Origin: Spirochaetales bacterium
Lineage (GTDB): Bacteria > Spirochaetota > Spirochaetia > JABEVK01
NCBI GenBank assembly: GCA_947478845.1
Contig: CANJXC010000014.1
Span: forward strand, 1-64,000
Direction: 5' to 3'
Length of the DNA stretch: 64,000 bases
Shown here: positions 1 through 64,000 of the stretch, in pieces
How the letters are laid out: every line of letters starts with the position of its first letter
How positions within the stretch are numbered: position 1 is the stretch's first letter
Program-made: the position numbers and the translations under genes
The notes under the pieces: generated by a model
Seen by the model: only the letters and a program-made list of their open reading frames with translations
What the model was told of the DNA's origin: nothing
Databases searched by the model: none

Positions 1-50
1 CGGACTGCGCCGCCGGCAGATGCCGCAGCAGCTCCCGCCTCAGACGCCGC
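1..50. repeat. 50-bp direct repeat, copy 1
   Basis: This stretch matches 157-206 at 49 of 50 positions; only position 9 differs (g here, a there). It begins at the window edge, so the true repeat may be longer. The second copy carries the last 11 bases of the chemoreceptor gene ending at 196, so this copy is probably a duplicated 3' end plus downstream sequence. No transposase or coding sense is visible. Confidence 0.85.
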
Positions 51-105
51 ACAGGTACTAACTCAGAGTCTGAGGCCGGAGCGTCGCGAGGACATCTGAT
101 GGCAA

Positions 106-142
106 GCAGGGAGCGAGGGGAGGACCGGAGCGGGCTCCCTGC
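106..142. repeat. Hairpin between the two 50-bp repeats
   Basis: GCAGGGAGC (106-114) and GCTCCCTGC (134-142) form a perfect 9-bp inverted repeat with a 19-base loop. It lies downstream of the chemoreceptor gene on the minus strand. There is no T tract on either side, so it is not a classical intrinsic terminator. It could stabilise the mRNA end or be part of an intergenic repeat unit. Confidence 0.5.
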
Positions 143-156
143 CCGTGAGGACCGAC

Positions 157-206
157 CGGACTGCACCGCCGGCAGATGCCGCAGCAGCTCCCGCCTCAGA
201 CGCCGC
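157..206. repeat. 50-bp direct repeat, copy 2
   Basis: Second copy of the repeat at 1-50, offset by 156 bases with one mismatch. It overlaps the stop codon and last codons of the chemoreceptor gene (196-206) and runs into the intergenic region downstream of it. Confidence 0.85.
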
Positions 207-1968
207 GTTCAATGCGGAAGTTGGAGACTAGCTCACCAAGATGCTCTGCCAGGTGCAACAATTCCTCGGCCGACGAGGAGCTTTCTTCGGCACCCGCGGC
301 GTTAGCTTGAGTCACCCTGTCGATCTGATCAAGACCTTGATTAACTTGGTGAAGGGAAAGGGCCTGCTCCTGAGCTGAGTTTGCCGTTTCGCTGACGAGC
401 TGAAACAGCTTTTCGGAGTCGTCCACAATGGATTGGAACAGAGCCATGGTGCTCTCCGCCTGTTTTTTTCCGCCCTCGACGGCACCAAAGGAAGCGTCCA
501 CTACCCCGGTGGTTTCGACCACCGACTGTCCGCTTCGGTTGGCCAGGAGACGAACCTCGTCGGCGACAACGGAAAAACCCTTCCCCGCCGAACCGGCCCG
601 CGCGGCCTCAATGCTCGCATTGAGACTCAGCACGTTTGTTTGAAACGCGATGTCATCAATCGTTTTAACGATGGCCTTGATAGACCGGAAAGACTCAAAA
701 ATGTTCTCCATCGAAGCTCGCAAATGTTGCATTTCCGCATAACCAGTGCGCGACCTCTCCAAGGCTCTTTGAGATAATTCTTTTCCTGTATTGGCTTTGG
801 TGAAGTTTTCCTTCGATTGGGTCTGGATGAGCCCTAAGCTGGAATTAATCTCTTCTACCGAAGCAGCCTGTTCGACTGTTCCGCTGGCCAAGGAGCGACC
901 AGCGTCATTGAGCGCCATCGCCCCGGCGGTCACCTTTTCGACCACTTCGCTGATCTGCAACAACAGCGAGCGCAGGGAGGTTTGCATCAGACTCAGACTA
1001 TTGCCAAACTCGTCCTCCGGGGCAACTTCGTCCAAGTCCGAGGATAGGTCGCCCCTCGAAATCGAGTCGAGAACATCGGCTCGAGTTTTGAGCGAGACCC
1101 GCATGGCATTGAGGCTGGAAGCCAAGGCACCCACCTCATCTTTGCGGTCAAAATGCAAGGTGTCAGTAAGGATGCCTTGTTCCACTTTACGGGCTAAGGC
1201 GGCACAAGCCTGAAGAGGAACCGTAATCGATCGGATAGCGAACACAAACAAGACCAGGAGCATCAGCACGAGGCCGAGGGTGATACTCGAGGTCGTGATC
1301 GCCGTGTTCCATACCCGGGTATCAGTTTCGGCAAGGCTGGAAATCACTTCGAAGGCGCCATGAACCTCACCGACTTTCCAGTTTTCCATTTTGGCACCGG
1401 TGGGATCAAGACCATTCTCCGTTCCCCAAAGAGCCTGGCTGGTAGCCGGATCTCCGTGGCACAAAAGACAAGTCTCTGTGAGTACCACTGGCCGAAAGAA
1501 CCTGACTGAGTTCGTGGCTGGGTCTACCACAGAATACTCTTTGACCTCTCCCTTCTCCAGGAGGTCCAAAACCTTGGATTCCAAAGCATCGGGCTGGTTT
1601 TTTGGATTCCGTGGGGAGTGCTTGGGAACACGGAACTCATAGCCGCCTTCTTTGGCGTTGATCATCGCCGATTGGTAGGCGTTGTAGACCGGGACCATGG
1701 AAAGTACGAGGTTGATTTCTCCGGCCTTCGCATGGCCTAGGATGTCCTGAGAATTGAAGACCCCAGTGGTCCAATAGTCCTGCATCTTCTGCCTGACGGC
1801 CTCCACGTTGAGAACAATGGCCCTGCTCTTGGACAGTATTGAAGCCTGCGATTCCTGCTGAATGGAAGTAATGGTGAAGGCGGCCATCACCATCCCGAAG
1901 AAAACCAGGCCTCCAACACTGACAGTCAGAACTTTGGTCAAGATCGACCAGTCTTTGAAGCGGAACAT
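196..1968 (-). CDS. Methyl-accepting chemotaxis protein with periplasmic c-type haem sensor domain
   Basis: 590-residue chemoreceptor. A membrane segment at about 13-35 is followed by a periplasmic domain that contains a single haem c motif CLLCH (167-171) inside a region typical of the DUF3365/Tll0287-like family. A second membrane segment lies at about 222-246, then HAMP (about 245-300) and a cytoplasmic signalling domain with the conserved hairpin [20 protein letters not shown]. The family senses redox state or small ligands through haem and signals to CheA/CheW at the cell pole; the ligand here is unknown. The start ATG has an AGGGGTG ribosome site. It is the last gene of a run with the chemoreceptor at 1991 (22-base gap) and the NifA-like activator at 3863, so gas or redox sensing is a fair inference. 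Haem attachment would need a cytochrome c maturation system outside this window. Confidence 0.93.
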
Positions 1969-1990
1969 GGCGCACCCCTGAGGGTGGAGT

Positions 1991-3850
1991 TTAGCTCAGT
2001 GCAGTCAACTTTTCCATAGTATTACCCTCAGGAATGCGAAACTGAGCCACCAAGGCTCCCAAACGGGAAGCTAGGTCGGCGAGTTCCTCGGCGGACGAAG
2101 AACTCTCTTGGGCTCCTGCGGCATTCGCCTGTGTCACCTGGTCAATCTGATCAAGGCCACTATGAACCTGCCGGATGGCCTGAACCTGCTCCTCGGCCAG
2201 CGTAGCGGTCTCAATCACCAGCTGCGACAAGCTCTCCGAGTCTGCCAACAGAGCGCCAAACTGACGGCCGGTCGCATCCACTTGCCTCTTTCCCTCGTCC
2301 ACCGTTACCGAGGACGAGTCCGCCAGAACTTGGGTTTCGTGTACCGATTGTCCGCTTCGGTTTGCCAGCGAACGAACTTCATCGGCAACGACAGCAAACC
2401 CCTTGCCTGCCGCTCCGGCCCGTGCGGCTTCGATGCTGGCGTTGAGGCTCAGCAGGTTGGTCTGAAAAGCGATGTCATCGATGGTCTTGACGACACTTTG
2501 GATAGCCCGGAACGACTGCTGGATTCCTCCCATCGTGACCGCCAACGCTTCCATGCTCGCTTGACCTTGCCTCGACCGCTCTAAGGTTTTTTGTGCAAGT
2601 TTCTGGCCTTCCAGAGCTTTGGCGTAGTTCCCTTGCGCTTGGGACTGAACCAACGACAGGCTCGCGTTGATTTGTTGGGTGGAAGCGGCCTGCGTCACCG
2701 TTCCGTTGGCCAAATCAAGGCCGGCGTCGGCCAAGCCCCGGGCTCCAACGGCCACCTTGGCAACGAGGTCACTCACGTTGCTCATCAAATCACTGAGTGA
2801 GCGTTGCATGCGATCAAGGCGGGTACCCAATTCGTCGTTTTGGTCTACTTCGCCCAGATCGGTTGTAAAGTCGCCCTGAGAAATGGTTTCCAGCACCCGG
2901 CCTCTGGCCATGAGCGACTGACGCATTGATTCCAGCGAATGAGCAAGTTGGCCCAGCTCGTCGCCGCTTGCCAAGACGGTCTTGTCAATAGGGGTTGATA
3001 ACATTCCACGCGACAACCCTCTCAGGCCGCCTTGCAACGAGCGGACGCGACTCCGGATCCCGGCCACGACCAAGAGCAAGATGGCGGCCCCAACGGCCAG
3101 TCCCCCCAGCGCCACGCTCAAAGTCACAGTAAGATTTCCTATCAAGGCACCCAGACGGGCTTGAAGCATGACATCGAGAACTCGGAAGCCCTCGCTGCCC
3201 AAAGACTCGAGGTGGCTGGATACAGAAATGATTGCGGAACTCACCTGCGGGCGGGCCTCGGCATTGCCCCCACTCCATGCCTTCATGGAATCGCCGAGCT
3301 GGCCAGAGGACACGCTGAGCAGGGTAAGCTGCTCATTGACCGATGACTGGTATCCGTCAACAGCGCCGTAGTTGGCTGCGTCGGCGCGCACCGAGCGCTC
3401 CAAAAAGTCACCGAGTTCCTTTTCGGCAACTTCCAGATCGAAGGCCCGGGCCTGATACGCGGAAAACTCATCCGCTAGGGGTTGCGGCGCAGCGGGATCA
3501 GAGGCGACACGAAGCGCGTCGAGGTCTTGCATCAGGCGCGGCATTGTCTGAAACAGCGACAACATCAAGTAGTAACTGTCGAGGTCAGGGTCGAGCACCA
3601 GGCCACTGGAATCGGCCAGGTCGTGTTGGGCGACCAGCAGTTCGGACATGGGTTTGGAAGCTCCCTGACCCTTGAAAATGCCGAGAGCGGCCTCGGCAAG
3701 CGGGCGCGATTGGGCGAGGCCATCGCGCTCCTTGTTGGCGGCCACAATCTGCGTCGAGCCGTAGGCGACCAAGGAATTGAGCGACCAGGCCAAGGGTATC
3801 AAGAGACAAAAAGCGCCACCAAGGATTTTCATTCGTAGTCCGAGTTTCAT
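1991..3850 (-). CDS. Methyl-accepting chemotaxis protein
   Basis: 619-residue chemoreceptor. Membrane segments lie at about 9-31 and 240-265 and bracket a roughly 200-residue periplasmic region that I do not recognise; there is no haem motif, unlike the neighbour at 196. HAMP and a long methyl-accepting coiled coil follow, with the hairpin tip [20 protein letters not shown]. The C-terminal half is closely similar to the neighbour, so the two arose by duplication with exchange of the sensory part. The ATG start is preceded by TAGGAG. The gap to the NifA-like gene upstream is only 12 bases, so the two are very likely cotranscribed. Confidence 0.93.
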
Positions 3851-3862
3851 GCAAAGCTCCTA

Positions 3863-5440
3863 TCACACAAAAGTCTTGAGAAAATCCTTGTCCAAATTGT
3901 ATTTCTTTATTCTCAGCCCCATGATTCGCTCGGTGATTCCCAAGGTTTTGGCCGCTTTTGAATAGTTGCCCTTGGACGATTTCAGAGCATCAAGAATGAG
4001 TTCACGCTCTACACGGTCCATAGTTTCTTCAAGCGACGTCGAAGGGGCCGTTCCGGTACTTTCCGCACTTTGCAGGCTGGGGGGGAGGTGAATCCCAAGA
4101 ATCACGTCGTTGTTGGCCAGCAGGACCGCCCGCTCGATGACGTTTTCGAGCTCGCGGACATTACCGGGCCAATAGTAACTCATGAGGAGGTTGATAGCGC
4201 TTGTCGCAATGCGTTTGACGGCCTTGCGGCTTCTCTTGTTGTACTTTTCAATGAAATGGTCGGCGAGCAGAAGGATGTCGCTCTTGCGCTCCCGCAGAGG
4301 AGGCAGGTGGAGCGGAAACACGTTCAGACGGTAGTACAAGTCCTCGCGGAACTGACCTTTTCCCAGCAATTCCTCCAGATTCCGGTTGGTAGCCGTGATG
4401 ATGCGAACGTCAATCTTAATGGTACGGCTGCCACCTACCCGTTCAATTTCCCGCTCCTGGAGAACACGCAACAACTTGACCTGCATCGAAGGGCTGAGGT
4501 CACCGATTTCATCGAGAAAAATCGTCCCAGTATCGGCCAGTTCAAACCGACCTTTGCGGGTGGCGATAGCCCCGGTAAAGGCCCCTTTCTCATGGCCGAA
4601 AAGTTCGCTTTCGATGACGGCTTCGGGCAGTGCTGCGCAATTGACCTTGATAAAGGGGTTTTCCGCGCGGGAGCTGGCGTAATGAAGGGCTTGGGCTATC
4701 ATTTCTTTGCCGGTGCCACTTTCGCCTCGGATGAGCACCGAGGTGTCGGAGGGTGCTACCTGGGCTACCAATTCGTACAGCGACCGCATCGCGTGGCTCT
4801 TGCCGATGATGTTGCTCGGCTGGTAGTTCTCTTTGAGCACGCTTTTGAGCCTACTGTTCTCTTCCACCAGGACCAACTTCTCTTCAGCAAGCTCCTGCCT
4901 CAGGCGCACGGCTTGCGCAATCATAGAACACACGACGGTTATGACCCGCACGTCCGCATCCAGCACAACCGGGTCGCCAAAGACGATGTCGGCGCTAAAG
5001 GCACCGAGAACCTCGGTTCCCTGCTTGATGGGAATGCAGAGGAACGAGTGTTCCTTCTCCAATTCGGTCTTACGGGCGCCGGTCCGGTTGAGAAAGTTCG
5101 GTTCCCGGGCAATGTTGGGAACAATGGCTGGCTCACCGGTTTGCACCACCCGGCCTGTGATTCCTTCACCTAACTTGTAGCGACCCCGCTTCTGCTCAGC
5201 CGGCGTTAGTCCGTAGCTCGACTCTATGACGATTTCGCCAGTTTGCCGATTGAGCAGGGTTATGGAACCGCGCACCAGCGCTAGGTTGGTGGCAACATGA
5301 AAGAGTACCGACACAATGACCTGTTTGAGTTCGAAGGTCCGGTCGAGAATCTGGCTCACCTCAAAGAGCAAGGAAAGTTGGCTGGCATTCTCGGAAACCC
5401 CTTGGGGTACCAGAGGCAGGGACTTTTGAGCGGGTGGCAT
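3863..5440 (-). CDS. nifA: NifA-like sigma54-dependent transcriptional activator
   Basis: 525 residues with the NifA layout: an N-terminal GAF domain (about 20-180), an AAA+ domain with Walker A GESGTGKE (239-246), GAFTGA (286-291, the sigma54 contact) and Walker B IFLDEIGDL (307-315), and a C-terminal Fis-type helix-turn-helix (about 490-514) reading TERIMGLRIKKY, which is characteristic of NifA. GAF domains of this type bind small effectors. No nif structural gene is in the window; the gene instead leads two chemoreceptor genes, with a 12-base gap to the first. The interdomain cysteines of oxygen-sensitive rhizobial NifA are absent. No clear Shine-Dalgarno sequence precedes the ATG. Sigma54 activation is near certain; a role in nitrogen fixation is only suggested by the helix-turn-helix. 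Confidence 0.85.
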   Translation of the reverse strand: MPPAQKSLPLVPQGVSENASQLSLLFEVSQILDRTFELKQVIVSVLFHVATNLALVRGSITLLNRQTGEIVIESSYGLTPAEQKRGRYKLGEGITGRVVQTGEPAIVPNIAREPNFLNRTGARKTELEKEHSFLCIPIKQGTEVLGAFSADIVFGDPVVLDADVRVITVVCSMIAQAVRLRQELAEEKLVLVEENSRLKSVLKENYQPSNIIGKSHAMRSLYELVAQVAPSDTSVLIRGESGTGKEMIAQALHYASSRAENPFIKVNCAALPEAVIESELFGHEKGAFTGAIATRKGRFELADTGTIFLDEIGDLSPSMQVKLLRVLQEREIERVGGSRTIKIDVRIITATNRNLEELLGKGQFREDLYYRLNVFPLHLPPLRERKSDILLLADHFIEKYNKRSRKAVKRIATSAINLLMSYYWPGNVRELENVIERAVLLANNDVILGIHLPPSLQSAESTGTAPSTSLEETMDRVERELILDALKSSKGNYSKAAKTLGITERIMGLRIKKYNLDKDFLKTFV

Positions 5441-5494
5441 AGCTGCATTCTACAATTTGGTAGGCATCTTCTCAAGGGGTTCCCGCTCAAGAAC

Positions 5495-6787
5495 TTAACC
5501 CTCGAGGTCTTCGCTTCGCTTGTTGCCGCGGTCGATGGAGCGCAACAACAGGAAATCAACAAAGCCGTAGGCCGCAAATACGAGCAGGAGGGTACGGGCT
5601 GCCGAGGCAGGGTCCCAGCCCGTGCCCTGCAACAACAGCCAGAGCACCGTGCAGCAGAGGATGCGAGACAGCAAGTACAGCGACTCCTGATATAGCACCG
5701 CTTCCGCCAGCGATAGCCCCTGTTCTCGCGAGAGCAACTCAATGCGCCGCCTCACAATGTTTTCGCCAAACACAAAGGCCAGAGGAACGACAAAACTGTC
5801 GAGAAGGGATTTAGTGATCAGCCCGGGAACCGTAGGAAACAACAAATAGAGAAAACGGGAGGCCGCATCACCGGAGTTTCCAATCAATACCATTCTCACG
5901 CGGGAAAGTGGATAGCGTGTGAGCAAACGTGCAATTCCGAGGAAGAACACGGCGCTGGCGGCGGCCACCCAGGAGGCAAAGAGACCGAGATTGAACTCGG
6001 TCTTGAGCACCGAGAAGTTCAAGATACCCAAGGCAATCGTTACCACGACCCAATTCAGGTCGGCAAAGAACAGGTAGGCAGTGAACGAACCTTGCCGGGG
6101 TGCTTTCACGGTTGCCAACAGAGGCTTCAAACGAAGGGTCTGGGGGCTAATCGTCAGATGGGGCGACACCACGAGCGCCAGGGTCGCCAAGACGCCGGTG
6201 AGGGCGTATACCGAAAGATAGCCCGTTGGGATGACGCTGATTCCAGCGGGGGCCGCCGTAGGCCACACCAAGTAATTGATGGCAAAACCCGAGAGCACGG
6301 GCAGGATGATTCCCAGAACAATGGCCATGATCTGCAGGTTCATCGACCAGCGGTCACGGCCTTCGTCGGCGACACAGTGCAGAATGGCTAGGTGGCGGGT
6401 ACTCCAGAAAATCCCTTCCGACACACCCTTGAGGGCGAAGAAGCCAGCCAGAATCAGTGGGTTGCCTAGAGAACTGAACCCCGCAATCAGGTAAAAGCAA
6501 GAAAGAGCCATCACCAAAAGATCAAGCCGAAAGCCACGGGACGCCTTGCCCGAGCGCAACAAGTAGGTCCCAACCACGAAGAACACATAGAGCAGCAGAA
6601 AATAGATCAGGTTAAAGAAGATGATGCGCTCGAAACTTCCGGTTAGCCTCAAGATAAGCGCGATTTCGAACCCGCCAGCCAAGAGGGCATAGAGGTTGTG
6701 GACCAACGTGTAAAACGTGACCTTGCGGCTCTCGGAGGTGAGAAGGGTGCGCTCCAGCCAGCGCGAGGGGAGCCATTTCGTCGTCAC
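5495..6787 (-). CDS. MFS-like multi-pass membrane protein
   Basis: 430 residues with about 12 hydrophobic segments spread over the whole length, consistent with a major facilitator superfamily permease of the YqgE-like type. A cytoplasmic loop near the middle (GenPept-like stretch 'APRQGSFTAY') separates two six-helix halves. The GTG start overlaps the TGA of the Gfo/Idh/MocA gene by four bases (GTGA, 6784-6787), showing translational coupling and operon membership. A sugar or organic-acid exporter/importer is possible, but no motif fixes the substrate. The gap to the NifA-like gene downstream is 54 bases. Confidence 0.75.
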   Translation of the reverse strand: MTTKWLPSRWLERTLLTSESRKVTFYTLVHNLYALLAGGFEIALILRLTGSFERIIFFNLIYFLLLYVFFVVGTYLLRSGKASRGFRLDLLVMALSCFYLIAGFSSLGNPLILAGFFALKGVSEGIFWSTRHLAILHCVADEGRDRWSMNLQIMAIVLGIILPVLSGFAINYLVWPTAAPAGISVIPTGYLSVYALTGVLATLALVVSPHLTISPQTLRLKPLLATVKAPRQGSFTAYLFFADLNWVVVTIALGILNFSVLKTEFNLGLFASWVAAASAVFFLGIARLLTRYPLSRVRMVLIGNSGDAASRFLYLLFPTVPGLITKSLLDSFVVPLAFVFGENIVRRRIELLSREQGLSLAEAVLYQESLYLLSRILCCTVLWLLLQGTGWDPASAARTLLLVFAAYGFVDFLLLRSIDRGNKRSEDLEG

Positions 6788-7764
6788 GCGAGGTTCACCG
6801 GCAAGCCGTCTTGTTCCATCGACCGGTTGGCGGCCAGACCCACCTTGAGCGACTCAAGCCCGTCAGCATAATCACAGGCCAGCAGCGACCGGTCGCCCGA
6901 GCGAATGGCTTCCAAAAAGGCCCTGGCTTGCACCTGAAAGATCTCGGCTTCCGCAGGGAAGGTTTCGAAGCGCTCGGCAGTTTGCAGGGAAGCTTCGAAC
7001 CCCCAACCGGATAGCCGCACGACGGCCGAGCGGGAGGCGATCACCAAGCCCACGCCGGGTTGTGCAGGCGAACCGGGTTGCCCAAAACACCCGGTTTGGA
7101 AGGTCCCGAGGGCGCCATTGGCAAACCTCGTGTTCACCGTGATGGCGTCTTCCACCGTAGCGTTAGGTTCACTGCGGAAGGCCGAGGTACCGAAAGCTTG
7201 CACGGTGGTCATTTCTCCCACGATGTAACGCGCGAGATCAACCACATGGGTGCACTGCTCCACAAACTGACCGCCAGACTGCTGTTTGCTGCGCCACCAA
7301 GGGGGCCCGGGCATGTCGCCCACCCACCAACCGTTCACCAGCACGGGTTTGTCTGCCGAAGTGGCGAAATGGGCACGGGCCCTCTGCACACCCAGGCGGT
7401 AGCGGTTTTGATAACCAACCGACACCAGAGTTCCGGCCCGGGTAAAGGCGGCAAGCGCCCTTTCGGCCGGTTCCAGCGTGTTGGCCAGCGGCTTTTCAAT
7501 CAAGACGGCCTTCACATGGCTGGCCAAAAACTCTTCCACCTCGCCATGCAGGTGAGGAGGCAGGGTGAGGTACACGGCGTCGGGTTTTTCCGTGGTCACC
7601 ATGGCACGGTAGTCGCTGTAAGCCCTTGCCCCACAGGTTGCGACAAGTTCTGCTAACCTCGACGAATTACGGCCAGCAACGCCGACCACTTCCACCTTGA
7701 GGGCAAGAAGGGCTTCAAGATGAGCCGTGGTGACCCACCCGGTTCCGATGATAGCAATACGCAT
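6784..7764 (-). CDS. Gfo/Idh/MocA family NAD(P)-dependent dehydrogenase
   Basis: About 326 residues from the ATG at 7764; a GTG at 7779 is also in frame. I chose the ATG because it starts directly on the Rossmann strand MRIAIIGTGWV; neither start has a good Shine-Dalgarno sequence. The EKP motif (EKPLANTLEPAERAL) that holds the catalytic lysine of the family is present. Enzymes of this family oxidise or epimerise sugars and inositols at one hydroxyl. It follows the CUT2 transporter genes by 30 bases and overlaps the MFS-like gene, so it probably acts on the imported sugar. Substrate unknown. Confidence 0.85.
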   Translation of the reverse strand: MRIAIIGTGWVTTAHLEALLALKVEVVGVAGRNSSRLAELVATCGARAYSDYRAMVTTEKPDAVYLTLPPHLHGEVEEFLASHVKAVLIEKPLANTLEPAERALAAFTRAGTLVSVGYQNRYRLGVQRARAHFATSADKPVLVNGWWVGDMPGPPWWRSKQQSGGQFVEQCTHVVDLARYIVGEMTTVQAFGTSAFRSEPNATVEDAITVNTRFANGALGTFQTGCFGQPGSPAQPGVGLVIASRSAVVRLSGWGFEASLQTAERFETFPAEAEIFQVQARAFLEAIRSGDRSLLACDYADGLESLKVGLAANRSMEQDGLPVNLA

Positions 7765-7794
7765 CGTGGGAGCATACACCGGAACAGGGGTCGA

Positions 7795-8784
7795 CTAAAC
7801 CAGTTCGCGCTTGCGTTTCTGCGTGTAGCTGTCCATCCACAGGATGGCGACGATGACGGTTCCCTTGAGCATCATCTGGTACCAAGAGGGAATGTTGAGC
7901 ACGTTCATCGCGTTGTCTAAGAGACCAAACAACAGCAGGCCCAATACAGACTGCCAGATACCCCCCACGCCGCCGGCGAAGGAGGTACCCCCCACGACGA
8001 CTCCGCAGTTGACCACCAGCGCCGTGAAGTCGCCATAGATGGCCGAACCAGTGTTGAGCTTCGAGGATAGAAGCACCCCGCCAAGGGCGGCCATGGTTCC
8101 GCTGATGACAAGAGTCATCCACTTGTTGGCAACCACGTTGATACCGGAGTAGCGCGCCACGTCGTAGTCGCCGCCGATGGCGTAGAGATTTCGTCCGAAC
8201 GAGGTGTAACGAATCAGCCAGGCGAAGAACACAAAGCAAATCAACATGATGATGACGAGGTTCGGAATGCCGGGAAAATGCCCTTCGGTGAATTGACCGT
8301 CACCAAACTGGTACCCGTTAGAGATATTCATGAAATCCGGGTTGTTGGCGGGTACTGGGTGAGCGTCAGAAAGCTGTTGAGCCACGCCGGTGAGAAGCAG
8401 GCCGACACCTAACGTGATGATAAAGGGCTCGGTCTTTTGCTGCACCACCAGAAACCCGTTAAAGAAGCCCACCAGGGTGCCGAACAGCACGGCCAACACC
8501 AAGGCAAGCGGCATCGGCATGAAGTTCTGCAGCTGTATGGAAAGAATACCTGAAACGACAAGGATGCCGCCGATGGAGAGGTCGCAGCCTCCGGCAATCA
8601 CCGTGAGTGTAACTCCCAAGCCCAAAATGACCAGAATAGTCGACGAGTTGAGCATATCAAGAAGGTTGTAAGAGCTGAAGAAAATGCGGCTCACATCGCC
8701 GCCTGCGGCGACCATAACGAGCAGGATCACGGCGATGGCCACGATAGCCTTCTGCTGAGTGAAGAGGCGGTAGAGGTTGTTCAT
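7795..8784 (-). CDS. CUT2 family sugar ABC transporter permease (YjfF/RbsC-like)
   Basis: 329 residues, hydrophobic throughout with 8-10 membrane segments, and the family signature VIAGGCDLSIGG near residue 70. The longest frame starts at 8859, but its first 25 residues lie inside the preceding gene. The ATG at 8784 overlaps the upstream stop as ATGA and gives the natural N-terminus MNNLYRLF. It is the second of two different permeases, the arrangement of galactofuranose YtfT-YjfF and autoinducer LsrC-LsrD systems, so the membrane part is probably a heterodimer. It works with the ATPase at 9746 and the binding protein at 11324. Confidence 0.9.
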   Translation of the reverse strand: MNNLYRLFTQQKAIVAIAVILLVMVAAGGDVSRIFFSSYNLLDMLNSSTILVILGLGVTLTVIAGGCDLSIGGILVVSGILSIQLQNFMPMPLALVLAVLFGTLVGFFNGFLVVQQKTEPFIITLGVGLLLTGVAQQLSDAHPVPANNPDFMNISNGYQFGDGQFTEGHFPGIPNLVIIMLICFVFFAWLIRYTSFGRNLYAIGGDYDVARYSGINVVANKWMTLVISGTMAALGGVLLSSKLNTGSAIYGDFTALVVNCGVVVGGTSFAGGVGGIWQSVLGLLLFGLLDNAMNVLNIPSWYQMMLKGTVIVAILWMDSYTQKRKRELV

Positions 8785-9749
8785 AGCTGGTTTCCCTGCA
8801 CTTCTTTGCGGTTGTCGAGCCAAATGGCAAAGACCAGAATGGCGCCACGAGCGGCCCACTGCATGTAAGAAGACACGCCTAGGAGGTTGAGGCAGTTATT
8901 GAGCAGGATAACCAGAAGCACCCCCATAACGGTACGCAGTACGCTACCCTTTCCGCCCTTCAGGGTTGTGCCACCAACGACAACGGCCAAAATGGCGTTG
9001 GTCTCAAAGCCTGCCCCGATGACCGGTGAAGCCGTGGTGACGCGGGAGAACAGAACAATCGCCCCCAGCGCGGCCATGAAGCCAGCGATGGTATAGATCA
9101 GTACGATGGAGCGCTCAATGGGAACCCCAGACAAGCGGGCCGCGGTCTTGTTGCCTCCGGTGAGCGAGATAGCCCTTCCCGCCGCCATTTTGGTATGAAA
9201 GATCCACAGCAGGGCCAATGCACCCAAGAAAATGACAAACGACACGGAAAGGGGGCCCACACTGCCTGCGCCGATGGCTTCAAACATATTGGGCATCTCT
9301 TTGAGATCCCAGAAGTGAAAGGTTGAGCCACCAGAATAGATCAGAGCCAAGGAAGAGTAAACGGTGCTCATACCAAAGGTGATGAACAGCGCCTCGGCCT
9401 GCGTGGTGGCACCGCTAGTGAGGATCAACCCCGCGTTAATAGCCCCGCAGATCGAACCGATCACCAGGCCAGCAATGAGCGCGCCAACTTGCCCGAGAGG
9501 GTCGATGAGAGTAATAGTGACCACGGCCACGAGGTTGATGGTGCCCGCCACCGAAAGGTCAATGAACCCACCCACAATGACGAACGTCATGCCCAGAGCA
9601 ACCAAGATGAGCGGACCAAATTGGCGCATGATGTTGTTCAAGTTGGCTGGGGAAATGAACTTGGGCTGGATGATCGCCGTTACCAAAGCCAAGCCTAGGA
9701 TCATTAACAGGACAAGATAGTCTTTGAGGATGAATCCTACTTTGTTCAT
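8781..9749 (-). CDS. CUT2 family sugar ABC transporter permease (YtfT/RbsC-like)
   Basis: 322-residue integral membrane protein with the signature VIVGGFIDLSVAGTINL and the conserved C-terminal block VVVGGTTLKGGKGSV seen in RbsC-type permeases. Its ATG overlaps the stop of the ATPase gene (ATGA, 9746-9749), and its own stop overlaps the next permease in the same way, so the three are translationally coupled. Sugar specificity cannot be read from the permease. Confidence 0.92.
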   Translation of the reverse strand: MNKVGFILKDYLVLLMILGLALVTAIIQPKFISPANLNNIMRQFGPLILVALGMTFVIVGGFIDLSVAGTINLVAVVTITLIDPLGQVGALIAGLVIGSICGAINAGLILTSGATTQAEALFITFGMSTVYSSLALIYSGGSTFHFWDLKEMPNMFEAIGAGSVGPLSVSFVIFLGALALLWIFHTKMAAGRAISLTGGNKTAARLSGVPIERSIVLIYTIAGFMAALGAIVLFSRVTTASPVIGAGFETNAILAVVVGGTTLKGGKGSVLRTVMGVLLVILLNNCLNLLGVSSYMQWAARGAILVFAIWLDNRKEVQGNQL

Positions 9750-11242
9750 GACGCTCCTCCCAAGCCGAGTGCGGCACGCATGATCACATCGGCCGGAATG
9801 TGTTCAGGATCGAACTCGCCGGTGATGCGCCCGTCGTAAATGGTCAGCACTCGATTGCTCATATTGAGCACCTCCGGCAATTCGGAAGAAATGAGAATCA
9901 CCGCACCACCCTTCTCGGCGATCTCTTTCATCAAAAGGTAAATCTCGTATTTGGCCCCGACGTCGATGCCCTTGGTGGGCTCATCCATAATGAAGATGCT
10001 GGGGCCGATTTCCATCCAGCGACCCACGATGCACTTCTGCTGGTTGCCACCAGACAGGTTTTTGATAGCGACCTTGGTGTTGGGAGTCTTGATACCCAGG
10101 GACTTCACGTGCCGGGCGCCAATACCCTTTTCGAGCGACTTGATCAGGAAGCCGAAGCGCGTAAAGCGGTCAATAGAGGCCATGGAGATGTTTTGCTCCA
10201 CCGAGAAAGGTAGCACAAGGCCTTGGAGCTTGCGGTCTTCGGGAATCAACCCGAGCCCGGCGTCTTTGGCCTGCTTCGGGTTGTGGATGGTGACCGGCTT
10301 ACCGCCAATGGTCACCTTGTGACCCCGCACCCGGTCGGCGCCGAAGATGGCCCGCACCGTTTCCGTGCGACCAGCTCCGACCAAACCGACGAGGCCAAGG
10401 ATTTCTCCCTTGCGCAGAGTGAAGCTCACGTCGTGGAGTTTTCGGGTATTGATGCCTTTGACCTCCATGAGCGTTTCGCCGACTTGGCGGGAGCGTTCGG
10501 GGTATTCGTTTTCGATGGTTCGGCCCACCATTTTGGTGATGAGCTCGTCGCGGGTAAACTCCCCTCGCGGCTTGGTATCAATGACGTTTCCGTCGCGCAT
10601 GACGGTGACAACGTCGCAGAAGTCAAAGATTTCTTCGAGTTTATGGCTAATGTAAATGATCGATATGCCCTGAGCCTTGAGCTGATGAATGATTTTGACG
10701 AGGAGGGACATTTCTTCGCCGGTGAGGCTGGTGCTCGGCTCGTCCATGATGATGAGCTTAGATTGGAACGAAAGGGCTTTAGAAATCTCCACCATCTGTT
10801 TGGTGGAGACGCTGAGCTCGGAAACGAGCTTTGTCGTGCTTACCTTGCAACCGATGCTGTCAAGTAGCTCGCGGGCTTTGGCGTGGGTGCCGCGCATCCC
10901 CTTCATTTCTTTAAAGCGTCCAAGGAAGATATTCTCTCCGACGCTCATGCTGTTTACCAGGTTGAGCTCCTGGTAGATGATAGCCAGCCCCCGGTGCATG
11001 GATTCGTAGGGGGTGGTGTGGTCAATCGTCTTCCCATCGAAGACGATGGTTCCGGTGTCTTTTTTGTACACACCAGAAAGGATTTTCATAAGGGTGGACT
11101 TTCCGGCACCGTTCTCGCCGACGACTCCGTGAACCATGCCACGCCTGACATCGATGGAGACCCCGTTGAGGGCCCGTACCCCGGGAAACGACTTGGTGAC
11201 GTCTCGGATAGACAAGATGATCTGTGATCCTGCTGTGTCCAT
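9746..11242 (-). CDS. CUT2 family sugar ABC transporter ATP-binding protein (RbsA-like)
   Basis: 498 residues with two nucleotide-binding domains, as usual for RbsA/MglA/YtfR. The first has Walker A GENGAGKST and a Walker B ending IIMDEPSTSL. The second has the degenerate P-loop GLVGAGRTE, the signature LSGGNQQK and Walker B FIMDEPTKGIDVGAKYEIY. Degeneracy of the second P-loop is normal in this family. The ATG start has AAGGA just upstream. A hairpin with a U tract at 11268-11306 lies between the binding-protein gene and this gene and would lower expression of the membrane complex relative to the binding protein. Confidence 0.95.
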   Translation of the reverse strand: MDTAGSQIILSIRDVTKSFPGVRALNGVSIDVRRGMVHGVVGENGAGKSTLMKILSGVYKKDTGTIVFDGKTIDHTTPYESMHRGLAIIYQELNLVNSMSVGENIFLGRFKEMKGMRGTHAKARELLDSIGCKVSTTKLVSELSVSTKQMVEISKALSFQSKLIIMDEPSTSLTGEEMSLLVKIIHQLKAQGISIIYISHKLEEIFDFCDVVTVMRDGNVIDTKPRGEFTRDELITKMVGRTIENEYPERSRQVGETLMEVKGINTRKLHDVSFTLRKGEILGLVGLVGAGRTETVRAIFGADRVRGHKVTIGGKPVTIHNPKQAKDAGLGLIPEDRKLQGLVLPFSVEQNISMASIDRFTRFGFLIKSLEKGIGARHVKSLGIKTPNTKVAIKNLSGGNQQKCIVGRWMEIGPSIFIMDEPTKGIDVGAKYEIYLLMKEIAEKGGAVILISSELPEVLNMSNRVLTIYDGRITGEFDPEHIPADVIMRAALGLGGAS

Positions 11243-11267
11243 ATGTCCTTACCTATTTTGAATTTCG

Positions 11268-11306
11268 AAAAAAGAGGCCCGTTCCACCTCTCAGGCGGAA
11301 CGGGCC
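11268..11306 (-). terminator. Intrinsic terminator/attenuator between binding protein and ATPase genes
   Basis: On the minus strand a perfect 10-bp stem (11297-11306 with 11276-11285) closes an 11-base loop and is followed two bases later by TTTTTT (11273-11268). It sits in the 81-base gap after the binding-protein stop and 26 bases before the ATPase start. Partial termination here is the usual way to make excess periplasmic binding protein. Confidence 0.85.
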
Positions 11307-11323
11307 CGGGTCTCAACGATCTT

Positions 11324-12268
11324 CTACCACTGGGGCAGGGGGTACTTAGAGACCGAAGCCTTGTCGTAAATGATCTGGGGAATCACGTTGAAGGCGGGGT
11401 TCGCCTTCTTACCGGCAAGGGCGTCCTTGGCGAGCTGCAGTTCCTTCTTGGCCATGGCAGTAAAGTCCTGCGCAATGGAGACGGCCTGATCGCCGCTCTT
11501 AACCTGAACGTAGCCGGCCTTGTTGCCGTCAACGCCCACGATGAACAGGTTCTTCAACCCGGCAGCCTTGGCAGCCTGGATGACGCCTGTGGCACCGTTG
11601 TCCCAATGCACGAACACGCCCTGAATATCCTTGCCATACTTGACGATGTTGTCTTCCATGATGGCCTGAGCTTGGTCGGTTGCCCACTGCTGGCAAGCCT
11701 TGAAGTCCAGAACGGTGATCTTCGAGCCCTTGATGCCCTTGTCACCATTGAAGCCGTCGTGGCGGCTCAGCTGAGCGTTGTGTCCGGCCTGACCACCGAT
11801 TTCGACAATCTTGGCACCGTTGGGGAACGCCTTGATCATCTGCTGGGCAGCAAGCTGGCCACCAAGAACGTCGTCGCTGGAAGCGGCGAAGTCGCGGTAC
11901 TGCTGATCGGCTCCGATGAGTTCGGAGGAGAACATACCGACGATAACCTTAGCTTCCTTGGCCTTCTTCAGGGCAGGAACGATGGCGCGGATGTCGTTAG
12001 GATTGACGAAAATCGCCTTGAAACCCTGTGCAATACAGGTTGTGACGATCTGCGACTCAGCCTGGGTATCACCCTTGGCGTCAAAGGTCGACACGTCAAA
12101 ACCGTAGTCAGGACCATACTTGACGAACTCTTTGGCCGAAAAAGCCTGCGACTCGTTGGCCTGATTGGACACAATGAACGCAACCTTAACGTTGGCGGCA
12201 GAAGCACCGACCGCCAATCCGAGACTGAGTGCAAGCCCAATGGCCAGCACCTTGTTGAATCTTACCAC
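11324..12268 (-). CDS. Periplasmic sugar-binding protein (RbsB-like, peripla_BP_4)
   Basis: 314 residues from a GTG at 12268. The longest frame begins at 12298, but GGAGG lies at 12275-12279, six bases before the GTG, so the first 10 residues of that frame are untranslated leader. The GTG gives a normal signal peptide: basic VVRFNK, a hydrophobic core, cleavage after ASA near residue 24. The mature part is a two-lobed periplasmic binding fold with the typical strand ANVKVAFIVSNQANESQ. It is the first gene of the CUT2 operon and is followed by a terminator-like hairpin. The ligand is not identifiable; ribose, galactofuranose and inositol binders all share this fold. Confidence 0.9.
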   Translation of the reverse strand: MVRFNKVLAIGLALSLGLAVGASAANVKVAFIVSNQANESQAFSAKEFVKYGPDYGFDVSTFDAKGDTQAESQIVTTCIAQGFKAIFVNPNDIRAIVPALKKAKEAKVIVGMFSSELIGADQQYRDFAASSDDVLGGQLAAQQMIKAFPNGAKIVEIGGQAGHNAQLSRHDGFNGDKGIKGSKITVLDFKACQQWATDQAQAIMEDNIVKYGKDIQGVFVHWDNGATGVIQAAKAAGLKNLFIVGVDGNKAGYVQVKSGDQAVSIAQDFTAMAKKELQLAKDALAGKKANPAFNVIPQIIYDKASVSKYPLPQW

Positions 12269-12348
12269 TATAAACCTCCGTGGATCTTTGTTTCGCACCG
12301 CAACAGCGACACGGTTAATAGTTCTATCATCACTGCACCTATATTTTC

Positions 12349-12418
12349 TGTCAAGCTTCGAATACCACTATTGTTTTTGTCATGTGAACCTATTACTTGC
12401 TTCAAATGAAAGCATTTG
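12349..12418 (-). promoter_or_regulatory. Putative promoter and operator region of the CUT2 operon
   Basis: A perfect -35 TTGACA lies on the minus strand at 12354-12349, but the -10 (GATGAT after 17 bases) is weak, as expected of an activated promoter. Upstream are AGGTTCACATGA (minus strand, 12391-12380), which differs at one base from AGGTTCATATGA near 16,891-16,902, and the inverted repeat CAAATG-aaag-CATTTG (12403-12418). These could bind a shared regulator such as the DeoR protein at 14151. Confidence 0.4.
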
Positions 12419-12423
12419 ACCCG

Positions 12424-13989
12424 CTATCCCTTCAACAGGTGGTCTGCGAGCCGCAAAGCCAGTGCTACGATGGTTAGAGTCGGATTGGTGAAACCACTGG
12501 TTGGGAATTGCGCGCACCCCGCGGTGTAGAGGTTGTCCACACTGAAAAAGCGGGAATGCTTATCGACAAGCCCCTCCTCAGAGCTGGCCGCCATGCGCAA
12601 AGCTCCCATATGATGGTCGCCTGTTGCCAGGGCATTCTCGAGGCGTCCGAAAATCCATTGGCCCGCATCGCCGGTGAGGTCGGTGGTGAGCCGGAAGCTG
12701 GCAGCCCCGCGACGCCCGAGATAGCGGTCCACGATTTCAACGGCTCGCACCGCCGTCCGTTTGTCCTCTTCGGCCAGACGCCAATCGAGGTGAGTAACCG
12801 GCTGCCGGAACACTGGGTCAACTTCGGTGGGGCTGAGGGTGATCCGGCTGTTTTCGTTGGGTACCTGCTCCCAGTTGAGATTGAGCTCGGCCCGGTCTCC
12901 TTCGGGGTTGAACCGGAGAATCACCCTAAAATTGCCGATTTTGTCCGCTGCGAGGGTTTCTGGCGTGGGAACCAACACCCCCCAGGCATTGAACACGCAG
13001 TGCTTCAACAAGAGCCGGGGATCGACCAGCGGTGCGGTATCGTGGAGGTATTCTTGGCTCGGAGCCTCGGGATGGCGAAGGCGAACTTGCTGGTCGCGGT
13101 AAAGGTTGCGGATTTCTGCGGGTACCGGCTGGTGAAACTCCACTTGGGCCGCCGTTGTGATGAGCGGGTGTACCATGAAACCTCGCCCCAAATGGTCGTT
13201 TTTGTTGTTGCCTAGCTCGCCCGAGAGCTTGAGCAACCGCACCGATTCGATGCCACCGAGTGCCAGCACGTACTTTTCGGCCTTTACGGTGAAGCGGTGT
13301 CCTTCGCGGCCATCGACGATGCTGGCGCACTCGAGGGCGGTCACATGAGACCTCTGGGAGGTGGACTCGAGCTTTAAGAGGTTGGCGTTGAACAACACCG
13401 TAACGTTGGTGGCGGACTTCAATGCGTCGCCCACCTGCAACTGAAAGTCGTGGTAACGCTCCTCGTACTGGGCGTGCATGATAGCCACCCCTAACTCGTC
13501 GTCTTTGAGAGGCGAGAAGTTTTTTCCAAAGAGCGCCTTTTCCCAAAAAGGAAGGTCTTCGAAGTTAAAGGGCCCGTAGCGCCCGTACTCCATGGCCCTC
13601 TGATAAAAAGGCGTCAGCTCGGCCAGCGGGAAGGGCCAGAAGGCTTTTCGGTAACCGGGACGGGGCTGGAAGTCGACCTCATCGAGGGGCCTCGACCAAA
13701 AGCCAAAGTGATTGGTAGTTCCGCCGTACATGTGCAGGCGGGAACGACGCAAAAACAGGGGGTCGACCTTCTCGAGAAAAGACCCCATGGTGCCGCCATA
13801 GATTTTTTGCCGGAAACCGGGAGGAAGCCCCTTATCGTCCGGCAACCCTGCGGCGAGCAGGAGAACTTTTTTCGAAGTACCGGCCAGACTCCGCGCCAAC
13901 GGGAGCCCCGCCGCGCCTGCTCCGGCGATGCAGATATCGTATCCCTGAAGGACAGTGCCGGCCGGAACCTCTTCGCTGGATAGGTACAT
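12424..13989 (-). CDS. GMC family FAD-dependent oxidoreductase
   Basis: 521 residues from the ATG at 13989, which has GAGGAG eight bases upstream; the longer frame to 14058 lacks such a site. The N-terminus carries the FAD-binding motif DICIAGAGAAGLPLARSL. The C-terminal GMC domain contains GDHHMGALRMA with the catalytic histidine region and ends with PTSGFTNPTLTIVALALRLA. The family oxidises alcohol groups of sugars, polyols or glycosides with FAD and passes electrons to an acceptor; no signal peptide or Tat motif is seen, so it is cytoplasmic. It is divergent from a DeoR gene and lies between the CUT2 operon and a second Gfo/Idh/MocA gene. Substrate unknown; 3-oxidation of a glycoside is a hypothesis. 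Confidence 0.88.
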   Translation of the reverse strand: MYLSSEEVPAGTVLQGYDICIAGAGAAGLPLARSLAGTSKKVLLLAAGLPDDKGLPPGFRQKIYGGTMGSFLEKVDPLFLRRSRLHMYGGTTNHFGFWSRPLDEVDFQPRPGYRKAFWPFPLAELTPFYQRAMEYGRYGPFNFEDLPFWEKALFGKNFSPLKDDELGVAIMHAQYEERYHDFQLQVGDALKSATNVTVLFNANLLKLESTSQRSHVTALECASIVDGREGHRFTVKAEKYVLALGGIESVRLLKLSGELGNNKNDHLGRGFMVHPLITTAAQVEFHQPVPAEIRNLYRDQQVRLRHPEAPSQEYLHDTAPLVDPRLLLKHCVFNAWGVLVPTPETLAADKIGNFRVILRFNPEGDRAELNLNWEQVPNENSRITLSPTEVDPVFRQPVTHLDWRLAEEDKRTAVRAVEIVDRYLGRRGAASFRLTTDLTGDAGQWIFGRLENALATGDHHMGALRMAASSEEGLVDKHSRFFSVDNLYTAGCAQFPTSGFTNPTLTIVALALRLADHLLKG

Positions 13990-14150
13990 TTTCGCCGCTC
14001 CTCGGGTGAAACAACCGAAATCTCTCCAAAAAATACACAAAAAGGAAACAGATGGCAACTAGAGACGGCGGGTGGCCGACTGGTCACCTATAGTCAAGAC
14101 TAGGAAGGGGTTGAACTCGGGTTGGCATCCGTACCTTAATGTGACAAATC

Positions 14151-14891
14151 ATGACCAAGCGAATGGACCGCATCCTGAAAATCCTCTCTGAGCACCGCAA
14201 GGTGGCCGTATTGGAACTGGCCGAGGAGTTGAAGGTGTCGCCGGCTACGATACGCCAAGACCTTACCGTACTGGAGCAAGAAGGTCTGTTGGTGAGAAAG
14301 CACGGTGGAGCCCAACTTCGCGAGTCCGACGATTTGGCCCACCGCATGGCCATCAATTACGACGACAAACTGAGAATCGCGCGCCGAGCCGTGGATTTCG
14401 TGGAGGAAGGCGAGACGATTTTTGTTGAATCGGGCTCCACTAATGCCCTGTTTGTGAAGGAACTCACGGCCTCCAAAAGGGTTACCGTGATTACGACCAA
14501 CGCCTTCATTGCCCGAAAAGTAGACCCCTCGCGGGGAGGTAGCGTTATTTTGGTGGGGGGCGTTTACCAGCCGGAAAGTGAGAGTTTGGTGGGCAACCTC
14601 GCCAAAGCCAACATCGACCAGGTGAACTTCAAGCGCGCCTTCGTGGGAGTCGACGGTTTCACCCTCGAAACGGGCTTTACCGGCCGCGATATGATGCGCG
14701 CCGAGATCATGAACCACGTGGTGGCGAAAGCCAAGGAAGTCTTTGTCCTCTCCGACTCGACCAAGTTCGGGCAGATCCACCTCTCGCTGGAATGCCGCCT
14801 CGAGGAGGTTGACCACGTCATCACCGACACCAATCTCTCGGCTGAGTTTCGGGCAATCCTGGCCGGCAAGACCGACCTGCACTTGGTTTAG
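14151..14891 (+). CDS. DeoR family transcriptional regulator
   Basis: 246 residues, usual length. An N-terminal winged helix-turn-helix (about 5-57; LAEELKVSPATIRQDLTVLE) is followed by a DeoR sensor domain (about 75-235) with the ribose-5-phosphate-isomerase-like motif VESGSTNALFVKEL. DeoR proteins mostly repress sugar genes and are released by a phosphosugar. It is divergent from the GMC gene at 12424 and convergent, with a 4-base overlap, with the Gfo/Idh/MocA gene at 14888. No strong ribosome site is visible. Likely targets are the flanking CUT2 and epimerase/dehydrogenase operons. Confidence 0.92.
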   Translation: MTKRMDRILKILSEHRKVAVLELAEELKVSPATIRQDLTVLEQEGLLVRKHGGAQLRESDDLAHRMAINYDDKLRIARRAVDFVEEGETIFVESGSTNALFVKELTASKRVTVITTNAFIARKVDPSRGGSVILVGGVYQPESESLVGNLAKANIDQVNFKRAFVGVDGFTLETGFTGRDMMRAEIMNHVVAKAKEVFVLSDSTKFGQIHLSLECRLEEVDHVITDTNLSAEFRAILAGKTDLHLV

Positions 14892-16024
14892 ACCGCTTCC
14901 GGAAAGTCCTGCACCTTCACCGGCCGATGTTCGCGCGCCGAGGCATAGGCGGCATCCATCACCAGATTGTTCACCAGGCCATCCCGCAGCCCTGGGCTCG
15001 GTTCGCGCTCTTCGAGCACGGCCTTGAGAAACTGGTATTGGTTTTCCGCGTGCATACGGTCCCAGCCAAGAATGGCGCGGGCTGGAGGAACCGAAGCACC
15101 TTCAAAACTCTGAATGGTCTCGAGCCTCACCCAGCCGGCTTCCCCGGATTTGCGGGTGGCATCAAAGTAGTACAGCCAATTCGCATCCATGAGATCGAAA
15201 CGGAAGGCTCCTTTCGAACCCTCGACAAGGATTCGAAGGTCGTCGGCCGATCCGGTGGCAAAACGTGAGACGGTTAGCGTCCCGATAGCACCATTTTTCA
15301 TCGTGGCTTGAAGCCAGGCCGCATCGTCCACGTCCACCGGCCCCATTTCGTTGGAGCCCTTTGCCACTGGCCGCGAGGTGATGTAGGTGTGGGTGGTGGC
15401 CGAAACCTCGGCGAACTCCCCCACCAAAAAACGCACCAAGTCGATCACGTGAGAGCCTAAATCCATGATGGCCCCACCGCCCGAAGCAGCCATGCGCATG
15501 CGCCAGCTCAGTGGCCTTGATGCATCCTGATATCCTGTATGGAGATACTCGGCATGAAAGCGGTACACCTCACCAATGGCCCCCGACTCTACCAATTTGC
15601 GGGCACGCTGGAGGGCCGGCACAAAGCGGTAATTAAAGGTCATACCCAGCTTACCCTTAGACTTGGCAGCCACCGCGGCGAGCTCGCGGGCTTCGCTACC
15701 GTTGAGCGCGAGCGGTTTTTCGCAGTAGATGCTTTTGTCGGCGCGCAGGGCGGCCAAAACCGCCTCTTTGTGGGCATCGTTAGGCAGAACGCAATCGATC
15801 ACGTCCACCTCGGGATCTTTGATGAGTTCGTTCAGGTTGCTGTACGACTTGGCAAAGCCACCATCGGTACGCGCGGCGGAAGCGCTGGCCTGTGAGCGGG
15901 TGCAAACCGCCGCGAGTCGGTAGCGCGGAAAGGAGGGGTAATAGCTAGGTATGCTGCGGTACGCGAGGGTGTGAAGCTTCCCAATGACCCCATAGCCCAG
16001 CATGCCAATTCCGAGACCTGACAT
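14888..16024 (-). CDS. Gfo/Idh/MocA family NAD(P)-dependent oxidoreductase
   Basis: 378 residues. The Rossmann motif GIGMLGYGVIGKLH opens the protein, and the EKPLALNGSEARELA block carries the catalytic lysine. The C-terminal GFO_IDH_MocA_C domain includes GGGAIMDLGSHVIDLVRFL, a typical substrate-binding segment with histidine and aspartate. The ATG follows AAGGAG. The gap to the epimerase-like gene upstream is nine bases, so the two form an operon. It probably oxidises or epimerises a sugar, sugar acid or glycoside; the exact substrate is open. Confidence 0.88.
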   Translation of the reverse strand: MSGLGIGMLGYGVIGKLHTLAYRSIPSYYPSFPRYRLAAVCTRSQASASAARTDGGFAKSYSNLNELIKDPEVDVIDCVLPNDAHKEAVLAALRADKSIYCEKPLALNGSEARELAAVAAKSKGKLGMTFNYRFVPALQRARKLVESGAIGEVYRFHAEYLHTGYQDASRPLSWRMRMAASGGGAIMDLGSHVIDLVRFLVGEFAEVSATTHTYITSRPVAKGSNEMGPVDVDDAAWLQATMKNGAIGTLTVSRFATGSADDLRILVEGSKGAFRFDLMDANWLYYFDATRKSGEAGWVRLETIQSFEGASVPPARAILGWDRMHAENQYQFLKAVLEEREPSPGLRDGLVNNLVMDAAYASAREHRPVKVQDFPEAV

Positions 16025-16033
16025 AAATACTCC

Positions 16034-16828
16034 TTACTTAAGGCCTTGATTCGAACGGTAGCGGGACGAAGCCTCGTCCATGGTGGCTTTGAGTTCACGC
16101 ACGGCCTTGGTGATATCGCCCGCGCCGGGTTCGAAACGGCCTTGGGGTCCTTTCATCAAAGGCGACGAGAACTCCCCCACTGTCATTCCGCGGGCGATGA
16201 AGTCTGCCACATTCTTGCGGTTGAGGCCGCCGTCTTCCATCAAATCAAGGTTACCCTCCCGCCCGGCTTTTGCAATCATTTCGTGCATGCGGCTGATGTT
16301 ATCGAGCATTATGGGGTCCATGGTGTGCGGACTGGCCGCCCCCGAAGTGGGCTTCCAGAAAGGGGCTTTGCTCTCGTATTCGATGATGTCGACAAACGGA
16401 ATGTACTGCTCAAAGGACACGATAGGGGTGCCCTGCCAGGCCCAGACGCCCACCTTGAGTTCGAGGGTTTCTTTGACGAACAGCACCTGCTGCATGAGCA
16501 TTTCGCCGGTGGTCTCAATCGGGAGGCTAATCAGGTTGGCGCCTTGGTCCTTGAGTTGGCGCAAAAGGTCGAAATTGGGGCGCATCATTTGCAGCTGAAC
16601 TTCAATTTCGAGGTTGGTGTGACGCCTGATACCCTCGAGGATGTCGATGCCACCGCGGGGAGCCGAGAAGTCCATGTATTTGCCGTCGCGCATTTCGATG
16701 TGAATCCAGTCGGCGCCCCCGGCCTCGAGTTCCTTCACGGTAGCGGCAAGGTTGCCGTAGTCGGCCCAGAAGAGCCCCGCTGCGATTTTGGTGTCTTTCC
16801 CGGCAATTCCAATTTTGGGAGTACTCAT
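16034..16828 (-). CDS. Ribulose-phosphate 3-epimerase-like TIM-barrel protein with altered metal ligands
   Basis: 264 residues from the ATG at 16828. The GTG at 16837 overlaps the GGAGGTG ribosome site and cannot be the start. The fold signature is that of ribulose-5-phosphate 3-epimerase: WIHIEMRDG (41-49) in place of the usual HxDxMDG, and a C-terminal phosphate-binding stretch beginning MEDGGLN. Two zinc-ligand positions of the classical enzyme appear changed: the Asp of HxD is Glu45, and the His of the DVHLM strand is Gln78 (EVQLQM). An epimerase or aldolase on a different phosphosugar is therefore possible. It is the first gene of an operon with the dehydrogenase at 14888. Confidence 0.75.
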   Translation of the reverse strand: MSTPKIGIAGKDTKIAAGLFWADYGNLAATVKELEAGGADWIHIEMRDGKYMDFSAPRGGIDILEGIRRHTNLEIEVQLQMMRPNFDLLRQLKDQGANLISLPIETTGEMLMQQVLFVKETLELKVGVWAWQGTPIVSFEQYIPFVDIIEYESKAPFWKPTSGAASPHTMDPIMLDNISRMHEMIAKAGREGNLDLMEDGGLNRKNVADFIARGMTVGEFSSPLMKGPQGRFEPGAGDITKAVRELKATMDEASSRYRSNQGLK

Positions 16829-16851
16829 GCGTCTCACCTCCAGATGACGTC

Positions 16852-16880
16852 ACACTACTCTGGCTTGTTTCATATGTCAA
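16852..16880 (-). promoter_or_regulatory. Putative sigma70 promoter of the epimerase-dehydrogenase operon
   Basis: A perfect -35 TTGACA (16880-16875, minus strand) is followed after 17 bases by TAGTGT (16857-16852), a weak -10. It lies 24 bases from the ATG at 16828. Confidence 0.5.
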
Positions 16881-16899
16881 TAAAGTGTCATCATATGAA
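16869..16899. promoter_or_regulatory. Inverted repeat operator TTCATATG-N15-CATATGAA
   Basis: A perfect 8-bp inverted repeat, TTCATATG (16869-16876) and CATATGAA (16892-16899), embraces the -35 hexamer of the minus-strand promoter and lies between that operon and the divergent ROK kinase gene. Its right arm, extended to TCATATGAACCT, recurs with one change 5' of the CUT2 operon (12380-12391). It is a good candidate for the site of the DeoR regulator at 14151. Confidence 0.55.
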
Positions 16900-16973
16900 C
16901 CTCAAAACGAAAACTATTGGACGGGCAAGGAAGGCATGATATTCTTTCTTAGAACCTATTCGGAGGTGAAACG

Positions 16974-17951
16974 ATGGACAAGTTTCTTTGTGGAGTCGAC
17001 CTAGGTGGGACCAAGCTCAGCGTGGGACTGGTAAGAGAAACCGGAGAGATTCTCGATCAGGAAACGGTATACGACCACGTGAAAAAAAAACCGGACCAGA
17101 TACTCGACCAGATTGTCGGCCTGATTCATCAGCTTTTGACGAGGCAAAAGTTGACCGAAGCCAACCTTCAAGGTGTGGGCGTGGGCACGGCAGGGCACCT
17201 GCGCTACCGCGATGGTGTCATCATTACCATGTCGAACCTCGAGGGTTTTCGCGGGTTTCCACTCCGTGACCGCCTGCAGGCCCGCCTTTCGGTACCCGTC
17301 GAAGTCGACAACGACGCCAACGCGCAAGCCTTCGCCGAGTACCGTTTCGGAGCAGGTCGCGGCACCCAAGATATGATTTTTATGACCCTGAGTACGCAAA
17401 TCGGCGCGGGAATCGTGCTTGGCGGGAAGTTGCTGCGCGGCATGACCGGTACTGCCGGCGAAATTGGCCATACGATTGTAGACCCCCACAGCGATCTGGT
17501 TTGCCCCTGCGGCAACCGGGGCTGTCTCATCGCGGTGGCTTCGGGCGTGTCGCTACCCCTCGTGGTTCGGCGGAAACTGGAGCAAGGCTTCACCTCCACG
17601 CGCATCTCGCTGGCCACCGTGGGCCAAACTACCGTCGACGGCAATTTTATCCGCGAAGGCCTGTTGGTGCAGGATGCGCTGGCGCTGGCAGTGGTGGCCG
17701 ACTATTCTGCCTCTATCGGTATTGGGGTTTACAACCTTTTTCAGATTTTCAACCCGGAAGTGGTGGTGCTTGGAGGCGGTTTGACGCAGTGGGGCAAGCC
17801 CTACTTTGACGGCATCGAGCGCCGTTTCAAGGAACTCGCCCGCGACATGCTCTTCGACCCCATGCCCATCGTCGCGGGCACCATCGCCAATTCCGGCCTC
17901 GTGGGTGCGGCTTCCCTGGTGGGCGAGGCCTCGCAGGTGGGTCTGGGCTGA
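16974..17951 (+). CDS. ROK family sugar kinase
   Basis: 325 residues. The ATP-binding DLGGTKLSVGLV opens the protein, the catalytic segment EVDNDANAQAFAEY lies near residues 105-120, and the ROK zinc signature EIGHTIVD...CPCGNRGCL is complete. There is no N-terminal helix-turn-helix, so it is a kinase, not a repressor. ROK kinases phosphorylate glucose, fructose, allose or N-acetyl sugars. GGAGGTGAAACG precedes the ATG. Its TGA overlaps the ATG of the GMC oxidoreductase gene by one base, so the two are coupled and may act on one substrate. Confidence 0.92.
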   Translation: MDKFLCGVDLGGTKLSVGLVRETGEILDQETVYDHVKKKPDQILDQIVGLIHQLLTRQKLTEANLQGVGVGTAGHLRYRDGVIITMSNLEGFRGFPLRDRLQARLSVPVEVDNDANAQAFAEYRFGAGRGTQDMIFMTLSTQIGAGIVLGGKLLRGMTGTAGEIGHTIVDPHSDLVCPCGNRGCLIAVASGVSLPLVVRRKLEQGFTSTRISLATVGQTTVDGNFIREGLLVQDALALAVVADYSASIGIGVYNLFQIFNPEVVVLGGGLTQWGKPYFDGIERRFKELARDMLFDPMPIVAGTIANSGLVGAASLVGEASQVGLG

Positions 17952-19456
17952 TGGAGCACTTCGATATCGTCATCATCGGCTCGGGACTCGGGGGCTCGGC
18001 AGCGGCCAAAGTGCTGCAGGAAACGGGGCGGTCCATCCTAGTGATAGAGCGCGGAGATTTTATCAAGCAGGAGAAGGAAAACTGGGACGTCAACGAAGTG
18101 GCTGTGAAACACCGCTACGATTCCACCGAGAAATGGATTGACGGCCAAGGCCAGGAGTTCAGCCCCCGTGCCTACTATAACGTGGGTGGTAGCACGAAGT
18201 TCTACGGGGGAACAACTCTGAGGTTCCGTGAGTCGGACTTTCAGTCGCGTGCTGTGGGGGAAGGTCGCACCTTCGGCTGGCCCTTTGGTTACAGCGAATT
18301 GGCACCCTGGTACGATAAGGCCGAAAAACTGCTGGAAGTGCACGGGCGCGTCGGCGAGGACCCCACCGAACCTCCCCGCACAGAGTTCCCCTACCCGCCT
18401 CTGGAGCACGAACCTATTCTCGCCGAGCTGGCCGGAAAACTCTCGGCCCAAGGCCTGCATCCTATTCACTTGCCTATCGCGGTAGACCAAGGCGGCAAAG
18501 GAAAGTGCATCAAGGGCAGCCCTTGCGATGGGTTTCCCTGCCTTTACCGAGCCAAGGGCGATGCCGAAAACCGGATTCTGCGCCCCATGCTTCTCAAAAA
18601 ACATGCCAATTTGACCCTGTGGACCAATACCTTTGTCGACCGTCTCGACACCGATGAGTCGGGTACCAAAGTGACCAGCGCCCACGTGGTGCGCGAAGGG
18701 CGGGCCGAGCAGGTGACTGCCGGCGTGTTTATTGTAGCCGCCGGGGCCGTCAATTCCGCGGCGCTGCTACTGAGGTCGGCTGACAGTAAACACCCCACGG
18801 GGCTGGCGAACTCCTCGGGGCAGGTAGGTCGCAACTTCATGTCGCACAACAACACCGTGCTTTTGGCCCTTTCACCGCTGCGCAAAAACACCACCAAGTT
18901 TCAAAAGACGCTGACCATTCACGATTTCTACGGGCTGGGCACGTTTCAGTGCCGGGGAAAGGTGCAGCCAGAGATGTTGCAGAGCAAAAACGACCCGGTA
19001 TTGCGGGTTTTCCGCAAGTTCATCGCCGCACGAAGCGTGGACTTCTGGGTGATGTCGGAAGACCTTCCCCACCCCGAGAACCGGGTGACCGTGGATGAGT
19101 CGGGGCGCATCCATTTGGCGCGCAAGCCCACCAATCACAAGGCTCACCTTCAGCTGATCCGCAAGGCCCGTTCGGTGCTCCGCAGGGCCGGACTACCGAT
19201 TTGTTTCGTGGACGAGCGTGGCATCCGAGCCATTCAGCACCAGTGTGGCACCGTGCGTTTCGGCACCGACCCAAAAACCTCGGTGCTCGACCCGTGGTGC
19301 CGTACCCACGACGTTGAAAACCTCTACGTGATGGATGCAAGTTTCTTCCCCTCGTCGGCCGCCGTCAACCCGGCCCTCACGGTGCTCGCCCAGACCCTGC
19401 GGGCCGCCGAGCACCTGAAGGCTCACCTTACAGCCGGTGTTCCGTCCGCGAAATAA
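17951..19456 (+). CDS. GMC family FAD-dependent oxidoreductase
   Basis: 501 residues. The FAD motif FDIVIIGSGLGGSAAAKVL is at the N-terminus, and the C-terminal domain contains AIQHQCGTVRFG (active-site histidine region) and SSAAVNPALTVLAQTLRAAEHL. It is a distant relative of the GMC protein at 12424. It overlaps the ROK kinase stop by one base and runs convergently into the glycyl radical enzyme gene with a 29-base overlap of coding ends. No export signal. Oxidation of a sugar or polyol hydroxyl is the family role; the acceptor and substrate are unknown. Confidence 0.88.
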   Translation: MEHFDIVIIGSGLGGSAAAKVLQETGRSILVIERGDFIKQEKENWDVNEVAVKHRYDSTEKWIDGQGQEFSPRAYYNVGGSTKFYGGTTLRFRESDFQSRAVGEGRTFGWPFGYSELAPWYDKAEKLLEVHGRVGEDPTEPPRTEFPYPPLEHEPILAELAGKLSAQGLHPIHLPIAVDQGGKGKCIKGSPCDGFPCLYRAKGDAENRILRPMLLKKHANLTLWTNTFVDRLDTDESGTKVTSAHVVREGRAEQVTAGVFIVAAGAVNSAALLLRSADSKHPTGLANSSGQVGRNFMSHNNTVLLALSPLRKNTTKFQKTLTIHDFYGLGTFQCRGKVQPEMLQSKNDPVLRVFRKFIAARSVDFWVMSEDLPHPENRVTVDESGRIHLARKPTNHKAHLQLIRKARSVLRRAGLPICFVDERGIRAIQHQCGTVRFGTDPKTSVLDPWCRTHDVENLYVMDASFFPSSAAVNPALTVLAQTLRAAEHLKAHLTAGVPSAK

Positions 19457-21812
19457 TATCGTCCTGGGTGTCACGGGCTAGGTCGCGGAAAAAGGCCGAA
19501 TAGCCGGCCACCCTCACCACCAGGTCGCGGTAGCCCTCAGGGTCTTTCTGGGCGGCTAGGAGGGTTTCGCGGGAAACTATGTTGTACTGCACGTGCCAGC
19601 CCTTCAGGTCGTCAAAAAAGGTGCGGATCAGGGCCTCCAGCTTGAGCATATCTGCCGGATTTTCGACAGACTTGGGCGAAAGTTTCTGGTTGAGTAAAAC
19701 ACCTCCCAAAATGCGGGCGGTGGGGAGCTTGGCCACCGACTGAAACACTGCTGTCGGCCCAAGCAGATCGGTCCCTGAAGAGGGAGAGCACCCTTCGGCC
19801 AGCGGGGTGCCGGCGTGGCGTCCGTCAGGAGTAGCCCCCACTTCCGAACCTGAGGGTACATTGGAAGAAATGCTCGAGGTGCCGGGGTAGTAGCCCCCAC
19901 CCACCGGTCCGCGCCCGAAGCGCGTGTTGGGGAGCCTTTCAATCTCATCGATGAAATAGCCGTACGCTTGGACCAACAATTGGTCTACCTCGTCGTCGTC
20001 GTTGCCAAACTTAGGGGCGCCGTTGAGCAGCCGAAGCCTCAGCAACTCCCCTTGGGAGCCGGCGAAATCGCTAGCCAGAGCGTCCAGCAACACTTGTTTT
20101 CCGATCACTTTGTCTTCAAAAACCAGTTTTTTGAGGGCCGCCAGCGAATTTCCCAGGTTGGCGATGCCCACCTGCAGGCCGGAAACCCAGTCGTACACCG
20201 CGCCGCCTTGCTTGAGGTGTTTACCGGTTGCGATGCAGTCGTCGGTGAGCGCTGAACACAAAACATCGGGTACCAAGTCTTCTAGCGCCGTATCTACCGC
20301 CACGTCTATCGCCACGGTGGCGCGGGCATAGTACTGAACTTGAGTTTTCCACGCCTGCATCAGCGCACCGAAGTCGGCAAACGTGTTCAGGCTCCGCGTG
20401 CCCGCGAGGAAGATTTTGCCGGTGGAGGGGTCGCAGCCGTCGTTCAGGGTCACCAGAAGCACCCTCATGAGGTTGAGAAAACTCATCCCGGTGGTTCGGT
20501 AACCCCACTTTCCGGGCACTGCGACCTCCACGCAGCCGATGGCGGCATAGTCGCGGGCGTCCGTGGGGCTCACTCCCAGCCGCAAAAGGCCGGGTACGAT
20601 GATCTGGTCGTTGTTGAAGGCCGGCATGCCGAAACCCTTGGCGAGCACTTCGAGGCACTTGGCCATAAACTCCCCGCCAAGGCCTGCGTGGTAGCGCACG
20701 GTAAGGTTGGGCTGGGTGAGTTTCATTTCGCCCACCGAGTCGAGAATGAGGAAACTCATCGCGTTTGTGGCATCGTTGCCCCCGCCGTCCACCCCGCCGA
20801 TGGTGACGTTTTGGTACAGCGGTCCCCCACCCGAAGTGCGCGTATGCGATGCCGAACGGACTTTTCTGACACTGGTTAGTTTGATCCAAGTGCAGCACAG
20901 CAGTTCCAGTGCGGTTGTTCGGTCGATGCGTCCTGCCTCTAGGTCGCGGTCATAAAAAGGTCCGAGGTAGTTGTCGAGCCGCCCCAACGACACCGAATGC
21001 CCGTTGGACTCAATCTGCAGCGCCATCTGCACGAAAACACACAGTTGCAAAGCCTCGCGGAAGCCCTGAGGAGGCATTATTGCGATCGCCCGGCAGGTTT
21101 GTTCCACCACCGTTAACTCAAGCGCCCGTTCGGGAAGTGCCGAGGCGGCTTGGCTGGCGGCCAAATCCGCATAGCGGTTGCAATAGGAACAAAGTCCGTC
21201 CAGACCATCCTGCATCGCAAGGTACAACTGTCGCTTTTTAAGGTCGGCAAACGAAGTGGGCTTCAAAGCCGCCAAAGCGGCCTTAACCCGGGCCAAGTAA
21301 CCGCCTATCCCCTCCTCCAAGAGGCGGCGAAGGTTGACCGCCACGTGGCCGTCACCCGAGGTCATGTTGCCTTCCGCTTTGATGATCTTGGTGGCGAGAA
21401 GTTCTTCTAACTCGGGAGAAAGCAGGGCGTGGGCGTGCTCCTGCAAGGTTTTTCCCTTCCAGTAACTCAAAAGGTGTTTCACTTCCTCTTTTACTTCCCG
21501 GCTAGCCTGATACGCCTCGGCCGCCCGGAGGTTGATCTGTTCGAGCTCGTTCTCGAGCCAGCCCACCGCGTACTCGGGGAAAATCGCCGCAGCCTTGGGC
21601 CTCGAGGCAGTGTTGCCCACCACAAGCTCTTCGGCCTCGATGTAGATGGTCATCTCCTGCAAGGTCTGCTTGAGGGCCAGGCTACGGCGACGCAACACCG
21701 GCAGGGGCTCGTTGTCGCGATAAACCCTCGTGTAAATACGGGCCCTCTCGGGGCAAAGGGTAGCCGGGGTAGAGAGCAGGGTGTCCTTCGCGCGCGTCAA
21801 TCGGCCATTCAT
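19428..21812 (-). CDS. Glycyl radical enzyme, dehydratase/lyase type, unassigned substrate
   Basis: 794 residues, normal for PflD/dehydratase-type glycyl radical enzymes. The thiyl-radical cysteine is in AAIGCVEVAVPGK (Cys427) with Glu429 as the C-x-E base of eliminases; the Cys-Cys of pyruvate formate-lyase is absent, so it is not PFL. His156 (GDGHVAVN) and His272 (NGHSVSLGR) match the conserved active-site histidines. The C-terminal glycyl loop RVAGYSAFF puts the radical at Gly770. The segment after the cysteine, KWGYRTTGMSF, differs from the diol dehydratase, choline lyase and isethionate lyase patterns that I know. The ATG follows GGAGGG, one base after the activase stop. It must work without oxygen. 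A polyol or sugar dehydratase is suggested by the neighbours only. Confidence 0.9.
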   Translation of the reverse strand: MNGRLTRAKDTLLSTPATLCPERARIYTRVYRDNEPLPVLRRRSLALKQTLQEMTIYIEAEELVVGNTASRPKAAAIFPEYAVGWLENELEQINLRAAEAYQASREVKEEVKHLLSYWKGKTLQEHAHALLSPELEELLATKIIKAEGNMTSGDGHVAVNLRRLLEEGIGGYLARVKAALAALKPTSFADLKKRQLYLAMQDGLDGLCSYCNRYADLAASQAASALPERALELTVVEQTCRAIAIMPPQGFREALQLCVFVQMALQIESNGHSVSLGRLDNYLGPFYDRDLEAGRIDRTTALELLCCTWIKLTSVRKVRSASHTRTSGGGPLYQNVTIGGVDGGGNDATNAMSFLILDSVGEMKLTQPNLTVRYHAGLGGEFMAKCLEVLAKGFGMPAFNNDQIIVPGLLRLGVSPTDARDYAAIGCVEVAVPGKWGYRTTGMSFLNLMRVLLVTLNDGCDPSTGKIFLAGTRSLNTFADFGALMQAWKTQVQYYARATVAIDVAVDTALEDLVPDVLCSALTDDCIATGKHLKQGGAVYDWVSGLQVGIANLGNSLAALKKLVFEDKVIGKQVLLDALASDFAGSQGELLRLRLLNGAPKFGNDDDEVDQLLVQAYGYFIDEIERLPNTRFGRGPVGGGYYPGTSSISSNVPSGSEVGATPDGRHAGTPLAEGCSPSSGTDLLGPTAVFQSVAKLPTARILGGVLLNQKLSPKSVENPADMLKLEALIRTFFDDLKGWHVQYNIVSRETLLAAQKDPEGYRDLVVRVAGYSAFFRDLARDTQDDIISRTEHRL

Positions 21813-21813
21813 C

Positions 21814-22713
21814 TCACCCTCCCCGATTCACGACAAAGCCACGGGTTTCGGCCTCGAGTTTCCAAGTCTCCACAACCGCTTCGGGAAGTGGTTTCCGGTT
21901 AAACGGGTTCGGGCGGTTCAACTGAACATATTTTCCGGCAGCCAGATCGTGGTAAGGCAACAACTCGAGCCTGATGGGCCCCCCTGAGGCCCGTTCCAGC
22001 GAGCTGAGAAACTCCAAAAGACCTTCGCGCTCGGATGCACAGTCGTTGAAGCCAGGAATCACAGGTATGCGGTAGGTTACCCGGTCTGAGGCTTTCGATA
22101 CCCTGCGGATGTTGGTAAGCACTTGTTCCAAACTTCCGCCGGTTTGCCTGCGAAACTTTTGAGGCACGACATGCTTCACATCGACCAGCCACTCGATAGG
22201 GGAACCAAGCAGAAGCTCGAGGGCCCGAGGTTCCACTGCCAGAGAGGTCTCGATAGCCACCGAAACCCCACGCTGCTGGAACAGGCGGGAACACTGCAGG
22301 ACGTACCCTGCCTGCTCAAGAGGTTCACCCCCCGAAAACGTCACCCCACCCCCGCTTCTCACAAAAAAAGCGGAATCTTTGCACACTTCGTTCACCAGTG
22401 CTCTGGGCGCCGCCAGGCGGCCGGCTACCCGAAGAGCGAGCGAAGGACACACCTTCGACAATCCTTCGGGTACAGGCTTGGAGCGGTCGGGTTGGATTTT
22501 GCCTTCCAACTCCTGCATGGCTCCACCAAAACGAGGGTTCAGGCACGCCCGGCAAGCCAAGCAAAGACCAGCGTCGAAGAGAATCTCGGGCTTGGACTTT
22601 TGGCTCTCGGGGTTGGAACACCACTGGCACCGCATCGAACACCCTTTGAGAAACACGACGGTACGGATACCAGGACCATCGTGGGTACAGAAGCGTTGCA
22701 CGTCAAAAATCAA
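21814..22713 (-). CDS. Glycyl radical enzyme activase (radical SAM)
   Basis: 299 residues. The radical SAM motif CSMRCQWC (CxxxCxxC) near residues 25-32 follows the classical FCTHDGPGIRTVVF start. The ferredoxin-like insert of dehydratase activases normally has eight cysteines for two [4Fe-4S] clusters; here only CLACRAC plus a later CP remain, enough for at most one. GGVTFSGGEP is the glycine-rich SAM site. It generates the glycyl radical on the enzyme encoded next (one-base gap). The start is a TTG preceded by AAGGGGGA. It is divergent from the truncated GH27 gene. Confidence 0.9.
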   Translation of the reverse strand: MIFDVQRFCTHDGPGIRTVVFLKGCSMRCQWCSNPESQKSKPEILFDAGLCLACRACLNPRFGGAMQELEGKIQPDRSKPVPEGLSKVCPSLALRVAGRLAAPRALVNEVCKDSAFFVRSGGGVTFSGGEPLEQAGYVLQCSRLFQQRGVSVAIETSLAVEPRALELLLGSPIEWLVDVKHVVPQKFRRQTGGSLEQVLTNIRRVSKASDRVTYRIPVIPGFNDCASEREGLLEFLSSLERASGGPIRLELLPYHDLAAGKYVQLNRPNPFNRKPLPEAVVETWKLEAETRGFVVNRGG

Positions 22714-22730
22714 AAGGTCCCCCTTTCTTG

Positions 22731-22736
22731 ATTATA
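22731..22736 (-). promoter_or_regulatory. Putative -10 box of the activase/glycyl radical enzyme operon
   Basis: A perfect TATAAT lies on the minus strand 18 bases before the TTG start of the activase. No -35 resembling TTGACA is found 16-18 bases upstream, so either an activator is needed or the hexamer is chance. Confidence 0.3.
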
Positions 22737-22806
22737 GGGATAAACATGGACGAGGGGGAGATTTTTGACCTGATTTTTGGTGAGTCTTCGCGTTTTCCTT
22801 TAGAAT

Positions 22807-23778
22807 TTGAAGTTTGGCATTCATATCATGCGCGGTTTACCCCGGCAGGCGGCGCACCAAGCCACGGCAATTGAAAACTCACCTTGGACGGCACGCGACA
22901 TTGCCCACCCCAACTCAATTTGTCCTTGGAACACCGACATGTACGGCACCGACCCCGAGCATCCTGGCACGCAGGATTACTACGATTCCCTTTTCCGTTT
23001 GTACGCAAAGTGGGGGGTAGATTTTGTCAAAATCGATGACTTGGCTGCCTCGAGACTCTACGGCCCCCATATTGGCGAGTTGAAGGTGATCCGCACTGCG
23101 CTAGGCCGGTGCGGACGCCCCATGGTGCTCAGCCTTTCACCGGGTCCTGCATCGGTAGAGTTGGCTCACAGTTACCGCGAGCTGGCCAACATGTGGCGGA
23201 TCACCGACGACTTCTGGGACCGCTGGGATCTGCTGAAAGACATGTTTGACCGCTGCGAACGGTGGTACTCGTGGGTGGGCCCCGAGTCTTGGCCCGACTG
23301 CGACATGCTGCCTTTAGGCCACATCGGAATCCGCTCCTCGGAAGACGGCGCCTCCAACCGGGAGTCAAGATTCACGCGGGAAGAACAACAGACCATGATG
23401 AGCCTGTGGGCTTTGTTCCGCTCACCCTTGATGCTTGGTTGTGAACTGCGCGACCTAGACCCGTGGACTTTGGCGCTGGTGACTAACAAGGAAGTGTTGG
23501 CGATCAATCAGAAGGGCGCGAACCCTCGCCCGGTGACCATCGGCGGTATTCATCGCGTTTGGTGTTCGGTGAGCCCGGAGGGTTCGCACTCGGTGGGATT
23601 GTTCAATCTTGGCGACGAGGTGCAACAGATCACTGTGACGTGCGAGCAACTGGGGATTTCTGGGTCTTGGCAGGTACAGGACCTCTGGCAGAGCAAAGCC
23701 TTAGGTGCCTTTGACCTCAGTTTTACCGCCCTGGTGCCACCCCACGGCACCTTGCTGGTGGAACTGGCCCCGGCATAG
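22807..23778 (+). pseudogene. 5'-truncated GH27-like alpha-galactosidase
   Basis: The 323-codon frame starts abruptly inside a conserved core (KFGIHIMRGLPRQA) that in full-length GH27-like enzymes lies roughly 100-130 residues in, after the first barrel strands. A stop (TAG) lies two codons upstream in frame, and the divergent activase leaves no room for the missing part. What remains includes the nucleophile region VDFVKIDD (Asp77) and the acid/base region WRITDDFW (Asp134/135), and the beta-sandwich end is complete. The only start is a TTG without a ribosome site. An incomplete TIM barrel should be inactive, so I call it a pseudogene, although the frame is otherwise open and the decay looks recent. 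The next gene begins 12 bases later. Confidence 0.7.
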
Positions 23779-23790
23779 AATGAAGCCACA

Positions 23791-24969
23791 ATGACAGAAC
23801 AACAAGCAGCAGCCGCCTCTACCGGCGAGTTGGCAGGGGTCTCATTTTTGTGCTCTTGCGGCCACCCTCACGCCGTGGGCATTCAAACCATAATCATCGA
23901 GGCCGGGGTGGAAACTCAGCTCGCCGCCTACGCCTACGCCCACTGCGGCGGAAAACCGGTGCTAGTGGTGTCTGACAACAACACCTGGGTGGCTCAAGGC
24001 GAACTCGTGGCGAGGGCTCTCCAAAGTTCTGGAGTTGAGGCAAAGTTTTGGACCTACCAAACCACGGACTTTCTGGTGCCTGACGAAAAGGCAGTGGGCG
24101 AGCTCTTGCTGGCTTGCCCCCGAACGATAGGGCTCATTATCGCCGTCGGTTCGGGCACCCTCAACGACCTTTGCCGCATCGTGAGCGACCGAACTGCCCT
24201 TCCCTATGTGGTGGTGTGCACGGCTCCCTCGGTGGATGGATATACCTCCACGGTGTCGCCTCTCATCCTTGCTGGCCACAAGACCACCCTCGAAGCCGTC
24301 TACCCTACCGCGATTTTTGCCGATCCTGGGGTGCTCGTAGCGGCGCCTTCGGTGTTGCTTCAGGCGGGCTTTGGCGATTTGCTGGGAAAAGTTACGGCGT
24401 TGTCTGATTGGGAGCTCGCGAGGCGGCTTAACGGGGAATACCATTGCCCCACCATCGAGACCATGGTACGTCGGGCGCTGGAGCTCACGATTGCCGGCGC
24501 AGCCGGGGTGGCGGCCCGTAAGCCCGAGGCGGTCGCCTCCTTGTTCGATGCCTTGGTGTTGTCTGGCTTGGCCATGGGGATGATAGGCAATTCGCGCCCG
24601 GCCTCAGGTGCCGAGCATCATCTTTCCCATTATTGGGAAATGGACGCGCTGAAAAACCACCAAGCCCACGCCTTGCACGGAAACGCCGTCGGGTCTGCAA
24701 CGGTCGCGATTGCCCGCACCTATGAGCTGATGCGCGACCTGCTTCCGGTCGGCTTCGTGGTTCCCGATTCGGCGGAAATCCGCACCTGGCTCACGGCCGC
24801 CGGTTCAAAGGTCACCCCCGCGGAGCTGGGTATTTCGCGGGAGCTATTTCACCGCAGTATGCTCGAGGCCATGCATGTGCGCCCGCGCTTCACCATTTTG
24901 CGGTTTGCCGCCGACCAGGGCCGGTTGGCTTCCATTGCTGAGCAAGTGACCCGGGAGTTTTACGCCTAA
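23791..24969 (+). CDS. sn-Glycerol-1-phosphate dehydrogenase (AraM/EgsA family)
   Basis: 392 residues. The family signature is VGSGTLNDLCRIVSDRT, followed by APSVDGYTSTVSPL, with metal-ligand histidines in GAEHHLSHYWEM and HALHGNAVG, as in archaeal G1P dehydrogenase and Bacillus AraM. These enzymes reduce dihydroxyacetone phosphate to sn-glycerol-1-phosphate with NAD(P)H. In bacteria the product can feed ether-lipid-like compounds or be linked to arabinose genes. It follows the truncated GH27 gene on the same strand and converges with the 3-epimerase gene four bases later. A related polyol-phosphate dehydrogenase activity is possible. Confidence 0.85.
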   Translation: MTEQQAAAASTGELAGVSFLCSCGHPHAVGIQTIIIEAGVETQLAAYAYAHCGGKPVLVVSDNNTWVAQGELVARALQSSGVEAKFWTYQTTDFLVPDEKAVGELLLACPRTIGLIIAVGSGTLNDLCRIVSDRTALPYVVVCTAPSVDGYTSTVSPLILAGHKTTLEAVYPTAIFADPGVLVAAPSVLLQAGFGDLLGKVTALSDWELARRLNGEYHCPTIETMVRRALELTIAGAAGVAARKPEAVASLFDALVLSGLAMGMIGNSRPASGAEHHLSHYWEMDALKNHQAHALHGNAVGSATVAIARTYELMRDLLPVGFVVPDSAEIRTWLTAAGSKVTPAELGISRELFHRSMLEAMHVRPRFTILRFAADQGRLASIAEQVTREFYA

Positions 24970-24973
24970 AGGC

Positions 24974-25840
24974 TCACATCAGGTTCTTGCGAACGAACAC
25001 CACTGCATCGCGAGCGAGAGCATCGAGGTCGGGGTGCTCCACGATGGGTCGCCAAACGCCAATATCGCGGCCTATCTGACCCCCGGGAACGATGAAGGGC
25101 TCCATCACCAACGGGCCATGGTAGGAAATATCCTTCAGCGCCTGGTGGATTTCGGCCCACGGCATACGGCCCATACCCGGGGGCTTGCGGTTGGTCTCAC
25201 CCAAGTGTAGCGAAGCCAAGTGAGGACCAGCGGCCCGGATGGCCCCTCCGATGGAGTCCTCTTCGATGTTCATATGGAAGGTGTCGAGCAGGATTTTACA
25301 GCGTGGGCTGTTGACCTCCTTCACGTACGCCAAGGCCTCGGCACAGGTGTTAAGCAGGTACTGCTCAAACCGGTTGATCACCTCGACATTGAGCGTCACG
25401 TCGTGGTCTTCGGCCACTTTCACCAGTTCTTTGACGCTCAAAAGGCTTTTTTCAAGGTAAGGGCGCTTGTCGATGGCACCGGCAGGAAGGGTGGAGGGCC
25501 AGCAACTATGAATAGTACCCCCTATCATTCCCCCGCCCATTTCGCCCATAGCCTTCACCACGGATTTCATAAAGGCCACGGCATTTTTTCGCACTGTTTC
25601 GTTTGTGGAAGACATGTCGTGGTCTGCAGTCAGGCCAATCCCGTACGAGAGCAGAATGTGCTGGTCTTCGGCTTCCTTGCGCAGTCGGTGCCTTGCCTCG
25701 GGCGTCATCCCTGCGAGGACGGCTCCATGAATTTCCAATTGGTCAAAGCCGAGACTCTTGACTTTCTTGACGTAGGGGAAGAAGTCGACTTCCCAGTCGC
25801 GGGTCCAGTACGCATAAAAGATTCCTACGGTATTCGGCAC
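24974..25840 (-). CDS. D-allulose/D-tagatose 3-epimerase
   Basis: 288 residues from a GTG at 25840 preceded by AAGGAGG; the longer frame to 25858 includes the ribosome site itself. The length equals that of known D-psicose and D-tagatose 3-epimerases, and the conserved metal-site segments are all there: VEVINRFEQYLLNT (Glu), LLDTFHMNIEED (Asp and His), HLGETNRKPPG (His) and VMEPF (Glu). The enzyme interconverts ketohexoses at C3, for example fructose and allulose, in the cytoplasm. It is divergent from the C11 peptidase gene. With the ROK kinase and dehydrogenases nearby it would bring rare ketoses into central metabolism. Which ketose it prefers cannot be told. Confidence 0.88.
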   Translation of the reverse strand: MPNTVGIFYAYWTRDWEVDFFPYVKKVKSLGFDQLEIHGAVLAGMTPEARHRLRKEAEDQHILLSYGIGLTADHDMSSTNETVRKNAVAFMKSVVKAMGEMGGGMIGGTIHSCWPSTLPAGAIDKRPYLEKSLLSVKELVKVAEDHDVTLNVEVINRFEQYLLNTCAEALAYVKEVNSPRCKILLDTFHMNIEEDSIGGAIRAAGPHLASLHLGETNRKPPGMGRMPWAEIHQALKDISYHGPLVMEPFIVPGGQIGRDIGVWRPIVEHPDLDALARDAVVFVRKNLM

Positions 25841-25883
25841 AGCAAACCTCCTTAACACACTAAGCTTTATTGTGGTTCAGACC

Positions 25884-25902
25884 TCACCTGAGCACAAGGT
25901 GA
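25884..25902. promoter_or_regulatory. Inverted repeat TCACCT-N7-AGGTGA in divergent promoter region
   Basis: A 6-bp inverted repeat with a 7-base spacer lies between the divergent 3-epimerase and C11 peptidase genes. TATACT at 25929-25934 could be the -10 of the peptidase gene, though its -35 is poor. Operator function is a guess. Confidence 0.3.
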
Positions 25903-25972
25903 ACTCTGGACGATTTTTACGCCTTCATTATACTTGTTAAAATTGGCTGCGATGATACTCTGGAGGACTACC

Positions 25973-27907
25973 ATGAGAGCTTTGAGATTCTCCCCACGAC
26001 TGGCGTTGTTTTTGGGTGCGTTTGTGCTGTTGAGTGGCGCCATCAGCGCCCAGAATCGCGAATGGACGTTTTTGGTCTATATGATGGCCGACAACAACCT
26101 TGAGCCCGACGCCATGGATGATATTGCCGAGTCGACTCTGGCCGAAACTTCCATTAGGGGAACCATTGTGATTCAGATCACGGCCGCCGGCACCTATACT
26201 GATGAGCCAAAAGTCGTCAACCTTAAGCGGATTACGACCACAAAACGGCTCGAAGCAAAGAAAGGTAGCCTCAAGGAACTTGCCGATCTCGGAAAAGTCA
26301 ATTCGGCTGATCCCAAAAAACTGACCGATTTCATTTCGTGGGGCATAAAGACCTACCCTGCGCAACACTACGCGCTGGTGTTGTGGGACCACGGAGGAGC
26401 TTGGACCGGTTACGGCTCGGACGATTCCCACGATGGCGCCGGTTTCGATCTGGCCACCCTGACAAAGGCGGTCGGCGACGGCCTGAAGGGTGGAGGCGTG
26501 AAACAGCTCGATCTATTGGGCTTCGACGCCTGTTTGATGGGCAGCTATGAAGTAGCCCGCGCGGTTCGGCCCTTGGCAAACTACATGATAGCCAGCGAAG
26601 AGCTTGAGCCCGGGCACGGCTGGGACTATACCTGTTTGTCAGTTCTCGCAAAAAGCCCCGACGCCGAAACACTGGGCAAGGCCATCATAGCTGGCTATGC
26701 CGAATCGTCCACCAAGGCGGCTGACCGTGACGAGGTTACCCTCTCGCTGATCAACTTGCAGAAGTTAGACGCCTTAGATGCTGCTGTGAGCGCTTTTGCG
26801 AGCTTCGGCCGGTCAAAAATCAGCCAGATTGCCCCGCAGCTGGGCCGAATCCAAAACAAGACGAAGGGCTTCGGCAAGGCAGCCAAACCCGAAGAAGATT
26901 CCAACATGATCGACCTCGGTCAGTTCGTCCGCCTCTATGCCGAGGCCGACAGCAGCGCCAGCAAGATCAAGCAGCAATTCGATAAGGCGCTGGCGGCTGT
27001 GGTGGTGGACAATGTCTTTGGAAGCCTGAATAAGGGCTCCACCGGCCTTTCGATCTATTTTCCCAACCAGAAGCGGTATTACGATGAAGCCTACAGCGCC
27101 ATCGACTCCGGTGGCTGGAAAGCCTTGCTGGCCGACTACTACAAGGGTGGGTCAACCCTTTCACCAGCCCCAGCGACTCCTAGGGCTGCAGCGACGGAAA
27201 CCGGCGTCCTTGCTTTCACAAACACCGATAACACCGGTGATCTGACGATGGACGACCAAGGGGTTGTCACTCTCAGCGGGGTTCTACCCAAAACTGTGGT
27301 GAGCAAAGTCGTCGAGGGCCTGTTTTCCTATGGCATTGTCGATGGCGAGGACCTCATCTTTCTTGGTGACAACGAAGTCTCGATAGATGATGAGACCGGG
27401 GAGGTGAGCGGGACGTGGGACCTGCAGGTCCTTAAAATGAAGCAGGGAAAGAACGAAGCTTATTGCTATAGCAGCGAGACTGCAACGGAAGACGGGCTTC
27501 ACGAGTACACGATTCCTCTTCGCTACTACGACAAAGGCAAAATCAAAGGCGATGGCCAAGAGATCAGCCTAGTTTTGACCACCGATGCCGATTACAAGGT
27601 GACCAACGAGCAATACTTCAGTATGGTCCGGGATAAATGGGGAGCCTTTACCCCTCGCAAGGGATCCGTGGTGGTACCTACCTGGGAAAAAGCCACCTTC
27701 GACGGCGAAAGCGTGACCGAAGCTACGACTTTAGTTGGTTTTGACCCAACTAAAAACCTTACCTACGATTATGAAGAGCTCGACGCCGAAACCACTGAAA
27801 TCTACCTCGAGATGGAGGTGTACGATGTTGGCGACAACTCCGACTACGTCACCTACCAAGGGCCGGCGAAAAAAGGGACGAAGAAGAGAGCCGGGCAAAA
27901 GCCCTAA
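25973..27907 (+). CDS. Clostripain-like (family C11) cysteine peptidase, exported
   Basis: 644 residues from the ATG at 25973, which has TGGAGG upstream; the frame extends back to 25934 without support. A signal peptide covers about residues 1-27 (cleavage after ISA). The C11 domain follows, with catalytic His140 in LVLWDHGGAW and Cys187 in GFDACLMGSYEV. The second half (about 400-644) is a beta-rich region that I do not recognise, acidic at the end with a basic tail KKGTKKRAGQKP. Clostripain relatives cleave after Arg or Lys and are usually self-activated. The location is periplasm or outside. It is a single-gene unit, divergent from the 3-epimerase and convergent with an SDR. Confidence 0.88.
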   Translation: MRALRFSPRLALFLGAFVLLSGAISAQNREWTFLVYMMADNNLEPDAMDDIAESTLAETSIRGTIVIQITAAGTYTDEPKVVNLKRITTTKRLEAKKGSLKELADLGKVNSADPKKLTDFISWGIKTYPAQHYALVLWDHGGAWTGYGSDDSHDGAGFDLATLTKAVGDGLKGGGVKQLDLLGFDACLMGSYEVARAVRPLANYMIASEELEPGHGWDYTCLSVLAKSPDAETLGKAIIAGYAESSTKAADRDEVTLSLINLQKLDALDAAVSAFASFGRSKISQIAPQLGRIQNKTKGFGKAAKPEEDSNMIDLGQFVRLYAEADSSASKIKQQFDKALAAVVVDNVFGSLNKGSTGLSIYFPNQKRYYDEAYSAIDSGGWKALLADYYKGGSTLSPAPATPRAAATETGVLAFTNTDNTGDLTMDDQGVVTLSGVLPKTVVSKVVEGLFSYGIVDGEDLIFLGDNEVSIDDETGEVSGTWDLQVLKMKQGKNEAYCYSSETATEDGLHEYTIPLRYYDKGKIKGDGQEISLVLTTDADYKVTNEQYFSMVRDKWGAFTPRKGSVVVPTWEKATFDGESVTEATTLVGFDPTKNLTYDYEELDAETTEIYLEMEVYDVGDNSDYVTYQGPAKKGTKKRAGQKP

Positions 27908-27946
27908 GCCATTGCCCGTTGGGAACACCTGGTCGCAGAAGGTCTG

Positions 27947-28690
27947 TCAGTGTTTTTCGGCAAGGCTCCACATGGTCCAGAGCTCCGTCCGCATCCGCCT
28001 GGGCTGCGTGAGTGTGTACAAGATAGCTCCGGCGATGTCGCCGGTTTCCATGAAGGGGCCGTTTTCGGGGGCGAGGTCGCCGAAACGTCCGTCGGCCGCC
28101 GCAAAGGGCGTGTTTACTCCTGCCGGGGCAATCACCGTGGTGCGAATCCCTTCGGCTCGCAGTTCCCGGTCGAGCGAAAAACCGAGGTTGATCTGCGCCC
28201 CCTTTGTAGCCGCATACACGGCTTCCTTGCCGCCGCCGATGTGCAACCCGGCTACCGAGCCCATGATGACAATATCCCCGCCGTCGCCCTGAATACGAAA
28301 CTGGCGCACGGCTGCCCGCGCCAGCCAGACGGTACCGAGCACGTTGACCTCAACCATCTGTCGGGTTTGTTCGGCACTGTAGTCGAGAAGGCCGCCATAA
28401 AAACCAAGGCCGGCGTTGGCGACCACGCTGTCTACCCGGCCAAAGGCCTTCACTCCGGCGGCCACCAGCGCGTCGGAAGTTGCTTCTTTGGTGATGTCAC
28501 CGACAACAGTTGCAACTCGAGCGGTTCCCCATTGCGCCTGAAGGGACTTAAGGGCCGCCTCTTTCAGGTCGCCGACGACTAGGTTGGCTCCGGCTTCGAG
28601 CGCCAAGACGGCCGTCATATTGCCGATACCACCACCAGCACCGGTGATAATAATGACTGTTCCTTCTAAACTTCGGGGTGTCGCTCGCAT
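27947..28690 (-). CDS. Short-chain dehydrogenase/reductase
   Basis: 247 residues from the ATG at 28690, preceded by AAGGAGG. The open frame runs on to 28933, but those 81 residues overlap the divergent histidine kinase gene and carry no homology signal. It has the NAD(P) motif TGAGGGIG, the NAG segment (VVANAGLGFYGG), catalytic serine in VIMGSVAG and Tyr-x3-Lys in YAATKGA. Classical SDR length. It is divergent from the two-component genes and convergent with the peptidase. Substrate unknown. Confidence 0.9.
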   Translation of the reverse strand: MRATPRSLEGTVIIITGAGGGIGNMTAVLALEAGANLVVGDLKEAALKSLQAQWGTARVATVVGDITKEATSDALVAAGVKAFGRVDSVVANAGLGFYGGLLDYSAEQTRQMVEVNVLGTVWLARAAVRQFRIQGDGGDIVIMGSVAGLHIGGGKEAVYAATKGAQINLGFSLDRELRAEGIRTTVIAPAGVNTPFAAADGRFGDLAPENGPFMETGDIAGAILYTLTQPRRMRTELWTMWSLAEKH

Positions 28691-28820
28691 GGTCTGCCTC
28701 CTTGTTGGAAGTTTAACCCTAGGCTTAGCCATCGGAACTGTCAATCTTGCTCTCGAGTTCCGCGTCGAAATCTCGCGCTCGAGTTTTCCTTGTTTTTTTT
28801 CTATCGAGGTGCAAAATAAG

Positions 28821-28839
28821 GTATCAGGTACGGTGATAC
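28821..28839. promoter_or_regulatory. Inverted repeat GTATCA-N7-TGATAC upstream of the histidine kinase
   Basis: A perfect 6-bp inverted repeat with a 7-base spacer lies 17 bases before the kinase start. A related block recurs upstream of the polyol operon at 30766-30799: both read AATAAG(G)TATCA, then GGTAC(C)GG, then a (G)ATAC/GTAAC-GTT end. It is a candidate binding site of the NarL-type regulator encoded at 30071. Confidence 0.5.
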
Positions 28840-28856
28840 GTTGAGGGGGCTTGGTT

Positions 28857-30071
28857 ATGACAGGTGCCAATTCCGAGGGCAAAAAGGACCTCAAGTACCT
28901 GCTGCTAATCCTCGGCCTCCATGCCTTCGCCATTCTCTCGGTAGTTCAGTCTGACGCCCAGGCGTCGAAGCTTGTCGACTGGCGCACGCAGGAAGTCGTG
29001 CTATGCCTGCTTTCGGGGTTCGTTTCCTTCGCTCTCTGGAACCGCAAAACGCAGGGACTTCACCAGATGTTGTCGGTTATTCAGGTGCTGTTTTGGTTTA
29101 TCCTCGAGTACGTCGAGGCGAACTTGTTGTTTGGAGGGTTAGCGGCTAGCATCTTGACCATTGAGGCCTTGGTGTTTCTCGGCTACTCAGGTTGGCTTCT
29201 CAAGGTGCTCCAGGTTGCACTGCTTTTACCGTTGGTGGTTCACCCGGTTGCCGTGTGGGGCAAGGCCCCCCAAACCCTCCCTTGGGTCGATCTGATTGTT
29301 CTCATCGGTGCTATGCTCGCGTTGGAATATGCAATCAACAAAGCCCGTAGCAACAGTGAAAACCTCCGGGAACTTGAGGCCATCAACGAGGTGCAGAATA
29401 ATTCCATCGCCAACCTTCTCACGGTCAACCTCGACTATCAAAACTACGCCGAAAAAATCGGTGAGAAGTCGACGATCTCCGAGAGAAAACGGCTCACCCG
29501 AGAAATACACGATATTGTCGGGTATTCACTAATCAACCTCCGGATGATGCTCGAGGCCAGCCTTGACCTGTCTTCCCAGGAAAACAAAGCGTTGCGCGAT
29601 CTGTTGGTAAAAGCGAAGGAACAGGTGCAATCGGCCCTCAAGGATGCCAGGCAGACCTTGCGAAACCTCCGTGATATTGAGACCGAACGCCTGGGCTGTG
29701 TGCAGAGAACACAAAAACTGGTGCAATCCTTTTCTGCCGTAACCGGCATCCGTGTCGAAGTCAATTACGGGAACCTGCCCTGGAGCCTCGGTGAGGATAT
29801 CGACACGACCCTATTCCGCATCCTCCAGGAATCGATGACCAATTCTTTCTGCCATGGGAAGGCCGACCTAATTCAAATCGGCTTCTCCATCAGCCAGGGG
29901 AAGTTATTTCTCAACGTGGGGGATAACGGTCAGGGATCTGAGCCTATCAAGGTAGGCATCGGCTTGTCGGGAATGGAGGAGCGTTTGGAGAAACTCCATG
30001 GTACACTTCAGGTGAATAGCTACGACTATGGTTTCATGCTGCACGTCGAAATACCCTTGGAGCTCGGATAA
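28857..30071 (+). CDS. NarL-family sensor histidine kinase
   Basis: 404 residues from the ATG at 28857 (GAGGGGG seven bases upstream); the TTG at 28851 is too close to that site. The first ~160 residues hold about six hydrophobic segments without a periplasmic domain of any size, so the stimulus is probably sensed in the membrane or cytoplasm. A short coiled coil leads to the HisKA_3 box with His218 (REIHDIVGYSLINLRMM), and the HATPase domain ends in DNGQGSEPIKVGIGLSGMEER. Its stop overlaps the regulator start by one base. The pair is followed directly by the polyol operon, which is its probable target. Confidence 0.9.
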   Translation: MTGANSEGKKDLKYLLLILGLHAFAILSVVQSDAQASKLVDWRTQEVVLCLLSGFVSFALWNRKTQGLHQMLSVIQVLFWFILEYVEANLLFGGLAASILTIEALVFLGYSGWLLKVLQVALLLPLVVHPVAVWGKAPQTLPWVDLIVLIGAMLALEYAINKARSNSENLRELEAINEVQNNSIANLLTVNLDYQNYAEKIGEKSTISERKRLTREIHDIVGYSLINLRMMLEASLDLSSQENKALRDLLVKAKEQVQSALKDARQTLRNLRDIETERLGCVQRTQKLVQSFSAVTGIRVEVNYGNLPWSLGEDIDTTLFRILQESMTNSFCHGKADLIQIGFSISQGKLFLNVGDNGQGSEPIKVGIGLSGMEERLEKLHGTLQVNSYDYGFMLHVEIPLELG

Positions 30072-30751
30072 TGGAAGATCAAATAGGGGTCATGCTGGTT
30101 GACGACCAGAGACTCTTTTCGGAAAGCCTGAAGACTGTTCTCGAGTCGCGCTCCCAGGACATCAAAGTTGTCGGAATTGCCATGGACGGAAGCGAAGCTG
30201 TGGAACTGGCCCGGAAAACACCCAGCGACATTATTCTGATGGACGTCCGGATGCCGGTGATGGATGGAGTGCAGGCCACCAAGATCATCCACTCAGAGTT
30301 TCCGCATCGCATCATCATGATGCTCACCAGCTTTGACGACGATGAGTACATTTTCGAAGCCTTTCACAACGGAGCTACCGGTTATCTGCTCAAGGACATT
30401 TCGGTATCGGAACTGATCACTTCGCTGCGGGCCATCCGAGCTGGCAGCGTCTTGATTTCCCCCATGGTGGCAACCAAGCTGACCTCCCGACACGCGTCGA
30501 GTTCTGAGCTCGTCCCAGAATCCTCGCAGACCGGCCCACCTTGGGTGAAACTCCTTAGCAGCCGTGAAAAAAGCCTGCTTCGATACATCGCGAGCGGCTT
30601 CGACAACAAGAATATCGCGGCCGAACTGTTCATTTCAGAACAAACAGTAAAAAACTACGTCGGAAGGGTTTACACGAAAATCGGTGTACACAACCGCATC
30701 AAGGTAATGCAGCTGGCCCTTGCGAACATCCGATACCTCGAAAAAGAGTGA
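30071..30751 (+). CDS. NarL/FixJ-type response regulator
   Basis: 226 residues. The receiver domain (about 5-120) has the phosphorylation site Asp58 in ILMDVRMPVMDG, the acidic pair DD at 11-12 and Lys108 in LLKD. A LuxR-type helix-turn-helix (about 160-220) reads LLSSREKSLLRYIASG and FISEQTVKNYVGRVYTK. It starts one base before the kinase stop ends. The gene ends 105 bases before the polyol binding protein gene, and its likely binding motif occurs before both its own operon and that one. Confidence 0.93.
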   Translation: MEDQIGVMLVDDQRLFSESLKTVLESRSQDIKVVGIAMDGSEAVELARKTPSDIILMDVRMPVMDGVQATKIIHSEFPHRIIMMLTSFDDDEYIFEAFHNGATGYLLKDISVSELITSLRAIRAGSVLISPMVATKLTSRHASSSELVPESSQTGPPWVKLLSSREKSLLRYIASGFDNKNIAAELFISEQTVKNYVGRVYTKIGVHNRIKVMQLALANIRYLEKE

Positions 30752-30770
30752 CTTCGGTACTCAAAAATAA

Positions 30771-30825
30771 GTATCAAGAAAGGTACCGGGGTAACGTTTA
30801 CAGATTTCAATACTGCTCCTATTCT
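30771..30825 (+). promoter_or_regulatory. Putative promoter of the polyol operon with upstream activator site
   Basis: TTTACA (30797-30802), a 17-base spacer and TATTCT (30820-30825) form a reasonable sigma70 promoter; transcription would start near 30832, 25 bases before the ATG. The GTATCA...GGTACC block at 30771-30787 ends ten bases upstream of the -35, a place suited to an activator, and resembles the inverted repeat before the kinase gene. Confidence 0.55.
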
Positions 30826-30856
30826 CATAGTCGATCACAATGATCAGGAGGAGATT

Positions 30857-32203
30857 ATGAAAAGATTCGCGACCAAGCTTCTGACTGCCGTCTTGCTAGC
30901 AATGTTCTTGTTTGTGGGCACACAGGGTTTTGCCCAGACCATCAACATCGCCTTAGCAAATAACCCGATTTCCCAAGCCTTGAACAAGCTTGCGAAGGAG
31001 AAGTACAAGGCAGCGGGAGTGACCGTCAATATCGCGGTCCTGCCGGAAAATGACCTTCGCCAGAAGTTGACCACGGAAGCGTCGACCGGAGGGACAAGCT
31101 ACGACATGTTCTTTATCGGCCCCTATGAGGCAGCCTCCTGGGCGAAGAACGGCTGGCTGGAAAACTTGGAGCCCTACTTCAAGGCAATGCCAGCAGCCAA
31201 GCTGACTGCCTACGACCGTCCTGACTTGATTCAGGGCATGGTTGGATCACTGGCCGTCAAGGGACAGTCCTACGCCCTCCCCTTCTATGGCGAGAGCTCG
31301 TTCATCATGTACAACAAGGAATTGTTCGCTGCCAAGGGCCTCACGATGCCCGCCGAACCAACTTGGGACCAGATTTACGACTTGGCCAAGAAAATCAATG
31401 ATCCTGCCAAGGGAATTGTCGGCATGACCATGCGCGGCGCGCCCGGTTGGGGAATGAGCGGAGCTCCTTTTGTGACCATCGTCAACGCTTTCGGTGGCAA
31501 GTTCTACGACATGAAGTGGAATGCCACGGTTGACACTCCGGAACAAAGAGCGGCTTGGGCCATGTACAAGAAGGTCCTTCGCGATGCCGGCCAGCCCGAC
31601 ATCCTCTCCTACACCTACAACGAGTGCATTGCCCTGATGCAGTCTGGCAAGGCCGGTATTTACTACGATGCCACTTCGATCGCTCCCGCGCTCGAAGGTG
31701 CCGGTTCGAAGGTGCAAGGTAAGGTTGGCTACGCCATGGCCCCTCACCAGAAGATGATGACCAATACTTCCTGGCTGTGGAACTGGGCCATGGGTATCAA
31801 CCCCAAGAGCAGCGACGCCAAGAAGAAGGCCACCTTTGACTTCATGGTTTGGGCCACCTCGAAGGAATACGCGAAGATGTCGGTTGACTTAGACCCCACC
31901 GGATCTAGCACTCCTCCGGCTGCCCGTACCTCGACTTACGCCTTGCCTGCGTACTCCAAGACTCCCTATGCAGCGATGACGGTCAAAGCCCTGAAGGCGA
32001 TGGACTTTACCAAGCCAACCATCGACCCCGTTCCTTACGTGGGCCTGCAGTACATTGCTATTCCTGAGTTCGCCGATGCGGGAACCCAGATGACCCAGTT
32101 CCTTGCCGACTATGTTGTCGACAAGATTACCCTTGATGAGGCCATCAAGAAGACCAACGATGTCTTCAATCAGGTCGCTGTGGACGGAGGCTACCGCAAG
32201 TAG
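30857..32203 (+). CDS. Polyol/sugar ABC transporter substrate-binding protein (SmoE-like, CUT1)
   Basis: 448 residues. Signal peptide with core LLTAVLLAMFLFVGT and cleavage after GFA near residue 26, then a family 1 solute-binding fold; no lipobox cysteine. AGGAGG precedes the ATG. It heads an operon whose order (binding protein, two permeases, SDR, mannitol dehydrogenase) is that of the sorbitol/mannitol smo operon of Rhodobacter, so a hexitol ligand is inferred. It is followed by a terminator-like hairpin that would favour excess binding protein. Confidence 0.9.
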   Translation: MKRFATKLLTAVLLAMFLFVGTQGFAQTINIALANNPISQALNKLAKEKYKAAGVTVNIAVLPENDLRQKLTTEASTGGTSYDMFFIGPYEAASWAKNGWLENLEPYFKAMPAAKLTAYDRPDLIQGMVGSLAVKGQSYALPFYGESSFIMYNKELFAAKGLTMPAEPTWDQIYDLAKKINDPAKGIVGMTMRGAPGWGMSGAPFVTIVNAFGGKFYDMKWNATVDTPEQRAAWAMYKKVLRDAGQPDILSYTYNECIALMQSGKAGIYYDATSIAPALEGAGSKVQGKVGYAMAPHQKMMTNTSWLWNWAMGINPKSSDAKKKATFDFMVWATSKEYAKMSVDLDPTGSSTPPAARTSTYALPAYSKTPYAAMTVKALKAMDFTKPTIDPVPYVGLQYIAIPEFADAGTQMTQFLADYVVDKITLDEAIKKTNDVFNQVAVDGGYRK

Positions 32204-32214
32204 CCAGTTTCGGA

Positions 32215-32259
32215 AGCCCGGGGCTCCTGCACCTCGCAGCGGCTCCGGGCTGTTTTTTT
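32215..32259 (+). terminator. Intrinsic terminator/attenuator after the polyol binding protein gene
   Basis: An 11-bp stem (32215-32225 with 32241-32251, two G-T pairs) closes a 15-base loop and is followed by TTTTTTT (32253-32259). It lies in the 97-base gap before the first permease gene, the same place as the hairpin in the CUT2 operon. Confidence 0.85.
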
Positions 32260-32300
32260 ACCCCGTACAAATTGTTGCTCAGACGAAAAGGAGCGTGACT

Positions 32301-33179
32301 TTGAAAAAGAAGAACGACTGGCCGTTCATCTTGCCTGCAATCTTCGTGGTTGCGGTGATGACGCAAGTTCCTTTTCTGCTGACAGTCGTTTATTCCACCC
32401 TGCGGTGGAACCTTGCCCGCCCCGATATGCCCATCGTGTTTTCAGGAATCGACAACTATCTGTTCTTCCTGAAGATTCCTGATTTTACCGTTGTTCCCGA
32501 GTTTTACAGCATTGTGCTGCAAACCATCATCGTCACAGTTGTGGCGCTCGTTATTTGCACCGTGATCGGCTTTCTGTTTTCTATTTTGCTCGACCATCCC
32601 ATTCCGGGGGTCAACATTGCGAGAACCCTCATCATGGGGCCTTTCTTCGTGATGTCGACGGTAACCGGTGTGATTTGGAAGACAACCATCTTGAACACCA
32701 CCTTCGGTTGGTATGGAGTTTTGGCGAAGTCCATAGGGCTGGCACCTGTCGACCTCCTTAGCTATTACCCTTTGCCGGTGATTATTTTCCTTTTTTGCTG
32801 GCAGTGGATCCCCTTCTTTGTGTTGATCATCCTTGCAGGCCTGCAGGGGATCTCGGGGGAACTGGTCGACAGTATGCGCATCGATGGACTCAACTGGTGG
32901 CAGTCTACCTTTCGGGTCAAGCTACCTTTGATCATGAACCACATCCGGGTAGCAGTGATGCTGGGCCTGGTGTTCATCGTCAAGGAGTTTGGGCTCATAC
33001 TCGTGACCACTGCTGGTGGCCCCGGGACACGTTCTTACACGCTACCCTACCAAGTGTACATGCAGATCTTTAGCGCTTCCAACGTGGGTCGGGCCGGAGC
33101 TTTGGCCACCATGACCGTGGTTCTCACCCTGCTTGCGGTAAACTTCGTTTCCAAGTCCATGAAAAAGAATAACCTCTGA
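32301..33179 (+). CDS. Polyol/sugar ABC transporter permease (MalF/SmoF-like)
   Basis: 292 residues from a TTG at 32301, which has AAGGAG seven bases upstream. The frame is open back to 32103, but that part overlaps the binding-protein gene and the terminator. Six membrane segments and the EAA-type loop GISGELVDSMRIDGLNWWQ that docks on the ATPase identify a CUT1 permease. It pairs with the protein at 33202. Confidence 0.92.
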   Translation: MKKKNDWPFILPAIFVVAVMTQVPFLLTVVYSTLRWNLARPDMPIVFSGIDNYLFFLKIPDFTVVPEFYSIVLQTIIVTVVALVICTVIGFLFSILLDHPIPGVNIARTLIMGPFFVMSTVTGVIWKTTILNTTFGWYGVLAKSIGLAPVDLLSYYPLPVIIFLFCWQWIPFFVLIILAGLQGISGELVDSMRIDGLNWWQSTFRVKLPLIMNHIRVAVMLGLVFIVKEFGLILVTTAGGPGTRSYTLPYQVYMQIFSASNVGRAGALATMTVVLTLLAVNFVSKSMKKNNL

Positions 33180-33201
33180 AGTAAGGGAAAGGAGAACCAT
33201 C

Positions 33202-34068
33202 ATGAGAGCAAACCAGACCCTTTCGCTTCAACGAACCGCGCAGATAAAAAAGGTCATAAAAATGGTGGCCTTGACCGTCACAATCTATACGTTGGCCATT
33301 TTGTATTTTTCACCCATTCTTTACATGTTGATTTCTGGTTTCAAAACCGAATATCAGGCGGTGAGTCCAAGTTTTGTCTTCACGCCCACGTTTGAGACCT
33401 ACAAGTCGGTTCTCAGCGATCCGAGTCTTTATGGATACCTGGGAAACTCGATCTTCCAGGTTTTGGCCAGTTCCGTCTTGTGCCTTCTCTTGGGCCTTCC
33501 AGCGGCGTTCGCCCTAGCCTTCGGCAATTTCCGGAAAAAAGGAACCCGCGACAAGATCTACATGTGGTTTTTGACGACCATCCTCCTGCCCCCCGTAGCG
33601 GTGTTGATTCCCCTCTACACCTGGTTTCACGCCTGGCAGCTTAATACGACACCTTTGGGACTTTTGATGGCTTACGTGGGTTTTCACGTTCCCATCGTTG
33701 TTTGGATGCTGTACTCATTTTTTGCCGACGTTCCCACCGAAATTATGGAAGCTTCGGAAATGGATGGTTGCACGCGCTTCCAGCAAATGATGCACATTGC
33801 CGTGCCTCTGGTGCGCACTGGTATTATTTCCGCTTGCCTTCTGGTGGCGGTTTTCATTTGGAATGAGTTTTTTCTCGGGTTCAATCTGACAGGTAATGAT
33901 ACCGCGACCCTGCCGGTTTACATGTCCCGTTTCCGGGAGCAGCAGGGAATGTTCATCGCACAGCTTTCGGCCTCGTCGACCATTGCGATTCTACCAGCCA
34001 TCGTCGTCGGCTGGATGACCCAGAAATCTTTGGTGAAAGGGCTTACACTGGGCGCGGTGAAAGGTTGA
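33202..34068 (+). CDS. Polyol/sugar ABC transporter permease (MalG/SmoG-like)
   Basis: 288 residues, six membrane segments, with the EAA loop VPTEIMEASEMDGCTRFQQ typical of MalG-type subunits. AAAGGAG precedes the ATG. No ATPase gene follows; the complex must borrow an MsmK/UgpC-type ATPase encoded elsewhere, which is common in organisms with several CUT1 systems. Confidence 0.93.
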   Translation: MRANQTLSLQRTAQIKKVIKMVALTVTIYTLAILYFSPILYMLISGFKTEYQAVSPSFVFTPTFETYKSVLSDPSLYGYLGNSIFQVLASSVLCLLLGLPAAFALAFGNFRKKGTRDKIYMWFLTTILLPPVAVLIPLYTWFHAWQLNTTPLGLLMAYVGFHVPIVVWMLYSFFADVPTEIMEASEMDGCTRFQQMMHIAVPLVRTGIISACLLVAVFIWNEFFLGFNLTGNDTATLPVYMSRFREQQGMFIAQLSASSTIAILPAIVVGWMTQKSLVKGLTLGAVKG

Positions 34069-34104
34069 AATAGATTCAAGCGACATTTTGCAGGAGGTAA
34101 GGGC

Positions 34105-34869
34105 ATGGGTGTGGTTGAAATGTTTTCGTTATCAGGCAAGAAAGCTTTTGTCACCGGCGGGGCACAGGGAATTGGCCAAGTGGCGGCGCTGACCCTTTCT
34201 GAGGCCGGGGCCGATGTGGCCGTGGTCGACCGCAACGAAGATCGGCTCAAAGAAACGGTAAAGGCCATCGAAGCAGCGGGTGGCCGGGCTCTCGGCGTCA
34301 AGTGCGACGTCACCGACCCGCGCCAGGTTGACCGGATGATAGAGCAAATCCTCGACGAGTTTGGCACCGTTGATATTGCGTTCAACAATGCCGGAATCTG
34401 CCACAATGAGGGCGCCGAAAAAATCACGTTCGAGGATTGGAAGAGGGTGATCGACATCAACCTAACCGGCGTTTTTCTTACAGCCCAGGCCGCGGGGCGG
34501 GTGATGATCAAAAATCGCAAGGGATCCATCATCAACATGGCCTCGATGTCGGGCCACATCGTCAACGCTCCGCAGCCCCAATCTTCGTACAATGCCTCGA
34601 AAGCCGGGGTACTGCAGCTGACCAAATCGCTGGCGGTAGAATGGGCACCCTTCGGCGTGCGGGTAAACTCGCTGAGCCCGGGGTACATCGGTACCGATAT
34701 GACCAAGGCCGCTGTTCAGTGGATTCCTACTTGGGAAGCCGCGACACCGATGAAGCGCATGGGACTGCCCACGGAACTTATGTCGGCGTTGGTCTACCTA
34801 TCTTGCGACGCCTCGAGCTACACCACTGGTTCTGACGTTATTGTTGACGGTGGTTTCACTTGCCTTTGA
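34105..34869 (+). CDS. SDR family polyol dehydrogenase (SmoS-like)
   Basis: 254 residues with TGGAQGIG cofactor motif, NNAGIC, the active-site serine in MASMSGHIV and Tyr-x3-Lys in SSYNASKAG. GGAGGT precedes the ATG; an ATG seven codons later would also make a normal SDR start. By position it corresponds to sorbitol dehydrogenase (SmoS) of smo operons and would oxidise an imported hexitol to a ketose with NAD. Its end overlaps the mannitol dehydrogenase gene by ten bases. Confidence 0.85.
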   Translation: MGVVEMFSLSGKKAFVTGGAQGIGQVAALTLSEAGADVAVVDRNEDRLKETVKAIEAAGGRALGVKCDVTDPRQVDRMIEQILDEFGTVDIAFNNAGICHNEGAEKITFEDWKRVIDINLTGVFLTAQAAGRVMIKNRKGSIINMASMSGHIVNAPQPQSSYNASKAGVLQLTKSLAVEWAPFGVRVNSLSPGYIGTDMTKAAVQWIPTWEAATPMKRMGLPTELMSALVYLSCDASSYTTGSDVIVDGGFTCL

Positions 34870-36320
34870 GTTTAAAATCTCTTCCGGCAGAGGTTGAGGT
34901 TCCCCGCTACGACAGGATGGCCCCTGCGCGGGTTATCGTGCACATTGGCGTCGGGGGATTTCACCGCGCCCATCAGGCCACTTACCTCGACGACCTTCGG
35001 ACCTTAGGAAATAGCCCGGCTTGGAGTTTGTGCGGGGTGGCGCTGCTCAAGCAGGACCTGCGGATTTACAACGTGATGAAACAGCAGGATTGCCTTTACA
35101 CGGTGGTGCGCCGTTCCCGCCTAGGCGATAGTGCCCGGGTGGTCGGGGCCATCACGCAAATCCTCTTTGCTCCTGAAGATAGCGAAGCCGTTTTAGAAAA
35201 AATGGCCTCCCCCGAGTGCGGTATCGTCACGATGACCATCACCGAGGGCGGCTATTACTTCCATCAGGGAACAGGCGGGTTCGACCACGAGCACCCCGAC
35301 ATCGTTCATGATTTGCGTGACCCCCTGCACCCAGTGGGAGTATTCGGGTATTTGGCCGAGGCCCTCGACCGCCGCCGTCGCCGGGGACTTAGGCCCTTCA
35401 CGCTTCAGTCGTGCGACAACCTGCAGGGCAACGGGGACGTGCTCAAAACGATGTTTCTGGCCTTCGCTCAGCTTCGCGACCCGGAACTGGCGCAATGGGT
35501 GGCCGAGAAGGCTGCCTTCCCCAACAGCATGGTGGACGGCATCGTACCGGTAACCACCCAAGAACTGCGCGACCTCGTGGCCACCAAGTGGGGTATCGAA
35601 GACCAGTGGCCTGTGGTGACGGAAACCTGGCGTCAATGGGTGATCGAGGACCATTTTTGCGATGGCCGGCCCGAGTGGGAGAAGGTCGGCGCCCAGATGA
35701 CCCACGACGTTCTGCCGTATGAAAAAATGAAACTCCGCTTGCTCAACGCGGGTCACCAAGCCCTTGGCTATATTGGCCTGTTGTGCGGGCATGAGTTCGT
35801 GCACCAAACCATGGAAGATGAGCGTATCCGCACGCTGGTGCGCTCGATGATGGACCTCGAAGTGACGCCCCTCCTCTCCCCCGTTCCCGGGGTTGACCTC
35901 GAGGCTTACAAAAGCGAGTTGATTGAGCGCTTCGGCAACCCGGCTATCGGTGATCAGTTGTCACGCATTGTCACCGAAGGCTCGGCAAGGATTCCGAAGT
36001 TTGTTTTGCCTTCTATCGTGGAGGCCTTAGCCCAGGGGCGCCCCATCCACCGGCTGGCTTTCACCGTGGCGGCTTGGTTTCGGTATTTGCTGGGCCAAGA
36101 CGGGGGCAAACTCCTGCCCATCAACGACCCTTTGGCGGCGACCCTGCAGGACTTGGCCCGAAAAGGGGGAACGGATCCGCGGCCGCTTCTTTCGCGCAGC
36201 GACCTGTTTGGCAACCAATTGCCAAACTCGAAGCCGTTTGTGGACGAGGTGGAGAAGACTTTGAAAAGCTTTGCCGAAAAGGGCACCGAAGCAACCCTAA
36301 ATAGGGTTTTGGGCCTCTAG
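34860..36320 (+). CDS. mtlK: Mannitol 2-dehydrogenase (polyol-specific long-chain dehydrogenase)
   Basis: 486 residues, typical length. N-terminal cofactor region VIVHIGVGGFHRAHQATYLDD and the family catalytic triad in MKLRLLNAGHQALGY: Lys291, Asn296, His299. It oxidises D-mannitol (and often D-arabinitol or sorbitol) to fructose with NAD in the cytoplasm. The start is a TTG at 34860 or 34866 within the SDR gene; both give coupled translation. The related fructuronate/tagaturonate reductases are less likely given the transporter and SDR partners. Confidence 0.88.
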   Translation: MPLSLKSLPAEVEVPRYDRMAPARVIVHIGVGGFHRAHQATYLDDLRTLGNSPAWSLCGVALLKQDLRIYNVMKQQDCLYTVVRRSRLGDSARVVGAITQILFAPEDSEAVLEKMASPECGIVTMTITEGGYYFHQGTGGFDHEHPDIVHDLRDPLHPVGVFGYLAEALDRRRRRGLRPFTLQSCDNLQGNGDVLKTMFLAFAQLRDPELAQWVAEKAAFPNSMVDGIVPVTTQELRDLVATKWGIEDQWPVVTETWRQWVIEDHFCDGRPEWEKVGAQMTHDVLPYEKMKLRLLNAGHQALGYIGLLCGHEFVHQTMEDERIRTLVRSMMDLEVTPLLSPVPGVDLEAYKSELIERFGNPAIGDQLSRIVTEGSARIPKFVLPSIVEALAQGRPIHRLAFTVAAWFRYLLGQDGGKLLPINDPLAATLQDLARKGGTDPRPLLSRSDLFGNQLPNSKPFVDEVEKTLKSFAEKGTEATLNRVLGL

Positions 36321-36335
36321 GGCCTAGACTAAGTC

Positions 36336-37526
36336 TTACAGCCGTTCCTGCAAAACCGCAGTGAGCTCTTCGTCGGTGAGAACAACCGGGTTAGTCTTCA
36401 TGCTACCTCCGCGGCAACCGGCTACAACAGCAGCGAGTTGGGCCTCGGTGACTCCGCCTGCGGACAACCTGGGAAGCTTCCACTCTGCGCACCAGCGTTC
36501 GAGAACTTCCACGAGGGCTTGGCACGCCTTGGCGTCGTCCAAGTGGCCCTGACCCGTGAGCAAGCGGCCGGCCGTGGCATAACGGCCCAACGCGGCACTC
36601 TCGGGCTGGCGCTGGCGCAGCGCCTGGAGATTGGCCTTGGTACACGAGGCCACCAACGTGCCACAAACCTCTCCATGACCGAGCGGGAAAAAGGCCCCGA
36701 GCGGTGAGGCAAGCCCGTGGACCGCACCTAACCCGGCGTGAGCGAGTGCCACTCCCGACAGCCAGGCGGCATACAACTGGCCCCCTCGCGCTTGGGCAGC
36801 CCGGTCAGTTTGGCTGTACCAAACCGGCAAGTTTTCGCCCACGAGCCTCAGGCCAGCTTCGGCAAGGGCATCGGTAAAAGGGCTGGCTTTGGGGGAGAGG
36901 TAGGCCTCGAGCAGCTGCGTCAGCCCGTCCATCCCGTTTGCCGCAATTTGAGCCTGGGAACAACTGGCCAGCAGAAGCGGGTCGAGCACGGCCACCTCAG
37001 CCACCAGCTTCTCGTGGCGAAAAGACTTCTTAAACCCTCCAGGACCACGCTGGGAAAGCACCGCATTGCGGGTTGCCTCCGAACCGGTACCTGCGGTGGT
37101 AGGGACGGCCACAAAAGGCACTGCTGGGCCACCATACGGCAACTCGGGGCCCACGCCTTCCAGAAAGTTCTGCACAGGCTGGTTCACTCGCAGCAAACCC
37201 GCGATGGCCTTTGCCGCATCAAGGGCACTCCCACCGCCAATACCGACAACCACACCCACTCCGGCGCCCTTAAACTCGGCCACCGCCTGATCCACGAGTT
37301 GGGGCGAAGGCTCCCCGGCAACGGCAAGGCTATGAACCTCACGGGAGCTTTTTTTCAGCGAGTCCAGCAGCGCCACTCCCGAAGGGGAACCCTGAAACGA
37401 ACGGGCCCCCGTGACCAGAAGAACGGCGCCCGCATAGGGCTCGATCAGCGAGGGCACACGGCTCAAGGTTCCCTCGCCAAACACGAGGCGGGGGAGGCGG
37501 GAAACTTCAAAGGCTTTGAGGTTCAT
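36336..37526 (-). CDS. Iron-containing (group III) alcohol dehydrogenase
   Basis: 396 residues from the ATG at 37526; a GTG at 37541 is the longer option and neither has a clear ribosome site. Cofactor motif GGGSALDAAK and the metal region AHAGLGAVHGLASPLG...PLGHGEVCG are present. In GMDGLTQLLEAY the second metal-ligand position, usually His, is Gln, a variant seen in part of the family. It converges with mtlK (15-base gap) and is divergent from the aldo/keto reductase. Reduction of an aldehyde or oxidation of a short alcohol or polyol is expected. Confidence 0.88.
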   Translation of the reverse strand: MNLKAFEVSRLPRLVFGEGTLSRVPSLIEPYAGAVLLVTGARSFQGSPSGVALLDSLKKSSREVHSLAVAGEPSPQLVDQAVAEFKGAGVGVVVGIGGGSALDAAKAIAGLLRVNQPVQNFLEGVGPELPYGGPAVPFVAVPTTAGTGSEATRNAVLSQRGPGGFKKSFRHEKLVAEVAVLDPLLLASCSQAQIAANGMDGLTQLLEAYLSPKASPFTDALAEAGLRLVGENLPVWYSQTDRAAQARGGQLYAAWLSGVALAHAGLGAVHGLASPLGAFFPLGHGEVCGTLVASCTKANLQALRQRQPESAALGRYATAGRLLTGQGHLDDAKACQALVEVLERWCAEWKLPRLSAGGVTEAQLAAVVAGCRGGSMKTNPVVLTDEELTAVLQERL

Positions 37527-37581
37527 AGGCCAACATACCACAGCTCACCGACCCCGCAAACCTTGTGGTATGATGGTAACT

Positions 37582-38559
37582 ATGAAACGAACTTTGGGAC
37601 GATCGGGTATAGAAGTCAGCGCTCTTGGCATGGGCTGTTGGGCCATCGGGGGCCCTTTCTGGAGGGGTGCAAGTCCTTCAGGGTGGGGTGAAGTCGATGA
37701 TGAAGAATCCATTCGCGCCATTCATGCGGCGCTTGAACTGGGAATCACGTTCTTCGACACAGCCAACGTCTATGGTGCCGGTCACAGCGAACTCGTGCTT
37801 GGCCGCGCCTTAAAGGGAGTTCGCAACCGGGTCGTCATCGCTTCCAAGTTCAACGCCGTTTTTGACGAGCAGACCCGGCAAGTCTCGGGAAGCGACACCT
37901 CACCCCAAGGCATCCGAGACGCGTGCGAAGCATCGCTCAAGAGGCTGGGCACCGACCATCTTGAGCTCTTGCAGTTTCACGATGGGGGCTTTCCGGTGGA
38001 ACAGGCCGGACCCGTGCGGGACACCCTCGAGGCGTTGGTTCACGAAGGAAAAATTCGCAGTTACGGCTGGAGCACCGATTTGGCCGACCGAGCCAGTTTC
38101 TTCGCCCAAGGCCCGGGTTGTTCGGCCATCCAGCTTCAGCTCAACGTTTTTGAAGACAACCCAGCGGTGCTAGAGCTGTGTGAACGCGAAAACCTGGCCG
38201 CCATCAACCGGGGCCCGCTCGCCATGGGCCTTCTGACCGGCAAGTACACCTCAAACACCCAGCCGTCTGCCGACGACGTGCGTGGCGTCAACAGTCCGGC
38301 TTGGATGAAGTACTTTCAGAATGGCAAACCTAGCCCCGAGTACCTTACCAAGCTCGACGCGGTGCGACAGGTGCTCACCAGCGGTGGCCGTACCCTTTCG
38401 CAGGGCGCCCTGGCGTGGCTTTGGGCCCGTTCGCCAACCACCCTCCCCATCCCCGGCTTCCGAACCGTTGCTCAGGTAACCGAGAACTGCGGCGCCCTAA
38501 AACTTGGTCCCCTCACCTCGGCACAGATGGCCGAAATCGGTGGCCTTCTCGCGACCTAG
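37582..38559 (+). CDS. Aldo/keto reductase
   Basis: 325 residues from the ATG at 37582 (MKRTLGRSGIEVSALGMG); two earlier ATG codons at 37570 and 37573 are possible. The catalytic Asp-Tyr pair lies in FFDTANVYGAGHSE, Lys in VIASKF, and the NADPH-binding end PIPGFRTVAQVTEN is intact. The family reduces aldehydes and ketoses. It shares a 55-base divergent promoter region with the iron alcohol dehydrogenase and overlaps the TIM-barrel isomerase by four bases at its 3' end. Confidence 0.9.
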   Translation: MKRTLGRSGIEVSALGMGCWAIGGPFWRGASPSGWGEVDDEESIRAIHAALELGITFFDTANVYGAGHSELVLGRALKGVRNRVVIASKFNAVFDEQTRQVSGSDTSPQGIRDACEASLKRLGTDHLELLQFHDGGFPVEQAGPVRDTLEALVHEGKIRSYGWSTDLADRASFFAQGPGCSAIQLQLNVFEDNPAVLELCERENLAAINRGPLAMGLLTGKYTSNTQPSADDVRGVNSPAWMKYFQNGKPSPEYLTKLDAVRQVLTSGGRTLSQGALAWLWARSPTTLPIPGFRTVAQVTENCGALKLGPLTSAQMAEIGGLLAT

Positions 38560-39392
38560 AGTCCAGCGCCGGCGAAAACCTTGTCGAAACCCCTGCGGGA
38601 GCGCTCGAGCAGCGACTCTGCGCTATCCACAACAGGCCGCGGACTAAGCACCTCCTGAGCCACGATACCTTGGTAACCAAGGGTTTTAAGGGCGCGAAGA
38701 AAGCCCTCTAAGTCGATGTGACCCTCTCCCGGATAAAGCCTGTCGTTGTCGTCGATGGTTTCTATGTTTCCTTTGCGGGCATCGCCCAAGTGGGCATGAA
38801 CGATTTGTTCGGGCCTCAACTTCAAGAGCTCCGAGGCCGCGTGGCCGGCGACATGGCAATGGAAGGAATCTACCAGCAGCCCCACGTTGGGCCGGTCAAT
38901 CGCCGCTATAAGTTCAAGAGTTTGGTGCAGGTTCCAGAGCAACGGGTGCTTCCACTTGATGCGAAGGTCCATGGGGCCGATGAACTCCAGCGCCAGAGGT
39001 AGCCTAAACGCCTCGAGAACCTGCGCGCACAACCGCAGACGTCGCACGGTTCTGGCCATGAAAAGTGCGGGGTTCTCATCCACCGAAGGCAATAGATCGG
39101 TCCAGAGGCACCGTGCTCCCAACTGCGAAAGGAGCTCAGCGCTCGAAGCGAGTTTGGTGACACCCTGAAGGAATTGCTCTTCGGTGGTTTGCCACCCCAC
39201 GGGCAGGAGCACGGCTCCCAACAGCAGGTCGTGACTTCTAAATAGTTCCTTGGTACCGGCAACCCCATGGCGTTCCACCAAGCCCATCGGATCAAGGTCA
39301 ACCGACCGGAAGCCGTAGCGGTGGGCTAAGCTCAGAAAGTTTTCGTCGGTGCCCACGTCACCGAGTCCCGTACGGGTCAGGCCTTGAATCAT
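38556..39392 (-). CDS. Sugar phosphate isomerase/epimerase (AP endonuclease family 2 TIM barrel)
   Basis: 278 residues. Metal-site segments of the xylose-isomerase-like family are visible: LALEFIGPMDLR (Glu), LLVDSFHCHVAG (Asp and His), VHAHLGDARKG (His) and AQEVLSP (Glu). GGAGGAACACC precedes the ATG. Members act as ketose epimerases, inosose dehydratases or lyases on 3-keto-glycosides. It is convergent with the aldo/keto reductase and divergent from the metal-binding lipoprotein. Confidence 0.85.
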   Translation of the reverse strand: MIQGLTRTGLGDVGTDENFLSLAHRYGFRSVDLDPMGLVERHGVAGTKELFRSHDLLLGAVLLPVGWQTTEEQFLQGVTKLASSAELLSQLGARCLWTDLLPSVDENPALFMARTVRRLRLCAQVLEAFRLPLALEFIGPMDLRIKWKHPLLWNLHQTLELIAAIDRPNVGLLVDSFHCHVAGHAASELLKLRPEQIVHAHLGDARKGNIETIDDNDRLYPGEGHIDLEGFLRALKTLGYQGIVAQEVLSPRPVVDSAESLLERSRRGFDKVFAGAGL

Positions 39393-39520
39393 GGTGTTCC
39401 TCCAGAGGGACTATTCTACACCAACAATGGCTTAGTGCCCCTGGAGGGGCTACGCCAAACTTCGGGTTCCTGACCGTGCTATTGTTGATGACGTGGTTCG
39501 AAAAAAAGGCAGAAGATTTC

Positions 39521-40444
39521 ATGAAACCGATTCTTGTTTTTCTAGGAGCTCTTATGGCTTCTCTGAGCCTCTTGCTCGCCGGTTGCGCCCCTCACTCTCA
39601 GCCTGCTGGAGGAAAGCGAACCATCGTCGTCACTTACTCGATTGTGGGCAGCTTGGTCAAAGACTTGGCCGAGGAACAGTTTGACGTCGTGACGTCGATG
39701 CCCAACGGACTGGACCCCCACGAGTGGGAACCCTCGGCCAAGGACATCGAGACCTTGAACCACGCGGCCTTGATTGTGCGTAATGGTTTGGGGCTGGAAG
39801 GCGGAATGGAGAAAGCGCTGGCACAGGCCGAGGCAGCGCAGGTGCCCATGTTTACGGCCTCTCAACACATCACGGTACGAACCGTCAAAGCCGGACAAGG
39901 CCTGCCCACTACCGACCCTGACCAGGCCGTCGGTGCCAAGGACCCTCACCTGTGGTTGGACCCGCAGCGGATGAAAGCCATTGTTTTGGCGCTGGCCGCC
40001 GAGCTGAAGTCGCGGTTTGGCACCGACCTCGAATCGAAGGCCAACGACCTAGCTAACCGACTCGATGCGCTCGACGCCAAAATCAAAGCCGAGATGGCCC
40101 TACTTCCCGAGGCAAAAAGGCTCTTGGTGACGGGCCACGAATCGCTGGGATACTTTGCCGAAGCCTTCGGGTTTACCTTGGTGGGGGCCATAATTCCGAG
40201 TCTGAACGACCAAGCTGAGGTATCGGCCGCCGACCTGGCAGCCCTAAAACAGGCGATTGGCGCCAGAAAAGTGGCCGTTATTTTCACCGAACGGGGCACA
40301 CCGGTGCGGGTCACGGCGGCGCTGGGCATGGAAGTCGGGCTCAAGGTGGTCGAAATCACCACCCACGCTCTGGGGCCCGATGGGTCGTATTTTACCTTTC
40401 TCGAAACCTTATCGCAGACCCTCCTGGGGGCCCTGCAAAACTAG
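39521..40444 (+). CDS. Metal ABC transporter substrate-binding lipoprotein (ZnuA/TroA family)
   Basis: 307 residues from the ATG at 39521; the longer frame from 39476 has a charged, non-signal-like start. The lipobox LLLAGC places the lipidated Cys at 22. Metal-ligand segments follow family A-1: GLDPHEWEPSAKDI, KDPHLWLDP and TGHESLGYFAEAFG, each with a histidine. The His-rich loop of many zinc binders is absent, so manganese or zinc are both possible. No permease or ATPase gene is adjacent; the transporter must lie elsewhere. It converges with the hexokinase gene 18 bases away. Confidence 0.88.
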   Translation: MKPILVFLGALMASLSLLLAGCAPHSQPAGGKRTIVVTYSIVGSLVKDLAEEQFDVVTSMPNGLDPHEWEPSAKDIETLNHAALIVRNGLGLEGGMEKALAQAEAAQVPMFTASQHITVRTVKAGQGLPTTDPDQAVGAKDPHLWLDPQRMKAIVLALAAELKSRFGTDLESKANDLANRLDALDAKIKAEMALLPEAKRLLVTGHESLGYFAEAFGFTLVGAIIPSLNDQAEVSAADLAALKQAIGARKVAVIFTERGTPVRVTAALGMEVGLKVVEITTHALGPDGSYFTFLETLSQTLLGALQN

Positions 40445-40462
40445 CCACTTCTCAGGGCCAGG

Positions 40463-41629
40463 TTACCAACGGGACGCAGCGGCGCTCCCCCAAAACGGAG
40501 CCTGAGGAATCTGCTGAAGGCTGTAGTGGCGCTGGTGGCTACCTTGGAGCAAACCCTTCAGGTGGGTTTCGAAACGTCCTTTTAGGCCGGGGAGCTTCCA
40601 GAACGTGCTCCCTTCGGCAATGATTCCTACAGGTCGATCGCTTTGGTGTCCACCTCCAGTTCGCCAGAGCACCGCGGCTGTCGCTGCAGCCAACAGGGCA
40701 GCACCCCGGTCTACCACCGCTTCGACAACGATACGAACCCGATCACCCTCGGCTCGCCCTAGCGGATCAGCCAAATCGGCTGTAGTCCATTTTTCCGTTT
40801 GGCCGAGCGCCTGTTCCACCGCCAGCGAGCACAGTGGCCCTAGATACGCCCCCGAAATCGTTTTTTCCAGCCAATACGCGTCCGGGTCTTGGGTCAGGTT
40901 GGCGAAGGCTTGGTCGAGAGAGCCCCGGGGAAAAAGGCGGAAGGCACCCCACTCGGTGTTGTACACTTCACCCTGCCGGCTAGGTTCGGGGTAACAACCG
41001 TTGGTCCCGGTGCCAAGGATAAGCCCGATACCTGAAGACCAGTGGTCACTCTCGACAACGGCCTCTGCGGCCAAAAGGGTGGCAACTGTGTCGTTCAATA
41101 CCACGAGCGCACCGGGCCGTGGGGAGGACTTTCGAGCCAGCGCCAGCTTGAGCTCGTGCCCCACCAATTGGCCCACCACCTCGGGGGCTTGAATCTCCTT
41201 GCTAAACTGAACCAATCTCCCGTCCTTGTCCGATTGAATGTCGGTGGGGAAGGAAAAACAAAAGCCGATGGGAAGTGCTTCTTCCATCACCTCGCCGAGG
41301 GCCGCCGCCATAGCGTCGAAGAAGGCTTGCTTGCTCACCAAGCCCTGCGTCCCGGGCATGGGCACCTCAACCTGCTTCTCCACCTCTCGGGACCCAGATT
41401 CCCAACGTACCCTGGCGGCGCGAAACCGCGTACCGCCCGCATCGAGCACAATGACTCGGCCCACCGCTCGACCCGATCGACCCGGTTTCCAAGGCAAGCA
41501 ACTAGGGTTCATGGCCAGTGAGGAGCTTTTCCCAGCGAGTCCGCGCTCTAGTTCGTCTGCGAAGGCCTCGGCCACTTCGCGCACAGCAGCAGGCGACAAG
41601 ACAAGCCCGGCGTCGTGAAGGTACTTCAA
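40463..41629 (-). CDS. Eukaryotic-type hexokinase
   Basis: 388 residues of the hexokinase_1/2 fold, not the ROK or Glk type: phosphate loop VLDAGGTRFRAARV, catalytic Asp in VVLNDTVATLLAAEA and the adenosine/phosphate loop IGLILGTGTNGCY. Treponemes have such a single-domain hexokinase. It phosphorylates glucose, fructose or mannose at O6 with ATP. The TTG start overlaps the deoC stop (TTGA) after GGGAG, so the two are coupled. It lies at the end of the fructan-type glycosidase region and would phosphorylate the hexoses that these enzymes release. Confidence 0.88.
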   Translation of the reverse strand: MKYLHDAGLVLSPAAVREVAEAFADELERGLAGKSSSLAMNPSCLPWKPGRSGRAVGRVIVLDAGGTRFRAARVRWESGSREVEKQVEVPMPGTQGLVSKQAFFDAMAAALGEVMEEALPIGFCFSFPTDIQSDKDGRLVQFSKEIQAPEVVGQLVGHELKLALARKSSPRPGALVVLNDTVATLLAAEAVVESDHWSSGIGLILGTGTNGCYPEPSRQGEVYNTEWGAFRLFPRGSLDQAFANLTQDPDAYWLEKTISGAYLGPLCSLAVEQALGQTEKWTTADLADPLGRAEGDRVRIVVEAVVDRGAALLAAATAAVLWRTGGGHQSDRPVGIIAEGSTFWKLPGLKGRFETHLKGLLQGSHQRHYSLQQIPQAPFWGSAAASRW

Positions 41630-42387
41630 TATCCGCTCCCAAGCCGGGGCTCCGCCGACACCAAGGTGTTGAGCTCTACACCCTCGGCCAGTAATTTCTT
41701 CGCTTCGTCGAGCATCACCGCCGTTGCCGTGGCCCCCACCCGAGTAACACCCAACGAGCGCACCGTGACGAGGTCTTTAAGGGTTCGCACCCCTCCGGCG
41801 GCTTTCACCTGCACCAACTGCGGGGCCACCTTTCGCATCAATTTGAGGTGCTCGATGGTGGCCCCCTTGTAGTTGTACTGGCCGTCGGGCTGTTTAACGA
41901 ACCCGTAGCCGGTGGAGGTCTTCACAAACGCAACCCCGACGTTGCTGCAGATTTCTGTCAACCGGGTGATGGCCTCGAGCCCTAGAAAATCGTTTTCAAA
42001 GATCACCTTCACCAGAGCACCCCGGGCAAGGCTGACCAGTTGCACCGCCTCAATTTCGCGTTGCACAGCCTTCCATTCGCCACCGAGCACCTGACCGATG
42101 TTCACCACCATATCGATTTCGGTGGCACCGAGGGCACAGGCTTCGAGGGTTTCGGCAACCTTGATGCCTGTGGTTGCACTTCCATGAGGGAACCCTATGA
42201 CGGTTCCCACCGCCACTCCCGAACCAGCAAGCAAGCGAAGAGCCAAGGGCACGGCGTAAGGCTTGATGCACACCGAGGCCACTTGGTAGCTCGCCGCCAG
42301 ACGGCACCCGTCGGTGAGGTCCTTTTCTGTCATCGTTGGATGCAGAAGAGAATGATCAATCATCTTCGCTAAATCGGAAACGGTCAT
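41626..42387 (-). CDS. deoC: Deoxyribose-phosphate aldolase
   Basis: 253 residues from the ATG at 42387 (GAGGTG upstream). The Schiff-base lysine is Lys156 in FVKTSTGYG, the proton-relay Lys195 is in VQVKAAGGVR, and Asp92 in EIDMVVNIG completes the site. It cleaves 2-deoxyribose 5-phosphate to glyceraldehyde 3-phosphate and acetaldehyde. No other nucleoside catabolic gene is adjacent; instead it is coupled to hexokinase, which is unusual. Upstream are 160 bases without a gene, after the GH32 stop. Confidence 0.93.
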   Translation of the reverse strand: MTVSDLAKMIDHSLLHPTMTEKDLTDGCRLAASYQVASVCIKPYAVPLALRLLAGSGVAVGTVIGFPHGSATTGIKVAETLEACALGATEIDMVVNIGQVLGGEWKAVQREIEAVQLVSLARGALVKVIFENDFLGLEAITRLTEICSNVGVAFVKTSTGYGFVKQPDGQYNYKGATIEHLKLMRKVAPQLVQVKAAGGVRTLKDLVTVRSLGVTRVGATATAVMLDEAKKLLAEGVELNTLVSAEPRLGSGY

Positions 42388-42547
42388 AAAACACCTCAAT
42401 CGTTCAGTTGGATGCCTGTGGGCATAGCTACGGTAATTCCAGCGAGGCTCACCGTCAAGGTGTTTTGGGGCTCCTTGCGGGTTCCGATGAAGGGCGCAAC
42501 AGAGGCATTTAGCGCATTAGGCAAGGAAAGGCGAAGTTATTGTCAAA

Positions 42548-44101
42548 TCACCAGGCGTTTGTCGGAGCGAGCTTCCACACGCTCATTTCGTGAAACGTCG
42601 ACTCCCCACCTTCTGAGAAGAGGGCAACCAGGTCGCTTTCTGAGAAGCTGGGATAGACCCGCTGCGACAAGCACTTAGAATTGTTGACGAAGACTTCGAT
42701 AACGGAAGCATCGAGAAAGATCCGTAGATCGATTCGTTTGCCCTCCCGAAGGCTCATCCTTAGCCTTTGAACATAACATTCTCCGGTTTGCCTCGTCGGT
42801 TCTTCGGGAACTGGTAGCCAGGCGTTATCCTGAATCTCTTTGACGATCGAGGCTCGGCGGGCCTCGATAGCCTCCCTCGGACAATTCAGACCATCGACGA
42901 GTTTCACGGGGGCAAACAAGTCCTTGCGCAGGCTTGCGCGGGAAGTGTCTACTACGACTTCTTGGGTTTCAAAGTCATAGTAAACCAACGTTTCTTCTTT
43001 TCCCGATTCGTGGAGACACAGAACCACACCGGCCTTTGTAAGGTCGTTCGAAGAAACCGACAAAACCACCTCGAGTTGTCTGCCACGTAGCGAAAGCCTT
43101 TCTCGCCCCTTGAGGTTGGTGGTTCCCACCACAAGAACTTGCGCCCTCAGTTGCTTGAGTTCCTCGACCGGACTTACATCGACTAGCCCGTCGATACCTA
43201 GCTTCAGTACTCTTGGCAGGCTCAAGACTCCCGAGAACTCTTCCTCTTCCAACGATTCGAGCTGCCTTGCTTCGGTGATCCATCCCCATAGAATGCGTCG
43301 GTCTCCCGGGCCTAGGAGGGATTCGTTGGCGAAAAACTGACCCCCATATTGGTTCATACGCTCATGTTTTTCGGGAGTGAATACTCCGTCTTCATAACGA
43401 CCCACGTAGTACTGAACACCCCGGGTGTGGGAGATAAACATGAAGATGTGTTTGTCGCCTAACGCAAAGAAATCGGGGCAGGAGTAGTCCTCGTACCCCT
43501 GGTTGAGCCTTTGGCCCCGCTCCACAAAAGGGCCCTGATAGGTCCAAGTTGTGAGGTCCTTTGAGACGAACATCGCGGGCTCAGGGCCACCAAAAATTGC
43601 CCTATAGAGGCCTTTTTCCTGCCAGGCGTGGGGGTCCCAAGAAGTAAAGAGGTGATACTCCTTGTCGCTTGGGAGAGGTATTTTCACGATAGGATTAGCG
43701 GGCATCTTCGTCCAAGTGTTCAAAGATGCGTCATCCGCGATCGCAACACAATTCCCGGCATTGACTCCGTGATACATGAGAAGCGGTGTGCCGTCTTCCA
43801 TCAAAGTGAATGCACTTCCACTGAAGATGCCTTCTTCTGGACTCTGATCATCCGGCGACAACGCCGTTGGGTGCTGAATCCAGTGCAACAGATCGTGACT
43901 CGAGATGTGACCCCACTTATGAATGCCCTCGTCTTGAAAAATGTAAAACAGATGGTAACGACCCTTGTAGTAGATCGCCCCATTGGGGTCGAAGGGAATC
44001 GAACTGCCCTCCGGCGATACGACATGGTACTTGGGTCGATACTGATTGGCCAGAAGCTTTGCGCGCAGACGGCGTACCGCGCCGATGTCTTTTCCCTGCA
44101 T
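42548..44101 (-). CDS. Intracellular beta-fructofuranosidase, glycoside hydrolase family 32
   Basis: 517 residues, no signal peptide. The five-blade propeller motifs are present: nucleophile Asp38 in FDPNGAIYYKGRYHLFY, FSGSAF (93-98), and the transition-state stabiliser Asp156 in WDPHAW. The acid/base motif, usually ECPD, reads YEDYSCPDFF (203-212): the residue before Cys is Ser207, while Glu204 is three positions earlier. A C-terminal beta-sandwich follows (about 340-517), ending in the FVNNSKCLSQRVYP segment. It hydrolyses fructosyl bonds in sucrose, inulo- or levano-oligosaccharides. It follows the GH172 gene by 12 bases. Confidence 0.9.
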   Translation of the reverse strand: MQGKDIGAVRRLRAKLLANQYRPKYHVVSPEGSSIPFDPNGAIYYKGRYHLFYIFQDEGIHKWGHISSHDLLHWIQHPTALSPDDQSPEEGIFSGSAFTLMEDGTPLLMYHGVNAGNCVAIADDASLNTWTKMPANPIVKIPLPSDKEYHLFTSWDPHAWQEKGLYRAIFGGPEPAMFVSKDLTTWTYQGPFVERGQRLNQGYEDYSCPDFFALGDKHIFMFISHTRGVQYYVGRYEDGVFTPEKHERMNQYGGQFFANESLLGPGDRRILWGWITEARQLESLEEEEFSGVLSLPRVLKLGIDGLVDVSPVEELKQLRAQVLVVGTTNLKGRERLSLRGRQLEVVLSVSSNDLTKAGVVLCLHESGKEETLVYYDFETQEVVVDTSRASLRKDLFAPVKLVDGLNCPREAIEARRASIVKEIQDNAWLPVPEEPTRQTGECYVQRLRMSLREGKRIDLRIFLDASVIEVFVNNSKCLSQRVYPSFSESDLVALFSEGGESTFHEMSVWKLAPTNAW

Positions 44102-44113
44102 AGAAGCCAGCGC

Positions 44114-45199
44114 CTAACGAGGCCAACGGGCAGAGGCAGAGGGAAAAACCGGAAACGGAGCGTGGGGTTCAGCTTGGTACCAATATGCGACGGAACTAAT
44201 GTCGTCCTGCCGCTCGTAGAGTCCGCGCTTGGAAAGGCCGATCTGCTGCACAGTGGCTCGCAGGTCTTTCTCAAAGCAAATGGGGTCGTTGAGGTGCCAC
44301 CTGTAAAAGCCGTGTTCAGGTATAGGCTTATCGTCGAAGGCGTTGCCCTGGTTTTGTCTAGGATTGCTGCTTCGTGGGTGCCCGAGAAACGGGGAATTGT
44401 ACTCCTGCTCGGGCTCGCCGTCGATTTCAACAAACCCCCAAGCTCCGCCGAAATAGTCTTCGGTACCGGTACCACAGATGGTAGGGAACTCGAGGTCGCC
44501 ATCAAGGTAGAACTTCACCTCGCCTTCACCATACCAGTTGCGCTCCAGAATCGACCAAGCCATGTAGGTGCCCACGTAATGGCCGGTGCCCTTCAGTTCG
44601 GCAATCGTGTAATCCTTTTTCGGTACAGTGACCGATTCACGTCTCCACTGCGCGTGAAAGCGTAAAGAATCCTCCGGCAGACTCGGCAAAAGTGCATAGT
44701 CAATCTGGAAGAAGAAATGCTGGATTTCCACCGCATGCTGGTTCTCTATCGTGATCTTCGCCCTCTTGGAAAAAGGCATAGGGAAGTAGCAGTTCATGCC
44801 ACCGTGTGGAAGCACGACAATTGGAAGCGAATTGATACGCGTCTTCACCCCAAACCCGTTACAGAAGAAGTCACCTAGAGGTGCTTCCACACTAGGGTTC
44901 TGTTCTCCGTCCCAGTACATACGGATCACCAGGTCGCGCAAGACGAAGAAGTCTTTTTCCGTCATGTCGGTAACGGTTATCCAGAGGTGTCGGATCTCGC
45001 CCGGCCCTTCGTTGATGTCGGCCAAGGTAACCGTTTTTCCTTGAGGCAGTTCAAGCCAGGCGTGTCCTTTTCGCCCCGGACCGAGACCACTTGAGGCCCG
45101 TCCGCCAGCACCTTTGGCCCCAGTGAGGTTCTCGGCGGTAATAGCCCGCGTTTTTTCTTTCTTTAAGGTAGTCAGGTACGCTGAGTTGAGGGGGTTCAC
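44114..45199 (-). CDS. GH172 family (DUF2961) alpha-fructofuranosidase/difructose dianhydride-type enzyme
   Basis: 361 residues that match DUF2961, now glycoside hydrolase family 172. Typical segments: GHAWLELPQGKTVTLADI at the start, GEIRHLWITV, WYGEGEVKFYLDGD (Glu225, Glu227), ICGTGTEDYFGGAW (Glu247) and FYRWHLNDPICFE. Two glutamates spaced about 20 residues apart fit the catalytic pair of the family. Characterised members include the Bifidobacterium alpha-D-fructofuranosidase/difructose dianhydride I synthase and D-arabinofuranosidases; they assemble as trimers of double jelly rolls. No signal peptide. The GTG start follows AAGGAG. Operon with GH32 and the CUT1 transporter makes a fructose-containing substrate the likeliest. 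Confidence 0.85.
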   Translation of the reverse strand: MNPLNSAYLTTLKKEKTRAITAENLTGAKGAGGRASSGLGPGRKGHAWLELPQGKTVTLADINEGPGEIRHLWITVTDMTEKDFFVLRDLVIRMYWDGEQNPSVEAPLGDFFCNGFGVKTRINSLPIVVLPHGGMNCYFPMPFSKRAKITIENQHAVEIQHFFFQIDYALLPSLPEDSLRFHAQWRRESVTVPKKDYTIAELKGTGHYVGTYMAWSILERNWYGEGEVKFYLDGDLEFPTICGTGTEDYFGGAWGFVEIDGEPEQEYNSPFLGHPRSSNPRQNQGNAFDDKPIPEHGFYRWHLNDPICFEKDLRATVQQIGLSKRGLYERQDDISSVAYWYQAEPHAPFPVFPSASARWPR

Positions 45200-45220
45200 A
45201 GTTTGCTCCTTGAGGCAATT

Positions 45221-46066
45221 CTACTCTTTAAGACTTCCTGTCATCAAATTGACCAACTGTTTCTGCAAGAACAAAAACAGCACTACTATTGGCACCGTCA
45301 TGATAACAGATACCGCCATAATCATCGCCCAATCGACAAAATACATCCCTTTGTAGGTCTGCAAAAGCAACGGAAGGGTGAGGTTTCTTCCGGAGGAAAC
45401 AAGAACCGAAGAAAACAAAAAATCACCCCAGCCTACGATGAAGGAGAACAGCAGCAGCGCACTTAGCGCCGGCATCGCAAGCGGCATAACAATCCTATGA
45501 AAAACTCCTATCGGAGAACAGCCATCGATTTTGGCCGCCTCCTCCAACGAGGGAGTTTGTTCCTTAAAGAAGCCGATAAACAGCCAGGCATTCACCGGAA
45601 CACAAATAATGATGTACGAAAACATAACCGTAAAAAGGTTATCGAGCATTTTTAGTCCAGCCATAATGCTGTAGTAGGGAATCAGAAGGACAATCCAAGG
45701 CATCACCTGCGAAAAAAAGATGAAGAAGAAGAAAAGTTTCTTGCCGGCGAAGTTGTAGCGGATAAAACCATAACCACCTAAAGCAGCTACATAGGTTGAG
45801 AAAATAGCACTCAAGGTGTTGATCCAAAGTGAGTTGAAGAAGGAGCCGATAAAATTTGCTTCACCAACACTACGCTTAAAAACGTTGAAGAAGGCAGAAA
45901 GTGTCCAGTTGTTGGGGAAGAAGCGGGCATCGACTGTAATGATTTCGCTATTGTCGCGAAGCGCGTAGGATAAGAGCATCACTAATGGGACTAAGAGCAC
46001 CAAGGCTGCTACCAAAAGAAGAACGTAGAGAGCTGACTTCTTTACAATGTCAAACAGTTTCATCAT
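45221..46066 (-). CDS. CUT1 family ABC transporter permease (MalG-like)
   Basis: 281 residues, six membrane segments; EAA loop TPSLEEAAKIDGCSPIGVFH. Four bases after the gene start two methionines stand together (MMKLFD); either can be used. It is six bases downstream of the MalF-like gene. No ATPase gene is in the locus. Confidence 0.92.
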   Translation of the reverse strand: MMKLFDIVKKSALYVLLLVAALVLLVPLVMLLSYALRDNSEIITVDARFFPNNWTLSAFFNVFKRSVGEANFIGSFFNSLWINTLSAIFSTYVAALGGYGFIRYNFAGKKLFFFFIFFSQVMPWIVLLIPYYSIMAGLKMLDNLFTVMFSYIIICVPVNAWLFIGFFKEQTPSLEEAAKIDGCSPIGVFHRIVMPLAMPALSALLLFSFIVGWGDFLFSSVLVSSGRNLTLPLLLQTYKGMYFVDWAMIMAVSVIMTVPIVVLFLFLQKQLVNLMTGSLKE

Positions 46067-46072
46067 ATCTGC

Positions 46073-46951
46073 TCACCTCTTCCTGAACTCGTATCGGTAG
46101 TAAATGAAGGCTAGAATCAGGCTCAGGAGCATGAGCAGGATGCCCTCGGCACTCGCAATGCCTAATTTGAAGAAACGAAAGGATTGATCATAAATATCCA
46201 GACCAACGAGGTTTGTGGCCAAGGCTGGCCCGCCGCCGGTAACGAGGTAGACAAGATCAAACTCCTTGATCGTGCCCACCAGCTGCAGAATCAACATGAT
46301 GAACCACACCGAAAACGTCATCGGCCAGGTGATGCGGAAGAACTTTTGCAGTGGCTTCGCACCATCGACGTCAGCTGCCTCATACAGTTCTTTCGGGATG
46401 TTTTGCAGGGCGGCAAGAAGCATCAAGGCCACAAAAGGAAAGTTTTTCCAGACCCCAATGAGGATCACCACCGGCAGTGCGATGTCGGCTCGAGAGATGA
46501 ACGGGACTCCTTCGGGAACCAACTTGAGGGCAAGAAGTAATGCGTTCATGACCCCATATTCCGAGTCGAGGAACAAGGTGAACAGGAAGGCCACCACGAT
46601 TCCGGGCATGGCCCAAGGAATAACCAGCAGGGATCGAAGGATGCCTTTTCCCCGAAACTTCGCGTTTAGTAACAGCGCCACAATCAAACCTAGGAGCATT
46701 TTTCCGAAAACACTCCAGAGGGTGTACCAACCGGTAATCGCAGCCATCTTCCAGAAGCGGGCCTTCTCCCAAACGGTCTGGTAATTGTCTAGTCCTACAA
46801 AGGCGTGTTCCCGGCTTCCAGAAAGCATGTCGTAGTCAGAGAAACTCATGATTACCGCCTGAACAAGCGGAATCGCCACAAACAGCACCAGAGTCAAAAG
46901 GGGCAGTATGAACAGTGTTGCTTCGATACCACGCCGGGTTGTTTTCTTCAT
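46073..46951 (-). CDS. CUT1 family ABC transporter permease (MalF-like)
   Basis: 292 residues, six membrane segments with a sizeable loop after the third; EAA loop IPKELYEAADVDGAKPLQKF. It sits 16 bases after the binding protein gene and six before the MalG-like gene, giving a standard CUT1 trio minus the ATPase. Confidence 0.93.
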   Translation of the reverse strand: MKKTTRRGIEATLFILPLLTLVLFVAIPLVQAVIMSFSDYDMLSGSREHAFVGLDNYQTVWEKARFWKMAAITGWYTLWSVFGKMLLGLIVALLLNAKFRGKGILRSLLVIPWAMPGIVVAFLFTLFLDSEYGVMNALLLALKLVPEGVPFISRADIALPVVILIGVWKNFPFVALMLLAALQNIPKELYEAADVDGAKPLQKFFRITWPMTFSVWFIMLILQLVGTIKEFDLVYLVTGGGPALATNLVGLDIYDQSFRFFKLGIASAEGILLMLLSLILAFIYYRYEFRKR

Positions 46952-46967
46952 ACTGCCACCCCCTGAC

Positions 46968-48299
46968 TTATTTCTTCTTGGCCTGCAAGATCTTCACCAT
47001 TTCGGCTTGACCCTCGTCCAAAGCCTCTTTTGGTGTCTGTGCTCCTACCAAAATTGAGTTGAATGTCTGCCGAATGACGCCTTCAAACTCGTTCCACTGT
47101 GGAATATCGGGCACAATGCGCATTTCGTACTTGGTCGCCATAGCCACGAACTCACCCTGCTTCGGCTTCACCGAGTTGTAGAACGGGAGCGCCTTCTTGT
47201 TGACCGGAGACGCGGCGACGCCCTCACGCTTTTGCACTTCGATGGAATGCATATAGGCAATAAAGTCAAACGCCTCTTTGGGATGCTTTGACTTAGAAGA
47301 AATTGCCAAGGGATTACCCCAGGACTCATAGATCGGGGCGCGTTTTTGTCCATCGAGGTCGTAGGTAGGGAAGGGAGCAAAAGCGAGGTCGCTGGTAAAG
47401 GCCCCTGCCGGCATCATGTCGGTTTCGATGCTCGACATCGTCCAAATGGCAGCCTGCATAAAGGCTACGTCGCCCGTGAGGAACAAAGGCCGAATATCGT
47501 CATAGTACCTGCGGTCGCCTGTTGGACCGGCAGCCTTATTGATGCTGAGCAAATACTCAAAGGCTTTGATATTCTCTTTGGAGTTAAAAATTAGCCGATC
47601 GGGAGTATAGGGCCCTTTTTCCAATGGGAAGATTCCGCCGCCAGCGGTCCAGAGGTAAGGCATCGTAAACCAACGGGTCAACACATCTTTAGCCGTCGTT
47701 GGGTGTGCAAAGCCAAAAGTGGTCCGTTTTCCCGAAGCGTCGGCTTTGGTCAAGGCCTTGGCAACTTCTAGCTGTCCCGACCAGGTCTCCAATTTCTTGG
47801 GGTCAATTCCGGCCGCTTTCAACACTGACTTACGATACACTGTGTTTTGGGCGTAGAAGTTGATGAAAGGAAGGGCAATGGTCTGACCACTGCGCTGCGT
47901 GGCATTAAGGAACAGGATATCTTTTTCGAGGCTAGTGCCGTCTTTCAGCACGTAGCCCTTGATGTATTTGTCGAGGGCGAGAAAGGCCCCTCCTGGACGG
48001 GTCTGATCATACGAAGAGATACCTGCACCCGTATCCACGGCTACAATGTCGGCCTCCGAATCATTGGCAATGTCCAAATACAACTTATCCCAATACTTGG
48101 TACCGTCGAGGATTAAGGCTTCAACCTGAACCTTGGGGTACAATTTCTGAAACTCGACAATAGCCGTCTGCATGTTGGCGGCTCTAACGGGGTCGTTCAT
48201 CCACCAACAGGCTACTGTCAGCTTAGTTTGAGCAAACCCGAATCCGGCAACAAGAAACAGTGACAACAGTGAAAATGCATACTTTGCGACTGTGCGCAT
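46968..48299 (-). CDS. CUT1 family extracellular oligosaccharide-binding protein
   Basis: 443 residues from the ATG at 48299, preceded by AAGGAG; the longer frame to 48335 begins with a charged stretch. Signal peptide with cleavage after GFA (about residue 24), no lipobox. The mature part is a family 1 solute-binding protein with many aromatic residues, as usual for oligosaccharide binders. It lies between the GH31 gene (98-base gap) and the permeases. The ligand is inferred from the glycosidases: a fructose-containing oligosaccharide. Confidence 0.9.
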   Translation of the reverse strand: MRTVAKYAFSLLSLFLVAGFGFAQTKLTVACWWMNDPVRAANMQTAIVEFQKLYPKVQVEALILDGTKYWDKLYLDIANDSEADIVAVDTGAGISSYDQTRPGGAFLALDKYIKGYVLKDGTSLEKDILFLNATQRSGQTIALPFINFYAQNTVYRKSVLKAAGIDPKKLETWSGQLEVAKALTKADASGKRTTFGFAHPTTAKDVLTRWFTMPYLWTAGGGIFPLEKGPYTPDRLIFNSKENIKAFEYLLSINKAAGPTGDRRYYDDIRPLFLTGDVAFMQAAIWTMSSIETDMMPAGAFTSDLAFAPFPTYDLDGQKRAPIYESWGNPLAISSKSKHPKEAFDFIAYMHSIEVQKREGVAASPVNKKALPFYNSVKPKQGEFVAMATKYEMRIVPDIPQWNEFEGVIRQTFNSILVGAQTPKEALDEGQAEMVKILQAKKK

Positions 48300-48397
48300 A
48301 TTGAACTCCTTTTTATATATCTTGAAAAAACACATAGTGAATTAAGTTCTCGATATTAGCCTCCTTAACTAACTGACTTTAATCCTTCGGTTTCCTT

Positions 48398-50365
48398 TCA
48401 CTTTTTGAACAAGCTTAAGAGTTTAGAGTTTGATTCCTTTACAAAGACGGGAATATAGTCGAGTGGCGCTTGCACCTCGATGGATTGCCCCCCTTGCGTG
48501 GTTTCGTTTGTCCAGGCGTTTGTCCACGTGTTGCCGCGCGGCAGATAGACGGTACGGCTTCTGAGGTTAAACTTAGTAATGGGCGCAATTAAGAGCGCGG
48601 GTCCGAAAAGGAACTCGTCTTCTATCGCATAGGTTTCAGGGTCTTCGGAGAAGTCAAAGAATAGCGGCCGCATGGGAGGTAGACCCTTTTTTCTGGCCAA
48701 TTCCATTTGATCCATTACATAGGGTCGCAACCGTTCCCGCAGCATCATGGAGTTGCGAATATGACGGTAGGCTTCGTCGCCGAAACGCCACGCCTCGTTG
48801 TAGGGCCTGTAACCGTGGGTACGGAAGATGGGCAGGAAGACTCCATACTGGTACCAACGGACCATAAGCTCATGAAAGTGGTCACTCGTGCTGTCGTTGG
48901 TGATGAATCCACCAATGTCGCAACTCCACCAGGGGATGCCGCTCATCATCACGTTGAGCCCGACTTTCATGTATTGTTCGAGGTGTTCAAAAGAGGACAG
49001 AATGTCGTGGGGTGCTGGGCAAGCTCCGTAGCGCTGACTTCCAGCCCAGGCATTCCTGGAAATGTTGACGACTTCGGTTTCTCCGGCTGCTACCTGCCCC
49101 TGATAGACATTTTTTTGGTGCGCAACCACGAAGAAAGAATGGCTTTCGACGGCCGGACCAATGTGAAAAACAACTTGGTCATAGTCTTGGATGTCGTGAA
49201 ACTCATCACATGGATCGAGCCAGAACGTGCGGATCCCTAAGTCGAAGTAATTTTTCTTCCATTTTTCCCAGAGAAACTTCGCGGCTTCGGGGTTGGTGGG
49301 GTCGTACTGGTATTTAGGGCCGAAGAAATCAACCTTGTCTTTCGTACCATCCAGCGAGGTAGTAAAAAGGTTATGCTCCTTCATGTATTGGAAGTTCTCG
49401 CTGCTCTCGTCAACAAGGGTCCACGGAGATACCATGACCCTGACGCCCATTTCCGCAAGTTCCTGAATCATGGCCTTGGGATCTGGCCAAAGCGTGGGGT
49501 CCAGTTTCCAATTGCCGGCAGCATCCCAGTGGAGAAAATCGATCACGAGGACCGAAAGTGGTAAGGCCTGCTTCTTGAACTCGCGCGCGATTTCCATAAA
49601 CTCGCGTTGGTTCTCGTAGCGCAATTTGCACTGCCAAAAGCCAGAAGCCCAATAGGGGAATACAGGTGTATGCCCTGTCGCGTCGGCATAGTTTTCCATA
49701 ATCTCCGCGTACGAATCGCCGGTTGTGATGTAAAAGTCGATTTGCTTGCAACCATAGGAAACCCAACGGGTCATGTTGTTGCCGAACTCCACCCTTCCCA
49801 GCGAAGGGTTGTTCCAAAGGAACCCATAGCCTTCGCTTGAAACCACAAAGGGAACAACAGCCTTCACATGCCGCTGGTAAAGATCGATGACGCTCCCTTT
49901 GAGATCCACCCGACCGGTTGCGTTCTCCCCCATGCCGTAGAATCGTTCACCTTCTCGGGACGCCAGATGAAGTTCAGTGTGGTAAAGCCCATTGGCGACG
50001 GGCTTGAACGTGTGGGCTCCGGGGTTATGGGCCCAGACTCCATAGTCCTGCTCAGCAAGGAGGACAGAGGTGTTTTCATGGTCGTGCTTAAAGAACTGGA
50101 GGCTACCCTTCTGTGTGTAGGTATCCTGAATCACCACCGAGATGTCGCCATTCCTCAAAACCGCCTGACGGGAGTCGAAATGAATGGTGGCCTGAGCTTC
50201 CAAAGGAATATCGAGAGCCCAATCCGAGGTCTGCCGGCTCTCTTTCGGGGCTATCCTGATTCGGATTCCGTTGCGACCCCAAGGATCCGCTGTAATCCTG
50301 GCTGTATCGAGATCGTAATACAGTTGGTTATTCATGCTAAAAGCTCTGGTACTGACTTCGTTCAT
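48398..50365 (-). CDS. Glycoside hydrolase family 31 alpha-glycosidase with variant acid/base motif
   Basis: 655 residues from the ATG at 50365, which follows a G-rich ribosome site; the frame is open to a TTG at 50404 that overlaps the lacI stop. No signal peptide. The nucleophile Asp384 lies in RTFWLDPCDEFH. The acid/base region, usually ending WSGD, reads AGSQRYGACPAPHD, with Asp454 in the expected place but Trp-Ser-Gly replaced by Ala-Pro-His. The distal substrate motif GIPWWSCDIGGF is intact. GH31 enzymes cleave alpha-glucosides, -xylosides or -galactosides from the non-reducing end. It is first after lacI in the operon with GH172 and GH32, so it may trim an alpha-glucosyl end from the imported sugar. 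Confidence 0.88.
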   Translation of the reverse strand: MNEVSTRAFSMNNQLYYDLDTARITADPWGRNGIRIRIAPKESRQTSDWALDIPLEAQATIHFDSRQAVLRNGDISVVIQDTYTQKGSLQFFKHDHENTSVLLAEQDYGVWAHNPGAHTFKPVANGLYHTELHLASREGERFYGMGENATGRVDLKGSVIDLYQRHVKAVVPFVVSSEGYGFLWNNPSLGRVEFGNNMTRWVSYGCKQIDFYITTGDSYAEIMENYADATGHTPVFPYWASGFWQCKLRYENQREFMEIAREFKKQALPLSVLVIDFLHWDAAGNWKLDPTLWPDPKAMIQELAEMGVRVMVSPWTLVDESSENFQYMKEHNLFTTSLDGTKDKVDFFGPKYQYDPTNPEAAKFLWEKWKKNYFDLGIRTFWLDPCDEFHDIQDYDQVVFHIGPAVESHSFFVVAHQKNVYQGQVAAGETEVVNISRNAWAGSQRYGACPAPHDILSSFEHLEQYMKVGLNVMMSGIPWWSCDIGGFITNDSTSDHFHELMVRWYQYGVFLPIFRTHGYRPYNEAWRFGDEAYRHIRNSMMLRERLRPYVMDQMELARKKGLPPMRPLFFDFSEDPETYAIEDEFLFGPALLIAPITKFNLRSRTVYLPRGNTWTNAWTNETTQGGQSIEVQAPLDYIPVFVKESNSKLLSLFKK

Positions 50366-50400
50366 TTCAAAGGACCCCCCACTTGCCGTTTTCAAACTGT

Positions 50401-51405
50401 TCAAGTGCCATCTGAATCACCTGAAATCAACTGGAAGGGAGCCTCAATGGATCGAACTTCCTTGGGAGCCATGCCTTGGATTCGACTCAAAAGCAACTCA
50501 ATGGCGATTTTGCCGACCACCCTGGGGTTGTAGCTGATGGTTGTCAGACGGGGCCGTACGTCATGCATCTCTTCTGTTTCATCGAAGCTAACGACGGCGA
50601 TATCTTCGGGAACTCGCCACCCTAAATCGACCGCCGTGCTCATGGCACCAAAAGTCATCAGGGCATTGCCGATGAAAACGGCCGTAGGCCTAGTCTTGAG
50701 GCCCCAAAAATAGCGCATCCCCTCTCGTCCGGAGGGGCGAAGAAAGCTACCGTGAAAGGTCAGTTCTGCCGGTTGGTCGAGTTTGTGGTCACGCAGCGCT
50801 TTTTTGTAGCCACGAAGTCGCTCGCTACCGGAGTGATACCTCTGGTCGCCCGACAAGTGGGCGATTCGCGTGTGTCCTTTGTCGATCAGGCGTTTTGTAG
50901 CCTGATATGCGGCTTGAAAGTCGTCCAAAAACACATTGTCGAGAATTGGCTTGCTGAGGTAGCCGATGTAAGCACCGGTTACACCCAGGTGCTCAAGAAG
51001 CGTTTCCCCGCCGTCACACATTTCACCCGAAATAATGACGCCGTCAAAACGCTTCGGGCTCATCAGCTTGATGAAACTCTGAACTCGGTCGGGCGTGCTT
51101 GTTTGCAGTACATCGGTGTTATAGAAAAGGAGCTCATAACCCTCAGCCGACGCAATTTCCTGAATTGTCTGCACAAGCTCTGAGAAAAAGGAGTTCGTGA
51201 TGTCGGGCACAATGAGAGCCAGCAGGTTTTTCTTCCCCGTCCGTAGGTTCTGAGCAAAAGGACTTGGCTGATATCCCAATTCCTTGATGGCGCTTTCTAC
51301 CCGCTCCCTGAGAACCTTTGTCACCCGCTCCGGATGATTGATCACATGCGAAACCGTGGTCTTTGACACCCCGGCCAAGAGAGCAACGTCACTGATTGAC
51401 TTCAC
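50401..51405 (-). CDS. LacI family transcriptional repressor
   Basis: 334 residues from the GTG at 51405 (GAGGA eight bases upstream; a TTG at 51408 is the alternative). The helix-turn-helix ISDVALLAGVSKTTVSHVINH is followed by the hinge helix and a periplasmic-binding-type sensor domain (about 60-330) that binds a sugar. It is the first gene of the GH31-transporter-GH172-GH32 operon, 35 bases from the GH31 ATG. Its operator is almost surely the 12-bp repeat array directly before its own start. Confidence 0.93.
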   Translation of the reverse strand: MKSISDVALLAGVSKTTVSHVINHPERVTKVLRERVESAIKELGYQPSPFAQNLRTGKKNLLALIVPDITNSFFSELVQTIQEIASAEGYELLFYNTDVLQTSTPDRVQSFIKLMSPKRFDGVIISGEMCDGGETLLEHLGVTGAYIGYLSKPILDNVFLDDFQAAYQATKRLIDKGHTRIAHLSGDQRYHSGSERLRGYKKALRDHKLDQPAELTFHGSFLRPSGREGMRYFWGLKTRPTAVFIGNALMTFGAMSTAVDLGWRVPEDIAVVSFDETEEMHDVRPRLTTISYNPRVVGKIAIELLLSRIQGMAPKEVRSIEAPFQLISGDSDGT

Positions 51406-51416
51406 CAATTTTCCTC

Positions 51417-51452
51417 GTGAATCGATTTGTGAATCGTTTTGTGAATCGATTC
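51417..51452. promoter_or_regulatory. LacI operator array: three tandem 12-bp repeats
   Basis: Three direct 12-base units stand head to tail: GTGAATCGATTT (51417-51428), GTGAATCGTTTT (51429-51440) and GTGAATCGATTC (51441-51452). The third makes the perfect palindrome TGAATCGATTCA (51442-51453) with the central CG of LacI-family operators. The array lies immediately before the ribosome site of lacI. A -35 TTGACA (51487-51482, minus strand) with a weak CACATT 17 bases on would start transcription right at the array, so bound repressor would block its own operon. The divergent gene at 51568 may share control. Confidence 0.75.
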
Positions 51453-51567
51453 AAAACCAATGTGAGACCAGTGATGGAATCTGTCAAGCTGATTTTTCTG
51501 TGGCGCGTGTTTGAAGCAAGTTGGGAAACCGATGACCGAACCCCGCCGGCCGTGTTAACCTGAATCC

Positions 51568-52383
51568 ATGTTTGACCTTCAAAATGACACCCTAACCGTC
51601 ACCCTTCTCGACCCAGTCGCCGACCGCGAGCGATTCGGTACGCGCTATTGCACTGCCGGCTACGTTTTTCAGATTTCCGACGTCCATCACGGAGAACTGC
51701 TCAGTGGGCCTACCTTTCCCCACAGCTTCAACACCTTCGATGGGCAGGGAATTCCCGACGCCTTCAACCTTTCCCCGCTTCGCGACCCCCAAAAACCTGG
51801 TCCTTTGGCGTTGATTTTGGGAATTGGGCTGTGCGACCTCGAAGAGAACGCGGTCAAGGAGTTCAGTGCCTGGGAGCAGAAGCTCTCGCCGGCCGAAGGA
51901 GAGTTCCGCACGGTGCACGAAACCTTAGGCTACCGCGTAGAAGTGGTCCGCAAGGTGTCTTTGCTCGGCCGCACGGTACGCTCTTGGACCTCGGTGCACA
52001 ACCTTGGCAAGGAAACCGTGGCGCTGCGTTGGTTCCCCCATCCGTTTTACCCCCAACCCACGGGGACGGAACTGTGCGCGTTCAACCTCGCCGTTTCGTT
52101 TCCAGTCAACTCCGGCTATCGGATGGCCGACAACGGGTTTATTCACCGCATCGATAAGCCAGTAACACCGGGGCCGTTTCAGTCGCTAAACCACGATGCG
52201 CATGCGCCTCTGGCCGTGTGGCAACGCCACGACAAACTAGGCTTGGTAGGTGCTCGGAGCGACTACGTACCAGCGGCCTTCCCGATTTGGGGCAACGCCC
52301 ACACATTTTCTTGGGAACCCTACCTGGAACGGGGCCTTTTTGCTGGCGACAAGACCGCATGGACCATGGAGTATTTGTTTTAG
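51568..52383 (+). CDS. Galactose-mutarotase-like protein
   Basis: 271 residues, rich in beta strands, with the look of the aldose 1-epimerase/galactose mutarotase superfamily: SWTSVHNLGKETVALRWFPHPFY and a C-terminal SWEPYLERGLFAG. I do not see the exact catalytic His-Glu pair of GalM, so a related carbohydrate-binding or epimerase function is as far as I can go. It is divergent from lacI across the operator array and converges with the deoR-type gene at 52403. No signal peptide. Confidence 0.6.
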   Translation: MFDLQNDTLTVTLLDPVADRERFGTRYCTAGYVFQISDVHHGELLSGPTFPHSFNTFDGQGIPDAFNLSPLRDPQKPGPLALILGIGLCDLEENAVKEFSAWEQKLSPAEGEFRTVHETLGYRVEVVRKVSLLGRTVRSWTSVHNLGKETVALRWFPHPFYPQPTGTELCAFNLAVSFPVNSGYRMADNGFIHRIDKPVTPGPFQSLNHDAHAPLAVWQRHDKLGLVGARSDYVPAAFPIWGNAHTFSWEPYLERGLFAGDKTAWTMEYLF

Positions 52384-52402
52384 GAGCTACGCCAAGATGG
52401 AT

Positions 52403-53188
52403 CTAGCAGGCTGAACTCGCTGGAATCGGCACCTGGGAAACCTTGACCAGTTTTTCCAGTTGTTCCAATTCCTGAAGGTCAACCTCGGAATCCGTGAGGA
52501 CCAAATCCACCTCCTTCCACGGGCAGAATTGGATTATGGCTTCTTTGTCGAACTTGCTGCTGTCGCAAACCACGATGGCCCGCTTGCTGCTTCTGAGCAT
52601 GGCCTGTTTCACCGCCGCCTCTTCTACAGAGGAGGTGCAAGGTCCGTTACGGGAGAGGAACCCGTCGGTGCCGAGAAACGCTACATCGGCTTTGATCATC
52701 TCAAACGCCCGAGTAGACCAAAGGCCAACGAGGGCGAGGCTGCTGCCGCGAACCTCACCGCCCACAAGGAGAATTTTGTTCTGCGAAGAGGCGAGCACCT
52801 GAGAAATGCTCACCGAGTTGGTGATGATGGTGTAGCCTGAGCGTACCGCAAGGAGCTTGGCAATGGCCAGCGTGGTGCTTCCGGCGTCGAGAATGATTAC
52901 GCTCCCCTCTGCGACCAGCGACACAGCGGCCTGGGCGAGGAGGCCTTTTGCGGTAACGTTTTCGGATTCGCGGGCTGCCAAAGAGCGTTCCACCAAATCG
53001 CTGGAGGCAATGGCCCCGCCATGGCTTTTGTGAACCAAACCCTCGCGCTCTAAATGCAAAAGATCCTTACGGATGGTTTCGGTGGAAACGTGAAACATCT
53101 GGGCAACCTCGGCCACCTTCGCGCTGCCTTCGGTCACGATCATCTGCATAAGTTTATTGCGGCGAAGCGCCGTGAACGAAGGAGCCAT
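52403..53188 (-). CDS. DeoR family transcriptional regulator
   Basis: 261 residues from the ATG at 53188 (AAAGG seven bases upstream; another ATG directly precedes it). The winged helix-turn-helix VAEVAQMFHVSTETIRKDLLHLE is followed by a DeoR sensor domain with ILDAGSTTLAIAKLL and FLGTDGF. It is the last gene of the pfkB-HPS-PHI-dehydrogenase-mtlD operon, 49 bases after mtlD, and is the natural regulator of the two 15-bp operators at 57,624-57,712. Confidence 0.92.
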   Translation of the reverse strand: MAPSFTALRRNKLMQMIVTEGSAKVAEVAQMFHVSTETIRKDLLHLEREGLVHKSHGGAIASSDLVERSLAARESENVTAKGLLAQAAVSLVAEGSVIILDAGSTTLAIAKLLAVRSGYTIITNSVSISQVLASSQNKILLVGGEVRGSSLALVGLWSTRAFEMIKADVAFLGTDGFLSRNGPCTSSVEEAAVKQAMLRSSKRAIVVCDSSKFDKEAIIQFCPWKEVDLVLTDSEVDLQELEQLEKLVKVSQVPIPASSAC

Positions 53189-53237
53189 CATTCCACCTTT
53201 CCTACAAACCACATCGCTCGAACTAAAAGCGAAGGTC

Positions 53238-54371
53238 TCAAACTGCTGCTTTGATCATCCTAAACAGTTGATCCTGTCTGTGCAGCCCCAGCACAATTTC
53301 AAGCACGGCGTCGAGTCCTTGGTCTTGGAGCATCTGCCTCAGTTGCACCGCTTGCGGTTCCTCGGGAGAGTTGTAGTCGAGCGCAGCACGGATTCCTACC
53401 AGAATAGCATCGGGACTGATTCCGTGCTTGAGGGCCGTGAGGGCAGGAGCGACGAAGCGCTCGTCGTGGCCGAGCTTACGCAGGGGCTCGCGGCAGATGC
53501 GAGTGCAAGGGTCGTGCATTCGGCTGTCTGAGAAGCGACGGAGCATGACGGTGATGTATTGGTAAAACTCCACTTCCGGTAGGCCGTATTCGCGGCTCCA
53601 GCCCTGCCCGCACTCGGCCAGCGCCCTGAACACCACAGAGAAAATCGCATCGTCGAAGGCTGCTTGAAAGATGTACTGATAGCCTTTTTGATAGCCAAGG
53701 TACCCTAGCATCGCGTGCCCGGTCAGAGAGAACATTTTCCTCTTGATGTAGGCCTCGGGCTTGTCGGTGAGCTCGAGCCCTTGAATCGGCAGCAGGGTGC
53801 CCTTCACAGCCGCCTTGTCGATGACCCATTCCACGTACTGTTCAACCTTGACCGTCAGGGGATTGCTGTCGTGGATGGGCATCACCATGCGCGACACTTC
53901 GGCGTCGGGGAAGCCGACGAACTCCGCGCAGTGGGCGAGCTCCGCTTGGCTCAGCTGAGCAAATACGGCCCTCTTCAGCAGGCTCGAGCCCTTATCGATG
54001 TTTTCGCAGGCAATCACGTTGAGCGGTCGTGTGACGCCCAACTCCATCCTCCGCCGAATCGCCTTAACTATCGTGGGAGCCGTTTTGGTGAGGATGCTTG
54101 GTCCAACCGCCGTGGTTACCAACTCTGCTTCTGCCAAAGCCTCGGGCAATTTGTCGTCGGTGGGCAAAAAGGCCCGGATGCCGGTAATTTCCACTCGGTG
54201 CTCTTCGGCACCCATGACGATCACCGGGTAGGCGCCGAGATGATTGATGCTATCGACGAGGGATGGGGAAACCTCGACAAAGGTGATTTGGTAGCCGGCG
54301 CTGAAGAGAACCTGCCCTATGAACCCGCGGCCGATCTGCCCGGCGCCAATCATGATCGCTTTTTGTGGCAT
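53238..54371 (-). CDS. Mannitol-1-phosphate 5-dehydrogenase family protein
   Basis: 377 residues, MtlD length. Cofactor motif AIMIGAGQIGRGFIGQVL at the start and the family substrate region HDSNPLTVKVEQYVEW. In the catalytic helix, where MtlD reads K-x4-N-x2-H (as in KLFTLNTGH), this protein has KMFSLTGH: one residue, the conserved Asn, is missing. The catalytic Lys and His remain. GGGGAA precedes the ATG. MtlD oxidises mannitol 1-phosphate to fructose 6-phosphate; the change suggests a different hexitol phosphate or polyol. It is 11 bases after the Zn-dehydrogenase gene. Confidence 0.8.
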   Translation of the reverse strand: MPQKAIMIGAGQIGRGFIGQVLFSAGYQITFVEVSPSLVDSINHLGAYPVIVMGAEEHRVEITGIRAFLPTDDKLPEALAEAELVTTAVGPSILTKTAPTIVKAIRRRMELGVTRPLNVIACENIDKGSSLLKRAVFAQLSQAELAHCAEFVGFPDAEVSRMVMPIHDSNPLTVKVEQYVEWVIDKAAVKGTLLPIQGLELTDKPEAYIKRKMFSLTGHAMLGYLGYQKGYQYIFQAAFDDAIFSVVFRALAECGQGWSREYGLPEVEFYQYITVMLRRFSDSRMHDPCTRICREPLRKLGHDERFVAPALTALKHGISPDAILVGIRAALDYNSPEEPQAVQLRQMLQDQGLDAVLEIVLGLHRQDQLFRMIKAAV

Positions 54372-54382
54372 AGATTCCCCGC

Positions 54383-55432
54383 TCAGGCCTTCAGGCTGTT
54401 CGAAATGTAGACTTTCAGAGCCTTACCGCTCTTGGCCAACTGAAGGCCTTGCTCAAACTGCTGCAGAGGCAACCGATGGGTAACCATCTGATCTGTGCGC
54501 ATCGCCCGCGTGGCCAGCAAATCGAGGGCTTTTTGAAGCTGGCGAGCGGTGGACGAGGAGGCGCCATAAACGGAAACCTCCTTGTAGTGAATGATGCGGC
54601 TATCAAGGGTGATGCCCGAAGCACCCACAGGTAGGCTGGAGAACAAACTGAGCCGGCCACGGGTGGCGAGGGTTTCCAAAGTTTGTTCCATAGCTTCTTT
54701 AACCGGCGCCGTGACGATGGCGACGTTGACGCCCTTTCCGCCGGTGAGGCGCTTTACTTCAGCCACGAGGTCGTTTTTGCTGGTGTCAATGTAGTCGGAA
54801 TATTCAAACCTCCGGGCCATTGCCATTCGGGTTTCCGATCGCTGGGCCAGAAGAATTCGCCCGGCGCCACTCATACGAGCCAGTTCGGCCTGAAGGATGC
54901 CGATGGGGCCGGCACCGACGATGAGAACCGATTCACCAGGGACGATTTTCAACAACTCCTGGCCGTTGATGCAACAGGCCAGGGGTTCGGCCAGGCAGGC
55001 CACTTCGTCCGACAAGGAGTCGGGCACTTTGACCAGATTGCCCAAGGCCATAGCCTTGGCCGGGATGGCCACGAACTCGGCAAAGGTGCCGGGGTAACCC
55101 CAACTGATGGCCTCGATGGTCTGGCAGAGGTTGAACAAACCTTGCTGGCAAAGCTCGCATTTGCCACAAGGCAGTGAAGTCTGCACCGTGACCCGGTCGC
55201 CTACCTTCAGGTCGCTGGTACTATCCTTGAGTTCCACGATCCGACCACAGGACTCGTGACCAATGATTTGTGGTGGTGTGATGCGGGGGTGACCACCTTT
55301 ATAGATTTTGACGTCGGTACCGCAGATGAGGCTTCCGTCGAGTTGGACAAGGGCACCACCGGGGGGACAACCCGGCCTTTCAGTTTCGAGGATGCGGATA
55401 TCTCCGGGGCCATAAAACCAGGCTGCTTTCAT
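54383..55432 (-). CDS. Zinc-dependent polyol/alcohol dehydrogenase (MDR family)
   Basis: 349 residues. Catalytic zinc site CGTDVKIYKGGH and GHESCGRI, the structural-zinc loop CGKCELCQQGLFNLC (four cysteines) and the Rossmann motif VGAGPIGILQAEL. It belongs with sorbitol/threonine dehydrogenases and would oxidise a secondary hydroxyl of a polyol with NAD(P). It follows the PHI gene by four bases, within the operon. A formaldehyde-oxidising role, given HPS next door, is less likely since the protein is not of the glutathione-dependent type. Confidence 0.88.
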   Translation of the reverse strand: MKAAWFYGPGDIRILETERPGCPPGGALVQLDGSLICGTDVKIYKGGHPRITPPQIIGHESCGRIVELKDSTSDLKVGDRVTVQTSLPCGKCELCQQGLFNLCQTIEAISWGYPGTFAEFVAIPAKAMALGNLVKVPDSLSDEVACLAEPLACCINGQELLKIVPGESVLIVGAGPIGILQAELARMSGAGRILLAQRSETRMAMARRFEYSDYIDTSKNDLVAEVKRLTGGKGVNVAIVTAPVKEAMEQTLETLATRGRLSLFSSLPVGASGITLDSRIIHYKEVSVYGASSSTARQLQKALDLLATRAMRTDQMVTHRLPLQQFEQGLQLAKSGKALKVYISNSLKA

Positions 55433-55436
55433 GTGA

Positions 55437-55997
55437 TTACTCCAGGTTAGCGTGTCGAGTGAACATGGTTTTGGAATCGTTTCCTTGAGCTTCCATCAGG
55501 CGGATAATGACGGCGTCTAAGAACAGCAAAAGACTTTGTTCGAACAGCGAGCCCATGGGTTGAATGGAGCTGAAGGCACTGGCAAGGCTGTTCTTGGGGG
55601 TCGGTGCTGAGATTTTGACCACGATATCGGCCATACCACCTATCGAGGATTCTCGGACGGCAGTCACCAAAGCGAGCTCAGCTTCCAGCTTTTTGGCCTT
55701 GTTGGCCATCGAGACCAAGCTGCTGGTCTCTCCGGAACCCGAGCCGATGACGAGCAGATCGCCCTTAGCCAAATTAGGGGCAATCGTTTCGCCAACAACA
55801 TAGGCCTCGAACCCCATGTGCATCAGACGCATGGCAAACGCCCGGACCATGAAGCCGGATCGGCCGGCCCCGGCTACCATAATTTTTTTTGCCCGCAGGA
55901 TGCTTGCAACCAGTTGGTCGCACTCCGCCTCGGAGATGGCACCGAGGGTTGTTGCCAATTCCTTGGCTATCGCCTGGCCTATTTCGTTGAAGTTCAT
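55437..55997 (-). CDS. hxlB: 6-Phospho-3-hexuloisomerase (SIS domain)
   Basis: 186 residues, exact family size. SIS domain with KIMVAGAGRSGFMVRAFAMRL and the phosphosugar loop VIGSGSGETSSLV. It isomerises D-arabino-3-hexulose 6-phosphate and fructose 6-phosphate. Its ATG overlaps the HPS stop (ATGA, 55994-55997), so the two enzymes are made in step, as in ribulose monophosphate pathways. The direction in this organism depends on the neighbours discussed under the operon. Confidence 0.92.
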   Translation of the reverse strand: MNFNEIGQAIAKELATTLGAISEAECDQLVASILRAKKIMVAGAGRSGFMVRAFAMRLMHMGFEAYVVGETIAPNLAKGDLLVIGSGSGETSSLVSMANKAKKLEAELALVTAVRESSIGGMADIVVKISAPTPKNSLASAFSSIQPMGSLFEQSLLLFLDAVIIRLMEAQGNDSKTMFTRHANLE

Positions 55998-56638
55998 TTT
56001 CTGCCTCCGGCATTCACTAAAACAGCTTTCAAGTCCTGGGCCGCTTTTCGGTGATCGAAAGCCCCCGAAATGGCTCCCCCGACGATGACAATATCGGGAC
56101 GAGCCTCGACAAGGGCACCGATGGTGGATAATTTGATGCCCCCAGCTACCGCAATTTTTGAGCTTTTGACCACCTTTTTGACCCGCAGCAGCTCATCGAG
56201 GGGGCTCTTTCCGGTGCCCTGAAGATCAAAGGCGGTGTGGACGCAGATGTAGTTAACACCAAGCTTGTCGACTTGTTCGGCACGGCGCTCGAGGTCGGCG
56301 ACGCCGATCATATCGACGAGAATTTCTTGACCGGCCTGTTTTGCCGCCGTGACAGCAGAAAGGATAGTCGCGTCATCGGCAACGCCGAGAACACTCACAA
56401 TGTTGGCTCCGGCCTCGAGCGCGGTTCGGGTTTCGTGCTCGCCAGCGTCCATAATCTTGAGGTCGGCCATGATTTTCAGCTGGGGGTAGGCGGCGCGCAC
56501 TTCCCGCACGGCCCTCACCCCGTCCTGCACGATAAAGGGCGTGCCGATCTCCACAAGATCAATGACATCGGCAACCTCCTTGAGGATCTTCTTCGCCCCT
56601 TCCATGGTAATAAAATCTAAGGCCATCAGCAGTTGCAT
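55994..56638 (-). CDS. hxlA: 3-Hexulose-6-phosphate synthase
   Basis: 214 residues from the ATG at 56638 (AGGAGG six bases upstream). An OMP-decarboxylase-superfamily barrel with the DxKxxD site ADLKIMDAGEHET (Asp59, Lys61, Asp64), VSVLGVADDATI and VHTAFDLQ, which fit HPS better than 3-keto-L-gulonate-6-phosphate decarboxylase. It condenses formaldehyde with ribulose 5-phosphate, or in reverse releases both from 3-hexulose 6-phosphate. In organisms without an oxidative pentose phosphate branch the reverse reaction supplies pentose. Confidence 0.9.
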   Translation of the reverse strand: MQLLMALDFITMEGAKKILKEVADVIDLVEIGTPFIVQDGVRAVREVRAAYPQLKIMADLKIMDAGEHETRTALEAGANIVSVLGVADDATILSAVTAAKQAGQEILVDMIGVADLERRAEQVDKLGVNYICVHTAFDLQGTGKSPLDELLRVKKVVKSSKIAVAGGIKLSTIGALVEARPDIVIVGGAISGAFDHRKAAQDLKAVLVNAGGRK

Positions 56639-56666
56639 CACTTCCTCCTAGCATCTTCGGGCAACC

Positions 56667-57608
56667 TCAGCCAACCGGCCGGGCTACCCCAGCGAGCTGC
56701 GAGACCTCCGCAAAACTCTTGATTCCATCGGTTGGGCCAAAGGCCGTGGTGGCCAGGGCCCCAACGACGTTGGCAAACTTCGCGGTTTCTTCCAGCGAAA
56801 ACCCGTGGATCCAAGCGGCAATGAAGCCGGCCACGTAGGCATCGCCAGCCCCGTTGGTGTCGAGGGTCTGCACGGGAAAGCAGGGCACGACAATCGACTT
56901 GCCGGCCGTGTAGACCTGGCTGCCTTTGCTGCCCATTTTGAGGCCGACAACCTTGATGCCAGCGTTGAGAAGGTCCTGGGCAATGGCAGCGGGGTCCGAT
57001 TTGCCGGTCAGTTGCTCCGCCTCCACGAGGCTCGGGAGGAAGAGGTCGGTGTAAGGGAAGCAAGCTTCTATGGCTTTTCGCCAGCGCCCGGTAGCGTCCC
57101 AGGCCGTATCTAGGCAGGTGGTGATGCCATGTTGCTGCGCCCATCGGAAAAGTTCGGCGGTTGGGGTGCCATCGATGCCGGGCAAGAGCAAGGCTCCCCC
57201 CAGATGAATCAGCTTGCAAGAAGCCAGCACGCTTCGATCGAGGTCGAGCGGGCCGAAGGTGCTGTTGGCGCCTAGGCTGGTGATGAAACTCCGCTCACCC
57301 TCCTCGCTGTTGAGCACCATGCTGCAGCCGGTTCCCAGAACTGGGTCACGGCGGACGCAACCGGTATCAACCCCGCGGCGACTGACCGACCCAACGACGT
57401 AATCTCCGAGCTCATCGTTACCAACCTTGGCCATCAGCGAGGCCTGCACCCCCAGTTTGGCCAGAACCATCGCGGGGTTGGCGGCGCATCCCCCCGTGCT
57501 GAGCTGCATCCGGGGAGTCAGGACAAGTTTTCCTTTTTCGGGGTAGTGCGAAAGTGGCCCCGCGGTCAGGTCGGCGACGAGTATTCCCAAACAAGCGACC
57601 TGATGCAC
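56667..57608 (-). CDS. PfkB family sugar kinase
   Basis: 313 residues from the GTG at 57608, preceded by AGAGGTG; the longer frame to 57638 runs through the operator and leader. PfkB signatures: an N-terminal GGCAANPAMVLAKLG and the C-terminal catalytic loop DTNGAGDAYVAGF with the base Asp. It phosphorylates a sugar, ketose or sugar acid with ATP. As first gene of the operon with PHI and HPS it may phosphorylate a 3-hexulose or another ketohexose at C6. No close match to ribokinase, KdgK or fructokinase can be claimed. Confidence 0.88.
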   Translation of the reverse strand: MHQVACLGILVADLTAGPLSHYPEKGKLVLTPRMQLSTGGCAANPAMVLAKLGVQASLMAKVGNDELGDYVVGSVSRRGVDTGCVRRDPVLGTGCSMVLNSEEGERSFITSLGANSTFGPLDLDRSVLASCKLIHLGGALLLPGIDGTPTAELFRWAQQHGITTCLDTAWDATGRWRKAIEACFPYTDLFLPSLVEAEQLTGKSDPAAIAQDLLNAGIKVVGLKMGSKGSQVYTAGKSIVVPCFPVQTLDTNGAGDAYVAGFIAAWIHGFSLEETAKFANVVGALATTAFGPTDGIKSFAEVSQLAGVARPVG

Positions 57609-57623
57609 GGCACACCTCTTAAA

Positions 57624-57638
57624 ACCAAGATATCGCAA
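57624..57638. promoter_or_regulatory. Proximal operator of the pfkB-HPS-PHI operon
   Basis: ACCAAGATATCGCAA, on the minus strand TTGCGATATCTTGGT, overlaps the expected transcription start of the pfkB promoter. It is an inverted copy, with one mismatch, of the site at 57698-57712. Such paired sites about seven helical turns apart suit repression by DNA looping, probably by the DeoR protein at 52403. Confidence 0.65.
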
Positions 57639-57666
57639 GTCTATGGTTGGTTTTTAATGCTGTCAA
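57638..57666 (-). promoter_or_regulatory. Sigma70 promoter of the pfkB-HPS-PHI operon
   Basis: On the minus strand TTGACA (57666-57661), a 17-base spacer and TAGACT (57643-57638) make a strong promoter. The start would fall near 57631, inside the proximal operator, and 23 bases before the GTG of pfkB. Confidence 0.75.
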
Positions 57667-57697
57667 GGTGCATAATTTGGAATATTTGCCATTTTCG

Positions 57698-57712
57698 TTG
57701 TGATATCTTGGT
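57698..57712. promoter_or_regulatory. Distal operator of the pfkB-HPS-PHI operon
   Basis: TTGTGATATCTTGGT, the inverted partner of 57624-57638 (14 of 15 bases), lies about 70 bases upstream of the start of transcription. Confidence 0.6.
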
Positions 57713-57830
57713 AATCTAGCTGAGAGCAGTGCAACAAACTTAGCGAGTTCTCTTTGGCAGTCAGGAGCGAGAGCATGGTTGTAAACGCCCAGTTTGCCGC
57801 CATCGAAACTAAGCCGAGTGCGTAAACAGG

Positions 57831-57920
57831 CGCTGTTCGACAACGGAGTTTCAACGCCACCCGGGCGCCTGCCTTCTATCGATGATCACAAGTGCCGAAC
57901 GAAGCCGTTGGCTGAAAAAC
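57831..57920 (+). pseudogene. Relic of a PemK/MazF-family toxin gene (C-terminal part)
   Basis: Read from 57846 on the plus strand this stretch gives EFQRHPGAC-LLSMITSAERSRW, which lines up without gaps with DFQRQSGAC-ILAMVTSAERSRW in the toxin gene at 63823, with the DNA also alike around GAACGAAGCCGTTGG. No start codon, antitoxin or N-terminal half is found upstream. It lies in the 314-base stretch without an intact gene between pfkB and vapC, and shows that a fifth toxin locus once stood here. Confidence 0.65.
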
Positions 57921-57922
57921 CT

Positions 57923-58321
57923 TCATGAGAGGACCACAATACCTTCGCTTTCAGCGACTTCCTTGAGTCTCTTGTCTTTGGTCACCAATGTTGCCATGTT
58001 CCGCCTAGCGGCCACCAAGTAGAACATGTCATAGGTTGTGTGGCTGTTCTTTGCACCCTCAAAAAACGCTTCTCTCCAGAGATCACGGCAACTCAAAGTG
58101 ACGTCAACTAGTGAAATGCAAAACTCAATAGCCCCGAGACACTTTTCCTCGGTGAAACTAGAAAACTTCCTGTATTTCCATAACACGTTCGTCACTTCTG
58201 AAATGAAGATATCCGGCGCAATTACTACGTCGGCGGTTTCAAGAAGCGTCCGAATCTGAACGGCAGAAGGTCCACCAATCGCAACCTCGACGGCTGCGCT
58301 CGTGTCCAGGACGACTGTCAT
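57923..58321 (-). CDS. vapC: VapC-like PIN-domain ribonuclease toxin
   Basis: 132 residues, typical VapC length. The acidic PIN residues are visible: Asp6 (VLDTSA), Glu42 (SEVTN), Asp98 (TYDMFY) and Asp116 (TKDKR). VapC toxins cleave tRNA or rRNA when not bound by the antitoxin. Its ATG overlaps the antitoxin stop (ATGA). Base composition is lower in GC than the sugar operons next to it, in keeping with an acquired module. Confidence 0.9.
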   Translation of the reverse strand: MTVVLDTSAAVEVAIGGPSAVQIRTLLETADVVIAPDIFISEVTNVLWKYRKFSSFTEEKCLGAIEFCISLVDVTLSCRDLWREAFFEGAKNSHTTYDMFYLVAARRNMATLVTKDKRLKEVAESEGIVVLS

Positions 58322-58563
58322 CGGCTGTCTCGATCTTCCCGAACGAGGAACTCTGGAGTCGGGAGGATCTGGGCCTCGACTCCAAATCCCTCAAACGTGG
58401 AGATCAGGTGTTTTCTTCTATTCTTGTTCTCGAGTCTCTTCTCGATTCCCTCTTTCAGGAGGACAATTGTCTGTTGAGCCAAACTGCGATGTTCTTTCTC
58501 GGCAAGGAAGTTTAATTGGTTATAGACCTCAGACGGAAGATCCCTCACTTGTAAAGTAGGCAT
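58318..58563 (-). CDS. FitA/VapB-type ribbon-helix-helix antitoxin
   Basis: 81 residues from the ATG at 58563 (GAGGTG upstream); the longer frame to 58668 covers the promoter. The N-terminal ribbon-helix-helix reads MPTLQVRDLPSEVYNQL, the usual FitA-like antitoxin start, and the charged C-terminal tail (EFLVREDRDSR) would enter the toxin site. It neutralises the VapC encoded next and represses the operon. Confidence 0.85.
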   Translation of the reverse strand: MPTLQVRDLPSEVYNQLNFLAEKEHRSLAQQTIVLLKEGIEKRLENKNRRKHLISTFEGFGVEAQILPTPEFLVREDRDSR

Positions 58564-58573
58564 GTTCACCTCA

Positions 58574-58610
58574 TTGCATGCAATATACACCATATACGCA
58601 TGTGCTTCAA
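58574..58610 (-). promoter_or_regulatory. Promoter and palindromic operator of the vapBC locus
   Basis: On the minus strand TTGAAG (58610-58605), a 17-base spacer and TATATT (58587-58582) form a good promoter. The palindrome TTGCATGCAA (58574-58583) overlaps the end of the -10 and the start point, as expected for antitoxin autorepression. Confidence 0.6.
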
Positions 58611-58694
58611 GAACTTCTCCTACCGCGGCCGCAGGGTCCGTATCACGCCTACCTAACGTGCGTGACAATTGCCTAAGTTAAGGAGAACTCGATG

Positions 58695-59045
58695 TTAGGC
58701 GAACTTCTTCATTCCCAATACTATCCTCATTCCTTCATCGATCTCTCCGAAAGTCCGTCTGCCTGTCCTCGAAATCTTTTCAAGGAGTCGCCTTCGGTCA
58801 ATTGCGACAATCTGCGAAGTCACAAGCACTGAATCTTTGGAAAGACCACTTTCCTCGCTATCCAGGAATACATTACCTGGTGCTTCTGCAAGTTCCAGGT
58901 TAGTGGTGAAAGGAATGATCACAATCGTGCTTATTACACTGCGATTGAACTCATCCTCTTGAACGATGAGTACTGGTCGTTTGAAACCTGGCTCGCTCCC
59001 AAACGGAATACCAAGGTCTGCCCACCAGATTTCACCACGCATCAT
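58695..59045 (-). CDS. mazF: MazF/PemK-family endoribonuclease toxin
   Basis: 116 residues. The family fold start GEIWWADLG, the RPVLIVQ strand with the catalytic Arg, and VLVTSQIVAIDRRRL with the Ser/Thr region are present. MazF toxins cut mRNA or rRNA at short sequences. It overlaps the antitoxin gene by 14 bases. Either of the two first ATG codons (59045 or 59042) may be used. Confidence 0.9.
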   Translation of the reverse strand: MMRGEIWWADLGIPFGSEPGFKRPVLIVQEDEFNRSVISTIVIIPFTTNLELAEAPGNVFLDSEESGLSKDSVLVTSQIVAIDRRRLLEKISRTGRRTFGEIDEGMRIVLGMKKFA

Positions 59046-59280
59046 TTTTAGTTAAGTTCCTCATGGATTCGATCCCCGCATTCGCGACGTCTTGGAACTG
59101 ACTCACGTCGGTCTTGCTATAGACACGATTGAGTCTCTCGGCGATGTTTTCCCTTTTATGAAAGGCGATGAACTCTTCGAGAGCTTTCGCGAATAGCTGA
59201 CTTCTCGGTATACCTAGCGACTGAGCAGTCTTTTCAGCCTCTTCGTAGAGTTGGTCAGGCAAGGAAATCGCTGTTTTCAT
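59032..59280 (-). CDS. MazE-type ribbon-helix-helix antitoxin
   Basis: 82 residues from the ATG at 59280; the frame is open to 59433 but that part lies upstream of the promoter and inside the AraC gene end. MKTAISLPDQLYEEAEKTAQ is a classical ribbon-helix-helix antitoxin start, and the C-terminal half is acidic/polar. AAGG lies just before the ATG. Confidence 0.88.
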   Translation of the reverse strand: MKTAISLPDQLYEEAEKTAQSLGIPRSQLFAKALEEFIAFHKRENIAERLNRVYSKTDVSQFQDVANAGIESMRNLTKNDAW

Positions 59281-59287
59281 GTGCCTT

Positions 59288-59306
59288 AGTATAACACAGG
59301 TATAAC
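59288..59306 (-). promoter_or_regulatory. Promoter/operator of the mazEF locus
   Basis: On the minus strand an extended -10, TG-T-TATACT (TATACT at 59293-59288), is embedded in two direct repeats GTTATAC (59306-59300 and 59295-59289) spaced 11 bases, one helical turn. This fits binding of two ribbon-helix-helix antitoxin dimers. No good -35 is seen, as common with extended -10 promoters. Confidence 0.5.
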
Positions 59307-59371
59307 CAAAGATCCAGGGCATCCGTTTCCTGGTCAAGGGCGGACATCGTTGTACTCTTGCCGGAAGAGGT

Positions 59372-60313
59372 TTAACTTCCGCTGCTGGCTGACCCAACCT
59401 GTTCCTGGCAATCTTCTTGAAGCAAGAGCTCATCGAGCAGGACCGACAGTTTCGGCTTCGGTCGGCCCCACACCACGGCTCGTACCGGGATCACAGTTCC
59501 TATCAGTGGATTAAAGTTTGGAACAGGTATGGGTGGAGTACCCGTTTCAGCAATCCCCCTCCGAATCTGGGTCGGTGACAGCCCCGTTGATTGCTTGATG
59601 GAGTGTGAAAAGTGGTATTCATCCCGAAACGCCAGGTTGGCAGCGATCTGACCTACGGGCAGTTGGGTCTGCAACAGCAGATATCGGGCGGCTTCCACCT
59701 TGAGACTTCTATAATACCGGATGGGAGACATCCCCACTGCTTGGCGAAAAATTCTGCAGAAATACGAAGAATCGATACCCAGACGGCGGGCAAGGATGCT
59801 CAGATCCAGAGTTCCATGGAGGCTCGATTGCATCAATTCGAGGGCTTCGTTGACATACGTCTGGCCCACCGTCGGTAAAGGGGTTCGTCCTCCCGCCAAA
59901 TCGTAAAGCAGTCCGTAGAGGCGGTGTTCGGCAGAACGCTGGAAAAAGGGATTGGAGGAGGACGCCCTCTGGCGGATTTCCTCGAAGACTAATTGGAAGC
60001 CATTGCCAATGTTGACCACGTCAGAAGAGGCAAAGAGCTTGTCTACCAGTTCGTTCCACTCACGGTCGTCTGAACCGTTCTGAAAACGGACAAAGAAGAA
60101 GACGGTCGGCAATTCCCCCGAGCCGTGGGACCGGTGGCGTTGTACCGGTTTGGAGTAGAACAAACTTCCTGGATTCTGCTCGTATTCCTTTCCGTCGTTG
60201 TAAAACCGTCCTCTTCCGGCCAGAAAATAGTGGAACTCTCCTTCCGCCCCTTCTTGATGGTCATGCTCCCCAAAACCCTGAGAACTGACCAAACCCGATG
60301 CGACGATTTTCAC
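59372..60313 (-). CDS. AraC family transcriptional regulator
   Basis: 313 residues from a GTG at 60313. An N-terminal cupin-like sensor domain (about 1-140; HDHQEGAEGEFHYFLAGRGRF) is followed by two helix-turn-helices (about 175-265; LSILARRLGIDSSYFCRIFR and VGQIAANLAFRDEYHFSHSI). A tail of some 50 residues rich in proline follows the DNA-binding domain, longer than usual. It is divergent from the TIM-barrel/Gfo-Idh-MocA pair at 60415 and so probably controls it in response to a sugar. Confidence 0.92.
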   Translation of the reverse strand: MKIVASGLVSSQGFGEHDHQEGAEGEFHYFLAGRGRFYNDGKEYEQNPGSLFYSKPVQRHRSHGSGELPTVFFFVRFQNGSDDREWNELVDKLFASSDVVNIGNGFQLVFEEIRQRASSSNPFFQRSAEHRLYGLLYDLAGGRTPLPTVGQTYVNEALELMQSSLHGTLDLSILARRLGIDSSYFCRIFRQAVGMSPIRYYRSLKVEAARYLLLQTQLPVGQIAANLAFRDEYHFSHSIKQSTGLSPTQIRRGIAETGTPPIPVPNFNPLIGTVIPVRAVVWGRPKPKLSVLLDELLLQEDCQEQVGSASSGS

Positions 60314-60414
60314 CCGCTCAGGTTAGGTTGCCTCTTTTGAAATGTCAAGATTTCACAACCCGGGGACGAAAAGGAAAATGGCTGGCTTCCCGGTTTGGCA
60401 CTACAGTGATTTTC

Positions 60415-61305
60415 ATGAAACATCTCAAAATTGGAACGCTTGTTGGGATGAATGACCGGGAGGCCGGTCTTTCCTCTCTCAGAAAGTTTGTGCAGGCAGG
60501 ATTCGAGACCATCAGCCTCACGTGGTGGCAAACCTTAGGGTCTCAAAACCTAGGCGAAACCGCCGACCTCGTCAAGGAAATCCTCAAACCAGCGGGTGTG
60601 TCGGTAAGCTGTCTGTCTATTTTCGGCAACCCCCTGACGGGAGCAGGAAAAAACAGCGACACCCTGGCGGGCTGGGAGCAGCTGATTGACCACGCGGCCG
60701 ATTTTGGCTGTGACTTGGTGACGGGTTTCACCGGCCGCCTCCCCGACCAGCCCGTGGAGGCGTCGATTCCCCGGTTCGCCGAAGTCTTCGGCCCCCTAGC
60801 TCGGCGGGCTGCGGGACGCCACGTCCGACTGGCCTTTGAAAACTGTACGATGGAGGGCACTTGGCATCGCGGCGACTGGAACCTGGCTCACAATCCCGAC
60901 GCTTGGAAACTGTTGTTTGATGCGGTCCCCGATGCCAACGTTGGTCTTCAGTGGGAGCCCTGCCATCAGATGAGCCAACTCATTGATCCGTTGCCGCAAT
61001 TGCGACAGTGGGCGCACCGGGTGTTCAACGTTCACGGCAAGGACGGTACCCTAGCTTGGGACGTCATCAAGGCCAGCGGTATCGGAGGGGGGCGCCCGTA
61101 CTTTTGGCATCGGACCCCTGGTTTTGGAGACACGAACTGGAACGATGTTGTGACCATTTTAATGCAGGCGGGTTACGAGGGTAGCATCGACATTGAAGGG
61201 TACCATGACCCCGTACACGGCGCGGAATGGGAGCTTTCGTCGCAGGTCCGGGCCTTGAAGTACCTGAAAGAGTGTCGGGGAGGGGACGATCTTGGCCCCC
61301 TATAA
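60415..61305 (+). CDS. Sugar phosphate isomerase/epimerase (AP endonuclease family 2 TIM barrel)
   Basis: 296 residues from the ATG at 60415 (MKHLKIGTLVG); the frame extends back to 60298 across the promoter region and into the AraC gene. The metal-site segments are LAFENCTMEG (Glu), GLQWEPCHQM (Glu/His), FNVHGKDGT (His) and IDIEGYHDP (Glu). The enzyme acts on a ketose, a keto-inositol or a 3-keto-glycoside. It overlaps the dehydrogenase gene at 61292 by 14 bases, so both are made together. Confidence 0.85.
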   Translation: MKHLKIGTLVGMNDREAGLSSLRKFVQAGFETISLTWWQTLGSQNLGETADLVKEILKPAGVSVSCLSIFGNPLTGAGKNSDTLAGWEQLIDHAADFGCDLVTGFTGRLPDQPVEASIPRFAEVFGPLARRAAGRHVRLAFENCTMEGTWHRGDWNLAHNPDAWKLLFDAVPDANVGLQWEPCHQMSQLIDPLPQLRQWAHRVFNVHGKDGTLAWDVIKASGIGGGRPYFWHRTPGFGDTNWNDVVTILMQAGYEGSIDIEGYHDPVHGAEWELSSQVRALKYLKECRGGDDLGPL

Positions 61306-62326
61306 AATTGTTGTCGTCGGCTGTGGCGGCATGTCCGAGGCGTGGATAAGGTACGCCGTGGAGCGACAAAAGAAGCTCGGGGATGTTGAGGTGGTCGCCC
61401 TGGTCGATCTACGCCGGGAGGCAGCAGAAGCCAAAGCCCGCGCCTTTGAGCTAACCGTTCCCTGTTTCAGCGACCTAGGAGAGGCCCTGCGAGCGACGAC
61501 GGCAGACCTGGTGTTCGATATCAGCATTCCCGAAAGCCATAAGGCAGTGGCTTTGAGGGCCTTTTCTCACGGTTGCTCGGTGTTTGGTGAAAAGCCCATG
61601 GCGTCCTCGTTGGCCGACGCTCAGGTGATGGTGGCTGCTGCCCAGAAGGCGGGGGTGCGGTATTCCGTTATGCAGAACCGCCGCTACCTTTCAGGCATCC
61701 GTGCCTACCGCCAGTTGGTGGTCGACCACTTGGGACCAGTGGGAATTATCAATGCCGATTTTTATCTGGCGCCTCACTTTGGCGGATTCCGCGATGCGAT
61801 GGACAGCCCCCTGGTGCTCGACATGGCCATTCACACTTTCGACATGGCCCGGTTCCTTGCCGGGGCCGATCCCGTCACGGTTTACTGCAAGGAGTCCAAC
61901 CCTTCGTGGTCGTGGTACCGCGGTGCAGCGTCGGCTACCTGCGTGTTCGAACTGAACAATGGGGCCGTGTTCACCTACCGCGGCAGTTGGGCTGCTGAAG
62001 GGGCTCCCACCACCTGGGAAGGGGATTGGCGGATTGTGGGGGCGCAGGGGACGGCCCAATGGAACGGGGCCGACCCGCCGTGGGCCGAGGTGGTCTCGCC
62101 CTTGCCAGCCGGTGAAACCATGCCGTTTCAGCGTTCTGTGGAACGCCGAACACCGGGCGGGGGGTGGTCGGGGCGCGCAGGTCACGACGGCTGTCTGGAT
62201 GAGATGTTTGCTGCTTTGAAAGAAGATCGTCCGGCGGAAACCGACTGTGCCGACAACTTTAAGAGCATCCAAATGGTGTTCGGAGCTCTCGAAAGCTCCC
62301 GTACAGGCAAGGTCATTTCTTTGTAG
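61292..62326 (+). CDS. Gfo/Idh/MocA family NAD(P)-dependent oxidoreductase
   Basis: 344 residues from a TTG at 61292 with GGAGGGG upstream. Rossmann motif KIVVVGCGGMSEAW, and EKPMASSLADAQVMV with the catalytic lysine. The C-terminal domain shows MDSPLVLDMAIHTFDMARFL, the substrate-site segment of the family. With the overlapping TIM-barrel gene it makes the dehydrogenase/lyase or dehydrogenase/isomerase pair often found in 3-keto-sugar and inositol metabolism. Confidence 0.88.
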   Translation: MAPYKIVVVGCGGMSEAWIRYAVERQKKLGDVEVVALVDLRREAAEAKARAFELTVPCFSDLGEALRATTADLVFDISIPESHKAVALRAFSHGCSVFGEKPMASSLADAQVMVAAAQKAGVRYSVMQNRRYLSGIRAYRQLVVDHLGPVGIINADFYLAPHFGGFRDAMDSPLVLDMAIHTFDMARFLAGADPVTVYCKESNPSWSWYRGAASATCVFELNNGAVFTYRGSWAAEGAPTTWEGDWRIVGAQGTAQWNGADPPWAEVVSPLPAGETMPFQRSVERRTPGGGWSGRAGHDGCLDEMFAALKEDRPAETDCADNFKSIQMVFGALESSRTGKVISL

Positions 62327-62812
62327 AGTCTCTTTTTCATGGCAGACTGCCTCAATGACAGTCTCACGACTTTTGCTGGCTCGCTTCTCCTTGGTTCAGA
62401 CCTGTTACCAGATCGGCACCATACTGATGATGTCAATTGGTATTTTTCTTCAGCCTGGCGGCTGGGCGCCTACTTCTGTGCGGGTGCGTCGCCTCATACC
62501 AAGTCGTGGCAACGTCATCTGGTTTCAGCGTTGAGAGTAAAACCAGAATGTTGGACAAACCAACCAAAGTGGCTAGGGGACATGCGGATCCCCAGGTCAG
62601 TACGCAGTTTGGGGAGCCGTCTGTGAACAACAGATGAGCTACGATTCCACTGCCGACGTTGTCACTTGGTCGGCCCAGCAACAATCGGCATTACCCGAGG
62701 TACGTGGACCGCCGATGCCCGGGGCAGTTTCGGCTCTGGTCGGCCCCCCGCCTGGCAAAACTTTCGTGCTCAATACCAAGGTGTCCAGTTAAGTAGTTGC
62801 TCTGTAGTAAGT
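62327..62812. other. 486-base stretch without a supported gene
   Basis: Several short frames cover this region on both strands, but none has a ribosome site, a recognisable motif or an unbroken length above about 95 codons. The plus-strand frames shift every 150-200 bases, which could reflect a decayed gene. No hairpin with a U tract was seen after the dehydrogenase stop. Confidence 0.5.
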
Positions 62813-63226
62813 TCATCGGTCCAGCCAATTCTCGACCGCCAATCCCGGCACCCGGCCGAACTCGCTCGAGTTGTCGGTAACGACAGTCAGTCCAAGGCTA
62901 CGAGCGTGGGCGGCGATGAGTAGGTCATTCGGGCCGATAGGCGTGCCGTTCATTTCGAGTCTCCAGCGGATGTCGGCGTAGTGGAGCTCGACACCGGGTT
63001 CCAAGGGGAGGATTTCAAGAGCGGTTAGCATCAGTTCAAGGCGCTCGCGAAGCGCCGTCGAAACACCTTTTGCCAGTCCAAAACGAATCTCGGCGGCGAC
63101 AATGAGACTAGTGCAAGCGCAACCATCTCCAACACGCCTCAGGTGCTGGCCAACAGGGCCTTCGGGATCCTTTGCCAGGGAACTCAAAATGTTGGTGTCC
63201 AGAAGGTAGAGCAGCCCAGCCGTCAT
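62813..63226 (-). CDS. vapC: VapC-like PIN-domain ribonuclease toxin
   Basis: 137 residues. PIN acidic residues: Asp10 (LLDTNILS), Glu46 (AAEIRFG), Asp101 (GPNDLLIAAHA) and Asp118 (TDNSSEF). It is of the classic VapC type with IAAHARSLGLTVVTDN. The ATG overlaps the antitoxin stop (ATGA). It is not closely similar to the VapC at 57923. Confidence 0.93.
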   Translation of the reverse strand: MTAGLLYLLDTNILSSLAKDPEGPVGQHLRRVGDGCACTSLIVAAEIRFGLAKGVSTALRERLELMLTALEILPLEPGVELHYADIRWRLEMNGTPIGPNDLLIAAHARSLGLTVVTDNSSEFGRVPGLAVENWLDR

Positions 63227-63465
63227 AGCCGGATGTCATCCAGGGGGGGCAAACCGTTGTCAACTTCGGGAAAGGAATCGCCCAGCGCTGGCAGGTTTTC
63301 GAGCAGTGCCAGAAGGCCGCGCGGCGTCATGACCGGCTCAATAATCAGGCGGTACCCCTCTCGATGAATCAGCACTTTCTTACCCGGAAGTTCCATTTCA
63401 CGGGGAATCCGCACCGCTTGATTACGGCCGTTGCGAAATAGGCTGGCTTGACTGATGGTTGGCAT
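63223..63465 (-). CDS. vapB: VapB-type antitoxin (AbrB/SpoVT swapped-hairpin)
   Basis: 80 residues: ASLFRNGRNQAVRIPREMEL is the standard VapB AbrB-like DNA-binding start, and the acidic tail (DNGLPPLDDIRL) blocks the toxin. It starts with ATG at 63465 without a strong ribosome site. Translation is coupled to vapC. Confidence 0.9.
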   Translation of the reverse strand: MPTISQASLFRNGRNQAVRIPREMELPGKKVLIHREGYRLIIEPVMTPRGLLALLENLPALGDSFPEVDNGLPPLDDIRL

Positions 63466-63554
63466 AGGTCAAGCATAGGCCCATTTGGGCCGGCCGTCAA
63501 GTTTTGGTTGATGCGCCGACGGCAAACGCGTGAAGAAGATTACCCTCGATGCAA

Positions 63555-63577
63555 AGGTGTCTGAAAAATTGACACCT
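63555..63577. promoter_or_regulatory. Inverted repeat AGGTGTC-N9-GACACCT
   Basis: A perfect 7-bp inverted repeat (63555-63561 and 63571-63577) overlaps the -35 of the promoter at 63569. It may be an operator of one of the two flanking antitoxins. Confidence 0.45.
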
Positions 63578-63609
63578 GGAGATGTTGGGGCTATCCTTAC
63601 TGTAAGGAT
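63569..63609 (+). promoter_or_regulatory. Promoter and operator of the AbrB-type antitoxin/PemK toxin locus
   Basis: TTGACA (63569-63574), a 17-base spacer and TATCCT (63592-63597) form a good sigma70 promoter. ATCCTTAC-T-GTAAGGAT (63593-63609), a 17-base palindrome, covers the -10 and start point, and its right arm also carries the ribosome site AAGGA. Binding by the antitoxin would shut off its own gene. Confidence 0.7.
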
Positions 63610-63617
63610 GTAAGAAA

Positions 63618-63836
63618 ATGTCGCCAGTCGTTGCCATCGTCTCCAGTAAAGGCCAGATCACCCTTCCTCAAACCGTTCGCCAAACCCTTGGGCTCCACCA
63701 AGGGGATCCGGTCCTTTTTGAAGAGAGGGACGGAGTCGTCCTCTTAAGGAAGCGTCCGAAGGTCGACGCAACCTGGGCGGCGGGGCTCGCCGCGACGTTG
63801 AGCGAATGGGAAGACACCCTCGATGACGACCTTTGA
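63618..63836 (+). CDS. AbrB/MazE-type antitoxin
   Basis: 72 residues with the swapped-hairpin AbrB start VAIVSSKGQITLPQTVRQTLG and an acidic end (SEWEDTLDDDL). It would neutralise the PemK-like toxin whose gene overlaps its last 14 bases. A palindromic operator lies directly upstream. Confidence 0.88.
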   Translation: MSPVVAIVSSKGQITLPQTVRQTLGLHQGDPVLFEERDGVVLLRKRPKVDATWAAGLAATLSEWEDTLDDDL

Positions 63837-64000
63837 AGCAGGGGACCTCGTGGAGGTTCCTTTTCCCTTCATCGAATCGGGACAGGCCAAACTGCGACCA
63901 GCCCTGGTCCTTTCCACGCCCGACTTCCAGCGGCAATCCGGGGCTTGTATTCTTGCGATGGTCACCAGCGCCGAGCGAAGCCGTTGGGGGAATGATTGTC
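63823..64000 (+). CDS. PemK/MazF-family toxin, cut by the window end
   Basis: The ATG at 63823 overlaps the antitoxin end by 14 bases. The 59 codons visible read MTTFEAGDLVEVPFPFIE, then KLRPALVLS, the usual PemK/MazF start with the RPALVLS strand, and continue through VTSAERSRWGND to the window edge without a stop. Its middle part is the model for the relic at 57831. Confidence 0.85.
   Translation, partial: MTTFEAGDLVEVPFPFIESGQAKLRPALVLSTPDFQRQSGACILAMVTSAERSRWGNDC

Follow-up and report, generated by a model that had tools for sequence, protein, structure and literature searches.

Closest described systems

Family GH172 has few characterized members, with two known specificities. In Bifidobacterium dentium, a GH172, a GH32 and an ABC importer are found together, for which Kashima et al. 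made the same import-and-cleave proposal as is considered here, and GH172 also occurs with GH32 in S. davawensis (PMC8605356). The B. dentium enzyme, alphaFFase1, a difructose dianhydride I synthase/hydrolase, also cleaves alpha-D-Araf (PMC8605356); it depends on E85 and K147 for activity on inulobiose and can do without them for pNP-alpha-D-Araf. The choice between fructose and arabinose is reported to lie with one residue, Asn253 in the exo-alpha-D-arabinofuranosidase ExoMA1 (8ic8) and Gly299 in alphaFFase1, of which the glycine makes room for the 1-hydroxymethyl group of fructose and the asparagine blocks it (PMC10509167).

We analyzed a stretch of 64,000 nucleotides, hereafter the window, from a Spirochaetales bacterium. 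Judging from sequence, its operon resembles the described Bifidobacterium system, with the key enzyme taken from a different branch without known characterized member. Like the B. dentium locus BBDE_2039-2043, it combines cytosolic GH172 and GH32 with a neighboring ABC importer and has Gly at the -1 specificity position. It differs in that its GH172 belongs to another clade and has no K147 loop, in its atypical GH32, and in the addition of a GH31 and a hexokinase. The claim in the initial annotation that no such set had been described thus holds in part only, as GH172, GH32 and ABC importer were described together in 2021 (PMC8605356), while we know of no description of the combination of GH172, GH32 and GH31 from a full-text literature search with most subscription journals outside its coverage.

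Operon structure and gene content

The operon is, as first annotated, a LacI-led minus-strand run followed by deoC and hexokinase genes. All genes are present and intact according to open reading frames and Pfam matches, and are listed below in the order of transcription, together with the codon of the specificity residue.

50401..51408, minus strand: LacI-family regulator, at the head of the operon (PF00356/PF13377)
48398..50404, minus strand: GH31 alpha-glycosidase, MeXyl31-like, with altered motifs (PF01055; best PDB match 5zn6, 568 bits)
46968..48335, minus strand: CUT1 solute-binding protein (SBP_bac_1, PF01547), with signal peptide by eye
46073..46951, minus strand: ABC permease, MalF/UgpA type (PF00528)
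45221..46066, minus strand: ABC permease, MalG/UgpE type (PF00528)
44114..45199, minus strand: predicted GH172 (DUF2961) furanosidase (PF11175, 315 bits against a cut-off of 27; aligned to ExoMA1 and alphaFFase1)
44435..44437, minus strand: Gly255 codon of the GH172 gene (equivalent to ExoMA1 Asn253 and alphaFFase1 Gly299)
42548..44101, minus strand: GH32-family protein (PF00251/PF08244; fold match to beta-fructofuranosidases)
41626..42399, minus strand: deoC, deoxyribose-phosphate aldolase (TIGR00126, 193.9 bits)
40463..41629, minus strand: hexokinase, eukaryote-type (PF00349)

From LacI to GH32 the intergenic gaps are -4, 62, 16, 6, 21 and 12 bp, i.e. one tight unit, while 148 bp separate GH32 from deoC, which overlaps the hexokinase gene by 4 bp. 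Nothing resembling a terminator was detected in these 148 bp, and the promoter and terminator scans gave background level only. By eye, a signal-peptide-like stretch was seen at the N-terminus of the binding protein and none at those of GH31, GH172 and GH32. This agrees with the earlier observation that no glycosidase carries a signal peptide, and supports the logic of import followed by cytoplasmic cleavage.

Immediately upstream of lacI, between it and a divergent gene, lies the following feature.

51416..51457, no strand assigned: candidate LacI operator (three 12-bp direct repeats, 51416-51451, of TGTGAATCGATT type; palindromic TTGTGAATCGATTCAAAA)

The last of the three repeats is a CG-centered palindrome, and the repeat type has four matches with one mismatch allowed, compared to 0.66 expected. 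The three direct repeats probably serve as operator; in front of deoC, no copy was found. The divergent gene sharing this region (51568-52383, plus strand, 271 aa) appears mutarotase-like by eye; it had no Pfam match and no homolog among the fetched loci. Beyond it, the next operon (52403-57638) encodes a DeoR regulator, mannitol-1-phosphate-dehydrogenase-like and alcohol-dehydrogenase-like proteins, a PfkB kinase, and a SIS-domain/HUMPS-family pair that is similar to PHI and HPS in the ribulose monophosphate pathway. This is followed at 57923-59045 by toxin-antitoxin genes, i.e. a PIN domain with an RHH antitoxin and a PemK/MazF-like toxin.

The GH172 protein

The predicted structure of the GH172 protein (pLDDT 79.9, from an alignment of 42 sequences) has the double jelly-roll fold. 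In the comparison with the B. dentium enzyme that had been proposed earlier, the best solved match is instead ExoMA1, both by sequence (282 bits vs 161 bits for alphaFFase1) and by predicted fold (TM 0.82 to 8ic8 vs 0.71 to 7v1v). In the alignment the catalytic residues are kept, E225 (acid/base), E247 (nucleophile) and D248 corresponding to E270, E291 and D292 of alphaFFase1. The specificity position holds Gly255, the fructose-tolerant residue, and to this extent the proposed action on fructosides is supported. The equivalence was established by counting along printed alignments, in which BACUNI_00161 shows Cys, in agreement with the clashing Cys304 (PMC8605356).

The +1-subsite residue K147 and its loop are missing from the window GH172 in the alignment, although they are kept in four Paenibacillus-family controls of the alphaFFase1 clade (L246, L255, L258 and L259); this makes difructose dianhydride I (DFA I) an unlikely substrate. 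The PDB alignment to alphaFFase1 leaves out residues 62-97 of that enzyme, i.e. the Glu85 region. In a quick tree, alphaFFase1 groups with L258 (SH-aLRT 97), distant from the window GH172. The Asn/Asp group including ExoMA1 forms one clade (SH-aLRT 93) and the window GH172 falls in a sister Ser/Cys/Gly clade (94), neither of them starred. The tree thereby places the enzyme in a third, large clade, outside both the alphaFFase1 and the Asn-type clades, and we know of no assayed enzyme for this clade. The clustering with D-arabinofuranosidases that had been named as evidence against fructosides is consequently seen by half: among solved relatives ExoMA1 stands closest, but the window enzyme sits in the sister clade and carries a different key residue.

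GH172 residue classes and their genomic neighbors

GH172 neighborhoods were surveyed in 80 loci from a genome scan and another 80 from a sample drawn from the family to which Paenibacillus macerans belongs; in one such Paenibacillus-family sample, DUF2961 genes were found in 101 out of 247 genomes. Among the 189 GH172 proteins, GH32-clan genes occurred within 8.5 kb of 20 out of 37 with Gly at the position of Gly255, four out of six with Ala and eight out of 61 with Ser, and of none with Cys (0/41), Asn (0/42) or Asp (0/2). Since the sample includes duplicate genomes and close relatives, the raw figure for this link, p 2e-12, does not serve as a p-value here. After dereplication at 85%, a GH32 neighbor was present for 15 of the 56 proteins in the G/A/S classes and for none of 46 in C/N/D (p 9e-5), while setting G/A against S/C/N/D gave p 0.005 at 85% and p 0.15, not significant, at 70% dereplication. 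Tree-based independent contrasts for the link between G/A and GH32 numbered four on supported branches (median p 0.5), with none in the opposite direction. As these are too few for significance, the association is suggestive, not proven. With this reservation, the neighbor counts favor an association of Gly-type GH172 genes with GH32, and the residue at position 255 appears to track with GH32 neighbors in this sample. Within the clade of the window enzyme, canonical GH32 adjoins GH172 in L060, L110, L119 and L122.

A GH32-like subgroup in which WVGD takes the place of WMNDPNG (L057:5059-6552, with relatives in L056, L062, L069, L079 and L085) was repeatedly found near Gly-type GH172 in Paenibacillus. 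Many of the Paenibacillus GH32-clan neighbors belong to this subgroup, whose Pfam GH32 scores are weak and whose members may not be fructosidases.

GH116 genes were found beside Asn-type GH172 only in the surveyed loci. The second GH172 of the same genome (G000, contig C18, L044:9553-16041) is of this type and adjoins two GH116-like genes, one of them confirmed by Pfam, in what looks like a separate D-arabinan-type locus. This locus further includes a xylanase-like gene along with two ABC importers.

Altered motifs in GH32 and GH31

The window GH32 has kept the nucleophile D38 (DPNG) and the stabilizer D156, while Ser207 occupies the acid/base position, i.e. the Glu of the EC motif. SWDP is found for RDP and YSCPD for ECPD, partly in common with the distant relative L043 (35%), the closest one found. 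Asp205, three residues before the Cys, is also present in L043 and may replace the acid/base Glu. No relatives of the window GH32 were detected in a viral-contig scan, and the subgroup therefore rests on two sequences, the window and L043. The structure model, of moderate confidence (pLDDT 65.7), matches beta-fructofuranosidases best. As the usual acid/base Glu is missing, however, the protein may not be a beta-fructosidase. A plain beta-fructosidase, the role first ascribed to it, is doubtful. A canonical GH32 is found elsewhere in the same genome.

For GH31, the best match is the alpha-xylosidase MeXyl31 (5zn6), over nearly the full length, and the catalytic Asp pair, D397 and D467, is kept when aligned to it. 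At the positions of WLDEAEPE and WSGDI in MeXyl31 and three relatives, the window protein has WLDPCDEF and APHDI, so that WLDEAE and WSGD of MeXyl31 are replaced by WLDPCD and APHD. Given these motifs and an alpha-xylosidase as nearest match, a plain alpha-glucosidase that would remove an alpha-glucosyl group, as originally envisaged, is doubtful too. With the motifs of both enzymes altered in one operon, a shared unusual substrate is suggested.

Conservation in other genomes

The nearest relative of the module was identified in Spirochaetaceae bacterium UBA1318 (L050), where the binding protein is 71% identical and is accompanied by two permeases and a GH172 (73%); neither GH32 nor GH31 lies within 10 kb. 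The same core of importer and GH172 is found in L037-L041, with both permeases recognized in all but L038, and GH32 and GH31 were not found nearby. The core thus consists of importer and GH172, to which GH31 and GH32 look like additions. In L037 (8900-11112), two tandem GH172 genes, one of Gly type and apparently truncated, the other of Ser type, are part of one importer module, followed by LacI-like and phosphofructokinase-family genes.

The search for the same neighborhood elsewhere, as had been recommended, yielded one recurrence of the set of GH172, GH32, GH31 and ABC importer in the material surveyed, namely in Blautia schinkii DSM 10518 (L110). As in the window, GH31, a regulator, the solute-binding protein, two permeases, a Gly-type GH172 and GH32 all have one direction. 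Unlike in the window, where GH31 is MeXyl31-like, the Blautia GH31 is of the ordinary alpha-glucosidase type (3n04, 859 bits), GH32 has canonical motifs, the regulator is DeoR-like, and an extra ADP-ribosylglycohydrolase-family gene is present.

The hexokinase is the sole PF00349 match in its genome. Like GH32 and the binding protein, it was without counterpart, at the thresholds used, in six further genomes from the order, and the locus is therefore accessory. The earlier inclusion of the hexokinase in the pathway gains from this, as it is found with the locus only; another hexokinase gene adjoins a GH172 in L045. DeoC, on the other hand, had matches in five of the six relatives, which are without the operon genes tested. 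It may thus belong to general metabolism, was given little weight as a pathway gene, and is probably not specific to the pathway.

Possible function of the operon

With about even confidence, we take the operon to serve the import and cytosolic degradation of an alpha-fructofuranoside other than DFA I. In the pathway that we infer, with respect to an alpha-fructofuranoside as substrate, to which bond is cleaved first and to what GH31, GH32 and hexokinase each do, the CUT1 ABC transporter of the LacI-controlled operon would import an oligosaccharide. From this, the cytoplasmic GH172 would release a terminal alpha-D-fructofuranosyl (ketofuranosyl) group belonging to neither a DFA I nor an inulobiose unit. 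The alpha-pyranosyl and fructosyl-type bonds that remain would be removed or split by the divergent GH31 and GH32, and the hexoses released would be phosphorylated by hexokinase. This is supported by the GH172 catalytic residues with Gly255, the separate Asn-type GH172, the GH32 neighbors, the Blautia gene set and the sole hexokinase. Against it speak ExoMA1 as nearest solved enzyme, the few contrasts, the absence of GH32 and GH31 from L050 and L037-L041, and the GH32 without its Glu. A bolder version, clearly less probable than the former, is that an undescribed glycan with alpha-ketofuranosyl ends is degraded by three enzymes, each of which would have an activity new in its family: GH172 with a third specificity, GH32 dispensing with the EC Glu (perhaps by way of Asp205) and GH31 with its -1 site rebuilt.

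Somewhat less probable still, GH172 could be an exo-alpha-D-arabinofuranosidase; the operon would then, as in Microbacterium, import D-arabinofuranosyl-containing oligosaccharides that derive from glycans of actinobacteria or pilins. ExoMA1, the best PDB match by both measures, has the same catalytic residues, its model is likewise one of ABC import and cytosolic GH172, and alphaFFase1 too acts on alpha-D-Araf. The window enzyme, however, carries Gly255 rather than Asn253 and sits in the sister clade; no GH116 or GH183 was recognized in the operon, while the GH116-like genes of this genome adjoin its other, Asn-type GH172. GH32, GH31 and hexokinase are also at odds with a release of D-arabinose, and neither D-arabinose isomerase nor ribulokinase was recognized in the operon.

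We regard it as equally unlikely that all three glycosidases have as their substrate some unusual glycan, neither a fructan nor an arabinan, with the GH31 and GH32 motifs changed to fit. Those changes, partly common to one distant relative for GH32, and the separate canonical GH32 of the genome favor this, but motif changes by themselves name no substrate, the catalytic Asp of GH31 and the nucleophile and stabilizer Asp of GH32 are kept, and the GH172 catalytic residues are ordinary. Least probable is the initial assignment, in which GH172 opens DFA I, GH32 cuts the resulting inulobiose and hexokinase phosphorylates the fructose: its logic and gene set (GH172, GH32, ABC importer, no signal peptides) match BBDE_2039-2043, and both Gly255 and the S. 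davawensis pairing fit, yet against it speak a GH172 outside the alphaFFase1 clade and without the K147 loop, and a GH32 without the canonical Glu.

For the family as a whole, the residue class at position 255 (G/A/S vs N/C/D) makes substrate prediction in GH172 directly testable, and with their altered catalytic motifs the GH31 and GH32 of the window offer themselves as probes for new activities.
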